Shown here one piece after another: positions 1 to 64,000 of a stretch of 64,000 bases of DNA; the first letter of the stretch is position 1, and every line of letters starts with the position of its first letter. Source of the DNA: Phlebopus portentosus (Eukaryota; Basidiomycota; Agaricomycetes; Boletales; Boletinellaceae). The notes beneath the pieces were generated by a model that was given only the letters and a program-made list of their open reading frames with translations, ran no database searches and was not told the DNA's origin. Position numbers and translations under genes: made by a program. Where the stretch lies: positions 62,001-126,000 of the forward strand of contig JAYXKI010000017.1 in assembly GCA_037892935.1 (NCBI GenBank). Reading direction: 5' to 3'.

Positions 1-2637
1 CAAAATTCCTCTATGTCGTCGTCCGTAAGCAAACCAGCGCCATCGGCATCTTCTTTCAGTTGTTTTCTTTCTAAGCGCCGCGGAGCATCCTCTTCCACGG
101 AAACCTCGACTTCATCTGCCACATTGGTACCCCCGTCGAGCGCTAACGCCTTCTGAGACGCTGGCTTAGAAAACGTCAGGGCAGAAAATAACGAGTGGGA
201 AGCGGGCGCGTCGATAACATCTGCGTAAGGAAATCAATCGGGTGCACGAAAATCCCGTAAGATGTATCGACTACCTTTCAATTTGTCGGAAGCGCTTCCT
301 CGTGTCTGCATCTTCAGAATTGAACCCATTTCTGTTGCGATCTCATCTCTTGACCATCGCACGCTTCCCGATTCTTGTAACCAGTATAAAACGTCCGAGA
401 CTGCATCCTCAGCATCACGTGCTTTCTTCAGGAAGTCAAAGAACTCGGGTTTATATATCTTTTGACCACGTCGGGTTACTGGAGAAGGAAGAGAATGCAA
501 AGTTCCAAGAGCTAGAAGGTGGAATTGGTGGGGATTTGCCTGATGCCACTAGGGAAACTCTCAGATGCAAAACGAAGTGATCAGGTAAATCTTCACAAAC
601 TTGTTCTCCCCCGCTTGAATCAACCCAGCTGAGCCAGCTACTCAGCTCTCCGCACTGATCGATGTCATTACAGAACTGAGGGTAGTTTTGATGAATGTAA
701 AGTGCGAATAGACCGGCGTCTATGGGCGACTCGGCATATAAAGTCTGAAATCATATCAGATTTGATCGTCATTGACAGTGACTGGCACTCACATCTACAT
801 CCACTCTACTCGCTCGGCGCTCGTCATTAGCTAACCACTGCGGCAGCGGCGGGGAAGTCCTTAAGCGTGCATCCAATGCCTGCTCGCGATGTTTGTCCTT
901 AACCGACGTTGTTGCGCTCAATGGGTCACCTTTGCCTGTGCTCATGATCAATACATCATAATGGCTTAATGAATCAATTAGACAGACGCTTATTATAAAG
1001 CACCTTTCCCATCAGATGGAAAAGGACCAGAGCCTGCTCTCTCCTTGTGATTGCTTCCATACTTCAGAAGGTTGAGTATTTATCAAAGGATCGACTCTTC
1101 GATGTTACAGATACTTACAGCGCTCGGTTTACTTTTTTTTTGCCTCTCTGGGCATTTTCCTTCGTGCCACCTAAGACACAAGCAAACTGAAGCGCCATGA
1201 TGGAGCTACGAATGTCGCCGTTGGATGTCTCAACGATTATATTCAAGTCATCTTTGCTTAGCCGACTGAATTGGGAAGCGTCCAATTTCTCATAGTGGCG
1301 GCTCAACAACTCCTGCAGCGCTCGAAGCATGAGCGTAGGAGCGACAGGGTTGAAACTGATGAAGAGCATGTTAGGAGATTGGTGGTGAAGATAAACAGAT
1401 GATCGTACATGACTTGCGTGACATAAGGGCCATTGAGCAGAGACGAAGGCAGGACAGTTCGAATATCAACCGTCTCACGGGAAAACCAATGCCCACTTCC
1501 TTGAGCAAGACGCTCATCCCTGACTTCTCCTCTCGTAGCAGCGTCGCTGATAATTATGACTAGTGGTGTGCTTTGAATAGAAGTCACGAATGATTCCAGG
1601 ACAGTATGAAATGCATCCTGTGTGGACTGATGTAGAATATTTGGGAGGTCTTCCAGAAGGACGATTTGCCTCTTCCCAAAGTTCGATCCGAGAGCAAGGT
1701 TCGATGACGAAGACGAAGAACTTGGAATTCGTGTCCGGGGGGAGGAAGTCGTCGTCTGATTCGACGCGCTTAACAACTGACGACAAGAGGTCGCACGAAT
1801 TAGAAACGCTTCGAATTTCTGATTGAGGCTTTCCCGGTCTGGAGAAAAGTTAAGCGGAGGCAGTCACTTGTCGCGTGAGGAGACAAACCATAGTCACCCT
1901 CCTGATAACCTTCCTCCATCGTATTTCGCCATTCTAAGATGTCAAAATCTAGCTCCTTCGCCAGAACACGCACGGTAGTCGTCTTTGCAGTGCCCGCTGG
2001 ACCGGTCAGCACCAATATTCTCTGCATGGTGCTTAGCAATAAATGTGCTTCACATTATCCACTACTTACACGGTACTTTTTCAGCTTGCCTGTTGGTCCA
2101 CCTTCGAACGCCTCTTGAAACCACCTTCGGACATCTTCGACCTTTCTCTTATGTACAGCTAGTTGAGTCTGGCACGCTAGTTAACTAACTGCTCTTCCTT
2201 AGATGTTTGCAAAACGACGTACTTCTGTCTGAGGTTCATACATGTCCACCCAGAGTTGGCTACCTTAAGTGTCCATGTCGGGAGTGAATACATTGGCATT
2301 TGTGATGGAAGATTTCCTCACCGACGGAGGTACCAGACGCGTCTTTCGTGTCGCATTCATCGAGCAAGGAAATAACCTCTGGCGCTGGTTTCGCCTTAGC
2401 CTTTTTTTTGCTAGACAAGTCAAAAAAGGGAGGCTTGGAGACCTATTATCTAGCAGTTAATCAGTCAATTTGTTGCTATTCAAGGATGTGTAACAACAGA
2501 ACTGAAAGTAGTGGCTTGACTGGCTTTTGCTTAGTGCCTACAGTGTCTACGCTTGCTTTCTTGGACTTCGTTATCGCCAATTGACTTTGAGAAGAAGAGG
2601 ATGGATCTTTTTGCTTTTTTATTTGCTTAGATGGCAT
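1..2637 (-). CDS. RAD17: Rad17-type DNA damage checkpoint clamp loader, 3' end cut by window
   Basis: Rad17 (budding yeast Rad24) replaces the large RFC subunit to load the 9-1-1 clamp at damaged DNA in the nucleus. Read on the minus strand, the Walker A motif GPAGTAKTTT with the family context ELDFDILEWRN lies near 1930-2020. A Walker B-like LLEDLPN is near 1670, followed by a segment with RGEVRDER. The sensor region SNGDIRSSIMALQ lies near 1190-1230. Further exons cover 769-951 and 234-500. The last visible codons end in an acidic DDDIEEF tail, so only a few codons are lost past base 1. I take the ATG at 2637 (MPSKQIKK); the open frame upstream of it has only a GTG. The gene has about five or six exons, whose borders I did not fully resolve. 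The family call is strong; the exon model is approximate. Confidence 0.85.
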
Positions 2638-3039
2638 CTTGTAGCAGGACGACGGTCGTTTCACCACTAGGTGTAAGTTGCTAGTGTATGTAGTGGGAAA
2701 GGATGTCGTGTTGTTTGGCGTTCTGTTGTCGCGTCGCGTCTGGATCTTGCGGCAATTCCCGTACGCGTTACTGCAGTGCGGATATCCTCGTCGTGCTGAC
2801 TCAAGTCACGTCAACTTCCAAACAAACTCATATCCTCTATGGAAATCTGTCGTTTACGTTGGTCAATAAAAGAGATAGAGCAATGCCATGGTGTATTTCG
2901 ATCAGAGAAAACTCTTCCTGAGGGACAAAATCTTTCGCCCAACAATTTGAAACACGGAGCTTCGATCACTCAATAAGGCAGTCACTTAAGGGAACGTCGA
3001 TCAAATGCCCAATTCATCTCTTTCGTAGATGCAACATGC
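2638..3039. other. Intergenic, no gene seen
   Basis: This is the upstream region of RAD17 and the downstream flank of the P450 gene. Several short open frames exist but none shows a recognisable motif or coding pattern. Confidence 0.5.
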
Positions 3040-3168
3040 CACAGGGGGCAAAACCCTATTTCCGAACCTGAAAAATTTGTCCGGAATTGGAAAGCTCAAC
3101 TCTGATTGGCTAGATTTCAATTCCGGATCAAAATTTTCAGGTTCGGAAATAGGTTTTTGCCCCCTGTG
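3040..3168. repeat. Foldback MITE-like element, copy 1 (best preserved)
   Basis: 129 bp that is almost entirely an inverted repeat. The ends read CACAGGGGGC and GCCCCCTGTG, and the arms (about 60 nt) pair with few mismatches around the centre CTGATTGGCTAG. Related copies lie at 6113-6240, 29103-29230 and 31115-31251. There is no coding capacity and no clear target-site duplication, so the superfamily cannot be assigned. Confidence 0.8.
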
Positions 3169-3601
3169 ACACCTAGTACAACATTTCTTCACAGCAGAAA
3201 ATCTGGGGAAAATAACATCCTTTACTGTAATAATTTCATCTTCAAGCAGGCCTTTTGGTTCGGGCATCACATGCTACTTGAGAATTTTGCTCTAACTACC
3301 TTCTTTCACCTCAGCACTCCATTTCAAACACCCAAGGAATCTGGAAATTCTTTCTTGAATTTATTTGTATTTTAATTTTGCCGGAAATTCGAAGCATGCC
3401 TTGGCATTTTTGGAAATTTATACCAAGTTTTTTGATCACTTTTCTGAGATATTTTACAAAATAATACAGGTGGAGTTGACCGCAACGCCAAGCATCTCAA
3501 AAGTACACTCAGTCAAATCCTACACTTCAACAACTTGAATGATAAATGTGTGGAATGCATTACTCAATGGGACAAGAATAGACTGATCCAGTGAGTAACA
3601 A
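3169..3601. other. Intergenic, no gene seen
   Basis: AT-rich stretch between the foldback element and the 3' end of the P450 gene. I see nothing beyond probable 3' flanking sequence. Confidence 0.5.
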
Positions 3602-5747
3602 TCAGGTCTGTCTTCGTCTGAATAGAACATGCGCCTTTGGATCTGGCGCAAGAGCCTGGGCGAACTCGATATCTTTGGGTCGCTGTGAGCCTTCCGGTAG
3701 CTTGATATCGTAAGCAAGTACAATGTAAGCGAGCATTGCCTTCAACTCATTTGCCGCGAAGAACCTTCCAGGGCTAGTCATAGGCAAATATGCGCCGAAT
3801 TAGTGGGTTGTTTCAATGAGTGAGAAATAATAATTTACCAAGCATGACGACCGTGGCCAAATGGGAGGTACTCGTTGCTCGTTGAGACGAACTGGTGCTT
3901 TGTTCCTTCTTCCGCGCTCTCATCGCGCATTTCTGCAAAGCGAAATGGGCGGAATTCTTTGGCATCTTCATAGTTATCATCGTCATTATGAACCGCAAAA
4001 GCATTGCATGCAACGTGAGTTCCGGCAGGAAGGAACGTGCCGTCTGAGAGCGTCATGCCGACAATGGCCTTTCTGGACATGGACACTGCACAATAAGAAC
4101 GAAATCCATCGGCAACAGCTCGCACAAGTAGAAATGAAATTCCGTACATGAGCCAATTCCGGTGAAGCGCTGACTCTCCTTTAGAAAGCTATCGGCCTTC
4201 CTCATCTTTTGCATAGCAAGTTTTGTCCATCCTTCCGATTGAATCACGTGCTCGACTTCCTCGCGAAGCGGTGCGATATACTCAGGACGAGCAGCAAGAT
4301 GTAGAAGAGCGTGCGTGAAACTCTGTGCGAGAAAGATGTGTATAAGTCTACGCATAGAGTAACATGTCTTCTGTACGTTACCATGGACGAAGTATGGATC
4401 GCTGCAAAGTTCAAAGTGAGGACTCTTTGTGTCAGCGCCAGCACTGTGCGTTGTTCACCCTCAGGTGCTTCTTCTATTAACCATTGCAACGTATCATTCT
4501 AATATGAAAATAATTCTTAGTCTGATTCTCATTGAAATCGAACGAAGTATCCTGACAGGCTTCCCAGGCCAGTCGTGACCATGCTCTTCCTCTTGACGTA
4601 ACCGAAACTCTATGATTGGCCCAAGATGTTTCAATGCTCGACGCGTGGTCGCAGGAACAGACGTCAAGAGCTCTCCGACCGGTCTGGTAATACTATCATT
4701 TCTGACAGTCTTACTTACTGATACAAAATCTGGCTTACCGTCTCATGAAACTCGGGAACAAGTTGATAATGTGAGATGCTTTGATCACATCTATAGTAAA
4801 GCGAACGTTTATGTCAAGATAGTCTTTATCCCTGCCTGAGCGAAGGTCAGATTGGTACTTGGCTATGTATCGGAGAAAATCTCCGTGCAAACTCACAAAC
4901 AGGAAGGCCAACAAACACCCTATTGCTTGCCCTTCCGACGACCTGCATGACAGTGGATAACGCAGGTCTCGAAACCCACTCTACAGTAATCCGCATCAGA
5001 GAACATCCGTGCAAGCAAAGAGACTGCTCACCAGATCCAGATGCATTAATGCCCTCATCAAAACCGAGCGCGATTTCCTCCTTGATTCCGTTGAACAATG
5101 CAGCGATATTTCGCGTCAGTTGAGTGCGGACAACTGCAACGTGGTACGTGTCGCTATCTACGAGACGGCCCATAGTAAACTCCGAGGCTATAGACTGTTG
5201 AAATAAATGAAGCTGCATAGAAAGGAATGTAATACATTTATAAGAACTTACATCTCTGACTGCCTCCAAGAATGAAAGTTTAGTATCCGGCGCTTTGCGC
5301 ACCTCATCAATGAGCTCGGAAGTATTGACGACCACAAGCCATCTTCTCGGCTCCGGGACTTTGAATGTGCGAGTCTTATACTAAAGGGGGAACAACGAAA
5401 CAATTAATAGCTTTTCCGTCTGAAATACGATATATGTTCACTTTTTCATACCCTTCCTGCAGCATAGCACGAGCCCCCATGATATATTTCAGAGCGCCGT
5501 AGTACGAGGTCAGCCAGCCGGAGGGACCAACTGCGGGAACATCGACCTGACGGAAGGTGTTAATTTATCCTTGCTTATCTGAAACATCCCCAGAACATAC
5601 ATTAAGCTTTCGAGCTTGCAGGTATTGTAGGGCGGAGAAGCCAAGGACGACGGCACCACTGACCAGATAGCTCACATTGTCTCGTATGTCAAGCGAAGGC
5701 CCCGCGTGGGGGGATGTAAATACGGAGGTACCGTTGTTGACGAACAT
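3602..5747 (-). CDS. Cytochrome P450 monooxygenase
   Basis: Haem-thiolate monooxygenase, presumably anchored in the ER. From the ATG at 5747, one hydrophobic N-terminal helix (SYLVSGAVVLGFSALQYL) leads to the region GPSGWLTSYYGALKY and then VPEPRRWLVVVNTSELIDEVR. The I-helix is the variant LNFAAIHTSSM. The ExxR motif reads KESQR near 4175-4185. The haem loop is FGHGRHACPGRFF, with the Cys codon split TG|C by an intron at about 3775-3838. The protein ends FRRRQT before the stop at 3602, a usual P450 terminus. Around seven or more exons give roughly 500-530 residues. The style resembles basidiomycete P450s involved in secondary metabolism or xenobiotic oxidation. The substrate cannot be told, and no biosynthetic cluster is evident next to it. 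Confidence 0.85.
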
Positions 5748-6112
5748 TCGCTTTCCTACGTGAAGTCAAGACGGGATAGTGCTGCGGCGACACACAGGCT
5801 GCACTTGTAGCCCCCTTTTATGTTGGCGTATCGCTTCCGAATCATGCTTTAATGTGCATTCTTCAGAAACCCAGCTATATCCCGTGGGTACAGACGTCGT
5901 GCGAAGGACCGAGTAATTCTCACCGTGTTCAATATTTCCTCGGCCCCAGACGCAAGTAGCATCGGCATTGGCCACGACGAGACTTCGCGATGACTGAGGC
6001 GGCAAAGAAGTTGTTTGACAAGAAGGCAACCTAGAGACTTGTCGCTCGGTAACGCGCCGTTGTGGGTATATAGAAGGAATCGCATTGGCCATCATTTAGT
6101 CTCTTAAAAACA
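5748..6112. other. Intergenic upstream of P450, no gene assigned
   Basis: Probable P450 promoter. Open frames of 78 and 109 codons on the minus strand show no recognisable domain, so I do not call a gene. Confidence 0.4.
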
Positions 6113-6240
6113 CACAGGGCAAAACTTCATTCCGAGCCCTTAGAAATTTTGATCGGAACGGGTGAGCTCTCATCCGATTGGCCTTTTTTCCATTTTGGAT
6201 AACATTTTCACGGTTTGGAAATGAGTTTTTGCCTGGTGTG
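6113..6240. repeat. Foldback MITE-like element, copy 2
   Basis: 128 bp with ends CACAGGGC and GCCTGGTGTG. It has the same palindromic layout as copy 1, with a GATTGGCC centre and arms containing CATTCCGAGCCC on one side and GGTTTGGAAATGAG on the other. It is more diverged than copy 1. Confidence 0.65.
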
Positions 6241-6508
6241 AAAGGTATGTCAGAAACAAACAAAGGAAAAATGACACGTGCGGTGGAAGTTCGAACGAAC
6301 ACTTACAATGTAAAAGCATATATGGACCCATTCCGGTCGTTGAGCCATTGGATATACTGGTGAGTTTCCAAAGACAGAGTCAGCGTAGATGGTTTTGGAA
6401 AAAGCTAGTGCTTATGAATGTTTTTGTTTATTCATTGTACTAGAAATTCGGATAAATATTTTTCCGTCACGTATATTATACACCATTATGGGACAACCAT
6501 AAAGCACT

Positions 6509-8224
6509 CTAAAACGCATTTTCCAAATCAACCACCAAAGCACGATAGCCCACATTGCCGGGTTGATGGCTGTACAAGCGATACTCAGCAAGCACCTCCT
6601 GCGTGCCGTACTTTACCTCGCTGAGGACCGGACGCACAAGCTTTTCGCGTGTTAGGAAGGCGATGGAGGCGGAGTAAATCACCTGCGTATCGGTGTCCTT
6701 ACGATACTCAACCACGGAGGTGATTGGACTGTACCAATCATCACCACGCTCCTTTCCGAATTCCCAGACCTGCTCGACAGTGCGTTTCTCCTCGTCGATG
6801 CGATACTCGACGGCCCGGCTATAGTTCCCTTCAATTTTGGTTGGGGACAATTGACGGCCCCAGCCATTATCGAATACGGTGAGCGTGCCGCGGCCGGAAA
6901 GCCATGCCGTATGTTGCGTCCACGACCAATCGAAGCTGCGGGTGTACGTCCCATCTTCCAAGCGAACAAGTGGTTGACCCTGAGCATCAACAGGAGTGAG
7001 GACTTTGTCAACGAGTTGTGTCGGCCATCCGCGCGGATCCGCAAGGATCCATTTGACTTGTTTGTCCCGTCCAACTTTCACAATACCCTGGTGGCGTGCG
7101 GAGATGATAATACTATCGTCCTTGGGATCATAGGCGATCGAATTAACGTGCGCCCAGTTCCGCCCTATTCCGACTCCGGGGATGTCGCCGAACGGCAATC
7201 CTTCACCTTCTAGTTTCTCATTCTCTACTAAGCTATCTGTCTTCTTTGCGCCCGAAGGCAGGAAGATTGCTACGCGACCCAGCGTATGCAGCAACGGATC
7301 GCGATACGGATCAAGAATGGTACCGAGATCCCAGAAGTCCAGCACGTCGCCATCCGCGTTTACCTCGATGATATGATCACGTACGGTGCGCGTCTGCGTC
7401 CCATCGGTCCGGCGATAGTCAGCGGCAGCAACACGAAGAACGTATGTTCCCTTGGGTGTTTCACGGATTTCATGGGAGAAGTCTGCGAACTTGCTGGGCA
7501 AAGTACGAGCCCAAATGATCCGACCAAGCAGGTCGAGTTTGTAGTACCGCTGACCCTGCCCAAAAATGATCCTTCCATCACGAGTTTGTTGGAAACCCAT
7601 GGTCGCACCTGCGCCGTCTCTTGTTGTCGAATCATGAATTTGCTCAATATCCAGATACCATCTCACTTCACCCTGGCTATCTGCAATCCAGTTTACTCCC
7701 ACGGTGTCCCATTCCAATGCACCTCCTTGTGGTGTGTTCCATTTCAACAAGCGACTGTTCCCCGGGATCCGAGCGAGATGATTGAAGAGATAGAGACGAC
7801 CTTTGAGCTGTGAAGCGACTGTTACAGGTTCGACCCGCGGAATCGAACTCCCTGTCTGATTCGGGACTGCAGGCAAGCGAACGGGTGGCGCGTATACCGA
7901 ATATCTCTCACGAATGCGCTCTCCGTTAAGTGTGTACGCAACCTCAACTTTGTTCGCATAGTCGGGATACAGGCCAAAGAGCGGAATTCCACCATGAGTC
8001 CAGAGAGCGCTGTTAGACACTGGGTAGTCGATATTTACTCCAGAATCCCCCTTGCCTACAATGCGCACTCGTGCGTCCAACAGCGTCTGACCTCCGTCTC
8101 GAATGACAGCTGTGAGAGGAGCGAGGCGATACGGATTTATCACGATCTCCCCAAGACGAGCGACAGTCGCATCTGGGATGTCGGCTGTGATACAGGCGCC
8201 TTCAGGAAGTGCTGGTTCACTCAT
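6509..8224 (-). CDS. Aryl-sulfate sulfotransferase, bacterial AssT type, intronless
   Basis: Bacterial AssT enzymes move sulfate between phenols without PAPS, through a sulfated histidine, in the periplasm. This single open frame of 571 codons matches the family along its whole length. It has an N-terminal beta domain (PYRLAPLTAVIRDGG, THGGIPLFGLYPDY) followed by propeller blades. All four catalytic positions known from the E. coli enzyme are present with nearly the same spacing: His251 (DFSHEI), His359 (NWAHVNS), Arg377 (SARHQG) and the nucleophile-type His438 (WTQHTAW). The frame upstream has only a TTG, so ATG 8224 is chosen. No signal peptide is visible, unlike the bacterial enzymes; an unseen 5' exon could supply one. 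Neighbouring genes carry many introns and this one has none, which suggests transfer from bacteria. Confidence 0.85.
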   Translation of the reverse strand: MSEPALPEGACITADIPDATVARLGEIVINPYRLAPLTAVIRDGGQTLLDARVRIVGKGDSGVNIDYPVSNSALWTHGGIPLFGLYPDYANKVEVAYTLNGERIRERYSVYAPPVRLPAVPNQTGSSIPRVEPVTVASQLKGRLYLFNHLARIPGNSRLLKWNTPQGGALEWDTVGVNWIADSQGEVRWYLDIEQIHDSTTRDGAGATMGFQQTRDGRIIFGQGQRYYKLDLLGRIIWARTLPSKFADFSHEIRETPKGTYVLRVAAADYRRTDGTQTRTVRDHIIEVNADGDVLDFWDLGTILDPYRDPLLHTLGRVAIFLPSGAKKTDSLVENEKLEGEGLPFGDIPGVGIGRNWAHVNSIAYDPKDDSIIISARHQGIVKVGRDKQVKWILADPRGWPTQLVDKVLTPVDAQGQPLVRLEDGTYTRSFDWSWTQHTAWLSGRGTLTVFDNGWGRQLSPTKIEGNYSRAVEYRIDEEKRTVEQVWEFGKERGDDWYSPITSVVEYRKDTDTQVIYSASIAFLTREKLVRPVLSEVKYGTQEVLAEYRLYSHQPGNVGYRALVVDLENAF

Positions 8225-8655
8225 TCTGGGCTGGAAGCAATCTTCCGTCGTCAAAAGCCAGATAATACTCTTGATTTTATATCGTTATCAATACCCGCCC
8301 GCAGTCCAATGTACATGGTCGCACGGCTGCGGCCCGATGTATATGCATTGAAGACGAATTTTTGCTAATGGTATCGTGCGAATTGTGCGATATGCAGCGT
8401 TCGTTCATACTGGTTTATTTACTCTGTCTCTGCCTTGTTGGAGCGCTCAAGCCTCAGCCTGCCTCAACGCGGCGTACTCATTTGACCCTGAAGACCTTGA
8501 CGAATGAATTCGAATTCGAATTATTCTCCGCTTATTCTATTTTTACTGCCTCGCTACACGTGACCGATTCTGTGTACGTCATTCAAGTTATTTACTCCAT
8601 GTATATCCAGCGTAATACGTCCTCAACTCTGAACCACTTCGTCGAACCTGACCAC

Positions 8656-8943
8656 ATGTCGAACGCAAATGCAAACTTCTCTTCTTCGACGGGTATAGGA
8701 GGTGGTGACCCTGGTCGCGACTATAATCCAAGCTCCACCGATCGTGACAATCAGCCAGCAGGCAACTCGGGAAACTTTGGTGGAGGCATCGGGGACCGTA
8801 CTCAGGGCTCAGGGGATTATGGCGGCGGAGATGTTCAGAACTTGAGCACAGGAGATCAGTATGGAAGCGGCGGTGGATATCTTCCGGAAGACGTAAATAA
8901 TGAACCTCGCGGTCAGTCGGCGGTTAATATGGAGGAGAAATAG
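8656..8943 (+). CDS. Small glycine/asparagine-rich hydrophilic protein
   Basis: 95 codons from ATG 8656 (MSNANANF) to TAG 8943. The product is hydrophilic, rich in Gly, Asn, Ser and Asp, and has no Cys or hydrophobic segment, so it is probably disordered. The open frame extends upstream to another ATG at 8368, which would add a hydrophobic stretch (SFILVYLLCLCLVGAL). I prefer the downstream ATG because the composition changes sharply there and the upstream part looks like leader. It is divergent from the sulfotransferase gene. I do not recognise a family; small Gly-rich fungal stress proteins have this look, but that is only a resemblance. Confidence 0.5.
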   Translation: MSNANANFSSSTGIGGGDPGRDYNPSSTDRDNQPAGNSGNFGGGIGDRTQGSGDYGGGDVQNLSTGDQYGSGGGYLPEDVNNEPRGQSAVNMEEK

Positions 8944-9837
8944 TAACATGTCTTCGTTCCGCTTTCGATTACTTCCTCTGATCATTCAGTTAGATAGGTG
9001 TCTATATTCCAGATAGTGGCATATTGTGGCCGGTTTCGGAGCAACCCCCAGTTGTGAGTTGTATTGCTTACGCTTTCTCGTTGCTCTGGCGCTCAGTTTC
9101 TTTGGGAGGTGTAGCATAAATGTACCATCAGATGACTCAAATATTCAGGAAACAAAGTACTATTTACGAAGGCACGCACTTCTATAATTGAAGGCTACCG
9201 ATGTCAGTATCTTTCACCTGCTCGAAGAAAGGTCTCTCTCCTCCCCTAGCTGATGCACCTTGTGATCCACTTGCCTCTCTTGGCGTTCACTGTAACATGG
9301 CCACATTGCAGAAAGCTAAGTTCTCGGAATGCAATACGTTATGGAGCTCCAATACTTTACGTTTGTAATGCGATCTAGATGCAGTTATGCAGGGAAGTCG
9401 ACGCCTTCCATGCATCCTGTTCAGGCTTCATTAGAAGAGGCGCGTCACCCCAACGTAACGATAAAGACAAAGTCGTCTCAGTGATTCCGCTTTAGCCAGT
9501 TCAGAACCCTTGGCAGACTGAATGCTAACCTGTCCATGCCTCGGCAATAAACCATGCCCACTTGTTACATCAGACTTTCTGTGGCAGATGATATCGTTGA
9601 ACTCCAAAATTACCTTCCTAGTCCTGCACTGCACCATTGTGAAACCCCGTTTAGCTTGACGGACTTCGTACTAGGTGCGCGGACCTAGTTGGTTCTAAGT
9701 TTAGGACCCAGGATGGCCTTCATGTGTGGCTTTCGAATGCGCCCCAGGCATGGAACGCTACACACCTCACATACGCCGCAGCCGGAGCATCAACCACAGG
9801 CTGAACGTGATCAGCTTGCATAATTGACTTCCAGGCC
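8944..9837. other. Intergenic, no gene seen
   Basis: About 0.9 kb between the small glycine-rich gene and the decarboxylase promoter. Only short frames without motifs are present. Confidence 0.5.
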
Positions 9838-9845
9838 TATAAAAG
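9838..9845 (+). promoter_or_regulatory. TATA box of the decarboxylase gene
   Basis: TATAAAAG lies 75 nt ahead of the ATG at 9920, a suitable distance for a short leader. Confidence 0.6.
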
Positions 9846-9919
9846 AGCAGCTTTAGGTCGATACTCAGTCAATCAGCTTGCGTACTCTGTCAAATCAGTG
9901 ACTCGTTTCATCTATCAGT

Positions 9920-12900
9920 ATGTCTGGATCGTCGACAAGTGATCAACCTGTTTTCCGGATTCCAGATAGCGAAGACCATGAGCGTGTCTCTGCTCTGTTT
10001 TTGGGTCCAAAGGCGGAAAACCAAGCCCTGCTGAGCCAGTGTTTCAATATTGTTGTCAGCAAACAAACTGAAGCACGGCAAGCATACTTTCCGTCCGATC
10101 CTGTACGTCCACAGTTACCCGCTGTATTGTAGTCGGGAATTTCTGATACAGCTCCACTCGCGGTCTAGAATTTTATCACGTCCGACATACAGGCGCAGAG
10201 TGCTTATGTTGCGAAAGCCCAAGAGCTCCAGGACAAGCTCGGAACTCTGCTGCAGAACCTTGGCCAGTGGTCTCTCCCCTTCTACTCGCCACGCTATAGC
10301 GCACATATGTGTGCGGATCAAACTCTGCCAGCAATCCTGGGATATCTTTCAACAATGTTCTACAATCCGAACAATGTTGCGTTTGAAGGAGGACCCTACA
10401 CTACACAGATCGAACTCATCGTCGGCGAGCAGCTTAGCGAGATGATGGGCTACGACCCGGATAAGGCTTGGGGACATATCGCATGCGATGGAACGGTGGC
10501 CAATATCGAGTCAATCTGGTAAAATGCATATGACTTGTAAGGAAAATCATGAGCTGACACTCATCATCTCTTTTTGTGTAGGGCCTGTGAGTAGTCATGC
10601 TTGCTGATTTTTGTAACTAACGCGATCTTATCTCCCGACCGTAGGTCGCAACCTAAAGTTTTATCCACTCTCTTTGCGCTCTGCAATGGAAGCAGGGGAA
10701 GACTTGGAATTCATCGCTGACTCCTTTAACGTCGAGTTGTTAGATGGGACCACAAAGCTTCTCAAGGATTGCTCCACCTGGGAGATGCTCAACTTGCCCG
10801 TGTCCGTCGTCCTGGATATTCCAGATAGACTATATTGATCAGTATTCGATATCCTCGACATATCTTGAGGGTGCCTTGAACAATCATCTTGTTCAGACCA
10901 TCGGTAAAGACGTTCTTATGCAGAAGTGGAGCATAGAACTGCAGCCTACGGTTGTAGTTCCGAGCACCAAGCATTACTCTTGGCCAAAGGGTGGTGGTAT
11001 GAATATTAATCCTTTTTTCCTAGTGTCAAAAAGACTAAGGCTCTTTATCCAGCATTAGCAGGAATAGGCTCCGACAATGTCGTCAATATCGACGTCGACG
11101 TCGACGCGCGCATGAACATTGGTAAATTGCGAGAGTATCTCATGGACTGCGCCGAGAGCAAGAGGGCAGTCTACCAAGTCGTCGCGGTGATCGGAACCAC
11201 CGAAGAAGGCGCCGTTGATCGTCTTGAGGATATTGTTAATCTCCGGGACGAACTCAAGCAGTATGGTCTCACGTTCGCCGTTCACGCCGATGCCGCATGG
11301 GGAGGATACTTTGCTACAATGTTGCCTCCGGCGGATCAGTCGCGCGCGGACCCGCCGTTCGTACCGAATGTTGGCCTGAGAACAGATACTGCCGCGCAGC
11401 TCCGTGCTCTCAAAGATACAGACAGCATTACCATTGATCCGCACAAGGCAGGATATGTTCCCTATCCCGCAGGTGGGCTCTGTTATAAGGACGGACGCAT
11501 GAGATATCAGGTCACTTGGACAGCACCATATATTGACCAGGGTAATCTCGGCGAAAACATAGGTATTTATGGTTTAGAGGGAAGGTGTGTATGCGACTGT
11601 CCAATGATTTCGCAGGACTAATGTACTGTGTTATTTAGTAAACCAGGAGCAGCTCCAGCTGCGGTTTACCTCGGGCATCAGGTTGTAGGACTGAACGCGG
11701 ACGGTTATGGCGTCCTTCTCGGAGAAGCTTCCTTTACGTGCCGCAGGGTAAGCCGCTTTAGACGTCACTGACGACCTTTTATCTAATATGCATAAAAGTT
11801 CGCCTCTCACTGGGCAACGATGTCAGACGATACAACTTCGTTCATAATCGTCCCAATGAACCGCCTTCCTGCTGAGATCCAGGACCCTTCTGACACGAAA
11901 GCAATAGAAGAACAGAAGCAGTTCATTCGAGAGCACATCATAAATGTGGCGAACGCGGACTTGGTAAACGATGCTGATGCATTGACGCTCTTGAATCAAT
12001 TGGGTTCCGATCTGAATATCAATGCATTTGCCTGCAACTTCCGCTACAGCGATGGCACGCTCAATAAAGACGTCGTGGAGGCTAATAATCTCAACCGTCG
12101 CATCTTCGAACGCTTGTCCGTGAGATCTCCTGGCCAAGATCCTCTGGCCATTCCTTTCTATGTCACTTCCACAACCTTTACGATGAAGGACTACGGAGAG
12201 TGCTGCCAGAAGTTCAAAAATAGGCTTGGTCTGGAAGGTCCACAGGATTTGTTTGTCCTTCGTAACGTCGTGATGTGTCCATTCTCCACCACGCATGGAT
12301 TCCTGCGTGAATTGACAGATTACTTCCAATCGGTCCTTGAAGAGGAAGTAGAGGTCAGTCACACTAATTTGCATCTTTTCTTATCATGCCGTGCTGAACA
12401 TGGTAAATTAGAATGCACGTAAGCGCAATGAGGAGCAGCCCGGAACGCATAACTTCATTGTTCAAGGAACTGACAGGCTGTACCTCGTTCATCTTCCTAC
12501 ATTCCACATGGCAAGTGGGAGGCGCCAGATCATTCTTACCGCTGCCCTGTCCGCAGAGGATCAGCAGAAGTACACAGATGCCAAGGCGGCGAACCCTTCG
12601 ACTGTTGTAACGCTGCGCAATGTAGATGCCATGCTGCTCGACGATATCGTGAATGGGAAAGATTTCCAAGCTACCATGTCGTTCCCCGACCAGTAAGTTG
12701 CCTTGTTCTTCGTTCTGAAGATGTTTGAATGATTGATCTCTTCGGCCGTCAGGGATATTACAGTGACAATAAATAGTGTACAGATAGTCAAGTTGCGCTC
12801 TCTGGACACGGAGGACTTCGACTCTCAGTACCCGAGGTTGATGCCGTTCTACCTATACGGAACATCTGCACAGCCGCATATCGACCATATGCTCGTTCTC

Positions 12901-13323
12901 GCCCCGAACATTCAGCTAACAGCCGGATTGGTTCAGCTCACGCTCAACGATGGCTCTTCCGTATCCGACTCCGATCTCACGACGGGTGTTATCGCTATTG
13001 CCCAGGACGTGCACGAGAGAGCAATGCAGCCGTTCGCAATCATGTCGTCTTCGCAGGTCCCAGAGACGTTCTTCTTTAAGGCCGGAACTCAGATGGCCGT
13101 GAAGATTTATCGTGACCCGTTTCCGACTTCGACTCTCGATAAGATCAGCATGGATGAGGTGACAGAGCTGTTGGGTGAAGGAAGTATTCAGATCGTTGGT
13201 GATGTATACGTGGATAGCGATAGTTTGAATGGCGACGACTCGTCGAGCGGCACGATGTCTCAAGCGACGAAGAAGGAGTGGGTCGATGCCGTTGATCAAA
13301 TGCACCAGCAGTTGAGCTCTTGA
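9920..13323 (+). CDS. PLP-dependent aromatic amino acid decarboxylase fused to a long C-terminal domain, with apparent frameshift
   Basis: Group II decarboxylase; the likely reaction is decarboxylation of an aromatic L-amino acid. Motifs are SAHMCADQTLPAILGYL, GHIACDGTVANIES, TKHYSWPKGG, the cofactor Asp in FAVHADAAWGGY, and the PLP-lysine in TIDPHKAGYVPYPAGG. A tail of about 500 residues follows from 11799. Such fused, non-canonical decarboxylases are known from mushrooms such as Psilocybe cubensis. The exon model is 9920-10102, 10193-10518, 10582-10586 (5 nt), 10645-10996, 11053-11584, 11639-11747, 11799-12353, 12412-12692 and 12753-13323. All phases agree except in the fourth exon, where one extra T near 10836 breaks the frame inside DIPDRLY/DQYSISS. 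Corrected, the product is about 970 residues. It may be a real lesion or a sequence error. A 43-nt intron (10795-10837) would also restore the frame but would remove conserved residues. Confidence 0.8.
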
Positions 13324-14628
13324 ACGTGTAACAAGAGCTAATGAATAGTCTCGTGTAACTGAAGTGTAACTGATTGAAATGATGAAATGACATGCGTCTC
13401 GTAACCCTTTTTGGTATCCTCTCGTCGGACGCTTTTCGAATATAAGTTGAGGGGCCCTAATTCGATATAGTTCACAGTCAGTACTAGTCAAGTTACTTTT
13501 CCGTATATCTTCATGACTCCCGAACGGGAAAATGCGTTTTCATCTTGTCCAATTTCATGGTCTTCGTAATAGTCTAAATGTCTATCCGATCTGAATAAAA
13601 ACATTGATGATTCTGTCACTTATATAAATAGACATGTTCTATGAGTCCCTTGACAATACTTCTAAGAATAAAACTTGCTGAAGAGACGTGAGCATACATA
13701 CAGGTGCCACAAGGTCCAAAGAACTCATTTGTGCTATTCGTTTGGAGCCATTTTGAGACCGAGCAGATGTGAGTGCATAGATAGGCGCACTTGGGTATAG
13801 CGCTGGTATCGGCCCAATGATTAGTGTACGACCTAATCCATGCGGTGGGAACAGCGATCCAAAGGCAATGGTTTGAGGTCAGTCAGAGTGTCCATCATCC
13901 AAAGCATGATATTACAGGTAACGAGATACCGTCCTCGAAGAGAGAAACATGTATACGCAAAGATGCAAAAGTAGGATTTTATGTGCTCACTGTACGTGAT
14001 TTCTAGCATAATACATATACCGTTCAACGTAGACTAAGCTTCCTAGGCACACCAATGATTCGAAATTAACATTCATTACTGATACCATAAAATATAAAAT
14101 AAAATAAAAAAACATAACCGCAATTGCAAATCGCTCGCTTATGTAATCCGCACGGGAAACATACAAAGTTATAAGGAGACGTCGCGACTGTAATTCCACC
14201 TCGAACGAAACGTGAGAATCAACCAGCAGGCACCATTGGGGTACGCACACAGAGCCGAAGGGAATAGTATTAGTGTGGTGGATATGTACAAGACTTGAGC
14301 ACGGGAGAGGGACTATCTTCCCGAAGAGAAGACTGTAAAAACATAGTGACTTGGAGGTCAGTCGAGGGGTAAATACTGTAGACGAGAAATACAGTACAGT
14401 AGTAAGTAACATACCTTCTTTTCGTCTTTCGTTTTGATTTCCTTCCGCGGCCCAGTTCTTCTCGAGATACGTAAGTAAAATGAACGTAGCGTCAGGTGAT
14501 AAGAACATTGAGGACGAAGTCATACTCATACACGAGTCTTGCAAGCCACTTTACCTCTTTTGGCTCAAAGCATGACATGCCTTATGACAGTGCATCAGAG
14601 GACCGAGTTTTCAGAATGTAATGTTGCT
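13324..14628. other. Intergenic, no convincing gene
   Basis: Contains a 185-codon minus-strand frame (13987-14544). Part of it (LLTYLEKNWAAEGNQNERRK) faintly recalls a SANT-like segment, but the rest is low-complexity and Cys/Phe-rich. I do not call a gene. Confidence 0.4.
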
Positions 14629-14926
14629 GAAGCAGCTCATCCGGGAACGCATCATAAATGTGGTAAATGCGGACCTGGCAAACGGTGCGGAGGCGATGGA
14701 AATCCTGAATAAACTAGGCTCCGATCTGAATATCAACGCATTTGCCTCAGGCTGACAACTTCCGATACTTACAGCGATGGCACGCTCAATAAAGGCGTTG
14801 TGGAGGCCGATAATCTTGACCGTCGCATCTTCGAACGCTTGTCGGTGTTATCCCCTGGCAAAGGCTCCATTCCTTTTTATGTCGCTTCTATGGCCTTCAA
14901 GATGAAGGATTATGGTGAATGCTGCC
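14629..14926 (+). pseudogene. Decayed fragment of the decarboxylase C-terminal domain
   Basis: About 300 bp closely resembles 11920-12210 of the upstream decarboxylase gene. Shared runs include CGATCTGAATATCAA, AGCGATGGCACGCTCAATAA and CGTCGCATCTTCGAACGCTT. The copy has small insertions (around GCCTCAGGCTGACAACTTC), a deletion near 14868 and no flanking exons, so it is a broken remnant, in the same orientation as the intact copy. Confidence 0.8.
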
Positions 14927-15875
14927 CTCTCTTTACCCTATTCCCTTCGTGTCATTTATATTTTCTTGAATCGTGAATCTCAAAACTTCTCAACGTGTTG
15001 TTTGAAAACATTTGGTTGATTGATCATTCGCGTGAAGTTATAGGACATCTACATTAACCCACTTTGCTATAGGTTTTTTAAATCTCCATCATCCCGGCAA
15101 GGGCAAGAGGATGATGAGAACGCGCAGAAGACGCAAAGGAACCCTGGTGCCGGTCGTAAGGAGCGACGAGAAGTTTCAAGCAAGTAAGCAAACTAACTCG
15201 TTATTGCTTTAAGAGTCCGATTCAGAGAAAACTGGTATGTATGAACGTGGAGATAAATGCACACGAGATTCAAAAAGACTCAATATTCAAAAGCTTCATT
15301 CAGAATTCAAGCACAAAAAAAAAACATGTATGGCTTTTTGAGAGATGAGGCAATTCAATGCAGTACGAAGAATGAATAACGTTGAAGAGAAGAAAGATGA
15401 GAAAGAAAGGAGTGAAAAGAAAGGTAAGGAGCGGAAGGGATTTGTATGAAATCCTAATCAATTCTGTTCTGATTGTTTGGGAGGAAGGCTGTGCGTAGGC
15501 ACGAGGTGGGTAGGCGTAGGGAAGGGGAGACGACAAACGACCTATGAGCGGGCAGAGGAGGGGACGCGACGACAACGGCAGAGGGAGACATGAAGGATCT
15601 GAGCAACTACGAGCGGGCGAAATGTCCATGCAACTAAGAGTATCCACAACGATTCATGAGATGTAGGACTAAACTAGGCAATAGTAGGGGAGAGAAAATT
15701 AAAGCGAAACAAGAGTCTTCACTACCGTAAAAAAAAACCCGCGTAAATCGTGACTAGGGAGAAATATAGAGCGTTCAAGTTCGATCGATTTTCCTGTCGT
15801 CTAATTTCAACAACAAATAACGATAGACGAACTCGGAGAGCGTCAAAGGCAGAGCCGAAAGAGGAAACGTGTCTA
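14927..15875. other. Intergenic, 3' flank of the copper radical oxidase
   Basis: No gene recognised. The last few hundred bases are probably 3' untranslated sequence of the oxidase on the minus strand. Confidence 0.45.
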
Positions 15876-18285
15876 CTACCCCTGACGCACAGGCGCGTGG
15901 GTATATGGGTCGAACTCGCCACTCGCGCTCGGTGTGGTCCTCCCGAGATCTTTATACGGACTCGGGCTGCGCAGGTCAGCGTTGCTCCCCCACATAGCGC
16001 TGTTGTTGTATGCGCCCTGGAGAGGCATCATCGTCGCATCGCTGTCACGCTGGCGCATTGTGCCCGGCATGCCCATAGAACCGGATCCGGGCATGGACGA
16101 GGCGGCAGCGGCTTCGGCCTGCTTGCGGTTCCGCATACAGATACCGATACCTGCACCGGCGAGCCCGATGAGGACGATGCCACCGACGATACCGCCGATG
16201 ATGATGCCTGTGTTGGAGGAACTGCTCGTGTCATCTGATGAAGCAGAGGAAGAGGAGCTTGAGTCTGCGGAGCCGGAGGCGCTGTCGAGCCGCGCGGAAT
16301 CTGGGAGGGAAGCGACCGAGAGGACCTCTTGAGTGCCAATTTGACCGCTCCCGACGATTCCGTACGTTCCGTTGGAGGGAACACCCTTAACTGTGACGAA
16401 GGTGAACACCGGTCCGGGTTGGAGGATATTTGGGTTCGGTGGAGGCTGGGAGACGTGCAGCACGTACGACCCGTCGGAGTTGACGGTGTAGGTGTTGTTC
16501 AGCGCGAGCGCACGTTGGCCCATGTTCATCGCGTGCGTTGTGAATCCCTGGCGCATCAACCAGACCGTCGTGTTATCCGCCGCGTCGTTCGCACTACCGG
16601 AGTACGAGTTCGCAGGGACGGTGATATTGAAGTAATCTCCGCCGTATGTGTACTGCGTGGGCACACCCTGGGGCTGTGGACGCGTGCTAGAGAAGTACGG
16701 TGGGTAGAAGATCTCGGCTTTGTACGTCGTTGGGAAGATGGTGGACGTGTTGACATCGATGTTGGGGTTCGAGCCTGCAACGAAGACGCTCGCGTCTGGA
16801 AGGAGGACCGCAGAGGAGTGGTACAGACGTGGGATGGTAGAAGCTCCGAGCCCTTCGTCGGACCAGCGCGAACCCTTGGATGCCTTGGGATTATAGATCG
16901 CGGGCGTGTAGACCGGCTCGGAGGCTAGAGACTCGCCGAAGCCCATGTCACCGAAGTTTGACGTCTCACCCGTTGCTTGCGCGTATCCGGCCGTACCATT
17001 GCGTCCACCGTTGATGACGAGAAGGGTACCATCGGGAAGAGCGATAAACTGACCCATTGTACGCGGGTCGAGCATGTCGTCATCCTGTTCGAACGCAGCT
17101 GCGCTCCCATCCGTCGGCTCAGGCGTGATCCTCTGGCAGTCCGCCGATGCACGTCGCTCCCAAGTGTTAACTCCGGGGAAAGAGTAGTCACCCCACTCCT
17201 CGTCGTTCATGTTGTTGAAACCACCGCAGAAGAGGACGGTCTGCGTGTAGTTGTCGTCTGGGAGGAGCGGCATCATCGCAGTCGCGCCCGAGGCGGGGTA
17301 CACACGGACGACGCCATTGGGCATCTCTGGCAGCTGAGTCTCCTCGTTTGTATCCGGATCCCAGATTACTAAAAAGGCGCATTAGAAGTGAAATATATCC
17401 TTTAATATTGAAACGTACTGGACGACGTGTTGGCCTGGAGGTACATCCTGCCAGAGGACAAAAGGAACGAGTGCGCGTACGAGTTGAGACCCGAAGTGTC
17501 GACCATGAACTGCATAACCTGGGCGTCTCCTCTCGACGGGAAGAACTCGTACGTCGGTTCGGCAGCGCCACCCTCATAAGCCGGGTCCGTATTCGGATAA
17601 TTGCGGTTGATGTACCCTCCATTGACGAAACCACCAATGATGGCAACGGTGCCGTCGCCGAGGGGCTCAGCGGCGGAGTACCAGCGGTCCTTCTGCATAG
17701 CTGTGACGTTCGGGTTGTCGTACCAGAGACAGTTCGAGTCCCAGGTGTCTGGGGAACCGGTACAAGGGTCGACGATACGGATGGCCTTACGGCCGTCGTA
17801 GACCCCGATTGTCGCGTCGTACGAGCCGACGAAGCCGTCGTTGACGCTGCCTAGCGCGCCCCCGGTCCCGACTGCGCCATTACCGCCGAGAGTGATGAAA
17901 GAGCCGTTGGGAAGGTGCATGCCCGAAGCGCAGAAGACGTTTGTGGTCACGTCCATAAGTGTCGTTGACCGTGATGCGATGTCATAGACGGACCCCCAGG
18001 CGGGATGGCCGTTGATCTGAGCTTCATTTGACTCTGCCTTGTCGAGGATGTAGATTTTCTCGTCGTTGCCGACGAACATCTGTGAAAACAAACGAAGTGA
18101 GCGGCTGGCCATGGCAGGGCGGGGGTTGGCGACCGGGACTGCGTGGTGTGAATACATACCATCATAGCTGAGACGAGGGTGTCACCAGCATCTTCGAACG
18201 AGCCCGCCGACTGAGCGAGGGCTGCAGTAGGAAGGAGGGCAGCTAGGAGGGCAGCGCCCTTTAGTCTGTGATGACGAGGAGCCAT
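15876..18285 (-). CDS. Glyoxal oxidase-type copper radical oxidase with C-terminal membrane anchor
   Basis: Secreted copper radical oxidases turn aldehydes or alcohols plus O2 into acids or aldehydes plus H2O2, feeding peroxidases in wood and litter decay. There are three exons (18285-18160, 18079-17419, 17368-15876) and 759 residues. The signal peptide is AALLAALLPTAALAQS. The fold's key residues are visible: a Cys in NVFCASGMHLPNG that can cross-link to the Tyr in DRWYSAAEPLGDG, the axial Tyr-His pair in RLYHSSAVLLPD, and the copper His in GFTTHAMNMGQR. After the DUF1929-like domain (IFYPPYF, VTVKGVPSNGTYG) come a Ser-rich linker, one membrane helix (IIIGGIVGGIVLIGLAGAGI) and a cytosolic tail. 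The anchor places the active domain outside the cell on the plasma membrane or wall, as in Ustilago Glo1. The specific substrate is unknown. Confidence 0.92.
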
Positions 18286-18403
18286 GATGAGGGGAGGTAG
18301 AGAGTCGTCGTCGTTGTTTAGGGAAATAAGGAGAAAGAGAGCAAGTCGTGTCGTCTGATGAAAAAGAGGGATGAGAGCAAGATAGATATGAAGATGAACA
18401 ACA

Positions 18404-18431
18404 ACGACGACGACGACGACGACGACGACGA
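18404..18431. repeat. (ACG)n trinucleotide microsatellite
   Basis: About nine perfect ACG units in the leader or promoter of the copper radical oxidase, 120 nt upstream of its ATG. Confidence 0.9.
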
Positions 18432-19956
18432 AAGAGTAACAAAGGAAAGCACTTCACACACACAATGAAAGATGAGACCTATAGCCTGGATCCCTTTTAG
18501 TAGTGTTTGGTCCCACGCCAGCCTCTCTCAGCTCAGCCGACTTCCTGCCGAATCGATCGTCAGCCGCTTTGCCGATTTCATACTTTTATTTTTACTTTTA
18601 TTTTTACTATCCATGGGAGGTGTGACTGGCCCTGCTCCCTTCCAATCAACCAGCTCTACTCCGGCGTGGCATCATTTCGCCCTCATCCGATCCGAGTTTA
18701 TCCACAACAAACGACTTTGTCCGACTTCGTTCTCTTCATCGCGGGGCAATTTATTTCTTCATTGTGACCTATTGTGACAGGGAACATGCGCGTGGATCTT
18801 CTTCCATGGCGACGTTCCAAAAGAGGGTGAACATGTCGGGAGCCGTCGTAGCGCGACGGTCTAGAAGATGATGGGAGTTATACAAACACTTGAGCGCTCG
18901 GGAGATGAACTTCCGAGCTTCAACCTCAGCTCCCGATTTTCACTTGATGCACTCCGGCTCTTCCCTTGGCTCTCCGTCGACTTTCATAAGTTACGTAGAT
19001 TTGTTTTCATTTGGCCACATTCGACTTGGCGTTATCTTGGTCGCAACGCATTAAATTGGCTGCCCAGAACTATGCAAGCAAAAAAATAAAAACTCTGTGC
19101 TCCAACTTTGCGAAGTGGATTTCTTTCGCTGTGTGCCAATCCTCATGTTGGCAGTGCGTGCGCGTTGAAGATGACGGAAATACGCGGTAGAGGGCGTGAG
19201 TGGACACGGACTTAGAAGCTCTCTCGGCCGCAAGACCCGCCGCCGCCTAGCACTCTTTTTACTTTACTGGACTGGATGGCTCTGGCCAGTCTAACACGTC
19301 TCCTATCTATGCTCTCTACGCAAGCCTCTGTATTCGGGATCCCGAATACGGATCAAACGGCCGGGTATCGTTGATATTGACGCCGTTCGCTCGCTTCCGC
19401 TTTCCGCTTTCCGTCTCTTTACTTTGTATTTAATTTGTTATCCCCTTGGGCTTTACACATCTCTTTGCATCCAATCACCTCGGCCCGTCAACCTGAAAAA
19501 AGGACTCATCTGTAAATAGACTACGGAATCATTCCGGACTCGGAAGATGCGGTGCGCCGTTTGTGGAATTTGACTGATCTGTTTGTTTGTTTTTCTCTTT
19601 GGTTTGTTCTGACCGCCGACAAAGGAGAGTTTTTTCCCACTGAAGCGTAGTACGTACGTATGTGTGATGTTTAGGACTGATGCAGAGTATTCAGAGGGAG
19701 CTGCTTTGTTTTGCTTTGGATTGTCCGATAAATCCGATTTTCTCCCATCTGTCATGGTCTATAAATAGCTTTCGGTATTCGCCCCAAGAATAAAAATAAA
19801 TCCAGCAACTAGAAAATTTTATGTAGTATGTATGTGGTTATTAGAAGAAGATACTCGGGTGATTGGCAAGAATGCGAGAGGCCGTTTGGCTATTTGTCTG
19901 TTTTGCTGAAGGGCTTTCTAGAGTCCGTAGATGCCCGTATGAACCTTACTGCCTTT
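18432..19956. other. Intergenic, no gene seen
   Basis: 1.5 kb with no frame that carries a recognisable domain. A TATA-like CTATAAATAG lies near 19750 on the plus strand but no gene follows it; the long-TIR element begins 200 bp further on. Confidence 0.45.
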
Positions 19957-20680
19957 TTGTCACTCGCGACTTCTCTGATTTTTGTCACACAGAACACCTC
20001 AAAATATAAAAATCACCGTATCTCACTCAATTCTTGACCGTTTTGCGTGATATCAGTTGCTAAATTCATAGTTTTAAGATATGTTTCAAATTCCAACAAG
20101 GATGAAGAGAAATGAGCAAAGAATGAGTGAAATATGTCACAAAAGGCCGATTTTAGACACTTCCTTCATATGCATTTTTTCCTGCCCTCAGACTGGGTGC
20201 TACAGTCCTACAGGGAAGTCCAAAATGATATAATTGCTTTATTGTAAATTTACAGACTGACTTTGAGCTGTATTCTGCATTGTATCTGCTGGTTTGATAC
20301 ATGTCTGAGCTGAGCTCAAACCTACCTTTTCTCAAGGGCCCCCAGACCTCAAAATAAATTTATTCTTAGGAAAGCTGATGCCTGTAAATTCATATAATGC
20401 CAATAGCACCACTCTGATGCAGTCTAGGTTGTTGTAGCACCCAGTCTGAGGGCAGGAAAAAATGCATATGAAGGAAGTGTCTAAAATCGGCCTTTTGTGA
20501 CATATTTCACTCATTCTTTGCTCATTTCTCTTCATCCTTGTTGGAATTTGAAACATATCTTAAAACTATGAATTTAGCAACTGATATCACGCAAAACGGT
20601 CAAGAATTGAGTGAGATACGGTGATTTTTATATTTTGAGGTGTTCTGTGTGACAAAAATCACAGAAGTCGCGAGTGACAA
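19957..20680. mobile_element. Non-autonomous DNA element with 248-bp terminal inverted repeats
   Basis: The ends read TTGTCACTCGCGACTTCT and its complement. The two arms (19957-20204 and 20433-20680) are nearly identical over 248 nt; one visible difference is C/G near 19975. A 228-bp non-coding spacer separates them. There is no transposase and no clear target duplication. The near identity of the arms suggests recent activity or gene conversion. Confidence 0.8.
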
Positions 20681-21357
20681 TACATATGAAAAAGGCAGTA
20701 ACAACTGTGGTACTCGCCAGTGCCACTTACTTCATGCACTAAGACTGCGGCTCGTCATCGTGGCCTCAATGCGCTCACCGTGCGTTGATGAACTTACAAA
20801 ATATAGGAGGGATTCATCATCTACTTATTGCTTCTTGTTCTCCTATCAGGCGATTCAGACCGGAACTGTCAGTGGTATGCCTCATCTTAGATCCTCCGGG
20901 ATAGGATGGATATCGACATACTGATGAACGTGACGGTCCGTCCGCTCTACTTAGTAAAGATAAGAGAGACGACACATAAACTCCGTTCATGTTGTATTGC
21001 ACATTTAATACCTTTTCTTTTTTCGTTGGATGCGGTGTCACCTTGTAAAAGCGCTTTCCGAATTCTCTTGAAGAATCCGCGGCGACTTGTGGATAGTGGG
21101 ATGACCTGCAAGAACAATCTTCCTAAGGACTCACGCGGGTGTGCAAGGTACGAGTCAGCTTGAGACGATTTGATCCGCCCGCTTTCCTCTGTTCTTTTCT
21201 CGCATCACTCCCGTTAATGGGACGCAATAGTGAATTGGAGATGTCCCGGATTCCATAACAGACACATGCATGTGCACAGCAAGGGATAAGAGGATCGAGA
21301 GCAGAGGCGAGGTCAACGTGTAGAGGGAAAATAAACGGATTGAAGTCATTCCCGATT
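20681..21357. other. Intergenic, no gene seen
   Basis: Short open frames only, with no recognisable domain. It is flanked by the long-TIR element and the 3' end of UTP7. Confidence 0.45.
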
Positions 21358-23594
21358 TTATTTCTTCTCCCTCCTGAATCGATCCAACACGCTCGGCTTG
21401 CGTGTATCTTCGGGGGATTCTTTCCCCTTGGCCGCTAGGATGGCCCGACGACGCTCCTCGCGTTGTTTCTCGAGTTTAGCGCGAATGGCGATCTGATTAG
21501 ATGAAGAGAATGGGACGCGTTTTTGTGAGCGACGGAGTGCGGTAAGGAGAACAAAGCTAAGTGACGTACAGTGTGTGGGTCTATGACGTTTTTGCGGTGT
21601 TTGCGTAGGTATCTGAAGAGATAATTAGGGCTGAAGAGACTCGATGGAGGATGCAAATGCACGAACCTCTTCATAGCTTTGTTCTTCCCTCGCATTTTCT
21701 TTTTCGTGCGCTCTTTCAATTCTTTCTTCGCCTCTCCCCCTGCGCCGGTCCCTTCCTTCTCCTCAGCTTCATCCTCGGACCCAGATTTCCCGTCCTTGTC
21801 CTCAACATCCGACGCATCTTCTTCGGTGACGTCGTACTTCCCCGCAACTTTTAGTCGGTCGATACGTGGGAGGCGCGCAAAGGGCACATCGGGCGTCTTC
21901 CCTTCTCCGCCTGGGAGAGTTACTTTTGGTGGTGGGACGAGCGAACCCGGTTGCGGACCGGTAACTGTTATGAGTTCCGGGGCAATCTGTCGCGGCAAAT
22001 GAAATAGTTCGTCAATGAGAACCTCTAAAGGAAGGGTGGAATAAAAGAGAAGTCGACCTTGTCTAGTAATCCGCGAACCTCCCTTTCCCGACGCATTCGA
22101 CGGTTTTCGTACGGATCTGCTTCCGTTGAGTCGAAGTGCGGTTCTCCCGAGCCCGGGACCAGGATGGTTGAAAGACCTTTTGAATGCCCGATAGTGAGGA
22201 CATCGTGGAAGGGACAGAACCGGAGGGAGGTTAAAGGGCGGTGAGGGATTGGGTGAGTTAGGTACAGAGGCGGTGGAGCGTGCGGGTTGGAGGGGACGGG
22301 CGTATGGTTGTGTGGGGGATTATATGTCTAGATCGTAACGTGAATTAATCCAGAACTTTTTCCGTGCCGAGAGGATGAATTCGACTTACGTTGACTGTTC
22401 CTCCGGATGCGACTGCGAGTACGCCTTTGGCACTCCATTCAACTTCACCTCCGCCACCTCGTGTCGCCCACTCTCGTACGACATTCCACATTCGGCAATC
22501 CCATACTTTCACTAACCCATCCACTCCTGCTGTAGCAAGGTATTGTCCACCATCGCTTGGATCGACCGAGATTCCCGTCACACCTCCACGGTGAGCTAAG
22601 ATCTGCACCGCTGGATAAGCCTGGTTCGGCGTCCATAGTGTCACTCTCCCATTCTGATGCCCCAAATATAACACTGCTGTATGAGGATTTTGCGTCATGG
22701 TGTGGCAGGAACCTAATCCTGTTCGGTGAGAGGCAACGAGTTGACCTGTAGATGTGTCTTGATACTTGAGGTGACCTGTGTTTCCGATGCTTGCGAGAAG
22801 CCAGTGGTAAGGTAGGAATTCGAGGCGGGCGGGTTCGACGTGGTTCTTCAGTTTGTGAAGTTCAACACCATTTTGGTCGTAGATGAAGGCGTATTTCTTC
22901 TGAGCGACGGCGAAATGGGTATGATCATGTAGGTAACTAGAAATATTGTTAAAAAAATAAAAGCGAAAATATAAGGATTTAGCTCGACGAACGTGATGTC
23001 TCGACATGTTTCGCGGAGCTGTAACTCAGCATGCATTGTCCCAGTCTGCCAGTCGTATGAAGCAACGTGGCCCAGCTTCCCGACAATCGCAAGATGTCGT
23101 CCGTTTCGAGTGTACCTCGCCCTATACGGCCCACCGTCCAACTTAAACTCTCTTTGCTGTCGTGCAGCTTCAACACCTACCTCACGTACAATCTCGTTTT
23201 GACTTAGCCTCCACGTCTTCTCCATCTCACTTTCCACCTCGATGCGTCCTGCATCTGCACCGATGGCTTCGGTGAGGAGAGCAGCATCTTCGCGGAGTGC
23301 TTGTGCTCTTGCAGTTTGTTCTTCTCTCCTGTCAAGTTCGAGCCGTAGTCGTCTGTTCGTGATGTGGCCGTGTTTCTTGATGCCCTTCGGCGGAGGGGAT
23401 TTCGGGCGGAGAGAGCGAGGAAGAGCTGTGCTCTTTTGGATGGATGTTAGCGTTGCTGAGGTCGCTTGATCGGCTTGAGGTTGAGATTTTTGGGAAGAGG
23501 AGGGTGTAGGCGTGCACCCTCGTTTGGATTTGTCTCCTTTCCGATTGTTAACGACTGGCCGAATGGCGTCGGCTCTGGATATGAGAGCGTCCAT
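21358..23594 (-). CDS. UTP7: U3 snoRNP / SSU processome protein Utp7 (WDR46, BING4 family)
   Basis: A nucleolar WD-repeat scaffold needed for 18S rRNA processing. It starts at ATG 23594. A charged N-terminal region (KKHGHITNRRLRLELDRREEQ) is followed by the family segment WRLSQNEIVREVGVEAARQQREFKLDGGPY. WD repeats follow (GHLKYQDTSTGQLV, GRVTLWTPN, YLATAGVDGLVKVWDCRMW). The hallmark C-terminal BING4CT stretch is HSKGLSTILVPGSGEPHFDS followed by DPYENRRMRREREVRGLLDK, encoded near 22060-22210, and then PELITV. The protein ends in a lysine/acid-rich tail and DRFRREKK before TAA at 21358. Introns lie near 22940-22990, 22275-22390, 22005-22060, 21600-21660 and 21500-21570; some borders are approximate. 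It is divergent from BNA1 across 312 bp. Confidence 0.9.
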
Positions 23595-23906
23595 TGCTGT
23601 CAGTCGTAATTACAAGTACCCTTCAGGACTCTCCAACAACGACCAAGGCTTCAAGCGGTTATTCACTTACAACAAAGCAAAGCTACACGAGCTGGGGGCA
23701 TGCGACGAAAGGACCGTTGCGTTGCACAAAAATTTTGCACGTTGATCCTAAGGACGATCTTCTCTCACGTGGCATTTTCGGGCTGCATACAGTCAGCATA
23801 CATACGCTGGCTGACAACATATATTGTATTGTAAATCTAAATCTATTCTTCATCCCTGTTTTTCCCTAGCTCGCATTACTCAGTCTCTTGCTACCAACTT
23901 CGCGTC

Positions 23907-24620
23907 ATGGTACTCGCCCCTCCTCTTAAGCTAAACCAATGGCTCTCGGAAAATGCAGAAAAGCTACAGCCACCTGTGAATAACTTCTGTCTCTATTCTG
24001 GCAAGGATTTCATCGTGATGGCTGTGGGTGGACCGAATGAGAGGAACGATTATCATGTTAATGAAACTGAGGTGAATGTTGTGAAAGAATATCTGCGAGC
24101 GTCCGAAAAATAACTAATATGCTGGTATTTTTAGGAATGGTTTTATCAGCACAAAGGCGCGATGCTTCTACGCGTCGTAGATGGTAATGAGTTTCGGGAT
24201 ATCCACATCAAGGAAGGGGAGATGTTCCTTTTACCCGGTTCGTATTGACCAAATGAAGGACGCCCAATTATGTCCCTAAACTACATCATATTATCAGGAA
24301 ACACGCCTCATAACCCAGTACGTTTCGCGAATACTGTCGGTCTCGTAGTTGAACGCGTGCGGCCTACAGAAGCCATCGGTAAGGCATTTATTTCTCTTTG
24401 GATTTACTAGAAGAATAGCAAAGCTAACCGCAACGTTCTTCTAGACCAGCTTCGCTGGTACTGCAAATCCGGAACTCATGCAACACCGACAATAATTCGC
24501 GAGGAGTCGCTTCGTGTTACCGATCTGGGCACGCAGTTGAAACCGATAATTCAGGCTTGGTTAGCTGATGAAAGTCGAAGGAAGTGTTCGGATTGCGGAT
24601 GGGTTGCTCCGCCGAAGTAA
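23907..24620 (+). CDS. BNA1: 3-hydroxyanthranilate 3,4-dioxygenase
   Basis: A cytosolic Fe(II) dioxygenase that opens 3-hydroxyanthranilate to the quinolinate precursor in de novo NAD synthesis from tryptophan. Four exons (23907-24071, 24135-24237, 24298-24378, 24445-24620) join in frame to 174 residues, the normal size. Cupin features include [16 protein letters not shown] (metal His and Glu), [20 protein letters not shown] (second metal His) and [19 protein letters not shown] rubredoxin-like CSDCGW occurs close to the C-terminus. All motifs needed for activity appear intact. Confidence 0.93.
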
Positions 24621-24851
24621 ATAACTGACTTGAAGATGCGGTTGGATGAGGGTAGACTATGGAATAAAATATGAACAGTCGACTACTCGACCCAAGATTG
24701 ACGAGAAGAGGTAATCGGTGGGATCAAACTCTGGCAAAGATGGCAAAGATGGTAGCTATCGGCACTGATTCGGCGTATATGATTACGTAACTGGAAAGTT
24801 TGTTCCGAAATCTTCATCGATATCCCTGACTGAGGACGAAATACTACCACT

Positions 24852-27357
24852 ATGGCCGCAACAAAAAATGCAAAAAAGCGCACTGCGCCAACAAACTCAG
24901 GCATAGCACACAAGAAACAACATTTGGAGCAGACTGCTGCCTGTCTGGGAAAGGCACGTCGAAAAGCTCCTGTTACAAGGATACAAGTCGTTGCTGAGGT
25001 CTCGGATAAAACGGATGAAGAATCAGACGATGAACAGAGCGAAGAGGATGACTGGGAGGACCTTGCAAGCAGCGGTGTAGACTTTGAAGAAATAGAGGGC
25101 GAAGAGGCTGAGTTTGAAGACTCAGATGAGAGCGGAATGAGTGTTGGGGAAGAGGCTAAGCCGAAAAGTGCTGTCGTTCAACAAAAGGACTCGACAAGTG
25201 CGCATATTCTAGCTGTTTTCATTTTGCTCCTGTTTCTAAGATTTTCGGGCCAAACAGACACACGAGAATCGCGTAAAGCACAAAAGGTTCTGCAGCAAAG
25301 TCGCAGATCCTCGAAACAACACTTCGACGTTCTCGCTCAGGCCAAACCACTCTGGGAGCGCGCACGTCGTAAAAACCTGTCCCCGGAAGAACGTAAGAAG
25401 CATGTCGGCGAGTTAATGGAAATCGTTAGAGGAAAGGTGCAAGACGTCGTGTTTAAGCATGATGCAAGCAGGATAATTCAGACGCTTGTGAAGTATGGGA
25501 GTCAAGACATGAGGGATGAAGTAGCGAGGGAATTGAAGGGACGGTATAAGGATTTGGCTCAGAATAAATATTCGAAAGTGAGTGCTCTTTCATAAGCACT
25601 CAAAATGTTCCTACGGATTTCGACTTTTAATGCCGTCTAGTTCATCGTAACGAAACTCATCCGCATCCTTCCTAAACATCGAGTATCAATCCTTCTTGAG
25701 TTCCGGGGCCATGTTATTCGCCTCCTCTTACACCGTGAAGCCTCTAGCGTTATTGCCGATGCATATGAACTCTACGCCAATGCATTCGAGCGCTCACTGC
25801 TTCTATACGATTTCTATGGGAAAGAAGTGAATTTATTCTCGAGTGCACTGAAGAGGGGTAATATTGCTGATGCGGATGCAAAGGAGAAGGAGATGCTGAA
25901 GAAGGGGCTGAAGGGCGTTCTTGAGGATGCAGATAGTGAGAGGAGGAAACGGGTGCTTGCTGCTGTGAAGGAGAACTTGGAACTTGTGTGAGTTGAAATA
26001 AGGGATATCCATGGAGTCTCGCACTAATAGCGGCCTTAGGATGAACAACCCTGAAAAAGGGGCAATGTCCCATGCAATTTTTCACCGTGTTTTGTGGGAG
26101 TATCTTTCACAAATTAATGAGCTCAAGGATGAAGCATTGCAGGAGAAGTTGCGGCGAGAGATATTTGAGGCGCAAGTTTCATGGATCCTTTCTCACCAAA
26201 TTTTATCGCTGACTGTGTATCCAGATGCCAAGAGCAGATGGCTGAGATGGTGCACACAAAAGATGGAAGTAGGGTCGTTCGGGAGGTCATCGCGCAGGGC
26301 ACTGCGAAGGTGAGGAATTATTTGCTCTTCTCCTAATAAATCTGCTTGCTGAAGTCCGAGCGCATGTAGGACCGTAAACAGATTGTCAAGGTCCTCAAAC
26401 CTCATATCGAGAGAATATGTAATGATGAAGAGGCTCAGAACGTACTGTTCACTGCGTTAGACGTTATCGAGTAAGTTTCGTTCTCAATGTCCCATACAGC
26501 TCCAGCTTTTAATTCGCGCCTTTCAGCGACACTAAGTTGACAGGAAAGTCCCTCGTACCCGAAATAACCTCTCGAGCCCAAGTGCTCTACAAATCTCCGC
26601 AAGGCCGACGGGCTCTACTATACCTGCTTGTACCCCGCGTTTCCCGGCACTTCACTCCTGTGCAAACAGCGATCCTAGAAGAGACAGATCCTATCCGCGC
26701 AAAGACAAGTAAAAAAGACGAGAGAATAAGGAGGGAAGAAGTATTGCGAGCTGCTAGTCCAGTTCTCATTGAGCTCTTAAAGGAGAAAGAGAGGACGGAG
26801 AGGATGTTGAGGGATCCCGGAGGAAGCTTGTTTGTTACGGAGATTATGCTGTATGCTGAGGGTGGTACGTGTGAGCCGTGTTTTTCAAATCCTTGTTTGA
26901 TTCGCTCGGTTGAATTGATGTATTTGTCCTTCGGTCAGATAAAACAAAGGCGACGGAGACACTTGTTAGTCTAATTAACGAGCCTTACCCGTCGCCGAGT
27001 GACAACATGCCTCACGTCATCGACATCCCACACGCAAGTCGGGTGTACAAAACTCTCCTCCAAGGTGGACATTTCTCCCACGCAACCCAGACTATCATAC
27101 CGGCTCCCGAAAGGACATTTTCACCCATCCAGTTTTCGAGAGCGTGGATGAGGGGTGTCGATAAGGAGAGGACGCGGGAGATAGGACTCAGCGGGGGGAC
27201 TTTCGTAGTTGCTGCTCTTGTCGAACGGGTGTTAGAGAATGGGGAGGATGAGGAGAAAAGGGAAGTGAAAAGGTGGTTTGATGAGGTGTTTTTGAAGAAA
27301 CTGACAGAGTCGGAGGCGAGGGGGAAGAAGGTGCTTCTGGATGCTCTGGGTAACTGA
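24852..27357 (+). CDS. PUF6: Pumilio-family RNA-binding protein Puf6 (Penguin type)
   Basis: Puf6 binds RNA and pre-60S particles in the nucleolus and, in yeast, represses ASH1 mRNA translation. Eight exons join in frame: 24852-25197, 25258-25577, 25641-25987, 26040-26171, 26225-26309, 26370-26470, 26527-26864 and 26939-27357 (695 residues). A Lys-rich then strongly acidic N-terminus precedes the family region KPLWERARRKNLSPEERKKH. Puf repeats follow, including VFKHDASRIIQTLVKYG, RGHVIRLLLHREASSVI and MVHTKDGSRVVREVIAQG. The CPL-type C-terminal part contains PQGRRALLYLLVPR. The fourth intron begins GCAAGT, so it is a GC-AG intron. It lies in tandem with BNA1, 231 bp downstream. Confidence 0.92.
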
Positions 27358-27499
27358 TCGAAGCGCAAGATGATAAAAGGACAGAATTTTCACAACTGGT
27401 TTGCTGGTACGTTCTAGATCAAGTCTTGAGAAGAGAAATAGAATCACAGATCGCTCAAATGGCGATAGTATAATTTTATATGTCGTGTCCCATTTTAAG

Positions 27500-27920
27500 C
27501 TACGCATACCCTATTTCGCCGATAGTCTTAAGCCGATAGTTCGTGCCCTCATGAGTGCCTACTTCACCGGCCTCTTTTAGGTGAATGAGTAGATGACATC
27601 CGAGAATGCAAAGGTAGGACTCCCAACGGATCCAAGAAAACCCCAGAGGTAAATATTCGGTATCGTGAACTGGTTAAGAAATATGTTTATGACGAAGCAC
27701 GCTACAGCGCCGGATGAGAAAAATATTTGATTGATCAGACCGGACGACTGGTCTTAGTTTGGGAAAGTGGACTCGCCACAGGAGGAAGTAGAGTAACTGG
27801 TCGATAACGAGTGTTTTGACTAGGTTGAAGCCCTTGAAGTCGTTGGCCAGCTTCCAGTATTCCCTGGCTTTGTGAAGAGCCAATCCCATAAGAAGAGTGC
27901 TGTAGATTAGGGGAATAGCC
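27500..27920 (-). pseudogene. 3' fragment of a multi-pass fungal membrane protein (DUF6533-like), frameshifted
   Basis: On the minus strand, 27920 downward reads AIPLIYSTLLMGLALHKAREY then LVKTLVIDQLLYFLL. A second frame gives SSGAVACFVINIFLNQF and LWGFLGSVGSPTFA, and a third gives CILGCHLLIHLKEAGEVG up to TAG at 27500. The order and pattern fit the last helices and the conserved LxEAGE tail of the DUF6533 family of basidiomycete membrane proteins. A one-base shift inside the GSPTFA/CILGC junction and the missing 5' exons mark it as broken. The family assignment rests on memory of the pattern only. Confidence 0.4.
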
Positions 27921-28084
27921 CTGGAAATTGCAGTCAGCTAAGAGATGGTCGCAAAGCAAGAGGGAATACCAATCCGTTCCGCCTTGGAGCCGCGTTATGA
28001 TCCTCTTATAAGATACGGCGTATACGCTGTACGCCCGTATGCGTATCAGCTCGAGCAGTCAAAATATACGCTATGCGTATACAG

Positions 28085-28174
28085 CTGGGTGCAAAAATGT
28101 AGTAAGTCACGTGAAAAATATGTAACGTGCGCACTCAAACCTTCGCACGTGACTTACTACATTTTTATACCCAC
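28085..28174. repeat. Short inverted repeat
   Basis: The arms (28085-28112 and 28146-28174) share the core AATGTAGTAAGTCACGTG and its complement, with a 33-nt loop. It borders the AT-rich island on its left. Confidence 0.75.
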
Positions 28175-28177
28175 ACT

Positions 28178-28757
28178 GAGAAATAACAATAGATATCAAT
28201 AAGGATATTTTGGATATATCTATACATATTTGATTATGTATGTAGACCAAGGAAATTATAAATATTAGCATGTGAAATACACAAAAGGATATTTGAACTG
28301 TCTAAAAGGGCATCCAAGGCTTGAAAATTTAGAGCAGATATGATTACAGATATTTAGAATATCCAAAAAGGTATCAGAGGCTCAGATATTGGCTAGAGAT
28401 ATGCTTATAGAAATTTCAAATATTGCAAAAAGGTACTAAAGGTTCAGATACTCTAATGTAGCCAATGATATTCTTTAAAATAGAGTATCTGAGCCTTTGT
28501 TACTTTTTCAGATATTCAAAATTTCTATAAGCATATCTACAACTGATATCTGAGCCTCTGATGCCTTCTTAGATATTCTAAATATCTATAATTATATCTG
28601 CCCTAAATTTCTGAGCCTCAGATGCCCTTTTGGACAGTTCAAATATCCCTTTATGTATTTTACATACTAATATTTATAATTTTCTTGGTCTATATATATA
28701 ATCAAATATATATAGATACATCTAAAATATTATTATTAATATCTATTGTTATTTCTC
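28178..28757. repeat. 580-bp near-palindrome (foldback)
   Basis: The left arm 28178-28453 and right arm 28484-28757 are imperfect reverse complements along their whole length (about 275 nt each, roughly 30-nt loop). Matching runs include GAGAAATAACAATAGATAT, GGATATTTGAACTGTC, ATATGCTTATAGAAATTT and their complements. There is no coding capacity. It could be a head-to-head duplication or a decayed foldback transposon. Confidence 0.85.
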
Positions 28758-28795
28758 ACATATGCTCAGCCTTACTTGCCTGCTGTGCCTATATA

Positions 28796-28998
28796 CAGGT
28801 GGGTATAAAAAGTGTTTATTACCTCTAAATTTAAAGGGCAGATTTGCATGCCTTCTTAGAAAGTAGCCAAGGTGATCTCTCATCTTTGCTAACATGAAGA
28901 AGTTGATGAGATGCTATTTAATGCTTATACTGTCATACAAAGCATGCAAATCTACTTTCTTAAAATAGAGGTGATAAACACTTTTTGTACCTACTTGT
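28796..28998. repeat. 203-bp foldback element with ~55-bp arms
   Basis: The arms 28796-28851 and 28942-28998 pair through AAAAAGTGTTTAT, ACCTCTA and AGATTTGCATGC, with a 90-nt centre. It lies directly beside the 580-bp palindrome and shares the GTGGGTATAAAAA edge motif seen near 28160. Confidence 0.75.
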
Positions 28999-29102
28999 AG
29001 TTTTAAAATTTTTTATATATATAGCATATATTTTTAGGTCTAAAACTGGTAAGAAAACTTAGATTTTAATTAATAAATAACTACTTACTAAAATGTTTTT
29101 TT

Positions 29103-29230
29103 ACAGAAGGTAAACCTTATTTCTAAACCTAAAAATTTTAATCTGAAACTGAAATTCAGCTAATCAGAGATGAGCTTTTCAATTCTAGTTTCTATATAAG
29201 CAGCTTAGAAATATAATTCTGCCCTCTGTG
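29103..29230. repeat. Foldback MITE-like element, copy 3 (decayed)
   Basis: 128 bp with ends ACAGAAGG and GCCCTCTGTG. It has the same layout as copy 1 with many C-to-T or G-to-A differences and a TAATCAGAGATGAGC centre. Confidence 0.55.
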
Positions 29231-31114
29231 TTTAATATTGAATCTCAGTCTCAAGACCTAATTATCAGATTTGATATGATATCAAGGGTTAGCTGCTTGG
29301 TACTGAGGCATGGAAATTATAACTGACTTTTAGTTATAGTTCCTAACCCCCCTTACCACTTGCTCTTATAAGTTTATCAATACTTATATTAGTTGTTAGT
29401 CAGTATGATTCTATATACACTGTATACTATATATGTATATATATATCTTGCTTTAAAGACAAATATATATATATATTTTATATGACTATATGCATATGAA
29501 GCTGAAAATATATGTGCATATTATATATAATATGTATAGAACCCTACTCACAATGACATCTGTGGTGTAGCTGAACTTAAATTTAATAATGCGATATACC
29601 TAACACAGATATATATACATGCTTCTTTGATATATTGTGCTATAGATTATGATATCAAGTCTTAATAAGACAGTAAAAATGAGCAATGTTTTTAGAGTAT
29701 TTTGCAACCTGAAACCATTTCATAAATCTTATAGTGCCAGACAAGTAATTAGCCACTCACTATGAGTATAAAGTGCTAAGACCTCCAGTGTAAAAATATC
29801 TTGGAAGTGTTAAACTAGATTAAAAAACTCTTGAGGTGATGTATCAAGATGTCATATAGTCTATCAGAACAATAGTACACCAGTCTTAGAATTTGATCAA
29901 ATTACCGAAACTATCAGAATATAAAAGAATGCTTACTAGCTACGTTTCTTGACCAGCCACTGAAATTATTTATAGGGTATCTCTCAGATCTGTATTGCTG
30001 ATCAAATTTAATGTATTCTACATCTATATCAAGTAAGCAATTAGTTTCTTAGACAATAAGATATAGCAGATAATACTAAGCTTACTTACAATAATGAGGT
30101 TACTTTAAGAGAAAGAAATTCTTTGATAGATGCAAGATTAAGCAATGAGTGTCATTACTCTTAAAAAAGTTCTTACTGACAGAGTAGTAGCAATATAGTT
30201 CCAAAAATGCTAATATATCAATTCTTGATGCAAAAAGTGTTAGATATTATAAAAAGGTATAATTGTATATATGCAAGTCACTCACTACAACGTAGATACA
30301 TGCAATACTGATAGACTTCTGATGATTGTTCTATCAGATATATATTAGGGATGATATTGACAGCCTGTTGGTATGAAGGCAGCTTAGTCAAAAGTATTTC
30401 ATCTATGTACATATATAATATGATTAATCATTCTTTTTCATAACAGAAATCTTTTGTTATACTTCATAGTCCATCTAGTGCACTGAAAGATGTTTAGATT
30501 TAGTATTTTTATTTGAGATTGCTTGATACATATACTAGTATCATAGAGCAAGATAATGATAATAGCAAGCTAGAAACTAAGTAACATATTTTGCTAATAC
30601 ATGTAGGTATGAATAACTTTAGTATTTAGAGCTACCTTGTCTTTGACATAGATCAAAAGTAATATGCTAAGAGTAGCTTATAGAGAAGAAGAATATAGAA
30701 ACTAGATACAAATAATAAGATAATTGTATTGACCCACAGATAACTCTAGTAAACTTTTATGTATAATCTTCTTGAACTATCCTAGGGTTTCAGTAAAGGG
30801 CAATGCTATTTAATTGTATTAGCCTAGATTGAACTTTTCTATCAATCTGCCAATTCTGGAACACTGTACAATCAGTGTTGGTATCAAATTCTTGCAATAA
30901 TGTCTAACTGACAAAGATAATTATTGTATAAAACATTGTTAAGAGATTGGGGTAATCCTAAGAATGTTGCATCTAAAACTATCATAGTAAATGAGTAAAT
31001 GACAATTGTAAGGAGAGTAAATTTCAATGTTGACTGTTCTCTGAATAAGTAAAGTATAAAATATAGGTGAAAGCTAAGAAACTAGATTTTCTCAAATCAC
31101 CAGGTCTAAGATCC

Positions 31115-31251
31115 ATAAGGGGCAGAATTATTTCTGAGCCACTTATATAAGAAACAGAATTTAAAAGCTTGCCTCTGATTAGCTAGATTTTAATTTCAGA
31201 TTAAGAATTTCAGTTTCAGATTAAAATTTTCAAGTTTGAAAATAGGGTTAT
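31115..31251. repeat. Foldback MITE-like element, copy 4, split by the outer retrotransposon
   Basis: It starts with AAGGGGCAGAATTATTTCTGAG, has a CTGATTAGCTAG centre and runs through AAAATTTTCAAGTTTGAAAATAGG. The expected right end is missing because the outer LTR begins at 31252. Confidence 0.5.
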
Positions 31252-31709
31252 TGTTAGGCGGACGGCTCAAGGACTGAGTCGAGGCAGGCCAACACAACAA
31301 CAAACAAGCATGAATGAGATAATCCCAAACACGTCGCTCAGGTCAAGACAGCTAAGACGAGGCTTAAGTCCAGACCGTCGAACGCTAGGTCGCAGTGAAG
31401 GTAAGTAGAATTCAGCAAACTAATAATACAAGAGTAGATACCTAGGTCGCAGTGAAGGTAAGTAGAATAGAAAGACAAGGAACGAAAGAGTCAAACTATC
31501 TACTTATATAGACTTTGGGCGCGGGAAAGGTCTACCCTAATGGGAAGTCACATGACAAGGAATGGGATGATTAGTGAGCGTGATAGAACATTGTGGAATG
31601 TTCCGGCAAAAGGATGAATAAGCGCATAAGAAAAATAAAAGAAAAGAAAAAGAATATTAAAATAAATGATGATGTCAGAAAAGAAAAGGAAAATGTTCGA
31701 GTCCTTACA
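31252..31709 (-). repeat. 3' LTR of the outer element
   Basis: 458 bp with TG...CA ends. It contains a 27-bp direct repeat (31385-31411 and 31442-31468, starting CTAGGTCGCAGTGAAGG). Confidence 0.95.
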
Positions 31710-31722
31710 TCACCCCCCCTTC
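31710..31722 (-). promoter_or_regulatory. Polypurine tract of the outer element
   Basis: On the minus strand, GAAGGGGGGGTGA directly precedes the 3' LTR, where plus-strand DNA synthesis would start. The pol stop codon TGA is formed by its last three bases. Confidence 0.8.
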
Positions 31723-34700
31723 AAGGTTGGGCATCCCGACCAACCACATAAGCCTTCTGAGGACGTGAACTTGTACAGCGCTCGCAGGCTTTGTCGAGGT
31801 ATCGTTAACTTCCTTGGAGCTCCAGGATGTTTGCGATAGAATTCTTGAATTGACTCCTGCGCATTATTCTTGACGTCGGATTCTGGCTGCCAAGTCGCTT
31901 CCTCATATCCAACCCACTTGACCAGGAATTGGAGCTTGCCTCGATGCAGACGCGAGTCGAGTATTTCTTCAACCTCGTACTCTTCCTGCTCATCAATGAT
32001 CACTGGCGGTGGTGGAGGTGGTTTCTTCTGCGATTCAAAGGACGGTTGGACGGCTGGTTTGAGCAAGATCTCATTGAAAACTGGATGGACCTTCTTCCAG
32101 GTCTTCGGTAGTTTGAGTCTGTATGCGCTTGCGCCAACCTTTTCCACTACCTCGAAGGGACCGAACTATTTATCATCCATCTTCTTTGTCGGTCGGATCG
32201 TCTTGATATTTCGTCCATCTAAGAAGACTTTCTGCCCTGCCTCATAGGTAATGGACTTCCCAGCATGGCGGTCGTAGAAACGCTTCATGTCTTCGTTTGC
32301 TTGGGTTAGGTTACCTTGAGCGAGTTCGTGCACCTCCTTGACATGTTTGGCAAATTCTTCTGCTGACAGGTTCGATGATGCCGTTCCAACCCCCGTGAAG
32401 TCTAAGGGGTGCATTCCCGTATTGACGAAGAAGGGAGATAGCTTCGTCGCTGAATGTTCACGATTGTTGTATGCGAATTCTGCGAGAGCCAGCCAGTCCG
32501 CCCAGTCCGACTGCCGATGGTTGACGTATAGCCACAGGTATTGTTCTAGTTCCTGATTAACCCGCTCTGTCTGTCCGTCAGTTTGTGGGTGATACGCTGT
32601 CGATGGGTTGCCTTCAATGTGGAGGAGCTTGTACAACTCCTTCATCATCTTTGCGTCAAATTGCACCCCTCGGTCATGAATGATCTTCCGTGGTAGTCCG
32701 TGTAATCGGAAGACGTGGTCTCTGTAGATCCTAGCCATGCCTTCCGCCGTTAACTTTGTCGTTGTTGGAATTGCATGGATTTGTTTGCTAAAGCGATCGA
32801 CCACTACGCAAATCGCATTGAACCCATTCGATTCTGGCAACTCTCCGATTAGGTTGACCGTGACAATCTGCCATGGCGCCTCCGGCACCTCATTAGGGTG
32901 CAAAACCTTTGCTCTCGTTGTCCTTAGAGCCTTCGTCCGCTGACAACGATCACACCCCCGCACGTACACCCGCACATCTGCACTCATCCTTGGCCACCAG
33001 TACCTGCGTGCTATCAGCTGGATCGTCTTTGTTGCTCCTGGATGTCCTGCCAGGGTCGAGTCATGGTGTTCCTTCATGACGTCCTCTCTGATGCTCGCTG
33101 GTACATATAGTCGGCGGCCCTTTCTCCACATGTCCCCTCTCTTCTCGACGTCCTTCGGCCTCACTCCCTCGTCCTCTTGTCTCTGCGCTTCCACAACCTT
33201 TTCAACGAGTACTTCTCTTGACGTCTGAACCATTCCTCTAACCAGCCATTCCTTCTTGATGAAAGTCATGTTCTCATTATCGCGCTCGCCCTTGTCATAA
33301 TCCGCCCGGCGTGACAACAGATCAGCTTTTCCCAACGTCTTTCCGGGTTTATGGACTAGCATGAAATCGAACTCAGCTAAATCGAGTCGCCAACGAGCTT
33401 GTCGACGATTTAACTTCTGTGGCGATCGGAAGTACGTTAGATTTGCATGGTCTGTCCATACCTCAAAAGGTTGGTTAGCTCCCTGGAGATATTGTCGCCA
33501 TTCCTTTAGGGCTTGAATGATGGCGAGCATTTCCTTGTCGTAAATCTCATAGTTTCGCTCTGCCTCTAGGAATGTTGACGACCGATAAGCGATCACCTTC
33601 CATTTACCGTCTTGTTTCTGGAGAAGGACTCCACCAGTCGCAAAGTCCGACGCATCTGCTTCTACACGGAAAGGGTCCTCGTTGTTGGGTATCGCTAACA
33701 CGGGAGGACTACTCAAACGACGCTTCAATTCCTCAAACGCTGCCTGCTCATCTTCGCCCCATTTCCATTCCACCTTACCCGTTAGGGTAGTCAAGGGTTT
33801 GACGACCGAACTGTAATCCTTAACAAAACGTCGCAACCAATTTCCTAATCCCAGGAATTGTTGCAGTTCGTGGACGTTCCTTGGAACTGGCCAGTCCTGT
33901 ACTGCCGCCGTCTTCTTGGGATCCATTCGAACTTCGCCATTGCCAATAATGTGCCCGAGGTACTTGACTGTATCAACTTCGAACTCGCACTTCTGCGGCT
34001 TTAGGAAAAGTCCGTTTTGGCGAAGGATCTCAAAGACTCGTTTGTTGCGTCTGCGGTGTTCTTCTAGATCATTCGAGAAGATGAGAATGTCATCGAGGTA
34101 AATGATGACGATACCCTCATGAATTAGCTCCCGAAAGATGTCATTCATAAAGCCTTGGAATGTCGCTGGCGCATTACACAAGCCAAAAAACATGACTGTG
34201 GGTTCAAATAAGCCTAGATTTGTCCGGAACGCTGCCTTCCACTCGTCTCTCTTGCGAATCCGGATGTTGTAGTATCCCCAACGAACGTCGAGCTTCGTGA
34301 TGTACCTTGCATCCTTAACCTTGTCGATGAGCTCATTTATCAGTGGCAACGGGTATTTGTTCTTGACCGTTCCTTCATTGAGCTTTCGATAGTCTTGGAT
34401 TGCTTGTAAGCTCCCATCCTCTTTCTTGATAAAGAAGAATGGTGATGCCATTGGAGACTTCGACTGTCGGATACGTCCTGACGCTAGGTTTTCCTCAATG
34501 AACTCCCTCATCGCTTCTTGTTCCTTTGGCGATAACGGGTAAACCTTGCAGTCACTGGGTTTGAAATCCGGTTTCAGGTCAATAGCGTGGTCCCACGTTC
34601 GGTGGTTTGGTAAGCGTTCGAACGATTCCTCACTAAAGACGTCGGCGTATTCCTCCAGGTAAGGTGGCCATTTTGCCGCTTCCTTCATCCGCACATTCCT

Positions 34701-35600
34701 CACAAACTCTTCATCTATCTCCTCGCTCGACAGTGGCGACTCACATTCATCAGGGCAACGGGTGAACTTAACTGTTCCTAACCTCCAATCAATCTCAGGA
34801 TTATGCTTCGTCAATCAGTCATGTCCGAGGAAGATGTTGCTTGACGCTAAGGATGTCACTGCCAGTCGAATCTCTTCCTCGTGTTTCCCAAAGAACATTC
34901 GTACGACTACGTATTCCTTGATCAATCCAGCCTCGTTGCTTGTTCCGTCAGCATTGAAGACTGGTCTAGGCCGAATGTACCTTTGGGTGGGGAAACCATA
35001 CCGTTTGACAAATCCTTCATCGATGCATGAGCCCGTGCACCCTGAGTCGATCAGTGCATGAGCATCAATGAAGTTTTCCTCTTCGAGTAGGGGGTTCGAC
35101 AAGTCTACTTCGTCATCACCTGCTACCTTTGGGTGTACGATGCTAACGAAGGCGTCTAACTCCTTTCCTCCCGCCCATCGCACGAACTGATCTGCGTCCA
35201 CAATGCCCTCGCACCATACCTCAGCCGCGCGTCTGCCTACTACATCCCACACTGCTTCAGTGACGTTCGCCTGAGCAACAACGTTCTCGCGGTAAGGTGC
35301 TTCCGCCACAACCTCATTTTTTATAGCGGTTTGATTCCGCTCTTCCTCTCTCAATTCGCCTGCTTGCGCATCTGTTCTTCTGACAAATAAATCTTCATAG
35401 ACTTCGAAGTCATCGTTGTCATCTTCAGATTCATCTGGCAGTACGTCGGTAAGGATCTTTTGAAGGATGAAACCGTCACTGGTATTCGCATCTTGATATT
35501 GTACAACAGGACGATTATATTTTAACGAGTCCAACGAAAAGAGTCCTTTAGGAGACCGACCAGTTGTTCCGACATCTACGCCTGGTCTTCTGGAAAACCC
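31710..35600 (-). pseudogene. Pol of the outer chromovirus, with two nonsense codons and a changed integrase active site
   Basis: The order is aspartic protease (HALIDSGCTGS), reverse transcriptase (LDVRWGYYNIRI, FFGLCNAPATFQ, IIYLDDILIFS), RNase H (VEADASDFATGGVLL, TDHANLTYF), zinc-binding integrase domain (CDRCQRTK), integrase core (HDRGVQFD, TDGQTERVNQ) and a C-terminal chromodomain (YEVEEILDSR, FLVKWVGYEEATWQPE). The frame is broken by TGA at 34815-34817, right after FLGHD where TGG is usual, and by TAG at 32166-32168. The first catalytic Asp of the integrase is Asn (TVNLIG, codon at 32853-32855). Pol lies in the -1 frame relative to gag, with a GGGTTTT heptamer at 35594-35600. Inactive as it stands. 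Confidence 0.92.
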
Positions 35601-35920
35601 TCACCTTCTATGAGTTCTTCCAGCTCAGCGGGTACCGCTCGTACATCGATGTCGTCGTCCTCTTCGAAGGAGGATTCTTTTGCTTGGCCGAGTTCCTCGA
35701 AGAGTGCCTTTCTGTCTGCTGGGACGAAGGCTGCGATGATGGCACGTATTGCTTCACGACCTCGCGGGCATTCCCTGATGTAATGGCCCACCTGACCGCA
35801 CTTGTAACAAGCACGTGTACGACGCGCCTGGTTCATCATCACATCCATGGGTTGTCCTAAGCCTCCATACGTTACTCCTGTAGCATCACGACGATCTTGA
35901 GCGGGGGGTATGAAAGGACG
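35576..35920 (-). pseudogene. C-terminal part of outer gag (zinc knuckle), separated by the nested insertion
   Basis: It continues the gag frame from 48636 exactly in phase once the inner element and one copy of its target duplication are left out. It encodes RPFIPPAQDRRD, a CCHC knuckle (CYKCGQVGHYIREC) and an acidic end, with stop TAG at 35576. The joined gag would be about 485 codons. Confidence 0.9.
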
Positions 35921-35949
35921 GGCTGTGTTACGAAAATTGTGGATATACA

Positions 35950-36933
35950 ATGCGGCGTCGTATCAGACATTTTACACACCGAATTATGCAGCCTAATCAA
36001 GAGCATTTCGAAAGGCTCCAAGGACAGAATAGTGGAGGTGATTCTCGCCCACTAGTACAGCAAGGACCTGGGGAGGTCGCTGTGGAATATATTCAAGAGG
36101 AACCCGATCGACGATATTACGAGGACGAACGCGATGAAAGGGAGGACCCATACGATTTACAGCAAGGACTAGCTGGAATGCACATTGGACATACTCCTCC
36201 ACCCGAGCGAAGCTACGTGGATATGGAAGAACGGAACATCGCAAGATACGTGGAACTCCTGCAGAAGAGACGATATCGACATAGTGCAACCAGACACTTT
36301 GTTCATGAAAGCCTGGTTTGTACAAACTGCTATTTGGCATACCAAAGGAGTTGGGTTCTTTCGGAGTGGCTCCTCAAGAACTTCGTGGAGCGCTTAGTAA
36401 CTAGAGAAGGGGCCGATGTCAAGATTCGGCATAAACCCGGACCCTCAGAACGAACGTTTGACCAACCATTGCCGAACCGCGGAATGAGCGCATACGATCA
36501 CGAGGTATCTGTATGGCTCGGCGACAGGGATATCTATGCACTGAAGGTCGGCGTGAGAGCTTGGATCAATCAGCATCGTCACCAGACCTTGTGTCGAAAC
36601 ACTGCAGTGGAAGTCGACTGGCCAATCTATTACAGTGCGCCATCGGACGTCGAAAGTCTTATCGAAGAAGCAACAGATCGGATGCTAGAAGCATGGGAAC
36701 GATCGGAAGAAGGGGTTATTACAGTCGACGAATGGCGCGAGACGAATCACCTGGGAAGAAGATACAGGTTAACGTCGGGTACCGGACTACAATTCTCCGA
36801 CATCGATATCGCGGCTAGGCACAGAAGGGTGTCTGCTAAATTTACACAGCCGCCAAGGTTAATCTCCGATGATCGGCAGGGGTTGCCGATCCCAAATCCC
36901 GAGATAACGGTCAGCCCCATGATGGAAGACTAA
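35950..36933 (+). CDS. Open frame of 327 codons inside the 5' LTR
   Basis: ATG 35950 lies 24 bases into the LTR in a good start context (ACAATGC). The product is hydrophilic with an Arg/Glu/Asp-rich first third (DRRYYEDERDEREDPYD). A globular-looking middle with many aromatics follows (VCTNCYLAYQRSWVLSEWLL, DIYALKVGVRAWINQH, WPIYYSAPSDVESL), and it ends in SPMMED. No membrane segment, zinc motif or known domain is recognised. It lies in U3, upstream of the presumed transcription start, so in this copy it would need another promoter. The identical frame in the 3' LTR would be present at the end of the genomic RNA. Confidence 0.6.
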   Translation: MRRRIRHFTHRIMQPNQEHFERLQGQNSGGDSRPLVQQGPGEVAVEYIQEEPDRRYYEDERDEREDPYDLQQGLAGMHIGHTPPPERSYVDMEERNIARYVELLQKRRYRHSATRHFVHESLVCTNCYLAYQRSWVLSEWLLKNFVERLVTREGADVKIRHKPGPSERTFDQPLPNRGMSAYDHEVSVWLGDRDIYALKVGVRAWINQHRHQTLCRNTAVEVDWPIYYSAPSDVESLIEEATDRMLEAWERSEEGVITVDEWRETNHLGRRYRLTSGTGLQFSDIDIAARHRRVSAKFTQPPRLISDDRQGLPIPNPEITVSPMMED

Positions 36934-37277
36934 CGGCAGAAGCTCGGCCGGAGTAACGGAGCGCCGGCGAAGCGAGATCGCGGCACATGGAAGAAGTCTC
37001 TCGTGGGAGGATTGGCGTTAAGGATTAACATGTGATAGGAACGGAGATCGATAGAAGCCTGGGGAAAGCTTCTTCGGAACGGAAGGAAATTAGTGCCTGC
37101 CTAATAGGGAAGGAGGTAGTCGGTGGTGCAACCAGGAGTTTCGGTAGCACCACCAGAGTTGTCAGTGGTACTACAGACTCAAGAGAGTAGTAGTAACACC
37201 AGCTGAAACACATTGTCCTAACCAATGGCGAGGCATGGTCGGTAGTATTTGGTAGTCGGTAGTATTCAGTAGAAACT

Positions 37278-37285
37278 TTATTTAA
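37278..37285 (+). promoter_or_regulatory. TATA-like site in the inner 5' LTR
   Basis: TTATTTAA is followed by a GC-rich stretch. This would start transcription near 37310, leaving about 220 bp of R and U5. The same site lies at 48383-48390 in the 3' LTR. From here to 37900 there is no ATG at all. Confidence 0.45.
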
Positions 37286-37666
37286 GGCGCCAGCTGAGCG
37301 GGGTGTTGTCCCTCAGCAAAATTATTTTGTACTTTCAATCATAACTGTACCCCTTTGATTGAACCTCTGCTCTACTGCTGGGTCAAGCTTGAGCCTATAG
37401 CTCGCTTCTTAGTAGTATATCTAACCTTCGCTACTCTACTCTCCAAGCATACATTGTCAGAAGGAGGAAGCAGGGACTTGTTCCGGTACGCTCGGACTGA
37501 CCACCTCGTCCGAAAACGCTGGTCCTAACATTATAATTTTGCTCCAATCCTGGGATAATCAATCTTGCTGTTTCATAGTGCAATACCCACTATCGATCAG
37601 TAAGTATTGCTCTGCCCTGGGAGGGTTTCTTCTGTGCCTGTTATACAATTAGCTGATCACCGATAA

Positions 37667-38584
37667 GCGTATCGTCGACGGCTAAAGCAGGCTTACACAC
37701 TCCATCGGAGTTTTGTTAGAGCGCTCCATACATTCGAAGAAGAAGTCGATTCGGCGTTTCGCACGATAAACTTCTATCGAGGTAAGAAGCACTCAAACAC
37801 CCCTATCCTAGAACCCTACCGGTCGGTTATACTATCCGCCCTGGAGCTTCGAATCACCGCCGAAAGACACGAAAGAGTTGGGAGGAAGTTCTTGCTTGTA
37901 CATGCGGACAACCTATTGAACGGACACAGTTTCAATTGGGAAGCACTCAGAGGCCCGACGCCAGTTGAAGAAGAACTACTCGCTCTGTGTCAGGAATATA
38001 AAGCGTTCGAATACACCTTACTCGAACATTCTCATTTCCTCCATCAAGTCCTTTTACAAGTCTATCAAGGCAACTATACTACTGCAAAACAACTATGTCA
38101 CCGATGGAACTGTGGCAAGTTGGTTGGTCTAGTCTCTGGCTTACACTCTGCATCGTCTGGTTTTCTTCCATGGTATACATCGTTGCTCAACAACTCCGAG
38201 GTCGAATCAGCCTTCTTCGAGGCTTTGGAACGCTATGGACGTGGATGGAATGGCAAGACAACGAAAGAAGTACCCCATTCCGTCAAGCCGGTCGGAGATT
38301 TCTACTCCAAACTCAACGACTGGCAGTTCCTCAACCCGGACCTGGAGAATGTATGGAATCCGCTCTGGCACGCATCAGCGAACGACTCGACAGTCTACAC
38401 GGACGCTTGGACCGAATGGTCAGTACTGACGGGCAACCCAACCAAGTTGTCTCCGCCCTGCGACACGCCGTCATCGACCTCGACAATCGACTTACTAGCG
38501 TTGATCGGTCCCTCAGAACTCTCACAGCTACTGTCGCTCGACTCTACGACATGGGCTCTCAATACTCCGAGAACCTTACTGTAG
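37667..38584 (+). other. Pre-gag open frame A, without any ATG
   Basis: 306 codons are open between TAA at 37664 and TAG at 38582, with not one Met codon. The translation looks protein-like, with amphipathic and aromatic patches (FVRALHTFEEEVDSAFRTI, VILSALELRITAERHERV, FYSKLNDWQFLNPDLENVW). It could be entered by splicing (an AAAGCAG acceptor ends at 37690 in phase), by a non-AUG start, or by frameshifting. Its downstream half overlaps frame B in the -1 phase. I do not recognise a family, and it may be a chance frame in part. Confidence 0.4.
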
Positions 38585-40002
38585 AAGGACAGACACTGGG
38601 GGAGTTTCTGGCGCATATCCAGGGACACGTCGGGGATGCGATCGCCGAGGCAGTCATCACCAACCTCAGGCGAGAAGGCGAACAGCGGGACGTACGACTC
38701 AACTATGCGTTCGGTATTCTTCAGGCTCGTATTCTGGGAGCGGTAACAATGGCCATTCAGGGCAGTCAATCAGCCCTTGCTCAACAAGTGGTCAACTCCC
38801 AGCAAGAAATTATTCGGCTGACTGGTACGGACTTCCTGCAGTTACACATGCAGGCTAGCTACCTGGTCGAACAGGTTGAGGCTATCCGAGCCCGGATCAG
38901 CAATGCCGAGGAAGAACTCGCGGCCCAGTACTCGATCACGGAAGGCATCCGTCGGATCCAACAAACGATTAGGCTTCGTCAATCCTACCTGACGCAGCGA
39001 GCTAGGCGAGGAGGGGCAAGGTTGAGCCCTGACTCCCCGCTGCAAGGTAGAGGCCTAGGTCTAGCTAGCCGCTTTGAAAGTGTGAGCTCAGACTCCGACG
39101 ACGACCAGATGCCCAGCCTGATCCCAGCAGGAGAACGCTTTGTGGATCAAATGGTCGAGATCATTCGCCAGAGCAGGGAACCAGGAGGAATGGACACTCG
39201 AACAGGACAACCGTCGTCGCAGTTGCGACAGCAGGCAGTAGAAGTTGGAAGGAGCTACGTCGCCGAGGTAGTTGCGGAAAGAGGGCTGGTAGCGCCTGCT
39301 GCGCTCGCCCAAGAGGAACAGGAAGTTGAAGGAAACATCGAAGTTGAAGAAGATCTCCCAGACTACGTCTCCACAGACACCCAACCCGGAAGCCTGGACC
39401 AGCAAGCAGAAGAATTGCTGAGGGAGGTAATTCCGGAGTCGCCACAGCCCTGGCCATCCAACGACGGATGGGGACCGCCTCCCGATGCTGGGGAAGCATG
39501 GGAGGCGGACAACACTCGAGAAACGGGGTATGGCACGGGAATCCCGGAACTCATGTGGAACGAGCAAGGAGAGCTCATCGAGGGAGCTATCCAAAGGCTG
39601 GGATGGAACGGCCACTACGTCGAAAGAAATCACCTCCAGTACCCGCACCAGGACTCGCCGCCAGGATCGCCTACTCCAAGTGCTCTTGTGCTTGAGGAGA
39701 GAGAAGCAAGGCTCCAGGCGGTCAGTGAGTACTCCCCAGACTCCGATTATATTTATGGTCCTATCATTCGTCCTAACAGCTGCCCTATACCATCGGAGTT
39801 TCTCGATATACGAGAGGGACTACCAAGGCAGGGGGTAGCAAACATGGCGAGGGTAGTTTGGGTGCGAGGTAACGACGTAGAAGAGCCAACCAGCGAGGAT
39901 CAAGAGTACTTCGATGCTAATGACGACTGGGAGACAGAAGAGGAAAGTGAGGAACACGAAAGCGGCGAAGAACGATACGAAGCTCGGGAAGAAAGGAGAT
40001 AG
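38095..40002 (+). CDS. Pre-gag open frame B, coiled-coil and acidic-tail protein
   Basis: 635 codons from ATG 38095. A second ATG at 38353 opens directly onto a strong heptad pattern (ESALARISERLDSLHGRLDR) and would give 550 residues. Coiled coils continue through VIDLDNRLTSVDRSLRTLTA and EAIRARISNAEEELAAQY. A Pro/Glu-rich middle (SPQPWPSNDGWGPPPDAGE) and a very acidic C-terminus (DDWETEEESEEHESGEE) follow. It stops 197 bp before gag. There is no cysteine-histidine box, so it is not a second nucleocapsid. The role is unknown: a structural or Gag-associated accessory protein is one guess. Confidence 0.6.
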   Translation: MSPMELWQVGWSSLWLTLCIVWFSSMVYIVAQQLRGRISLLRGFGTLWTWMEWQDNERSTPFRQAGRRFLLQTQRLAVPQPGPGECMESALARISERLDSLHGRLDRMVSTDGQPNQVVSALRHAVIDLDNRLTSVDRSLRTLTATVARLYDMGSQYSENLTVEGQTLGEFLAHIQGHVGDAIAEAVITNLRREGEQRDVRLNYAFGILQARILGAVTMAIQGSQSALAQQVVNSQQEIIRLTGTDFLQLHMQASYLVEQVEAIRARISNAEEELAAQYSITEGIRRIQQTIRLRQSYLTQRARRGGARLSPDSPLQGRGLGLASRFESVSSDSDDDQMPSLIPAGERFVDQMVEIIRQSREPGGMDTRTGQPSSQLRQQAVEVGRSYVAEVVAERGLVAPAALAQEEQEVEGNIEVEEDLPDYVSTDTQPGSLDQQAEELLREVIPESPQPWPSNDGWGPPPDAGEAWEADNTRETGYGTGIPELMWNEQGELIEGAIQRLGWNGHYVERNHLQYPHQDSPPGSPTPSALVLEEREARLQAVSEYSPDSDYIYGPIIRPNSCPIPSEFLDIREGLPRQGVANMARVVWVRGNDVEEPTSEDQEYFDANDDWETEEESEEHESGEERYEAREERR

Positions 40003-40198
40003 GCCCTGGTTTAGAGCTGGGAGCTTGCCAGGAGGAAGGAAGACGCCCAAGAACCGACCGGGAGGAAGGGTAAGGTGGCTAGTTGGAAAGCGGAGGTGGT
40101 ACTCGCTGGATAACTTAGCTACTAAACCGTGTATTATTGTAATGCGCTGAATGAGAGTGATACTCATAAAAATGTTGGTTGAATTCGTCTAGGTCAAT

Positions 40199-41221
40199 AT
40201 GTCAAACAAAGACATCATGAAGTATCCCTTATTTAAGGGAAACCCTTATGAGTCGCTTGAGAACTTCCAGAATCAAATGATCAGCCGGTTGAATGAAAAA
40301 CATCCGAGCGACCCAGTCAAGAGGGTTAAGATTATTTTAGAATGTCTGCGAGGTCAAGCTCAGACTTGGGTTAATGGCAAATGGGCCGTGAACAGAAATC
40401 AATTAGTCTCCACCTATAAGCGGAATGCGAACAATGAGCTTGTTATGGACAAGAAGGGTGGATGGGACGACGAGGACGATCTATGGAACGAATTAGCGCT
40501 CAACCATAACGGCATTTTTGGACTTCAAGAAGAAGCCGAGCGAAATATTAGGACGATTTATCAGGAACGGGCGCGGGTGAAGCAGTATAACAGGGCCTTC
40601 GACGATATTAGGATGAGGCTGCCAAAGCATTACGACCACCAGGCGCTGATTTATGAGTACAAGAGGGGACTCAATCAGACGATCCTAAAGGCCCTGCTTA
40701 CGAATACAGACCACCCAGGTTGGGACCTGAACCAATGGAAGGAGAACGCTAGCAATCTGGAGGCCAGTCTGATGGCTGCCAAGGTGATAGGCAGTAATAG
40801 GAAATACACCCCTATGTTTAAAGATGGGCAGGCGGTATCGTACACGCCAGTGCCCCCAGAAGCTCGCCGTCCAGCTGAGTTTCTGGGTGAGCCTATGGAC
40901 ATTGACATGTCTAGGCGCTTTACTAGAGGGTCCCGAGGAGATGCCGGGATATGCTGGGCATGCGGCAAAACAGGTCACTTCGCACGGGACTGCAACAATG
41001 TAGGGCGAGACACACAGGGAAGCCGTGGACACCGAACCAACTACAAGAGACGGGTGCAGAAGAGACGATCTGGCAAGACTGGCCGCTTCCTAAAACGCCG
41101 GGAAGTTGGGATTAGCAGCGATTCTGAAATGGAAGAACTACTGGACAAGAGAACGAAGTTACCAAGGCGTAAGGAATGGGCTTCGTATTCCCTCGAGGAG
41201 GATTCCGAGGAGGATTTTTGA
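40199..41221 (+). CDS. Gag of the inner chromovirus
   Basis: 340 codons from ATG 40199. The capsid-like region (YPLFKGNPYESLENFQNQM, ILECLRGQAQTWVNGKW, FDDIRMRLPKHYDHQ) is followed by one CCHC zinc knuckle (CWACGKTGHFARDC) and a basic, then acidic, tail. The stop TGA follows GAT TTT, giving a TTTTTGA context. The pol frame (-1) opens 49 bases earlier, so Gag-Pol could arise by -1 slippage at the Phe codon before the stop or by restart at ATG 41176. Confidence 0.92.
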   Translation: MSNKDIMKYPLFKGNPYESLENFQNQMISRLNEKHPSDPVKRVKIILECLRGQAQTWVNGKWAVNRNQLVSTYKRNANNELVMDKKGGWDDEDDLWNELALNHNGIFGLQEEAERNIRTIYQERARVKQYNRAFDDIRMRLPKHYDHQALIYEYKRGLNQTILKALLTNTDHPGWDLNQWKENASNLEASLMAAKVIGSNRKYTPMFKDGQAVSYTPVPPEARRPAEFLGEPMDIDMSRRFTRGSRGDAGICWACGKTGHFARDCNNVGRDTQGSRGHRTNYKRRVQKRRSGKTGRFLKRREVGISSDSEMEELLDKRTKLPRRKEWASYSLEEDSEEDF

Positions 41222-44200
41222 AGGGCCGTCAGTCGACATCGGACACTGGCGAGGGCTCGAAGGACACACAAGAGATAAAGCGCCGATGGACTATTGCTAG
41301 ACCAAATTCCAACCATCCTACTATACCCATTGACGTCATTCAGGGACAGAAAAAGGTTAATCTCTCGGCTATGATTGACTCCGGATCTGCAATCACTACT
41401 ATTAGCCCCACGGTGGTACAGAGCCTAGGGCTGAGAACAGTGCCTGCAGAAGGTAATTATACCATCCGGAATGCCGATGGATCGATTAATCATGGTGGAT
41501 GGACTCGGAACGTCAGAGCAATAGTGGACACAGGGATTACAAGAGGTTTAATGGACATCGCAGTGGTGGATACACACGAAGACAAGTTTCTCATAGGAAA
41601 TGATTGGCTTGAACAGCATAAGCCAACCATCGACTGGACAAAGGGGATTCTTCGCAAAGGCGGGAAGGAAATTGCTTTTAATGGGACGGCACGACTGCGT
41701 TCCATACAGCTAATCCTAGCCCCAAGGAAGCTCCGAAAACGCAGAAGATGGCGAAGAATTCCAGACTACATTCCACCCGAGTGGGATGCCGATGACGAAA
41801 AAGAAGAAGCTTGGGAAACTAGGGTCTACTACCACAGCGACATCGAAACAGGACAAGAAACCGAGAAGGAAGACATAGAAGAAGAACCTACGATCGTACC
41901 ACCAGATAAAGGAAAAGAAAGGGAACCGACAAAGCCGCTTGTCACGTTCGACGAAGTCATGCACAAACCACCGGAGCTTTCCTTCATCAAACAGGAAGGA
42001 AGCTGGAAATTCTTCTGGTTTGGGGACAAGTGCCAAATCACTAAGGACGAACAGACTTGGCACGACTTCGACAGCCTCGAAGATGCGGATAACACGGTTT
42101 ACCGCACCATGGTCAGAGACATGGACAGGGGCGCAAGTAAAGATGAACTCTTCAATGAGTATGGCAGCATGTACGCGGCACGGCTTCAATTATTGGCGAT
42201 ACAGGAGAACGTCGGAATAGCAGCGTCGCCAACGACTTCGGAAGCACAGGCAAGAGTGCGAGAAGAAATACATGCGCAAATGACGGTCGATGCCGAGGGA
42301 TCGGATACAACTAGAAGGAAGAAGCCTAGTGTGCCGCCGAAGGGAGGAAAACCGGGGCACTATACAGCAGATCCGCTCAGGGTACGACGACAGAAGAGTG
42401 GAGGAAGTGGTACGGATTCGAACCCTGTCATAAGGAGTATTAGGGTGGAGTGGACTCCTCCATCCGTGCACGAGGGCCAAAATGACTCAACCCTGGCAGT
42501 GCAGAAGCAGTCGGTAAGCTTCACCACACGAAGCAGGGGTACAAGCAGGAGTACTTCGGGTCGGGAGCGCCGTAGAACTAAGGCTACGAAGCGTACTAGG
42601 TTCGGCCACCTAGCGAGATCTCCTCCTACGAGAAACCGAGGAGTGACTAGACATGAGACGCCGTTCAAGGGTAGGCTAGTGTCTAGGAAAGTGGTCCACC
42701 CCAAAGGGAGGGTAGTCCCACTAAATTGGCACAGGGCCGAAGTTAGTACGCCGCAATCATCAAGTAGGCTAGCTTCGGGAGCTCAAGTGCGCCCGCGAAG
42801 ACCACGGTTTAAGAACCAAATGCAGGGCCCTGCTCCGACAGGGAAAACAAACGGTAAAGGTAACAGGTTCATTTTGAATTATGCCGCGATGGAGCAGGGG
42901 CTCTCGCAGGGGCAGAAGAGGCGCCGATGGCGCACGCCTGTTGACTCGGTCATGCAGCCGCCCAAAGTGGAAGGAAAAGTGCTAGAGAGAAGAGCTGGAT
43001 CTGAGACGGAGTTCAAGGGTATCCTAGGATCGCACAAGCCTGCTACCTCAGGGGAAGCAGAGGACGCCTCTCGAAGAGGAAGGCCACCCAAGCCTCCTCA
43101 CTGGATTCGCCGTCTAGAGCATCGACAAGTCGCATCAAGGAGAGAACGCCTTCTCAAGTATAACAGCATAGCTCAAAAATATGCGCAGGAGAAAGCACTC
43201 GATGAAAGGATGGCAGACTCTGCTGGCGACAAATCTCTCGAAGACATTCTTCCAAAACAAATATGGGAGTTCAGGGATAGGTTCGACAAGGACGCTGCTA
43301 AGCGGCTACCTGAGTCGGGACAATGGGACATGAAGATCGAGCTCCTACCAGGGGCAGAGCTCCCGAAACCTGGACCGGTATATCCACTCGCTCCTGCTGA
43401 AAAGCGTGCGGTAGAAGAATGGATTCGTGAGGATCTGAAGAAGGGATGGATTCGTGTTGTAGGAAACCGAGTACCAGCTGAAGAAAAAGCGAACACTTGC
43501 GCACCAGTATTTGTCATAGCCAAGAAGACAATAGGGAAGGATGGCAAGCCGGAGTACAGAATTGTTATCGACTATAGAGGGCTAAATGCGGTGGTTATTC
43601 CAGACCACCAACCGATGCCTCTATTACATATGCTCCCGGACGACCTTGCGCATGCCAAATGGTTCTCTACACTGGATTTGCGAAGTGGGTATAACAACAT
43701 TCGAATACACCCTGGGCACGAGAAGTATGCCGCCTTCAGGACTCACATGGGAGTATACCAGCCGATGGTAATGCAGTTCGGATTAATGAATGCACCTGCG
43801 GTATTCCAACGTGCAATGAACGAGCTCTTTCAGGACATGATTGGGCAGGGCATACTCATTTATCTTGACGACATTATAGTCTATGCGGAAACGGAACAGG
43901 AACATTGGGACCTGCTAGCAGAGGTATTGCGCAGGTTAAGGGAAGCGGACTTCTTCTGTAAACCAGAGAAGTGCTACTTCGGAAAGAAGGAACTCGACTA
44001 TTTAGGATTTGTGGTTAACCAGTCGGGCATGCAGATGGATCCCTACAAGGTAAAGGCGGTTCAAGAATGGCCAGATTTGTCAAGCAAGCGAGACATTCGA
44101 AAGTTTATCGGTTTTGCAAACTTCTACCGAAAATTTATCGAGGGCTTCGCCAAGATCGCTAGGCCACTAACGGAACTTATGTCAGGCAAGAAGACATTCA

Positions 44201-46509
44201 CCTGGGGAGAACGACAACAAGAGAGCTTTAAGAAACTTAAAGAAGCTTTTACCACTGCACCAATGCTAGTACGACCGGATCACGAGAAGCAATTTGTGCT
44301 GGAAACCGACGCGTCAAACTTTGCGATGGGAGCCGTGCTCTCGCAGCTCGGGGACGATGAAATTTTGCACCCCATTGGATATTGGTCGAACACCTACCGA
44401 GACGCTGAGAATAACTATCCAGTAATGGACAAGGAATTACTAGCGATTGTCAAAGCCTTGAGCAACTGGAGGCACCACTTGGAAGGAGCTAAACATGAGA
44501 TTCGAGTGGTTAGCGATCAAGCGAACCTTCGATATTTTATGGGAGCAAGGAAACTAAGTGGCCGCCAAGCAAGATGGGCGACATTTCTCAGCAGATTTCG
44601 ATTTCGAATCGAGTATCGACCTAGAACCAAGAATTCACGAGCGGACGCATTATCAAGGAGGCCAGACTACGAACAGGGCCAAGAGGACCAGCCAGAACAA
44701 GTCCTACTTCCTCCGCAGTTGTTCAGGACATCGGACCTGCCCATGCGCACAGTACGGGTATTTGAGCTTACAGGGGGTCCTGAACTGGGAGAGAAAATTC
44801 GAGACGCCTATGAACGATCCAAAGAGCCAGCAATCGGAACGTTCGAAGAAGGATATTGGTGGAAGGATGATAAATTGGTTATCCCACCAGATGAAGAAGT
44901 TAAGAAGGAAATCGTACAACAGTGCCATGACGCACCGGCGTCAGGACACCCGGGGTTACAGAAAACTATAGACAAACTGGAAAGAAGAGTTTGGTGGCCG
45001 AAGATGAGGGAATGGGTCGAAGAATATGTGCGCACTTGCGACGTGTGCCAGAGGACGAAAGCGCGACGAGGAAAGACACAACCACCGCTGCAACCATTGC
45101 AGATAGCGACAAGGCCCTACGACGAGATTACCATGGACTATGTCACCGGACTTCCAACGACGAGCAAAGGAAACAATGCGATACTAGTGGTGGTAGACAG
45201 GTTCTCTAAAATGGGAACTTTTATACCTACTACAGTAAATGCAAACTCGAAGACCACTGCAGACTTGATGATCAATTATGTCTACAGCAAGGTCGGAACT
45301 CCTAAGACAGTAATCAGCGACAGAGGACCCCAATTCGCTAGCCGGTTTACAGAACAGGTGAACCAGGCCCTCGGGATTGAAACGAAGCTTAGTACGGCGT
45401 ATCATCCACAAACAGATGGTCAAACGGAGCGAGTAAATCAAGAAATGGAACAGCTGTTACGTTGCTATTCCAGCTTGCAGCAGGACGACTGGGACGAACA
45501 TTTGCCTATGGCAGAATTCGCCTATAACAGTCGCTCTCACTCCAGTACAGGCAAGACGCCATTTGAATTGGTGTATGGATTTCAGCCGGAATTAGGATTC
45601 AAGCTTCCGATCCGAGGAACTCAAGACTATGTGGCTATGCGAAAGAAGAATCAAGAAGAAGCAACAAAGGCGCTGGAGAAGGCACGAGACGCAATGAAGA
45701 GATTTGCAGATAGACACCGAGGCCCGATGCCGTCATTCGAAGTTGGCGATAAAGTTATGTTAGATGGTCGGAATCTAACCTTGCTAGTTCCCACGAGGAA
45801 GCTAGGAGATAGAAACCTGGGACCTTATCAAATTATCGAGAAGCATGGGCTAGTCAACTACGAGTTGGATCTCCCGAAGGAATTGAGGATCCACCCGGTG
45901 TTCTACGCAGGACTATTAATTCCCTATCGAGAAAGGAAAGATCCGGCACAGAGAACAAGACCACCACCAGAAGTTATCGCTGGAGAAACCGAATACGAGG
46001 TTGAAGCGATCCGGGACATGAGGAAAAGGCACGGAAAATGGGAGTATCAGGTTAAATGGCTCGGCTACCCGGAGGAAGAGAATACCTGGGAACCTGTGGA
46101 AGGGCTACGCAATGCCCCAGAGAAATTGCGGGAGTATCACGAGAGGAATCGTTGGCCGGACACGATAGATCTTCCCTCTAGAAAGAAGATTGCGGATATT
46201 ATAGACTCTACGCAGAGAGTAATCGACATCAAGAAAGAAGATGATGAGTTCCTGAGGACGGCACTGGGAGAGTCCGTAGCTCAGAGGGTAATCAAGAGAA
46301 GGAGATACCAGAGCAAGACAGGTATCAAGCAGCGAGATTTCGGTTATCCGGAATGGCACAAGCGTCATTGGAGAGCCGCAAAAAGGCCATTCACTCGAAA
46401 CAAAGCGCTGCCAGTTCGCAGATGGGATCTGCCAGAAGAAAAAGGGGATCCTTCATACAAGGATTGGTTTTGGGCTGACTCCTCGGATAGCGAGTACAGC
46501 GAGGCTTAG
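41173..46509 (+). CDS. Pol of the inner chromovirus
   Basis: 1777 codons from ATG 41176, in the -1 frame relative to gag. The protease is AMIDSGSAITT (near 41371). A basic linker of about 500 residues follows. The reverse transcriptase has TLDLRSGYNNIRI, FGLMNAPAVFQ and ILIYLDDIIVY, with YLDD near 43861. RNase H has LETDASNFAMGAVLS and VSDQANLRYF. The integrase has the zinc domain (CDVCQRTK) and a complete D,D-35-E triad at 45136, 45319 and 45427. The chromodomain is YEVEAIRDMR to YQVKWLGYPEEENTWEP. An extra basic/aromatic tail of over 100 residues follows it (RKKIADIIDSTQRVIDI, then WHKRHWRAAKRPF). No stop or frame break was seen, so it looks functional. Confidence 0.96.
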   Translation, partial: GMGFVFPRGGFRGGFLKGRQSTSDTGEGSKDTQEIKRRWTIARPNSNHPTIPIDVIQGQKKVNLSAMIDSGSAITTISPTVVQSLGLRTVPAEGNYTIRNADGSINHGGWTRNVRAIVDTGITRGLMDIAVVDTHEDKFLIGNDWLEQHKPTIDWTKGILRKGGKEIAFNGTARLRSIQLILAPRKLRKRRRWRRIPDYIPPEWDADDEKEEAWETRVYYHSDIETGQETEKEDIEEEPTIVPPDKGKEREPTKPLVTFDEVMHKPPELSFIKQEGSWKFFWFGDKCQITKDEQTWHDFDSLEDADNTVYRTMVRDMDRGASKDELFNEYGSMYAARLQLLAIQENVGIAASPTTSEAQARVREEIHAQMTVDAEGSDTTRRKKPSVPPKGGKPGHYTADPLRVRRQKSGGSGTDSNPVIRSIRVEWTPPSVHEGQNDSTLAVQKQSVSFTTRSRGTSRSTSGRERRRTKATKRTRFGHLARSPPTRNRGVTRHETPFKGRLVSRKVVHPKGRVVPLNWHRAEVSTPQSSSRLASGAQVRPRRPRFKNQMQGPAPTGKTNGKGNRFILNYAAMEQGLSQGQKRRRWRTPVDSVMQPPKVEGKVLERRAGSETEFKGILGSHKPATSGEAEDASRRGRPPKPPHWIRRLEHRQVASRRERLLKYNSIAQKYAQEKALDERMADSAGDKSLEDILPKQIWEFRDRFDKDAAKRLPESGQWDMKIELLPGAELPKPGPVYPLAPAEKRAVEEWIREDLKKGWIRVVGNRVPAEEKANTCAPVFVIAKKTIGKDGKPEYRIVIDYRGLNAVVIPDHQPMPLLHMLPDDLAHAKWFSTLDLRSGYNNIRIHPGHEKYAAFRTHMGVYQPMVMQFGLMNAPAVFQRAMNELFQDMIGQGILIYLDDIIVYAETEQEHWDLLAEVLRRLREADFFCKPEKCYFGKKELDYLGFVVNQSGMQMDPYKVKAVQEWPDLSSKRDIRKFIGFANFYRKFIEGFAKIARPLTELMSGKKTFTWGERQQESFKKLKEAFTTAPMLVRPDHEKQFVLETDASNFAMGAVLSQLGDDEILHPIGYWSNTYRDAENNYPVMDKELLAIVKALSNWRHHLEGAKHEIRVVSDQANLRYFMGARKLSGRQARWATFLSRFRFRIEYRPRTKNSRADALSRRPDYEQGQEDQPEQVLLPPQLFRTSDLPMRTVRVFELTGGPELGEKIRDAYERSKEPAIGTFEEGYWWKDDKLVIPPDEEVKKEIVQQCHDAPASGHPGLQKTIDKLERRVWWPKMREWVEEYVRTCDVCQRTKARRGKTQPPLQPLQIATRPYDEITMDYVTGLPTTSKGNNAILVVVDRFSKMGTFIPTTVNANSKTTADLMINYVYSKVGTPKTVISDRGPQFASRFTEQVNQALGIETKLSTAYHPQTDGQTERVNQEMEQLLRCYSSLQQDDWDEHLPMAEFAYNSRSHSSTGKTPFELVYGFQPELGFKLPIRGTQDYVAMRKKNQEEATKALEKARDAMKRFADRHRGPMPSFEVGDKVMLDGRNLTLLVPTRKLGDRNLGPYQIIEKHGLVNYELDLPKELRIHPVFYAGLLIPYRERKDPAQRTRPPPEVIAGETEYEVEAIRDMRKRHGKWEYQVKWLGYPEEENTWEPVEGLRNAPEKLREYHERNRWPDTIDLPSRKKIADIIDSTQRVIDIKKEDDEFLRTALGESVAQRVIKRRRYQSKTGIKQRDFGYPEWHKRHWRAAKRPFTRNKALPVRRWDLPEEKGDPSYKDWFWADSSDSEYSEA

Positions 46510-46520
46510 GAAGGCCTAAG

Positions 46521-46637
46521 CATATTTGACCTGAACAAGTCATTAAACTATTCCAAGCGTACTGGGACGTACCTTGTAAGTTGGGACCGACACTAATCGA
46601 GGTCATATTTGACCTGAACAAGTCGTTAAACTATTCC
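46521..46637 (+). repeat. Direct repeat pair downstream of pol
   Basis: CATATTTGACCTGAACAAGT followed by [C/G][A/G]TTAAACTATTCC-type sequence occurs at 46521-46554 and 46604-46637, 83 bp apart, in the 3' non-coding tract of the inner element. Confidence 0.85.
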
Positions 46638-46707
46638 TAGCATGTTGGGAAGCATCTAGTATGTTGGAAGCCGACACTCAGCGAGGCTTTGAGTTATTGA
46701 GCAAGTG

Positions 46708-46845
46708 TCACGTGACCGCCGCCTTTCTCTGAGAACAGGTTGAGCGTCAATCACGTGATTGCCACACTCTCATCCAAATAGGAAGTGTTTAAGTCACATG
46801 ACTGCCGCACTTTTGTTCAGATGGGTTGTGCGTCAGGTCACATGA
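46708..46845. promoter_or_regulatory. Four periodic TCAC[G/A]TGA palindromes
   Basis: TCACGTGA at 46708 and 46751, and TCACATGA at 46795 and 46838. The spacing is 43, 44 and 43 bp, each within a diverged ~43-bp unit (GTCA-box-TGCCGCAC-like). The core CACGTG is the E-box bound by bHLH regulators. The position, 180 bp before the 3' LTR, suggests an enhancer-like tract, but no function is shown. Confidence 0.6.
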
Positions 46846-47019
46846 TCAATAACGAGATGAGGACTCTGGATGTACAGTGCTACAGTTATTCCAGACAAGA
46901 GGAATGAGACACTAGTACACAAGAAGGGTCTGGTCTAGGGAGCAACGATACGAAACAGCAAGATTATGGCTACCACAATTAAGGGATCCACACTCTCCTT
47001 GCAGTCCGAAGTGGATCTT

Positions 47020-47030
47020 AAGGGGAGGAA
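47020..47030 (+). promoter_or_regulatory. Polypurine tract of the inner element
   Basis: AAGGGGAGGAA directly precedes the 3' LTR at 47031. Confidence 0.85.
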
Positions 47031-48635
47031 TGTTACGAAAATTGTGGATATACAATGCGGCGTCGTATCAGACATTTTACACACCGAATTATGCAGCCTA
47101 ATCAAGAGCATTTCGAAAGGCTCCAAGGACAGAATAGTGGAGGTGATTCTCGCCCACTAGTACAGCAAGGACCTGGGGAGGTCGCTGTGGAATATATTCA
47201 AGAGGAACCCGATCGACGATATTACGAGGACGAACGCGATGAAAGGGAGGACCCATACGATTTACAGCAAGGACTAGCTGGAATGCACATTGGACATACT
47301 CCTCCACCCGAGCGAAGCTACGTGGATATGGAAGAACGGAACATCGCAAGATACGTGGAACTCCTGCAGAAGAGACGATATCGACATAGTGCAACCAGAC
47401 ACTTTGTTCATGAAAGCCTGGTTTGTACAAACTGCTATTTGGCATACCAAAGGAGTTGGGTTCTTTCGGAGTGGCTCCTCAAGAACTTCGTGGAGCGCTT
47501 AGTAACTAGAGAAGGGGCCGATGTCAAGATTCGGCATAAACCCGGACCCTCAGAACGAACGTTTGACCAACCATTGCCGAACTGCGGAATGAGCGCATAC
47601 GATCACGAGGTATCTGTATGGCTCGGCGACAGGGATATCTATGCACTGAAGGTCGGCGTGAGAGCTTGGATCAATCAGCATCGTCACCAGACCTTGTGTC
47701 GAAACACTGCAGTGGAAGTCGACTGGCCAATCTATTACAGTGCGCCATCGGACGTCGAAAGTCTTATCGAAGAAGCAACAGATCGGATGCTAGAAGCATG
47801 GGAACGATCGGAAGAAGGGGTTATTACAGTCGACGAATGGCGCGAGACGAATCACCTGGGAAGAAGATACAGGTTAACGTCGGGTACCGGACTACAATTC
47901 TCCGACATCGATATCGCGGCTAGGCACAGAAGGGTGTCTGCTAAATTTACACAGCCGCCAAGGTTAATCTCCGATGATCGGCAGGGGTTGCCGATCCCAA
48001 ATCCCGAGATAACGGTCAGCCCCATGATGGAAGACTAACGGCAGAAGCTCGGCCGGAGTAACGGAGCGCCGGCGAAGCGAGATCGCGGCACATGGAAGAA
48101 GTCTCTCGTGGGAGGATTGGCGTTAAGGATTAACATGTGATAGGAACGGAGATCGATAGAAGCCTGGGGAAAGCTTCTTCGGAACGGAAGGAAATTAGTG
48201 CCTGCCTAATAGGGAAGGAGGTAGTCGGTGGTGCAACCAGGAGTTTCGGTAGCACCACCAGAGTTGTCAGTGGTACTACAGACTCAAGAGAGTAGTAGTA
48301 ACACCAGCTGAAACACATTGTCCTAACCAATGGCGAGGCATAGTCGGTAGTATTTGGTAGTCGGTAGTATTCAGTAGAAACTTTATTTAAGGCGCCAGCT
48401 GAGCGGGGTGTTGTCCCTCAGCAAAATTATTTTGTACTTTCAATCATAACTGTACCCCTTTGATTGAACCTCTGCTCTACTGCTGGGTCAAGCTTGAGCC
48501 TATAGCTCGCTTCTTAGTAGTATATCTAACCTTCGCTACTCTACTCTCCAAGCATACATTGTCAGAAGGAGGAAGCAGGGACTTGTTCCGGTACGCTCGG
48601 ACTGACCACCTCGTCCGAAAACGCTGGTCCTAACA
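47031..48635 (+). repeat. 3' LTR of the inner element
   Basis: 1605 bp, identical in length to the 5' copy with two substitutions seen. Confidence 0.95.
47055..48038 (+). CDS. Open frame of 327 codons inside the 3' LTR
   Basis: Same frame as at 35950, with one amino acid difference (PNCGMSAYD against PNRGMSAYD; a CG-to-TG change at 47583). In this copy it lies in U3 downstream of pol. It would therefore be carried by full-length RNA before the polyadenylation site in R, the arrangement of accessory genes such as nef or sag in some retroviruses. Function unknown. Confidence 0.6.
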   Translation: MRRRIRHFTHRIMQPNQEHFERLQGQNSGGDSRPLVQQGPGEVAVEYIQEEPDRRYYEDERDEREDPYDLQQGLAGMHIGHTPPPERSYVDMEERNIARYVELLQKRRYRHSATRHFVHESLVCTNCYLAYQRSWVLSEWLLKNFVERLVTREGADVKIRHKPGPSERTFDQPLPNCGMSAYDHEVSVWLGDRDIYALKVGVRAWINQHRHQTLCRNTAVEVDWPIYYSAPSDVESLIEEATDRMLEAWERSEEGVITVDEWRETNHLGRRYRLTSGTGLQFSDIDIAARHRRVSAKFTQPPRLISDDRQGLPIPNPEITVSPMMED

Positions 48636-49745
48636 GGCTGCTTGTTGAGGTGGCATAAAACGTCTTATTGATGGTGTCGGAGCTGGTTTCATCGCTGTCG
48701 AACTAATTGTCTTTCTCCGACGTTCAGCCATCAGGTCCCTGATTTGGCGCTCGACCCTGTCGACCTTGACGGCGGCTTTCTTGAACTCTTCATACGACGT
48801 CGGTTCATTGGGCAATCTCATGACCCCTTCCACAACCTTCGGGTTTAGCGCCCTCTTCAGGCGACTCATCAACCATTCGTCGTGTGCCTCTGTTGCTAGG
48901 TCAGCATCCACTCGACAAATGTCAAACTTGTTGAAAAACTCGTCGGCGTTGAGGTCTCCTTGGTACATTGCATCTAGTCGTTCGAAGGCCTTTTGGGATC
49001 TGGCAGGGTCATCGAACGAAGTGTCCAGCTTCTTTAAGAAGGCGTCCCAGGCGTCCGTGAACGTCAGGTTGCCGTCTGCGTCGACTGCTCCACTGGTGTA
49101 ACTTTCTGCCCAGCGAGCCGCAGCACCACTCTTCATGTACGACAGGGCGAACATAATCTTACTCTTGTTCGTCCTGAACTCTGACTCAGATGCGTAGATG
49201 TAGAGGCGCAGCTCTCGCTTGAAGTCCACATAATCGTGTTCACCATCGAAGTCTCTTGGTTTGGCGATGTGGACCTTCTTCGACACCTTTGACCCTTGGT
49301 TCGCACCTTCGCCTGCAGCTTGGAGCGCTAGTGCGACCACCGTCGCGAGATCAGTCATCGCTTCTTTCGATAATGACATCTCATGTTCTTCTTCTTCTTC
49401 TTCGTCTTCTTCACTCGGTATAAGCGGCGCTGGTTCTCGGAACTTCCCAAACGCCGGAGAAGGCTCGACAGTGGGGGCCAACGCTTGGGTGGTCGAACCC
49501 AATGGTTCTGGTAAGGGGGCTGTTGGTTGCGTCGGAGTAGGAGGTGAGGGCTCGTCTACGTCGTCTTCTTGTTTCACTCTCCAGTGGATGGACCTTCCTT
49601 CCCTCTGGGAGTACCACCTCTTGGCAGTCTCGTCCCACCAGGCGCCGAAGACTTGATTTCCTGCTTTGACGATATAATGTCCCCGCGAGGCGCTCCACCT
49701 AGAGTTCGCAGGGAGGGCCGCTCGTTGCTCGTCAGTTAGCTCCAC
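48636..49745 (-). pseudogene. N-terminal and capsid part of outer gag, cut by the inner element
   Basis: 370 codons. After a variable region (EPSPPTPTQPTAPLPEPL) comes an acidic run (PSEEDEEEEEEHE). The retrotransposon Gag domain follows (KPRDFDGEHDYVDFKRELRL, AARWAESYTSGA, FKKAAVKVDRVERQIRDLM). The frame opens at TAG about 30 codons upstream and has no ATG there. The natural start position holds GTG (49745), possibly a mutated ATG. It reads off into the inner LTR after PPQQAA. Confidence 0.88.
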
Positions 49746-50161
49746 CTTGATAGGCTGGGGGTGGAACGGGGATCGGGATGCTGTTCGGGCGGGACCGACT
49801 TCGGATAACCGGCTCGTCTTTGAAATTGATGACTAAATGAAAGGCTCCGAGGTAGATAATGAAGGAGATACTTGTCGACGACTGGACTCTATGCGTTACC
49901 CACGAGAAGGTTTGATGGGAGTTCCAGAGAAGGGTGATTCGGAGTGCCACGGTGATGTGATTGGTTGATACTTCGGGTACTATCGGGTCACGTCAGAGTC
50001 AATCGGACTTCGACGGGCAAGATAGGGGTTTGTTGTCTGCACGGTAGGAACCGGGTTTCGTTCGATGTCGTCCTTCGAAGATATACTTCAGGGGACACGT
50101 CACAGGCGAGCGCTCGACGACAACGGAATCGGGCGTGAGCCAGAGGTAGGTCTTTCTATTA
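49746..50161 (-). other. 5' leader of the outer element
   Basis: 416 bp between the 5' LTR and gag. A typical tRNA-complementary primer site starting TGG right after the LTR is not visible; a self-primed mechanism cannot be excluded. Confidence 0.6.
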
Positions 50162-50619
50162 TGTTAGGCGGACAGCTCAAGGACTGAGTCGAGGCAGGCC
50201 AACACAACAACAAACAAGCGTGAATGAGATAATCCCAAACACGTCGCTCAGGTCAAGACAGCTAAGACGAGGCTTAAGTCCAGACCGTCGAACGCTAGGT
50301 CGCAGTGAAGGTAAGTAGAATTCAGCAAACTAATAATACAAGAGTAGATACCTAGGTCGCAGTGAAGGTAAGTAGAATAGAAAGACAAGGAACGAAAGAG
50401 TCAAACTATCTACTTATATAGACTTTGGGCACGGGAAAGGTCTACCCTAATGGGAAGTCACATGACAAGGAATGGGATGATTAGTGAGCGTGATAGAACA
50501 TTGTGGAATGTTCCGGCAAAAGGATGAATAAGCGCATAAGAAAAATAAAAGAAAAGAAAAAGAATATTAAAATAAATGATGACGTCAGAAAAGAAAAGGA
50601 AAATGTTCGAGTCCTTACA
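50162..50619 (-). repeat. 5' LTR of the outer element
   Basis: 458 bp. It differs from the 3' LTR at four visible positions, all transitions, and is followed by the GTTAT target duplication. Confidence 0.95.
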
Positions 50620-50624
50620 GTTAT

Positions 50625-52011
50625 CCTAGAGTTATGTACTAATGATATCATGTAACTTCCTGAGCCTGTTGTAAGCCCCAGAGTCTGTGTAAGTCTGGTT
50701 GGAACCCAGCACCAGTATAGGCATCAGTAAGAGCTGCAGTGAGGACACTAACCGACTAACAACTGTACTATGGAGGATGCTCACTGCCACTCCCTGTTAA
50801 GAAAGTGTTACATATGAGGTTTTTAAAGTAGTAAGAGTTAGACAGGCCCACTATATACATTGCCTCTTGGCATTAGCCAATACTCAAGAACCCCAATTTC
50901 ACTGGCATGCTCCTACTAACTGACAACAGCATTAAAAAATTTATCTTATCATCACTCTAGGGGTGCCTTTAACCCCTTACTATTACTCTCTCTATTAGCA
51001 CCTCATCTATAATGAGTACTTGGTTTAACTGGAAAGGCATGGTGGAGATCCCACCTGTGATGGCACTTAAACTATGACAGACTGCCTTTGGGCCCCTACC
51101 TGTGACTAGGAGGGAGGGGGGCAACTTTTCCTCCTAGCAACTTCCAGATGCAAGCAGTGATATGTGCATGTAGCTGTAATGGCTCTAAACCAGGTTTTCC
51201 CAGAACTACTTGTAGGTGAATGGCACGTAATTATCTGTTCACCCAACATTACACTACGCCCGACAAACAAGGTCCAAAAAGACCTAAAACTAATGAAACA
51301 ATTATTATATTCCCTAAACCAGGGGAGTTTTTTAGAGGGCCACCCCAAATTTTTTCTCCCATCCCTTAATACTTTGGCGCTGAGGCCAAACTCAGTACAC
51401 GAACCGTGCCCCATACAGTAGGAAATTGCCTTCCCTGGGGTGTCCCCTTGCTGAGCCCCAGGAGCAGAAAACTGCGAAGTCGAACTGTGGAAAAGTGATG
51501 GTGGAGATGTTTTGTCATGCCGGTAACTAGGCTGGATGCCGCCAGATGCCGCCAAGGCAAATTGAAGAAGTCACCTATTCATCAGTAGCCAAGAGAAGCT
51601 CAAGGTCCTGTGGTCGATGGGAGCGGCAAGTGGAACGGGAAGGTGGAGTCGGGATTCAGAGGGGTCGTATAAACTGAGGAATGTTTGTTTTTTTTACCCT
51701 CGCTTACTTTCAAATAAATCACGCTTTATGACCCGCCGCAGATCTTCACAGACGCCGATCACCAAATCTGGTCGAACAACGTACTACTCGGGCTAGAAAC
51801 GGAGATGTGCTGAGATTGGATAACATTACAGAGACAGCGATGTGTGATGCCGCCAAAGCAGTGATGTCATGGCCACTTGCTCTTGGCGGAATGGACGTTA
51901 CTGTTACTGTATACTGTTACTGTACCACAGATGCGGTAATCCAGATGTACGTACGAATAATTTACGAGAAACAGTCGTGTCACCACCAGAAGGTCCACGA
52001 CAAGTGTCCTA
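50625..52011. other. Repeat-island flank and intergenic sequence, no gene
   Basis: The first ~480 bp are CpG-poor like 28200-31251 and are the continuation of that stretch. From about 51110 composition returns to normal. A 149-codon minus-strand frame at 51106-51555 has no recognisable domain. Confidence 0.45.
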
Positions 52012-54750
52012 CTAGTCGTCCTCGATGGTGATCAATTCGGGCCCACTTCCTTCGTCGATTTTCTCGTTTGGATTGTCAAGAATCAGTAGACCATCTTCCT
52101 CAAAGCGTCTCTTTTTGCTAGGACTCGCCAGGTTGACTTCTGGCGCCTTGGTTGCTTTCACCCGTTTCGCCGGTGGAGCACCGTCTTGAACACCGTCTAG
52201 GTCCAGGGCGCGTTTTCGGAGAGTACTTAGAGCCGTCACTCCCTGACCAGCTGGCTTAGTCATTTTCGGAGGTCTCGGTAGTGCTGACGGCAAGATAAAT
52301 GAGGGTCCATCAGGAGGGTGATTGGGACTGTTCCGAACGGGTTAGATGGGTCTTCAATATTACCGAATAAATGAACATACGGCAAAGGCAAAATGGCAGC
52401 TGCGAGGGTGCCCAGCTCACCATCTTCATCAACAATTGTAAGGAATTTACCGTGAGTAACACCAAGGCTCGCGAGTGATCGATCCAAATTGTCCTCAAAA
52501 TCAGGATCTGCTAACAAGCGTTTATCCTCGTATATACCCACATCACGAGGACCAGTCCCGTCATCAGCACCTTCTCCAGTTCCAAGTAACCCATTGATGG
52601 CTTCGGATAAGATGACACGCTCGGGATCACACAGTAGGTCCACGTACGTATCCCGACAGACGCCACACCCCGTTGAAGGAAGTCCAACAGTGCACGCATT
52701 AAGCGGAACTTCTGCCTTGCGCTGAAGATGAACGTTGCGAACACCCTTATAGTTCTTTTGCAGTAATTGTAAAGCCTGCAAAACGATTATCCCTGCTATA
52801 ATAGCGTTCGTTGTTGCGATGGCTGGGATGATGTTTCCAGCCATTTCTTTTTACGGTCGGAACGTTTGGACATTAAAATCGGCGAAATCTCCACCAAAAG
52901 ACTCGAGCACGGCACCTTTAATTTCCCATCGACTTTTCCTAGGAATTCCATATGCTGCAGAACGCAAATTAGAAGCAGCCGTTACAAAGTCAAGCGTATC
53001 ATCGTCATCCTTGTCGAAAGAGATCGTGTCTTCCCCATTTCGCACCCGCGCGGCTAAGCGGTGTGTACTAAAGGAGATGTTTAGCATTTTGAGCGTACAA
53101 CGGAATCAGCTTAACAACACAGACCTCGATACAAAGAGGACCAGGCTTTCTTGAAGTGACAGTTCCTTCTGATCTTTGAGACCTGAGGATGACTTCGACG
53201 TTGACCCTGAAGCGACTGTCTCCGACGTTCCGTTCAACGCCCTTCTTGGCGACTTGACATCACTTATAGAACCCGCATCAGAGGCATTTGCGCTTGAAAC
53301 AGGAGCAGGCTTGAAACTCCCATCGGCTATACTGTCAAATTCCAGAGGTGTTGGTGGAGCTCGATTCTTCCACATATCCCCCATACTGAGGAGGTTCCTT
53401 ATGTCGGAGTTAAAAACCTACGCGAATTGATGTCGTAGATAATATGACAGCAGGTCATAACTGACTATTCCTCATACAACGTCTTACGAACCTTATCGAA
53501 GACAAGCCGGGCAGCGTCTACGGACCTGCTACCAGTACCCACTCCATTGATAATAGTTCCGTTAGGAGAGGGATCTGATCGAAATGCCTTGCGCACTACT
53601 GCAAAAGCTTGTGCTTCCTTCCGTAAGTTCGCGATTTCCTGGGCTAAATCCAGATTTTGGCCGTTAGCAAACCGGAATGTGACAGTTCAAGCGGTGTACC
53701 ATTCTCTCCTGCCTTTTCTGCAGCATCTAATTCGTCACTGCCGTCTTCGTCTTCGCCAAATAATTGACTTGATGCAATAATATCAGTGCAAAAGAATGAA
53801 TTATCGAGCTGGAAATTGTATGGTGTCTACTTACGGGATCAGGTAACTTTTAGCCCATACAATACAGTGAACTGGCTGGCTTGGAGTACTCCGAATAGTG
53901 CAGACCGGAAACGTTTTTGCCATCGGTTTAGGAAGACAGTCAAAGCATTCAAATCGGTCCTACAAATGCGATAGTCAATATATCTTGTCCTACAGGTCCA
54001 GGCTCCTGTGCGACGGCGCATCCTTCGCGATTGATATCATATGTAGAGAGGGACTTACCTTTAAGATTGGTTGCACCTGCCCAAAATACCCAGCCGTACC
54101 AGACTCCACTAGTGGAACACCAGCAGCGAGACATAGTTTGTTGACGTGCCTCCGTGCATCTGTAAGATTTGGAAGAAGTTACGGTCCGTGTGACGGAAGA
54201 TCAAATGCCTATACAGGCCAACGAAGCTCATACCAAGGTTATCCAATGCGTTCAAAACAATATCAAACCCCCGGAACCATGCAACGTCGAACTGAGGTTC
54301 TTTAATATTTGCGTGTATGGGAATTATGCGTACAAACGGATTGAACGCCTGGGCGGTCCGTGCTGCAACCTTAGAGACAACTTTTTGAGTTACACATCAC
54401 CAAGAAAGATACATTGCTCCAAACCAGTGCTTTTGATTGTTTGATATCCTTCTTACGAAAGAGAAATTGACGGTTTAAATTCGAAAGGTCGATAGTATCC
54501 AGGTCCAATAGCGTGATATGCCCAAACCCAGTCAATACCACATTCTTTACTGGAACAGAAAGATGGTTTGCAACCACCAAGACGTAATCAGACATAAGAA
54601 CATACAGAGTTCGCAACCGATACCCCCAGCGCCTACTAGAAGAACCTTCAAGCTTCCCAGGCGATCATGCAGCTCTGGTCCAAGGATAACCCTGGTATGT
54701 GCAGAGCGAGAAAGGTGTGTTGAAACGGCCGAATCGACCATGATGGACAT
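52012..54750 (-). CDS. UBA2: SUMO-activating enzyme catalytic subunit Uba2
   Basis: Uba2, with Aos1, adenylates SUMO and carries it as a thioester in the nucleus. The adenylation fold is plain: [16 protein letters not shown], then [20 protein letters not shown] and [19 protein letters not shown]. The catalytic Cys sits in [18 protein letters not shown] (TGC at 53900-53902). [14 protein letters not shown] and [20 protein letters not shown] follow, then the ubiquitin-fold part and an acidic, Lys-rich C-terminus with ELITIEDD at the stop. The start is ATG 54750 or 54741; the upstream frame has only GTG. It has many short exons, with an intron right after GGIGCEL. It lies in tandem with, and 246 bp downstream of, the MTC5-like gene. 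Confidence 0.93.
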
Positions 54751-54996
54751 AAACGAAGAGATCGGTGTCGTCGATGTTGGGCAACGGGACAACGATGACG
54801 GGCGGGCGGCACGCACGTAGAACGGGTCACAGACGCGGTGTTGGTCACATTGTACGTCACGCGTTTTCTCATCTCTACAAAAAAAGTGCCAAGACCACTC
54901 CGATTACAACACGGAACGATACAGTAGACACAAAAACAACAAAGTGATCACTACTCGTACAAGTACACTTGATAAGTTTTTCGGATGCCATAAAAC

Positions 54997-57900
54997 TTAC
55001 ACAGGACGTATCCGCTCGTCATTGCATTCGCATCCACAGCCTGAAGGGCAATATTTGAAACGTTGTAAGTTCCAGCATCTTAGATGAGCAGTGTGACAGC
55101 ACACAATGCAAATATGAGAAATGCCTGACGGATAGAGCGGTAAGTTATAGCTGCTCATAGAACAAGAACAGAAGAAAGAAAAGAACACACCTTTCACCGG
55201 GGCTCGACACACGATACACGACGGGTACGATTTCACAGAAGAGTGTGAACACGTCGGGCTTCCCGGCACGGAGAAACATTTCGGACACAGACATTCCACG
55301 CCTTCACGAGTATGAGAAAAGAAACCTGAACCTTGTAAAATCAGACCGACACTTACCGAAGCCAGCTGAATCATGATGAAGCGAAGCAGGATCTGAGGTC
55401 TTCACAGCCTTGTACAGCTCCGTGCGTTTCTGTAGAAGCCGCCAACCGTGCAGCATTTCCGCATATGCATCAACATGGGAGAGAAGCTGTGCCCGTGTGA
55501 TATGAGAAGATGCGCTACTGAAATCATGAAAAATGAGTGTCGTAGGTGGGTCCGGAATCCAAATCATTCACCTGAGCCGATGGTTAGCGAAACGATCCTG
55601 TCTAATGCCACTTTTCTGCGAGAACGTAATCCGTTTGCCATGAAGTAAAGGGTTCTCGGACTGGGTAATTGTTACTTTCCTGGTAAGAGACTACCTTAAG
55701 CTACGTACTAAACTGAAGGCATGACAGAGAAAGTACTCACTCTACAGGTGATGGCTTGTTCCGAATTTGCTCCTGATTTGATCCAATCAGATGGCGGACA
55801 GTTCCAGCGTTGAAAAGGCTCGACCAAGATCCGCGAGACGAAGCAGAAGAGCCGTAGCTCTGACTCACGGCGGGAGTGACCGGAGATATAGGAGAATGAG
55901 TTGCACGGACAAATGTAGGGGAGACCATTCGAGTGCTTTTTTGCTTTCTGACACTGAAATAATCCGAAGAGTGGGATCCAGATGTGTATAAAAGGCTCGT
56001 TTTCCCTTTTTTTCCCAGGATGCGGTTTGAATGGGTCAGCTCAACGAGACATGTGGTGGGAACTCGTCCCTTACCTTTTTCAGACCGTATGCTGGATGCA
56101 TCTAGTTGTAAGACAGCGACAGCAAACATGGCTAGTATTTGCACATCCTTCAGCTGTATAAGCTGGGAATGACTTGACAAAAAGATCAGACTTCGTGCCG
56201 ACAGAAGCAGAGCACACGTACAGCATCTCGATCAAAAGGCTCGTGTATCTCAAGCCAGGATGCTTTGAATCTGACCTCATGGAAGATTGTGTACCTTCCC
56301 GTAAAATATCGACTCCTCTTAATATAGTCGCGAGACTAAGGAGGAGTCTTTCATGATCATGGCGATAATGGCGACGGGCTATATTGGCATTCGACGTGCA
56401 ATACGCGATAGGATCGTCAACGTTGAAGTTATAATCAACTGCCAGGCTGCGATGAGCACCGACAACGGAAGATCTGTCTTTGACAAATACGATCGTCAAC
56501 CTCTTCGGCAGAAGGGAATAATTGTTCTGAGTGTTCTCCGGTTCTCGTGTCGGCTCGGAAGAATTCTGCTTGGGCTGAGAGAAGGAAAGCAGGTTGTTCA
56601 TTATCCGCAGGATGCTCTCCATATCTTCTGGATCCCTTGAATCAAGGAAATCGTACGAATGGTCATTAGCAGCTATGGCTAGTCTTCGGACCGCATCCGA
56701 TAGCTGAAGAGGAGAGCGAAATAACCTCGGTACACCGTCTGATTCTCGTGAAGGGAGTGCCGGCGTGGCGGATAAATCCCGCGGTACAGTTTTCACTAGA
56801 CGTGGAAGGGATCGGAAGATACAAACAAGTTGGCCTATCGAAACGGTTAATAGTTAGCCGGAGAATGGAAGCTGACTAATTACCATTTGGTCCGAAGACG
56901 CCTTGCGAAGATCGAGGTTCCGCTAAATTTGGATTGTCACGAATCAGAGAGGCAGAGAAATCCTTGCCCTTCTCGACTTCCGCTTGCTCAGCCTCGTCCG
57001 AAGATGTTCCCGAATCTAGACTGATTTTCTTCCCTCGCCTTCCGCCATCACCAAATAACAGAAATCTCAGGCATGCTTCGAGGCACGGCCGCTGACTTTC
57101 CCTTATCTCTCGGAGTCTCCTTTGCATATATGCCCGCCTCTTGACTGAAATCAAAGGACTGCGCTCAATCTCCACGAGAGGCGCACCCTTAGGAGGCTTT
57201 GCAATAGGATAGTCCTTCGGAAAAGTGAAAGTCACGCGAACGAAAACATTCACTGTAGACGATTCTCCCCAAGGACCATGCAGTCCAAAAGTACAGGTGC
57301 GATGCTTCGTCAGGCCGTGCTAAAGGGGAAGTAATCAGCACGTAGCTTAGGCTGATGATTACTATGGCGTACACGTTCTAACTTAACCTTTGCCGGAGTC
57401 AATTTGTTAACCGCAGCATTTATTCTATAAAGATCATCAGGTTTGGTCTTCCTCGATGCGTAGTATTAATCAAAGAGCTTACTCGTCGAGAAGAGCCGCA
57501 GAGCTATCGGGCTCTCGTGGCATCTCTTCAGCTCCTCCACGGCTGCTGCTCCTTCGTCGACCGGAATCAAAATTGGAAGCATCTCGTGTTGAGGTTGAGG
57601 GTGGACGAGGAGACCCTGAGCTAAGTCGGGAGTGCTCGATGCCTTCAGGTGTAAAGCTTGACAGCCATGTTGCATGATCCATTCGAGACCTTCCTCCCTT
57701 CGTGCTACCTTTACTCATAGTGCCGTCGCGTCTATCTATGATACCTGAGGCCAAATATCGTTGAGCTTGATTCGGCAGCAACTCTTTTTCCTTGACTGAT
57801 TCATGCCGTATGCCTCGAGCAGCCGAACCTTGACGAGGTAAAAGAACAGGATTGTTTTGAGGTGTAAGCGGTGAAGCTCGGACACCAGCCAGAATGGAGC

Positions 57901-59659
57901 GCACTCCAGTTGGCGCGGAAAGCGCTGGCAAAGCTCCTGTTCCGCTAGGCTGCGCTCGGAATGATACCGACTCGTCCCTTTGGAGAGGCTTGAAGTTCGT
58001 TCCCTTCAGTTCTCGAGACGTCCCGGCTTTCTGAGCATATGAAGATCGTCATTAGTTACTCAACGCAAATGGACATGGACTCCTACTTGTATGACATCCC
58101 GACCTATGGGCCAAAACCGCAGGGTTTTGTCTTTAGACCAAGTGATCAACTGAAATGCTTTGTCTTTCCTATGATTTCAGCTGAGGAGGTAACGATCGAA
58201 GACTTAGACTTACCACCGATGCCATCTCCGTCTCGCGCCCGCCAGACAAATTCTTTGATTACGTCCGTATGCCCATCGAAAGTATGTACAGGGGCTCTAC
58301 CGTCGTCATAATTCCACAATTCGAGGACAGACTCTCCTCTCTGAGGAACGCTCAGTACTCCGTTTCCAAACGGTAAATCCCTAGCTCTCCAGACTGGCCT
58401 ATTTGTTTGCAAGATCTGCGATGGCTCGAGAGTCGATGATTGGAATTTGCCTGTATCCCAAATTTTGATAGTTTTATCAAGTGAGCATGTTATTATTTCA
58501 TTGCGCCTGGAATGAGACCAATCGATCCCATATATTTTGCCATCATGAGCTTTGACACGAGAAACAGGAATAGACCCTTTCTATGCTGGAGGTTCATGGA
58601 AATTTGCTGAGAAAGATAAGCATGACTGACCCTGCGATCCCAGATAAGAACTTCATCCAAATGAGATGAAGCAAGTATATTGCCGTCTTTGCGGTTCCAT
58701 TTTACTTGCGTACCTCCGGCTCGTCGCGAAGTCAGGCCCGAATTGCTCCCGAATGCAAGAGTTGCTCACCATTGAAAGCACACAAACCTTCGTGCGGGCA
58801 AACATTTAAAAAAGTTCAGAACATAGATTGCATATCTCGAGAAGTAACTGACCGAACGCCGGTTTCTGTGGTTGTCTGATATCCCAGGCCCAAATCCAAG
58901 AATCTATCCCAATGCTGCAAACAACGTCTGGATCAAATGGGTGCCAATTGATATCGGTAATCGCTCTATAATGAGCCTGAAGAATGAATTCTATGGAGGT
59001 CTTGTTGACAAGCAGAAGATTCCAAATTAACCTATAATCATATGAACAAATCTATCATCACAAATTGCAAGTGAAGACAAACATTCGCTGGCTTGACGTT
59101 GATACAATATATTCGGCACGACTCGGACTTGGGTTCCACTGCACGTCTGCAACATCCCATGTCCCGCCTTGCGGCAAGAATCTAGGAATCTTCAAAGGGG
59201 CTTCAAGGTCTATAATGAATAGACCTTTGCGACTGTCAACACGCCTTCTTAGTCAAAATGAGGACCACTTCAAAGGAGATTGACACACGCAGCGAGAACT
59301 ATATCCCGACTTGTCGGACTTATACTCATCTTTCGATATCTTGAGTCTAATCGAGTTGTATAAATGTATGAGCAACTCACATTCCCAACGGAATCGCCCA
59401 CCATTCTCGCCATGCCGATCTGAATATGCTTCAACTTCCCACCTTCGTCTGCCGAACCAGGTTCATTTATTGTTTCATTGCGAGTACTGGAGAACGGCTG
59501 CAGGCTGGATGTATCCTCGTGCGCTCGATACCCATTCTGAGGTAAGGATGGTCTTCGGGTTGATAGATGGCTCAGAGGAGGTGACGGTGCCTTCTGAAAT
59601 GTCTGAGTTGTTCCAGTAGTTGCAAATGAACGTTTGGCAGACGGTGACGGTGAGGGCAT
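54997..59659 (-). CDS. MTC5: SEA/GATOR2 complex WD-repeat subunit, WDR59/Mtc5 type
   Basis: This vacuole-associated scaffold of the SEACAT/GATOR2 complex promotes TORC1 signalling by countering GATOR1. N-terminal WD repeats are encoded at about 59650-58100 (WHPFDPDVVCSIGIDSWIWA, DEVLIWDRRKG, IDWSHSRRNEIITCSLDKTI, VWRARDLPFGNG, HTFDGHTDVIKEFVWR). An RWD domain lies near 57250-57080 (VRVTFTFPKDYP, EIERSPLISVKRRAYMQRRL). The C-terminal RING-like domain has SCIVCRAPVKG, HICIVCCHTAHLRCW and CPSGCGCECNDE, with the stop at 54997. I start at ATG 59659. Another ATG at 59805 (MSDPSDRPC) with a following GTAAGG donor could add an exon. More than ten exons; borders not all resolved. Confidence 0.88.
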
Positions 59660-59861
59660 ACAGGAAAGACGTTGACTGAGTGAGCTGAGACCGAGACGTT
59701 TGGGAACCTAGGCTTCTTACGTAAGCAATCCGCTTGCGTGCAGGGAGACTTGTATCCCAGCCTTACTTGTCCGCTGTAGCACGGTCGATCACTGGGATCA
59801 CTCATGTCAGCCTGCCTCCATCACTTTCTTCCTTGTCTAACTCTCACTTTACTTTGAATAC
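59660..59861. promoter_or_regulatory. Divergent promoter of MTC5 and MRF1
   Basis: Only 202 bp, or 56 bp if MTC5 starts at 59805, separate the two start codons, so regulatory sites must be shared. Confidence 0.6.
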
Positions 59862-61433
59862 ATGTTGCGAGCGTGCTCACAGTTTCTTCGTCGGGCATCG
59901 CAAAGGAGTCTGCATTATAGCACCAACTGGGCAACGCGGTCCAATTCCATTGGAACGCTACGACTTTTTCCAACCCTACAAACTCTGGACAAGGAAAACT
60001 CGAGACTTCTGGCGGTTATCGACAAACACATTGATGAACGACATTCTTTATCCTTGCAGGTTCGCAGCTCTATTTTGGAGAAGAGAAGCAACTGCAATTG
60101 AACAAGAACATTAGGCCAGTAACTCTGATTCAGGTATCGTCGATGTTGAGCTTTGTAAACGGCTGAAGAACTTGGACGAATTCTATAAAACTTGGTGCAT
60201 CTGGCAAGAGACTAGAAAGGTGCGTTCATAATCGAAAAGCAGGATAAATTTGACTGATCATGGTGCAGTAGCATCTATCTGAAACAGCTCTCCTCCTCAG
60301 AGATGAAGATCAGACTATTCGGGACCTTGCAGAAGAAGAATACGAGAAGCTTTTGGACTATCATAATACTTTGCTGCACGAGAAGATACCTGCACTTCTT
60401 GTTCCTCGCTCAATAGCGACGGATGTTTCTGCTTTGATTGAACTCAAGCCCGGCGTAGGTGGCTCCGAGTCATCCTTGTTCCTTTCCGACCTCCTGCGTA
60501 TGTACACCCGTTACGCAAATTTGCGACGTTGGACTGCAAAAATCATCTCATCGGATAACAAAGACGGCGGAGGTTTGAAGTACGCGATCTTGGAGATTGG
60601 TGGTGAAGGAGCTTACGAATGCCTTCAGTGGGAAAACGGCGTTCATAGAGTGCAAAGAATACCTAAAACTGAAGCTTCCGGACGGGTCCACACCAGTACT
60701 GTTCAGGTTCTTGTACGTTTCTCCGCTTTACATCTTCCTTGGTGTTCACAGCTCATTGCTTCTAGGTTCTACCTGTACCTAAAGAAAACTCTGATGTAAA
60801 TGAGGAAGACGACGTATTGGATGAAAAAGATGTCCGAATAGAAGTGATGCGAGCTCGTGGTGCTGGTGGACAGGTTCGCGCAGCCTCTCGATTTTATCAC
60901 CTACGTCCAGTTGATCTTTCATGTTCTCAATAGCACGTCAACAAAACGGAATCAGCCGTTCGACTCACACATCTTCCTACTGGAATTACCGTATCCATGC
61001 AAGATGAAAGAAGCCAACATATGGTAAGTCAAGTCGCTCCTGGGTGCCCAATCCGCATCTGACTTGCTTCTGAATAAAACCAGAACAAATCTAGAGCCTT
61101 CAAAGTCCTTCGCGCTCGACTACTTGACCGAAAACTTCAAACGGAAGTTACGGAACGTAGAGAAACCAGAAGAAAGCTTGTGAAGAGCGCTGATCGTAGC
61201 GAAAAGATTCGAACTTACAACTTCGCACAGGTGTGTCTCCGACCGGATTTTCTCGTAATATTACGCAGACATATTCACCGTGTATATAGGACAGAGTGAC
61301 GGATCATCGAATAGGGATGACGGTGAAAAACATCCCTTCTGTTCTCGAGGGCGACACATTGCAAGACATTTTAGACGCGATTCAGAAGAGCCACCGTCAG
61401 GAACTAATCGAGGAAATGCTCGAAAACGTTTGA
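59862..61433 (+). CDS. MRF1: Mitochondrial peptide chain release factor 1
   Basis: A class I release factor that hydrolyses peptidyl-tRNA at UAA/UAG on mitochondrial ribosomes. Seven exons join in frame: 59862-60059, 60115-60219, 60272-60712, 60766-60873, 60934-61023, 61084-61230 and 61290-61433 (410 residues). The basic, Arg/Ser-rich N-terminus ([20 protein letters not shown]) is a plausible import signal. The PCRF domain has [22 protein letters not shown]. The decoding region ends [20 protein letters not shown]. The catalytic GGQ is split from [11 protein letters not shown] by an intron. It ends with the domain-4 helix region [18 protein letters not shown]. Nothing is missing. It converges on the channel gene 136 bp downstream. 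Confidence 0.94.
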
Positions 61434-61569
61434 TGGGCACTATTAGCGGTGGACACGGAAGTGGGTTATAGAGTTGATTGCATGCGATTCAATCCAAAAA
61501 CCATATGTCACCCAAAGCATAGAACATATAATGAAATATGATAGATAACCATTCGACGCCCAAAAGAGG

Positions 61570-64000
61570 TCAAGATCTCGGGAAAGCGCCAGGAATCGTT
61601 TGTCGTCTCCTCTCCGGATGATGGAAATATGTTCCGTGTCTTTTCTTGGAGGGCGACAAGGTAGTAGCGGTCGCCTGTATAGACGAGTTAGACGGACCAG
61701 CACCGTCTCCGGCGGTAGACGAAGACGACGTATTCTCATGAACAGAGCTCGACTGGCTATCATGCGCGTAATCCTCGTCCGAGTCGCTCCCTATGTCCTC
61801 CATTAACCAATTTGCATCTTCGGGCAGAATTATGACACCGGATGCATCGTCGAAACTCAGACGATGGTTCACCCTTCGTTCGTGCTGATTCTGTCCGTCT
61901 GCCCGAACGTCGGACCATGGATTTCCCAGTGTTGATTCGGCATCCGAATATCCTTCACGTGGACCTGTTCCTGCCTGCTCTGGAACGGTTACCTGGCTGA
62001 CTGTTCGCCTTCGATTTCCTTTTCGGATGGTACTATATCGTTTGCGCAGGGTAAGGACGACTGCTTCATTGTTGTCTGGTGCATTGGAAATCGCACTCCC
62101 CCTGTTGACAAGCGTCTGACCCTTCTTAAGAGGAAGCCAAGGCTGCGGGAGCACTCCATTAAGGGCCGGATGCCCATAACGACGCCTTCCAGTACTATGC
62201 GATGTTACTACGCATGCACAATCTATAACCAAAGCGGTTGGGACTCACTTCAAGACTCCATTATACCAATTGCTCATCGGCGGTTGCGACTGAAACAAAT
62301 TGTTAGAAAGAATAACGCTAAGATTCAAAATATGAAGTACTTGCATAATCTGTTCGGTCATCTTCCGGAGCAACATAGAGTGTCTCATCGTTCTGGGCGT
62401 ATCTTCTTCGATTCAAATTACTTATCGGATGCTAGTCAGGTAACACAACTTTGCGTAGTAGGATACAATTACCTTTGTGACCAAGTGACGGGATGACCAG
62501 CCCGCATCCTGAGCAACTCCGCTGATTCCTCGCCACGTTGCACCTCGAATACGGAGCTCAAGTTGACATACTTGCTCAAAGGTTCAAATACCTTGGCGGT
62601 GTAAATGGACCAGGCAAAAGTTCCAAGGATAAGCATTCCCATGAATGAAGAAAGAACGTAGCCCTTCTTTAGCAGGAAAAGGCCAGTCATGAAGATTTGG
62701 AAGATGATAATACCCCAAACAAGACGAGCGAACGTGATGGGCCAAGCCTGTCCTTGAGATTCATATGGTTTGTAGAACACTGTACAATTCAAGTAAGACT
62801 CTGACAGATGCCATGCACAGCTCTTCTCACCAAATAAAAGCTTGTACTTGTAAACCAAATAACCGATCCCGAAGTAAAGTGCACCGAAGATCAATATGGT
62901 GGGTTGTATTATGCTATAAAGCATGGTGACAACGAAAATAAGAATGGCTTGAGGATAAACGACGCCATAGTTGATCATTGGAGGTGCATTGACCTCAGCG
63001 AAATCTATTTCGCGTCAGAACATATACGTTGCGAAGACAGCAAATTGGCCATACCCCTTGGCGTACGAGTTACGAAGAGCCGAAGAATGATTCGCGGAAT
63101 TATGACTCCAAGATTAAGAAGTTGCAGAGGCATTATGCCTAAGCTTTGCAGGATGACATAAGAAAGGAAGAAGTATCTGTCGGACCGTGAGCATTCAACG
63201 GCGAGGCACCGTCATTACATGTGCTGTGCTCTTACCTTGCACGACCTTGATGAAGGGCCTGTGCTATCCTTTCCGGAACCTTGGCCGGCGACTCTGCGAG
63301 CTCTCGTATCAACTGCCAATACGTAGAAGCGAGAAGGAAGATGAACACGACATTGACGAGTAGGAAAAGAAAGTATTTCTTCATGAGAGAATATTCGATC
63401 CAGCTTCTGGCTTGATACCCCTGGAAGTATGTAAGAGCTAATCGAAATAAGGGAATCGGATACGTCAGCTAATCTATGCGAGAAGACGATCTACCAGGTC
63501 GTACCTTCGAAAAGAAAGGGTAGTAACGCGTTAAATGAAATCATCGCGACAGATGGCAGGACGTTTTGCACGATGGCGCGAAGCTGATCATTCGCATCTA
63601 TCCAACGTCCAAGCCACGGCATGGTTTTCTTGATTTCCTCGTAGCTCAGCAGACTCGCGAGTGCAGTGATGGGGAAGATCCAGAAGAAGAAAATGAGAAG
63701 CATGATTCCTAAGACAATCAGCTCTCGCGCACGTCTTACGTTCCTTGTATGGCCCATGTTATCCCAGACAATGTCGCGAGGCTCCGGAGCAAGGACCGTT
63801 GTACATTGCAATGGTTGTGGAGCGTGCGCAACTTGAGAGGCAATTTGCTATTGGCGAAATCACGTCAAAAGCGAAAATTTGCGATTATGAAAGCAAGGCA
63901 CTAACAGCACTAGACATCCTCTCGAATGTCACAAAGGCCGTATGGGAAGCCTTGAATTTCCCAGTCTTCCTTCGTTGTTTGACGGCCTCATCTGCCTCTT
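61570..64000 (-). CDS. CSC1/OSCA-type (RSN1-7TM) channel protein, N-terminus outside the window
   Basis: These plasma-membrane proteins are calcium-permeable, osmosensitive cation channels. At the right edge the family sequence TAFVTFERMSSA is followed by PLQCTTVLAPEPRDIVWDN and NVRRARELIVLGIMLLIFFFWIFPI. Membrane helices continue (VLPSVAMISFNALLPFLFEG), then NYGVVYPQAILIFVVTMLY, PTILIFGALYFGIGYLVYKY, FYKPYESQGQAWP and RLVWGIIIFQIFMTGLFLL. The long cytosolic C-terminus (62300-61570) is Ser/Asp-rich and ends with the stop at 61570. The front part, including the late exocytosis N-terminal domain, lies beyond base 64000. There are several short introns. Confidence 0.9.

Follow-up and report, generated by a model that had tools for sequence, protein, structure and literature searches.

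The usual view of long terminal repeats (LTRs) is that they are regulatory and do not code for protein, and most fungal Ty3/gypsy elements count as gag-pol only. A gene within an LTR is best known from a few animal retroviruses. In the 64,000-nucleotide stretch of Phlebopus portentosus DNA analyzed here (the window), both 1605-bp LTRs of a chromovirus contain an uninterrupted 327-codon frame in U3, which an initial annotation of the sequence had proposed as an accessory gene. This raises the question of whether the frame is a gene of the element or an accident of a young repeat. Comparison of its copies across the genome shows that the U3 ORF is a protein gene maintained by purifying selection.

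The host element has the features of a chromovirus. Its LTRs (TGTTAC...CTAACA) differ at 2 of 1605 sites, carry TG...CA ends and are bounded by a 5-bp target duplication, while pol follows the Ty3/gypsy order PR-RT-RH-INT with a C-terminal chromodomain (Pfam protease, RVT_1, RNase H, rve and Chromo; Table 1). The insertion interrupts an apparently minus-oriented outer element (31252-35600 and 48630-50461), whose repeats lie at 31252 and 50162. Elsewhere in the window, inverted repeats lie at 19957-20680 (248 nt, 100%) and 28177-28758 (263 nt, 86%).

Table 1. Features of the chromovirus and its U3 ORF (window coordinates)
Feature	Position	Strand	Remarks
Target-site duplication GGCTG, left	35921..35925		
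Host chromovirus element	35926-48635	+	LTR to LTR
5' LTR (U3-R-U5)	35926..37530	+	99.9% identity to 3' LTR; TG...CA; GGCTG duplication adjoining
U3 ORF, 5' LTR copy	35950..36933	+	upstream of predicted transcription start
TATA-like box	37276..37287	+	~30 nt before predicted R
Predicted R start, 11-nt self-primer AGCAAAATTAT	37315..37325	+	3' copy 48420-48430
Putative primer-binding site, complement of self-primer	37533..37543	+	two bases past 5' LTR
Candidate 5' splice site GTAAGTATTG, leader	37600..37609	+	9/10 positions invariant in 37 places, tenth in 36/37
Leader ORF	37667..38584	+	third-position excess; no in-frame ATG
Second pre-gag ORF	38002..40002	+	first ATG 38095; S. vaninii relatives begin at 38551 equivalent
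gag (Retrotrans_gag, zf-CCHC)	40199..41221	+	Pfam
pol: protease, RT, RNase H, integrase, chromodomain	41173..46509	+	Pfam
Candidate 3' splice site CTCTCCTTGCAG	46993..47004	+	invariant in 27/27 places; motif and spacing common to family 2
Polypurine tract AAGGGGAGGAA	47020..47030	+	
3' LTR (U3-R-U5)	47031..48635	+	
U3 ORF, 3' LTR copy, 327 codons and stop	47055..48038	+	stop-to-stop frame 47022-48038
CxxC (C124, C127)	47424..47435	+	invariant in 72/72 aligned sequences; kept in family 2
HxxxC (H211, C215)	47685..47699	+	invariant in 72/72 aligned sequences; kept in family 2
Target-site duplication GGCTG, right	48636..48640		

The predicted U3 is about 1390 bp long, and the ORF fills most of its first three quarters, so that a complete coding frame lies within U3, as in accessory genes of the MMTV sag type. 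The open run of the real LTR, 335 codons inside the LTR and 338 from stop to stop, exceeds the longest run on either strand of 2000 first-order Markov sequences generated from this LTR (median 109, maximum 240 codons). As previously reported, the two copies differ by one codon, which encodes R177 in the 5' LTR and C177 in the 3' LTR. The initial annotation had rightly cautioned that two young LTRs are insufficient to show selection; collecting other copies gave a clear answer.

A search of the 38.4-Mb genome (23 contigs) found at least 122 copies of the U3 ORF (122 of 241 candidates scored), of which 77 are stop-free and 45 contain at least one stop. From the 82 copies fetched, 81 yielded 72 distinct LTR sequences for alignment, 61 younger and 11 most diverged. 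L090 was left out, as no single match spans it (its 63-nt deletion in the frame is a multiple of three), and the partial extract L014b was dropped. Ten of the 81 LTRs are classed as solo, one of which adjoins another LTR, and nine of these ten are surrounded by a 5-bp duplication. Many stops or frameshifts in other family members had been named as evidence against a gene. Frameshifts inside the frame are absent from all 72 sequences, and stops do occur, mainly in older copies (6 of the 61 younger and all 11 most diverged sequences). One or two 9-nt deletions keep the frame, and a 1-nt insertion in 28 sequences sits at the stop codon, where a stop is still present. Elsewhere in the LTR, none of the 11 distinct indels is a multiple of three.

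Shared substitutions follow the codons. Among the 61 younger sequences, variants present in at least four affect 9 first, 7 second and 49 third codon positions (327 sites each); non-coding U3 has such variants at 35 of 382 sites, and R-U5 at 11 of 215. Third codon positions therefore vary more than the adjoining non-coding U3. These shared variants comprise 16 nonsynonymous, 45 synonymous and no stop changes, and those found in two or three sequences comprise 32, 59 and 2. Singletons are relaxed, at 40, 32 and 1. The contrast between shared and singleton variants (Fisher p 8e-4, with the two-to-three-copy class outside the test and 13 multi-base codon variants set aside) is as expected if shared changes were inherited through active elements and singletons arose after insertion. 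Shared non-CpG transitions number 4 nonsynonymous to 29 synonymous against an opportunity expectation of 1.9:1 (p 3e-10), and shared CpG transitions 4 to 12 (p 0.003); shared transversions alone show no selection (8 to 4, p 0.14). Summed over the younger sequences, dN/dS is 0.12, far from the value near 1 that had been proposed as the mark of a non-gene. As a positive control, the pol C-terminus in 12 sequences varies at 7, 9 and 73 of 317 sites by codon position.

The third-position pattern, the lack of frameshifts and the dN/dS of 0.12 together identify a protein gene under purifying selection. Same-element LTR pairs (21 candidates, 7 identical, the others totaling 32 nonsynonymous and 54 synonymous differences) are not a clean neutral control, because several pairs are too different to be simple sister LTRs. 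Since a protein search could favor intact frames, LTRs were additionally listed through their non-coding tail (40 of 179 candidates scored). Of the 40 full-length tails, 31 accompany a full frame without stops, 7 a frame with a stop, and 1 a frame matching only to residue 308. The last was outside the protein-search listing, yet it matches within a 292-codon open frame in a later genome search with a family 2 query.

The functional start is likelier to be M13 (47091) than the first ATG of the ORF. The annotated proteins of Sanghuangporus sanghuang (P0003) and S. vaninii (P0004) begin at the M13 equivalent, and codons 1-12 lack the silent excess of the remainder, with 8 nonsynonymous and 5 synonymous variant codons in the 61 sequences. 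P0003, from a hymenochaetalean basidiomycete, is the closest annotated protein (97%), and P0004 has 64% identity; the genome itself resembles that of a Sanghuangporus. A second, shorter S. vaninii relative, ACEPAH_3246 (P0005), is two locus tags away from ACEPAH_3244 (P0010), a relative of the second pre-gag ORF, and these tags suggest that the two are linked. A profile search of a 5.8-billion-protein set returned only three Sanghuangporus proteins among the 7993 scored candidates, those sharing most words, and one scan of viral contigs returned no relative.

Other chromoviruses of the genome extend the comparison. Searching the genome with RT (110 of 579 candidates scored) brought out a second family, whose RT is about 70% identical to that of the window's family (family 1), and a third at about 51%. 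The family 2 LTR begins at position 1763 (sense) of locus L091: of 32 matches, 7 cover the 3-kb query from end to end, and a further 21 start no more than three bases from this position. It holds a 246-codon ORF, 56 nt inside the LTR, that is homologous to the family 1 ORF. The two proteins align over 156 residues at 22% identity (BLASTP E 7e-10), and their profiles score 39.8 in hhalign, where 150 shuffles reach at most 22.7. A genome search with the family 2 protein (150 of 179 candidates scored) recovers family 1 U3 ORFs, including both window copies at E 2.6e-5, while the 3' ends of the two families do not align by BLASTN. Among the candidates scored, 12 of 28 near-complete family 2 copies are stop-free. 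Six fetched copies, decayed ones included, vary at 22, 13 and 48 of 245 sites by codon position and at 17 of 115 sites outside the ORF. Judging from these homologous genes in two families and the S. vaninii relative, the U3 gene is old. One match to the family 2 protein (G000:C14:910069-910557) lies in an open frame given as 13594 codons, which perhaps adjoins a run of N or is an assembly oddity.

Family 3 also has a U3 ORF, of 213 codons with a CxxC...HxxC motif, in an LTR of about 1567 bp (P0013 lacks its last residue). Its score against the family 1 ORF is reached by 12 and 16 of 150 shuffles with two profiles, which gives homology no support. A 397-codon sense ORF additionally lies between pol and the 3' LTR in this family (L098:593-1783).

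Neither Pfam nor PHROGs offers a match for the family 1 protein (P0001), in keeping with the initial annotation, which had recognized no domain. Several weak matches were rejected as chance: a PDB match of P0001 (E 0.59), a PHROG match of P0004 alone (E 0.007), a DUF1570 match in two of the four members of set A1 (best E 0.0033) and a DUF7419 match in one member of that set (0.046). The structure-based search that had been recommended used two AlphaFold models, both low in confidence (pLDDT 37 and 46), and Foldseek returned no match at E <0.001 in PDB or BFVD. With such models and no fold match, it is conservation of the CxxC...HxxxC motif that suggests zinc binding. Between families 1 and 2 the U3 protein retains 22-26% identity, compared with about 70% for RT, and this faster divergence suggests a regulatory protein facing host factors. 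The product is probably a small zinc-binding regulator.

Tf1/sushi elements prime themselves: their primer-binding site pairs with the 5' end of their own transcript. The 11-nt complement between 37315-37325 and 37533-37543, with a matching layout in family 2, makes both families look self-priming. Together with the upstream TATA-like box, it places the predicted RNA start near 37315. During reverse transcription, the 3' U3 of the parent is copied into both LTRs of the new element, which gives each element two copies of the gene. Expression would come from the 3' copy, which is part of the genomic RNA; its 5' counterpart is upstream of the predicted start. Constant element sequence is found upstream of the 3' copy only, and solo LTRs lack it.

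One route to expression would be a subgenomic mRNA in which splicing joins a leader donor (37600) to an acceptor at 47004, 26 nt upstream of the LTR. The U3 ORF would then lie close to the 5' end of the mRNA, but a short upstream ATG at the LTR junction (47029) would precede it, which counts against this route. The candidate GTAAGT donor is about 70 nt past the 5' LTR, and the retroviral major donor occupies such a leader position. At the other end, the 38 nt 46985-47022 around CTCTCCTTGCAG, which would make a good 3' splice site, do not vary in 27 places (these and the 37 places for the donor are matches above 93% identity that span the stretch, duplicates removed). Family 2 has the acceptor-like motif TTCTCCTTTTAG, likewise 26 nt from the LTR, with 14 of 16 bases agreeing in fixed register, as in 0 of 20000 shuffles. 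By eye, no perfect CTRAY branch site lies near the candidate acceptor, and for the family 2 leader the 1061 nt read contain no GTRAGT donor and a single GTATGT. The invariance of the acceptor-like motif could also reflect the needs of plus-strand priming.

Overall, it is likely that the U3 ORF is an old accessory gene of a self-priming-like chromovirus, expressed from its 3' copy and encoding a zinc-binding regulator. The least certain step is that the product is a small zinc-binding regulator at all and acts on the element's own RNA or chromatin, where it might serve export of unspliced RNA, transcription or counter-silencing rather than a structural or enzymatic role.

Three other readings would deny the frame this status. 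Youth of the copies (7 of 21 candidate LTR pairs identical) and stops in 45 of 122 would suit a frame that is open by chance, or a captured sequence in decay, carried without selection by a young LTR family. This reading is rejected by the codon-position pattern of shared variants and the Markov simulation; with the intact frame, the low dN/dS, the S. vaninii relative and the family 2 homologue also against it, it is extremely improbable. Constraint on DNA or RNA, such as a promoter, enhancer or packaging signal with the open frame as by-product, is hardly more probable. U3 normally holds cis signals, and in pairs with dS 0.05-0.1 the non-coding U3 diverges less (about 0.03) than the silent sites of the ORF (about 0.08). 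However, positions 1 and 2 of one frame are constrained while the third is freer than non-coding U3, a difference that also opposes a chance frame, and cis signals would not preserve 22% protein identity and CxxC...HxxxC between families with 3' ends that cannot be aligned as DNA. Derivation from a residual env, or from a pol segment moved out of place, would explain the sense orientation downstream of pol, but pol is complete through its chromodomain and the product has no Pfam match. It also lacks the signal or transmembrane segment of an envelope protein, its maximum 19-residue Kyte-Doolittle mean being 0.47, so this origin is rejected as very improbable.

Two further alternatives accept the gene and concern its expression or role. 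A promoter in 46510-47030, the 520 nt that separate pol from the 3' LTR, could replace splicing, and this close rival is a serious possibility, though held at less than even. The stretch contains two CACGTG and two CACATG boxes, and a 30-nt block with one CACATG (46780-46809) has 3 variable sites where its neighbors have 14 and 13; maize Grande gene23, which has a promoter of its own, offers a precedent (in the part of PMC7264820 consulted). Against it, 46750-46779, which includes a CACGTG, has 14 variable sites, and it is the acceptor-like motif beside the LTR that is strictly conserved, with its exact spacing kept in family 2. A tandem duplication with 83-nt spacing is also present at 46521-46840. 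As for role, the protein might limit the element as Ty1 p22 does, an LTR-element precedent (PMC4599808, in part). Two copies per element plus ORF-bearing solo LTRs would raise dose with copy number. Such copy-number control is nevertheless unlikely: solo LTRs lack the constant upstream region, and a self-limiting gene should be easily lost to cheating copies, yet this one is kept in two diverged families.

An accessory gene of the element, the preferred reading, has parallels elsewhere. MMTV sag lies inside U3 of the 3' LTR, and the HIV nef frame extends into U3 of the 3' LTR in partial overlap. Unlike nef, the chromovirus ORF is wholly inside the LTR and is therefore present in both LTRs. The likeness to sag, which is made from a singly spliced mRNA (PMC6692512, in the portion available), concerns layout, with no claim of sequence similarity: sag belongs to an animal retrovirus, whereas the fungal ORF has CxxC...HxxxC and no detected hydrophobic segment. 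For function, the closest working model may be CERV of Caenorhabditis elegans Cer1, an accessory protein made from spliced mRNA and needed for nuclear export of unspliced genomic RNA. The available portion of that report describes it as highly divergent between species and without obvious homologues outside nematodes (PMC10309623). Divergence and a spliced mRNA are shared with our proposal, but CERV has a five-exon mRNA whose first exons are in the gag frame, and the likeness implies no sequence relation.

Within Ty3/gypsy elements, conserved extra ORFs near the 3' end are known from Botrytis Boty (brtn), Grande (gene23), Retand and RIRE2, and are described, in the sections consulted, as lying between pol and the 3' LTR (PMC7264820, PMC11963269). 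These are antisense and outside the LTR, whereas the U3 ORF is sense and inside it. Rice Retrosat2 combines long LTRs with an extra ORF0 before gag-pol, but ORF0 is internal, and the part of the report consulted describes no LTR-encoded protein (PMC3485330). A 2010 BMC Genomics survey of fungal chromoviruses, likewise chromodomain Ty3/gypsy elements, gives sizes from 4.4 to over 13 kb and one or two ORFs in the majority, some with an additional ORF of unknown function; its excerpts mention no ORF inside LTRs (PMC2864245). Among the literature matches listed, drawn from narrow phrases with subscription papers outside the scope, none is a fungal ORF inside an LTR. The LTR-internal position is already known from MMTV sag, and additional Ty3/gypsy ORFs are known upstream of gag or in the stretch from pol to the 3' LTR.

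A selected U3 gene in two diverged families indicates that fungal intracellular retrotransposons can evolve accessory genes where some retroviruses do. Genuine coding sequence can consequently be lost to repeat masking, and protein genes may reside in solo LTRs. The element also offers a system for asking what use an accessory protein has without adaptive immunity and without known infection.

More tentatively, this fungal lineage may have independently evolved a plan like that of complex retroviruses, with an ATG-less leader gene, a second pre-gag gene, subgenomic splicing that joins a leader donor to an acceptor close upstream of the polypurine tract, and a zinc-binding regulator in U3. If so, even solo LTRs would carry the last of these, as it lies wholly in U3. 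Within 37667-38094, the leader ORF varies at 11, 3 and 38 sites by codon position (15 rows representing 13 places), and upstream of 37902 all three frames of RNA begun at the predicted start are free of ATG. The family 2 counterpart is a 166-codon frame without Met (L100, sense 354-851), related by tblastn (E 7e-4) with a score of 26.6, where 100 shuffles reach at most 22.3. A non-AUG start or unusual splicing is possible. For an exon reaching from U5 into the leader ORF, shared variants number 5, 3 and 10 by codon position, too few sites to go by. The leader also contains a candidate 68-nt intron (37600-37667) with GTAAGT, CTGAT and AG unchanged in nearly all copies examined and a variable interior, and the ATG-less frame opens at its AG.

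The second pre-gag ORF has S. vaninii relatives with 51% and 57% identity over 72% and 33% of the query. Variable sites in 38095-38430 follow the leader ORF frame, which makes the first ATG (38095) no more than a candidate start. After its first ATG come a hydrophobic stretch and coiled-coil-like sequence, and it weakly matches a PHROG of unknown function (E 4e-6). In family 2 (L091, L092 and L100), an ATG-free leader of about 450 nt is accompanied by a 201-codon Ser-rich frame just before gag.
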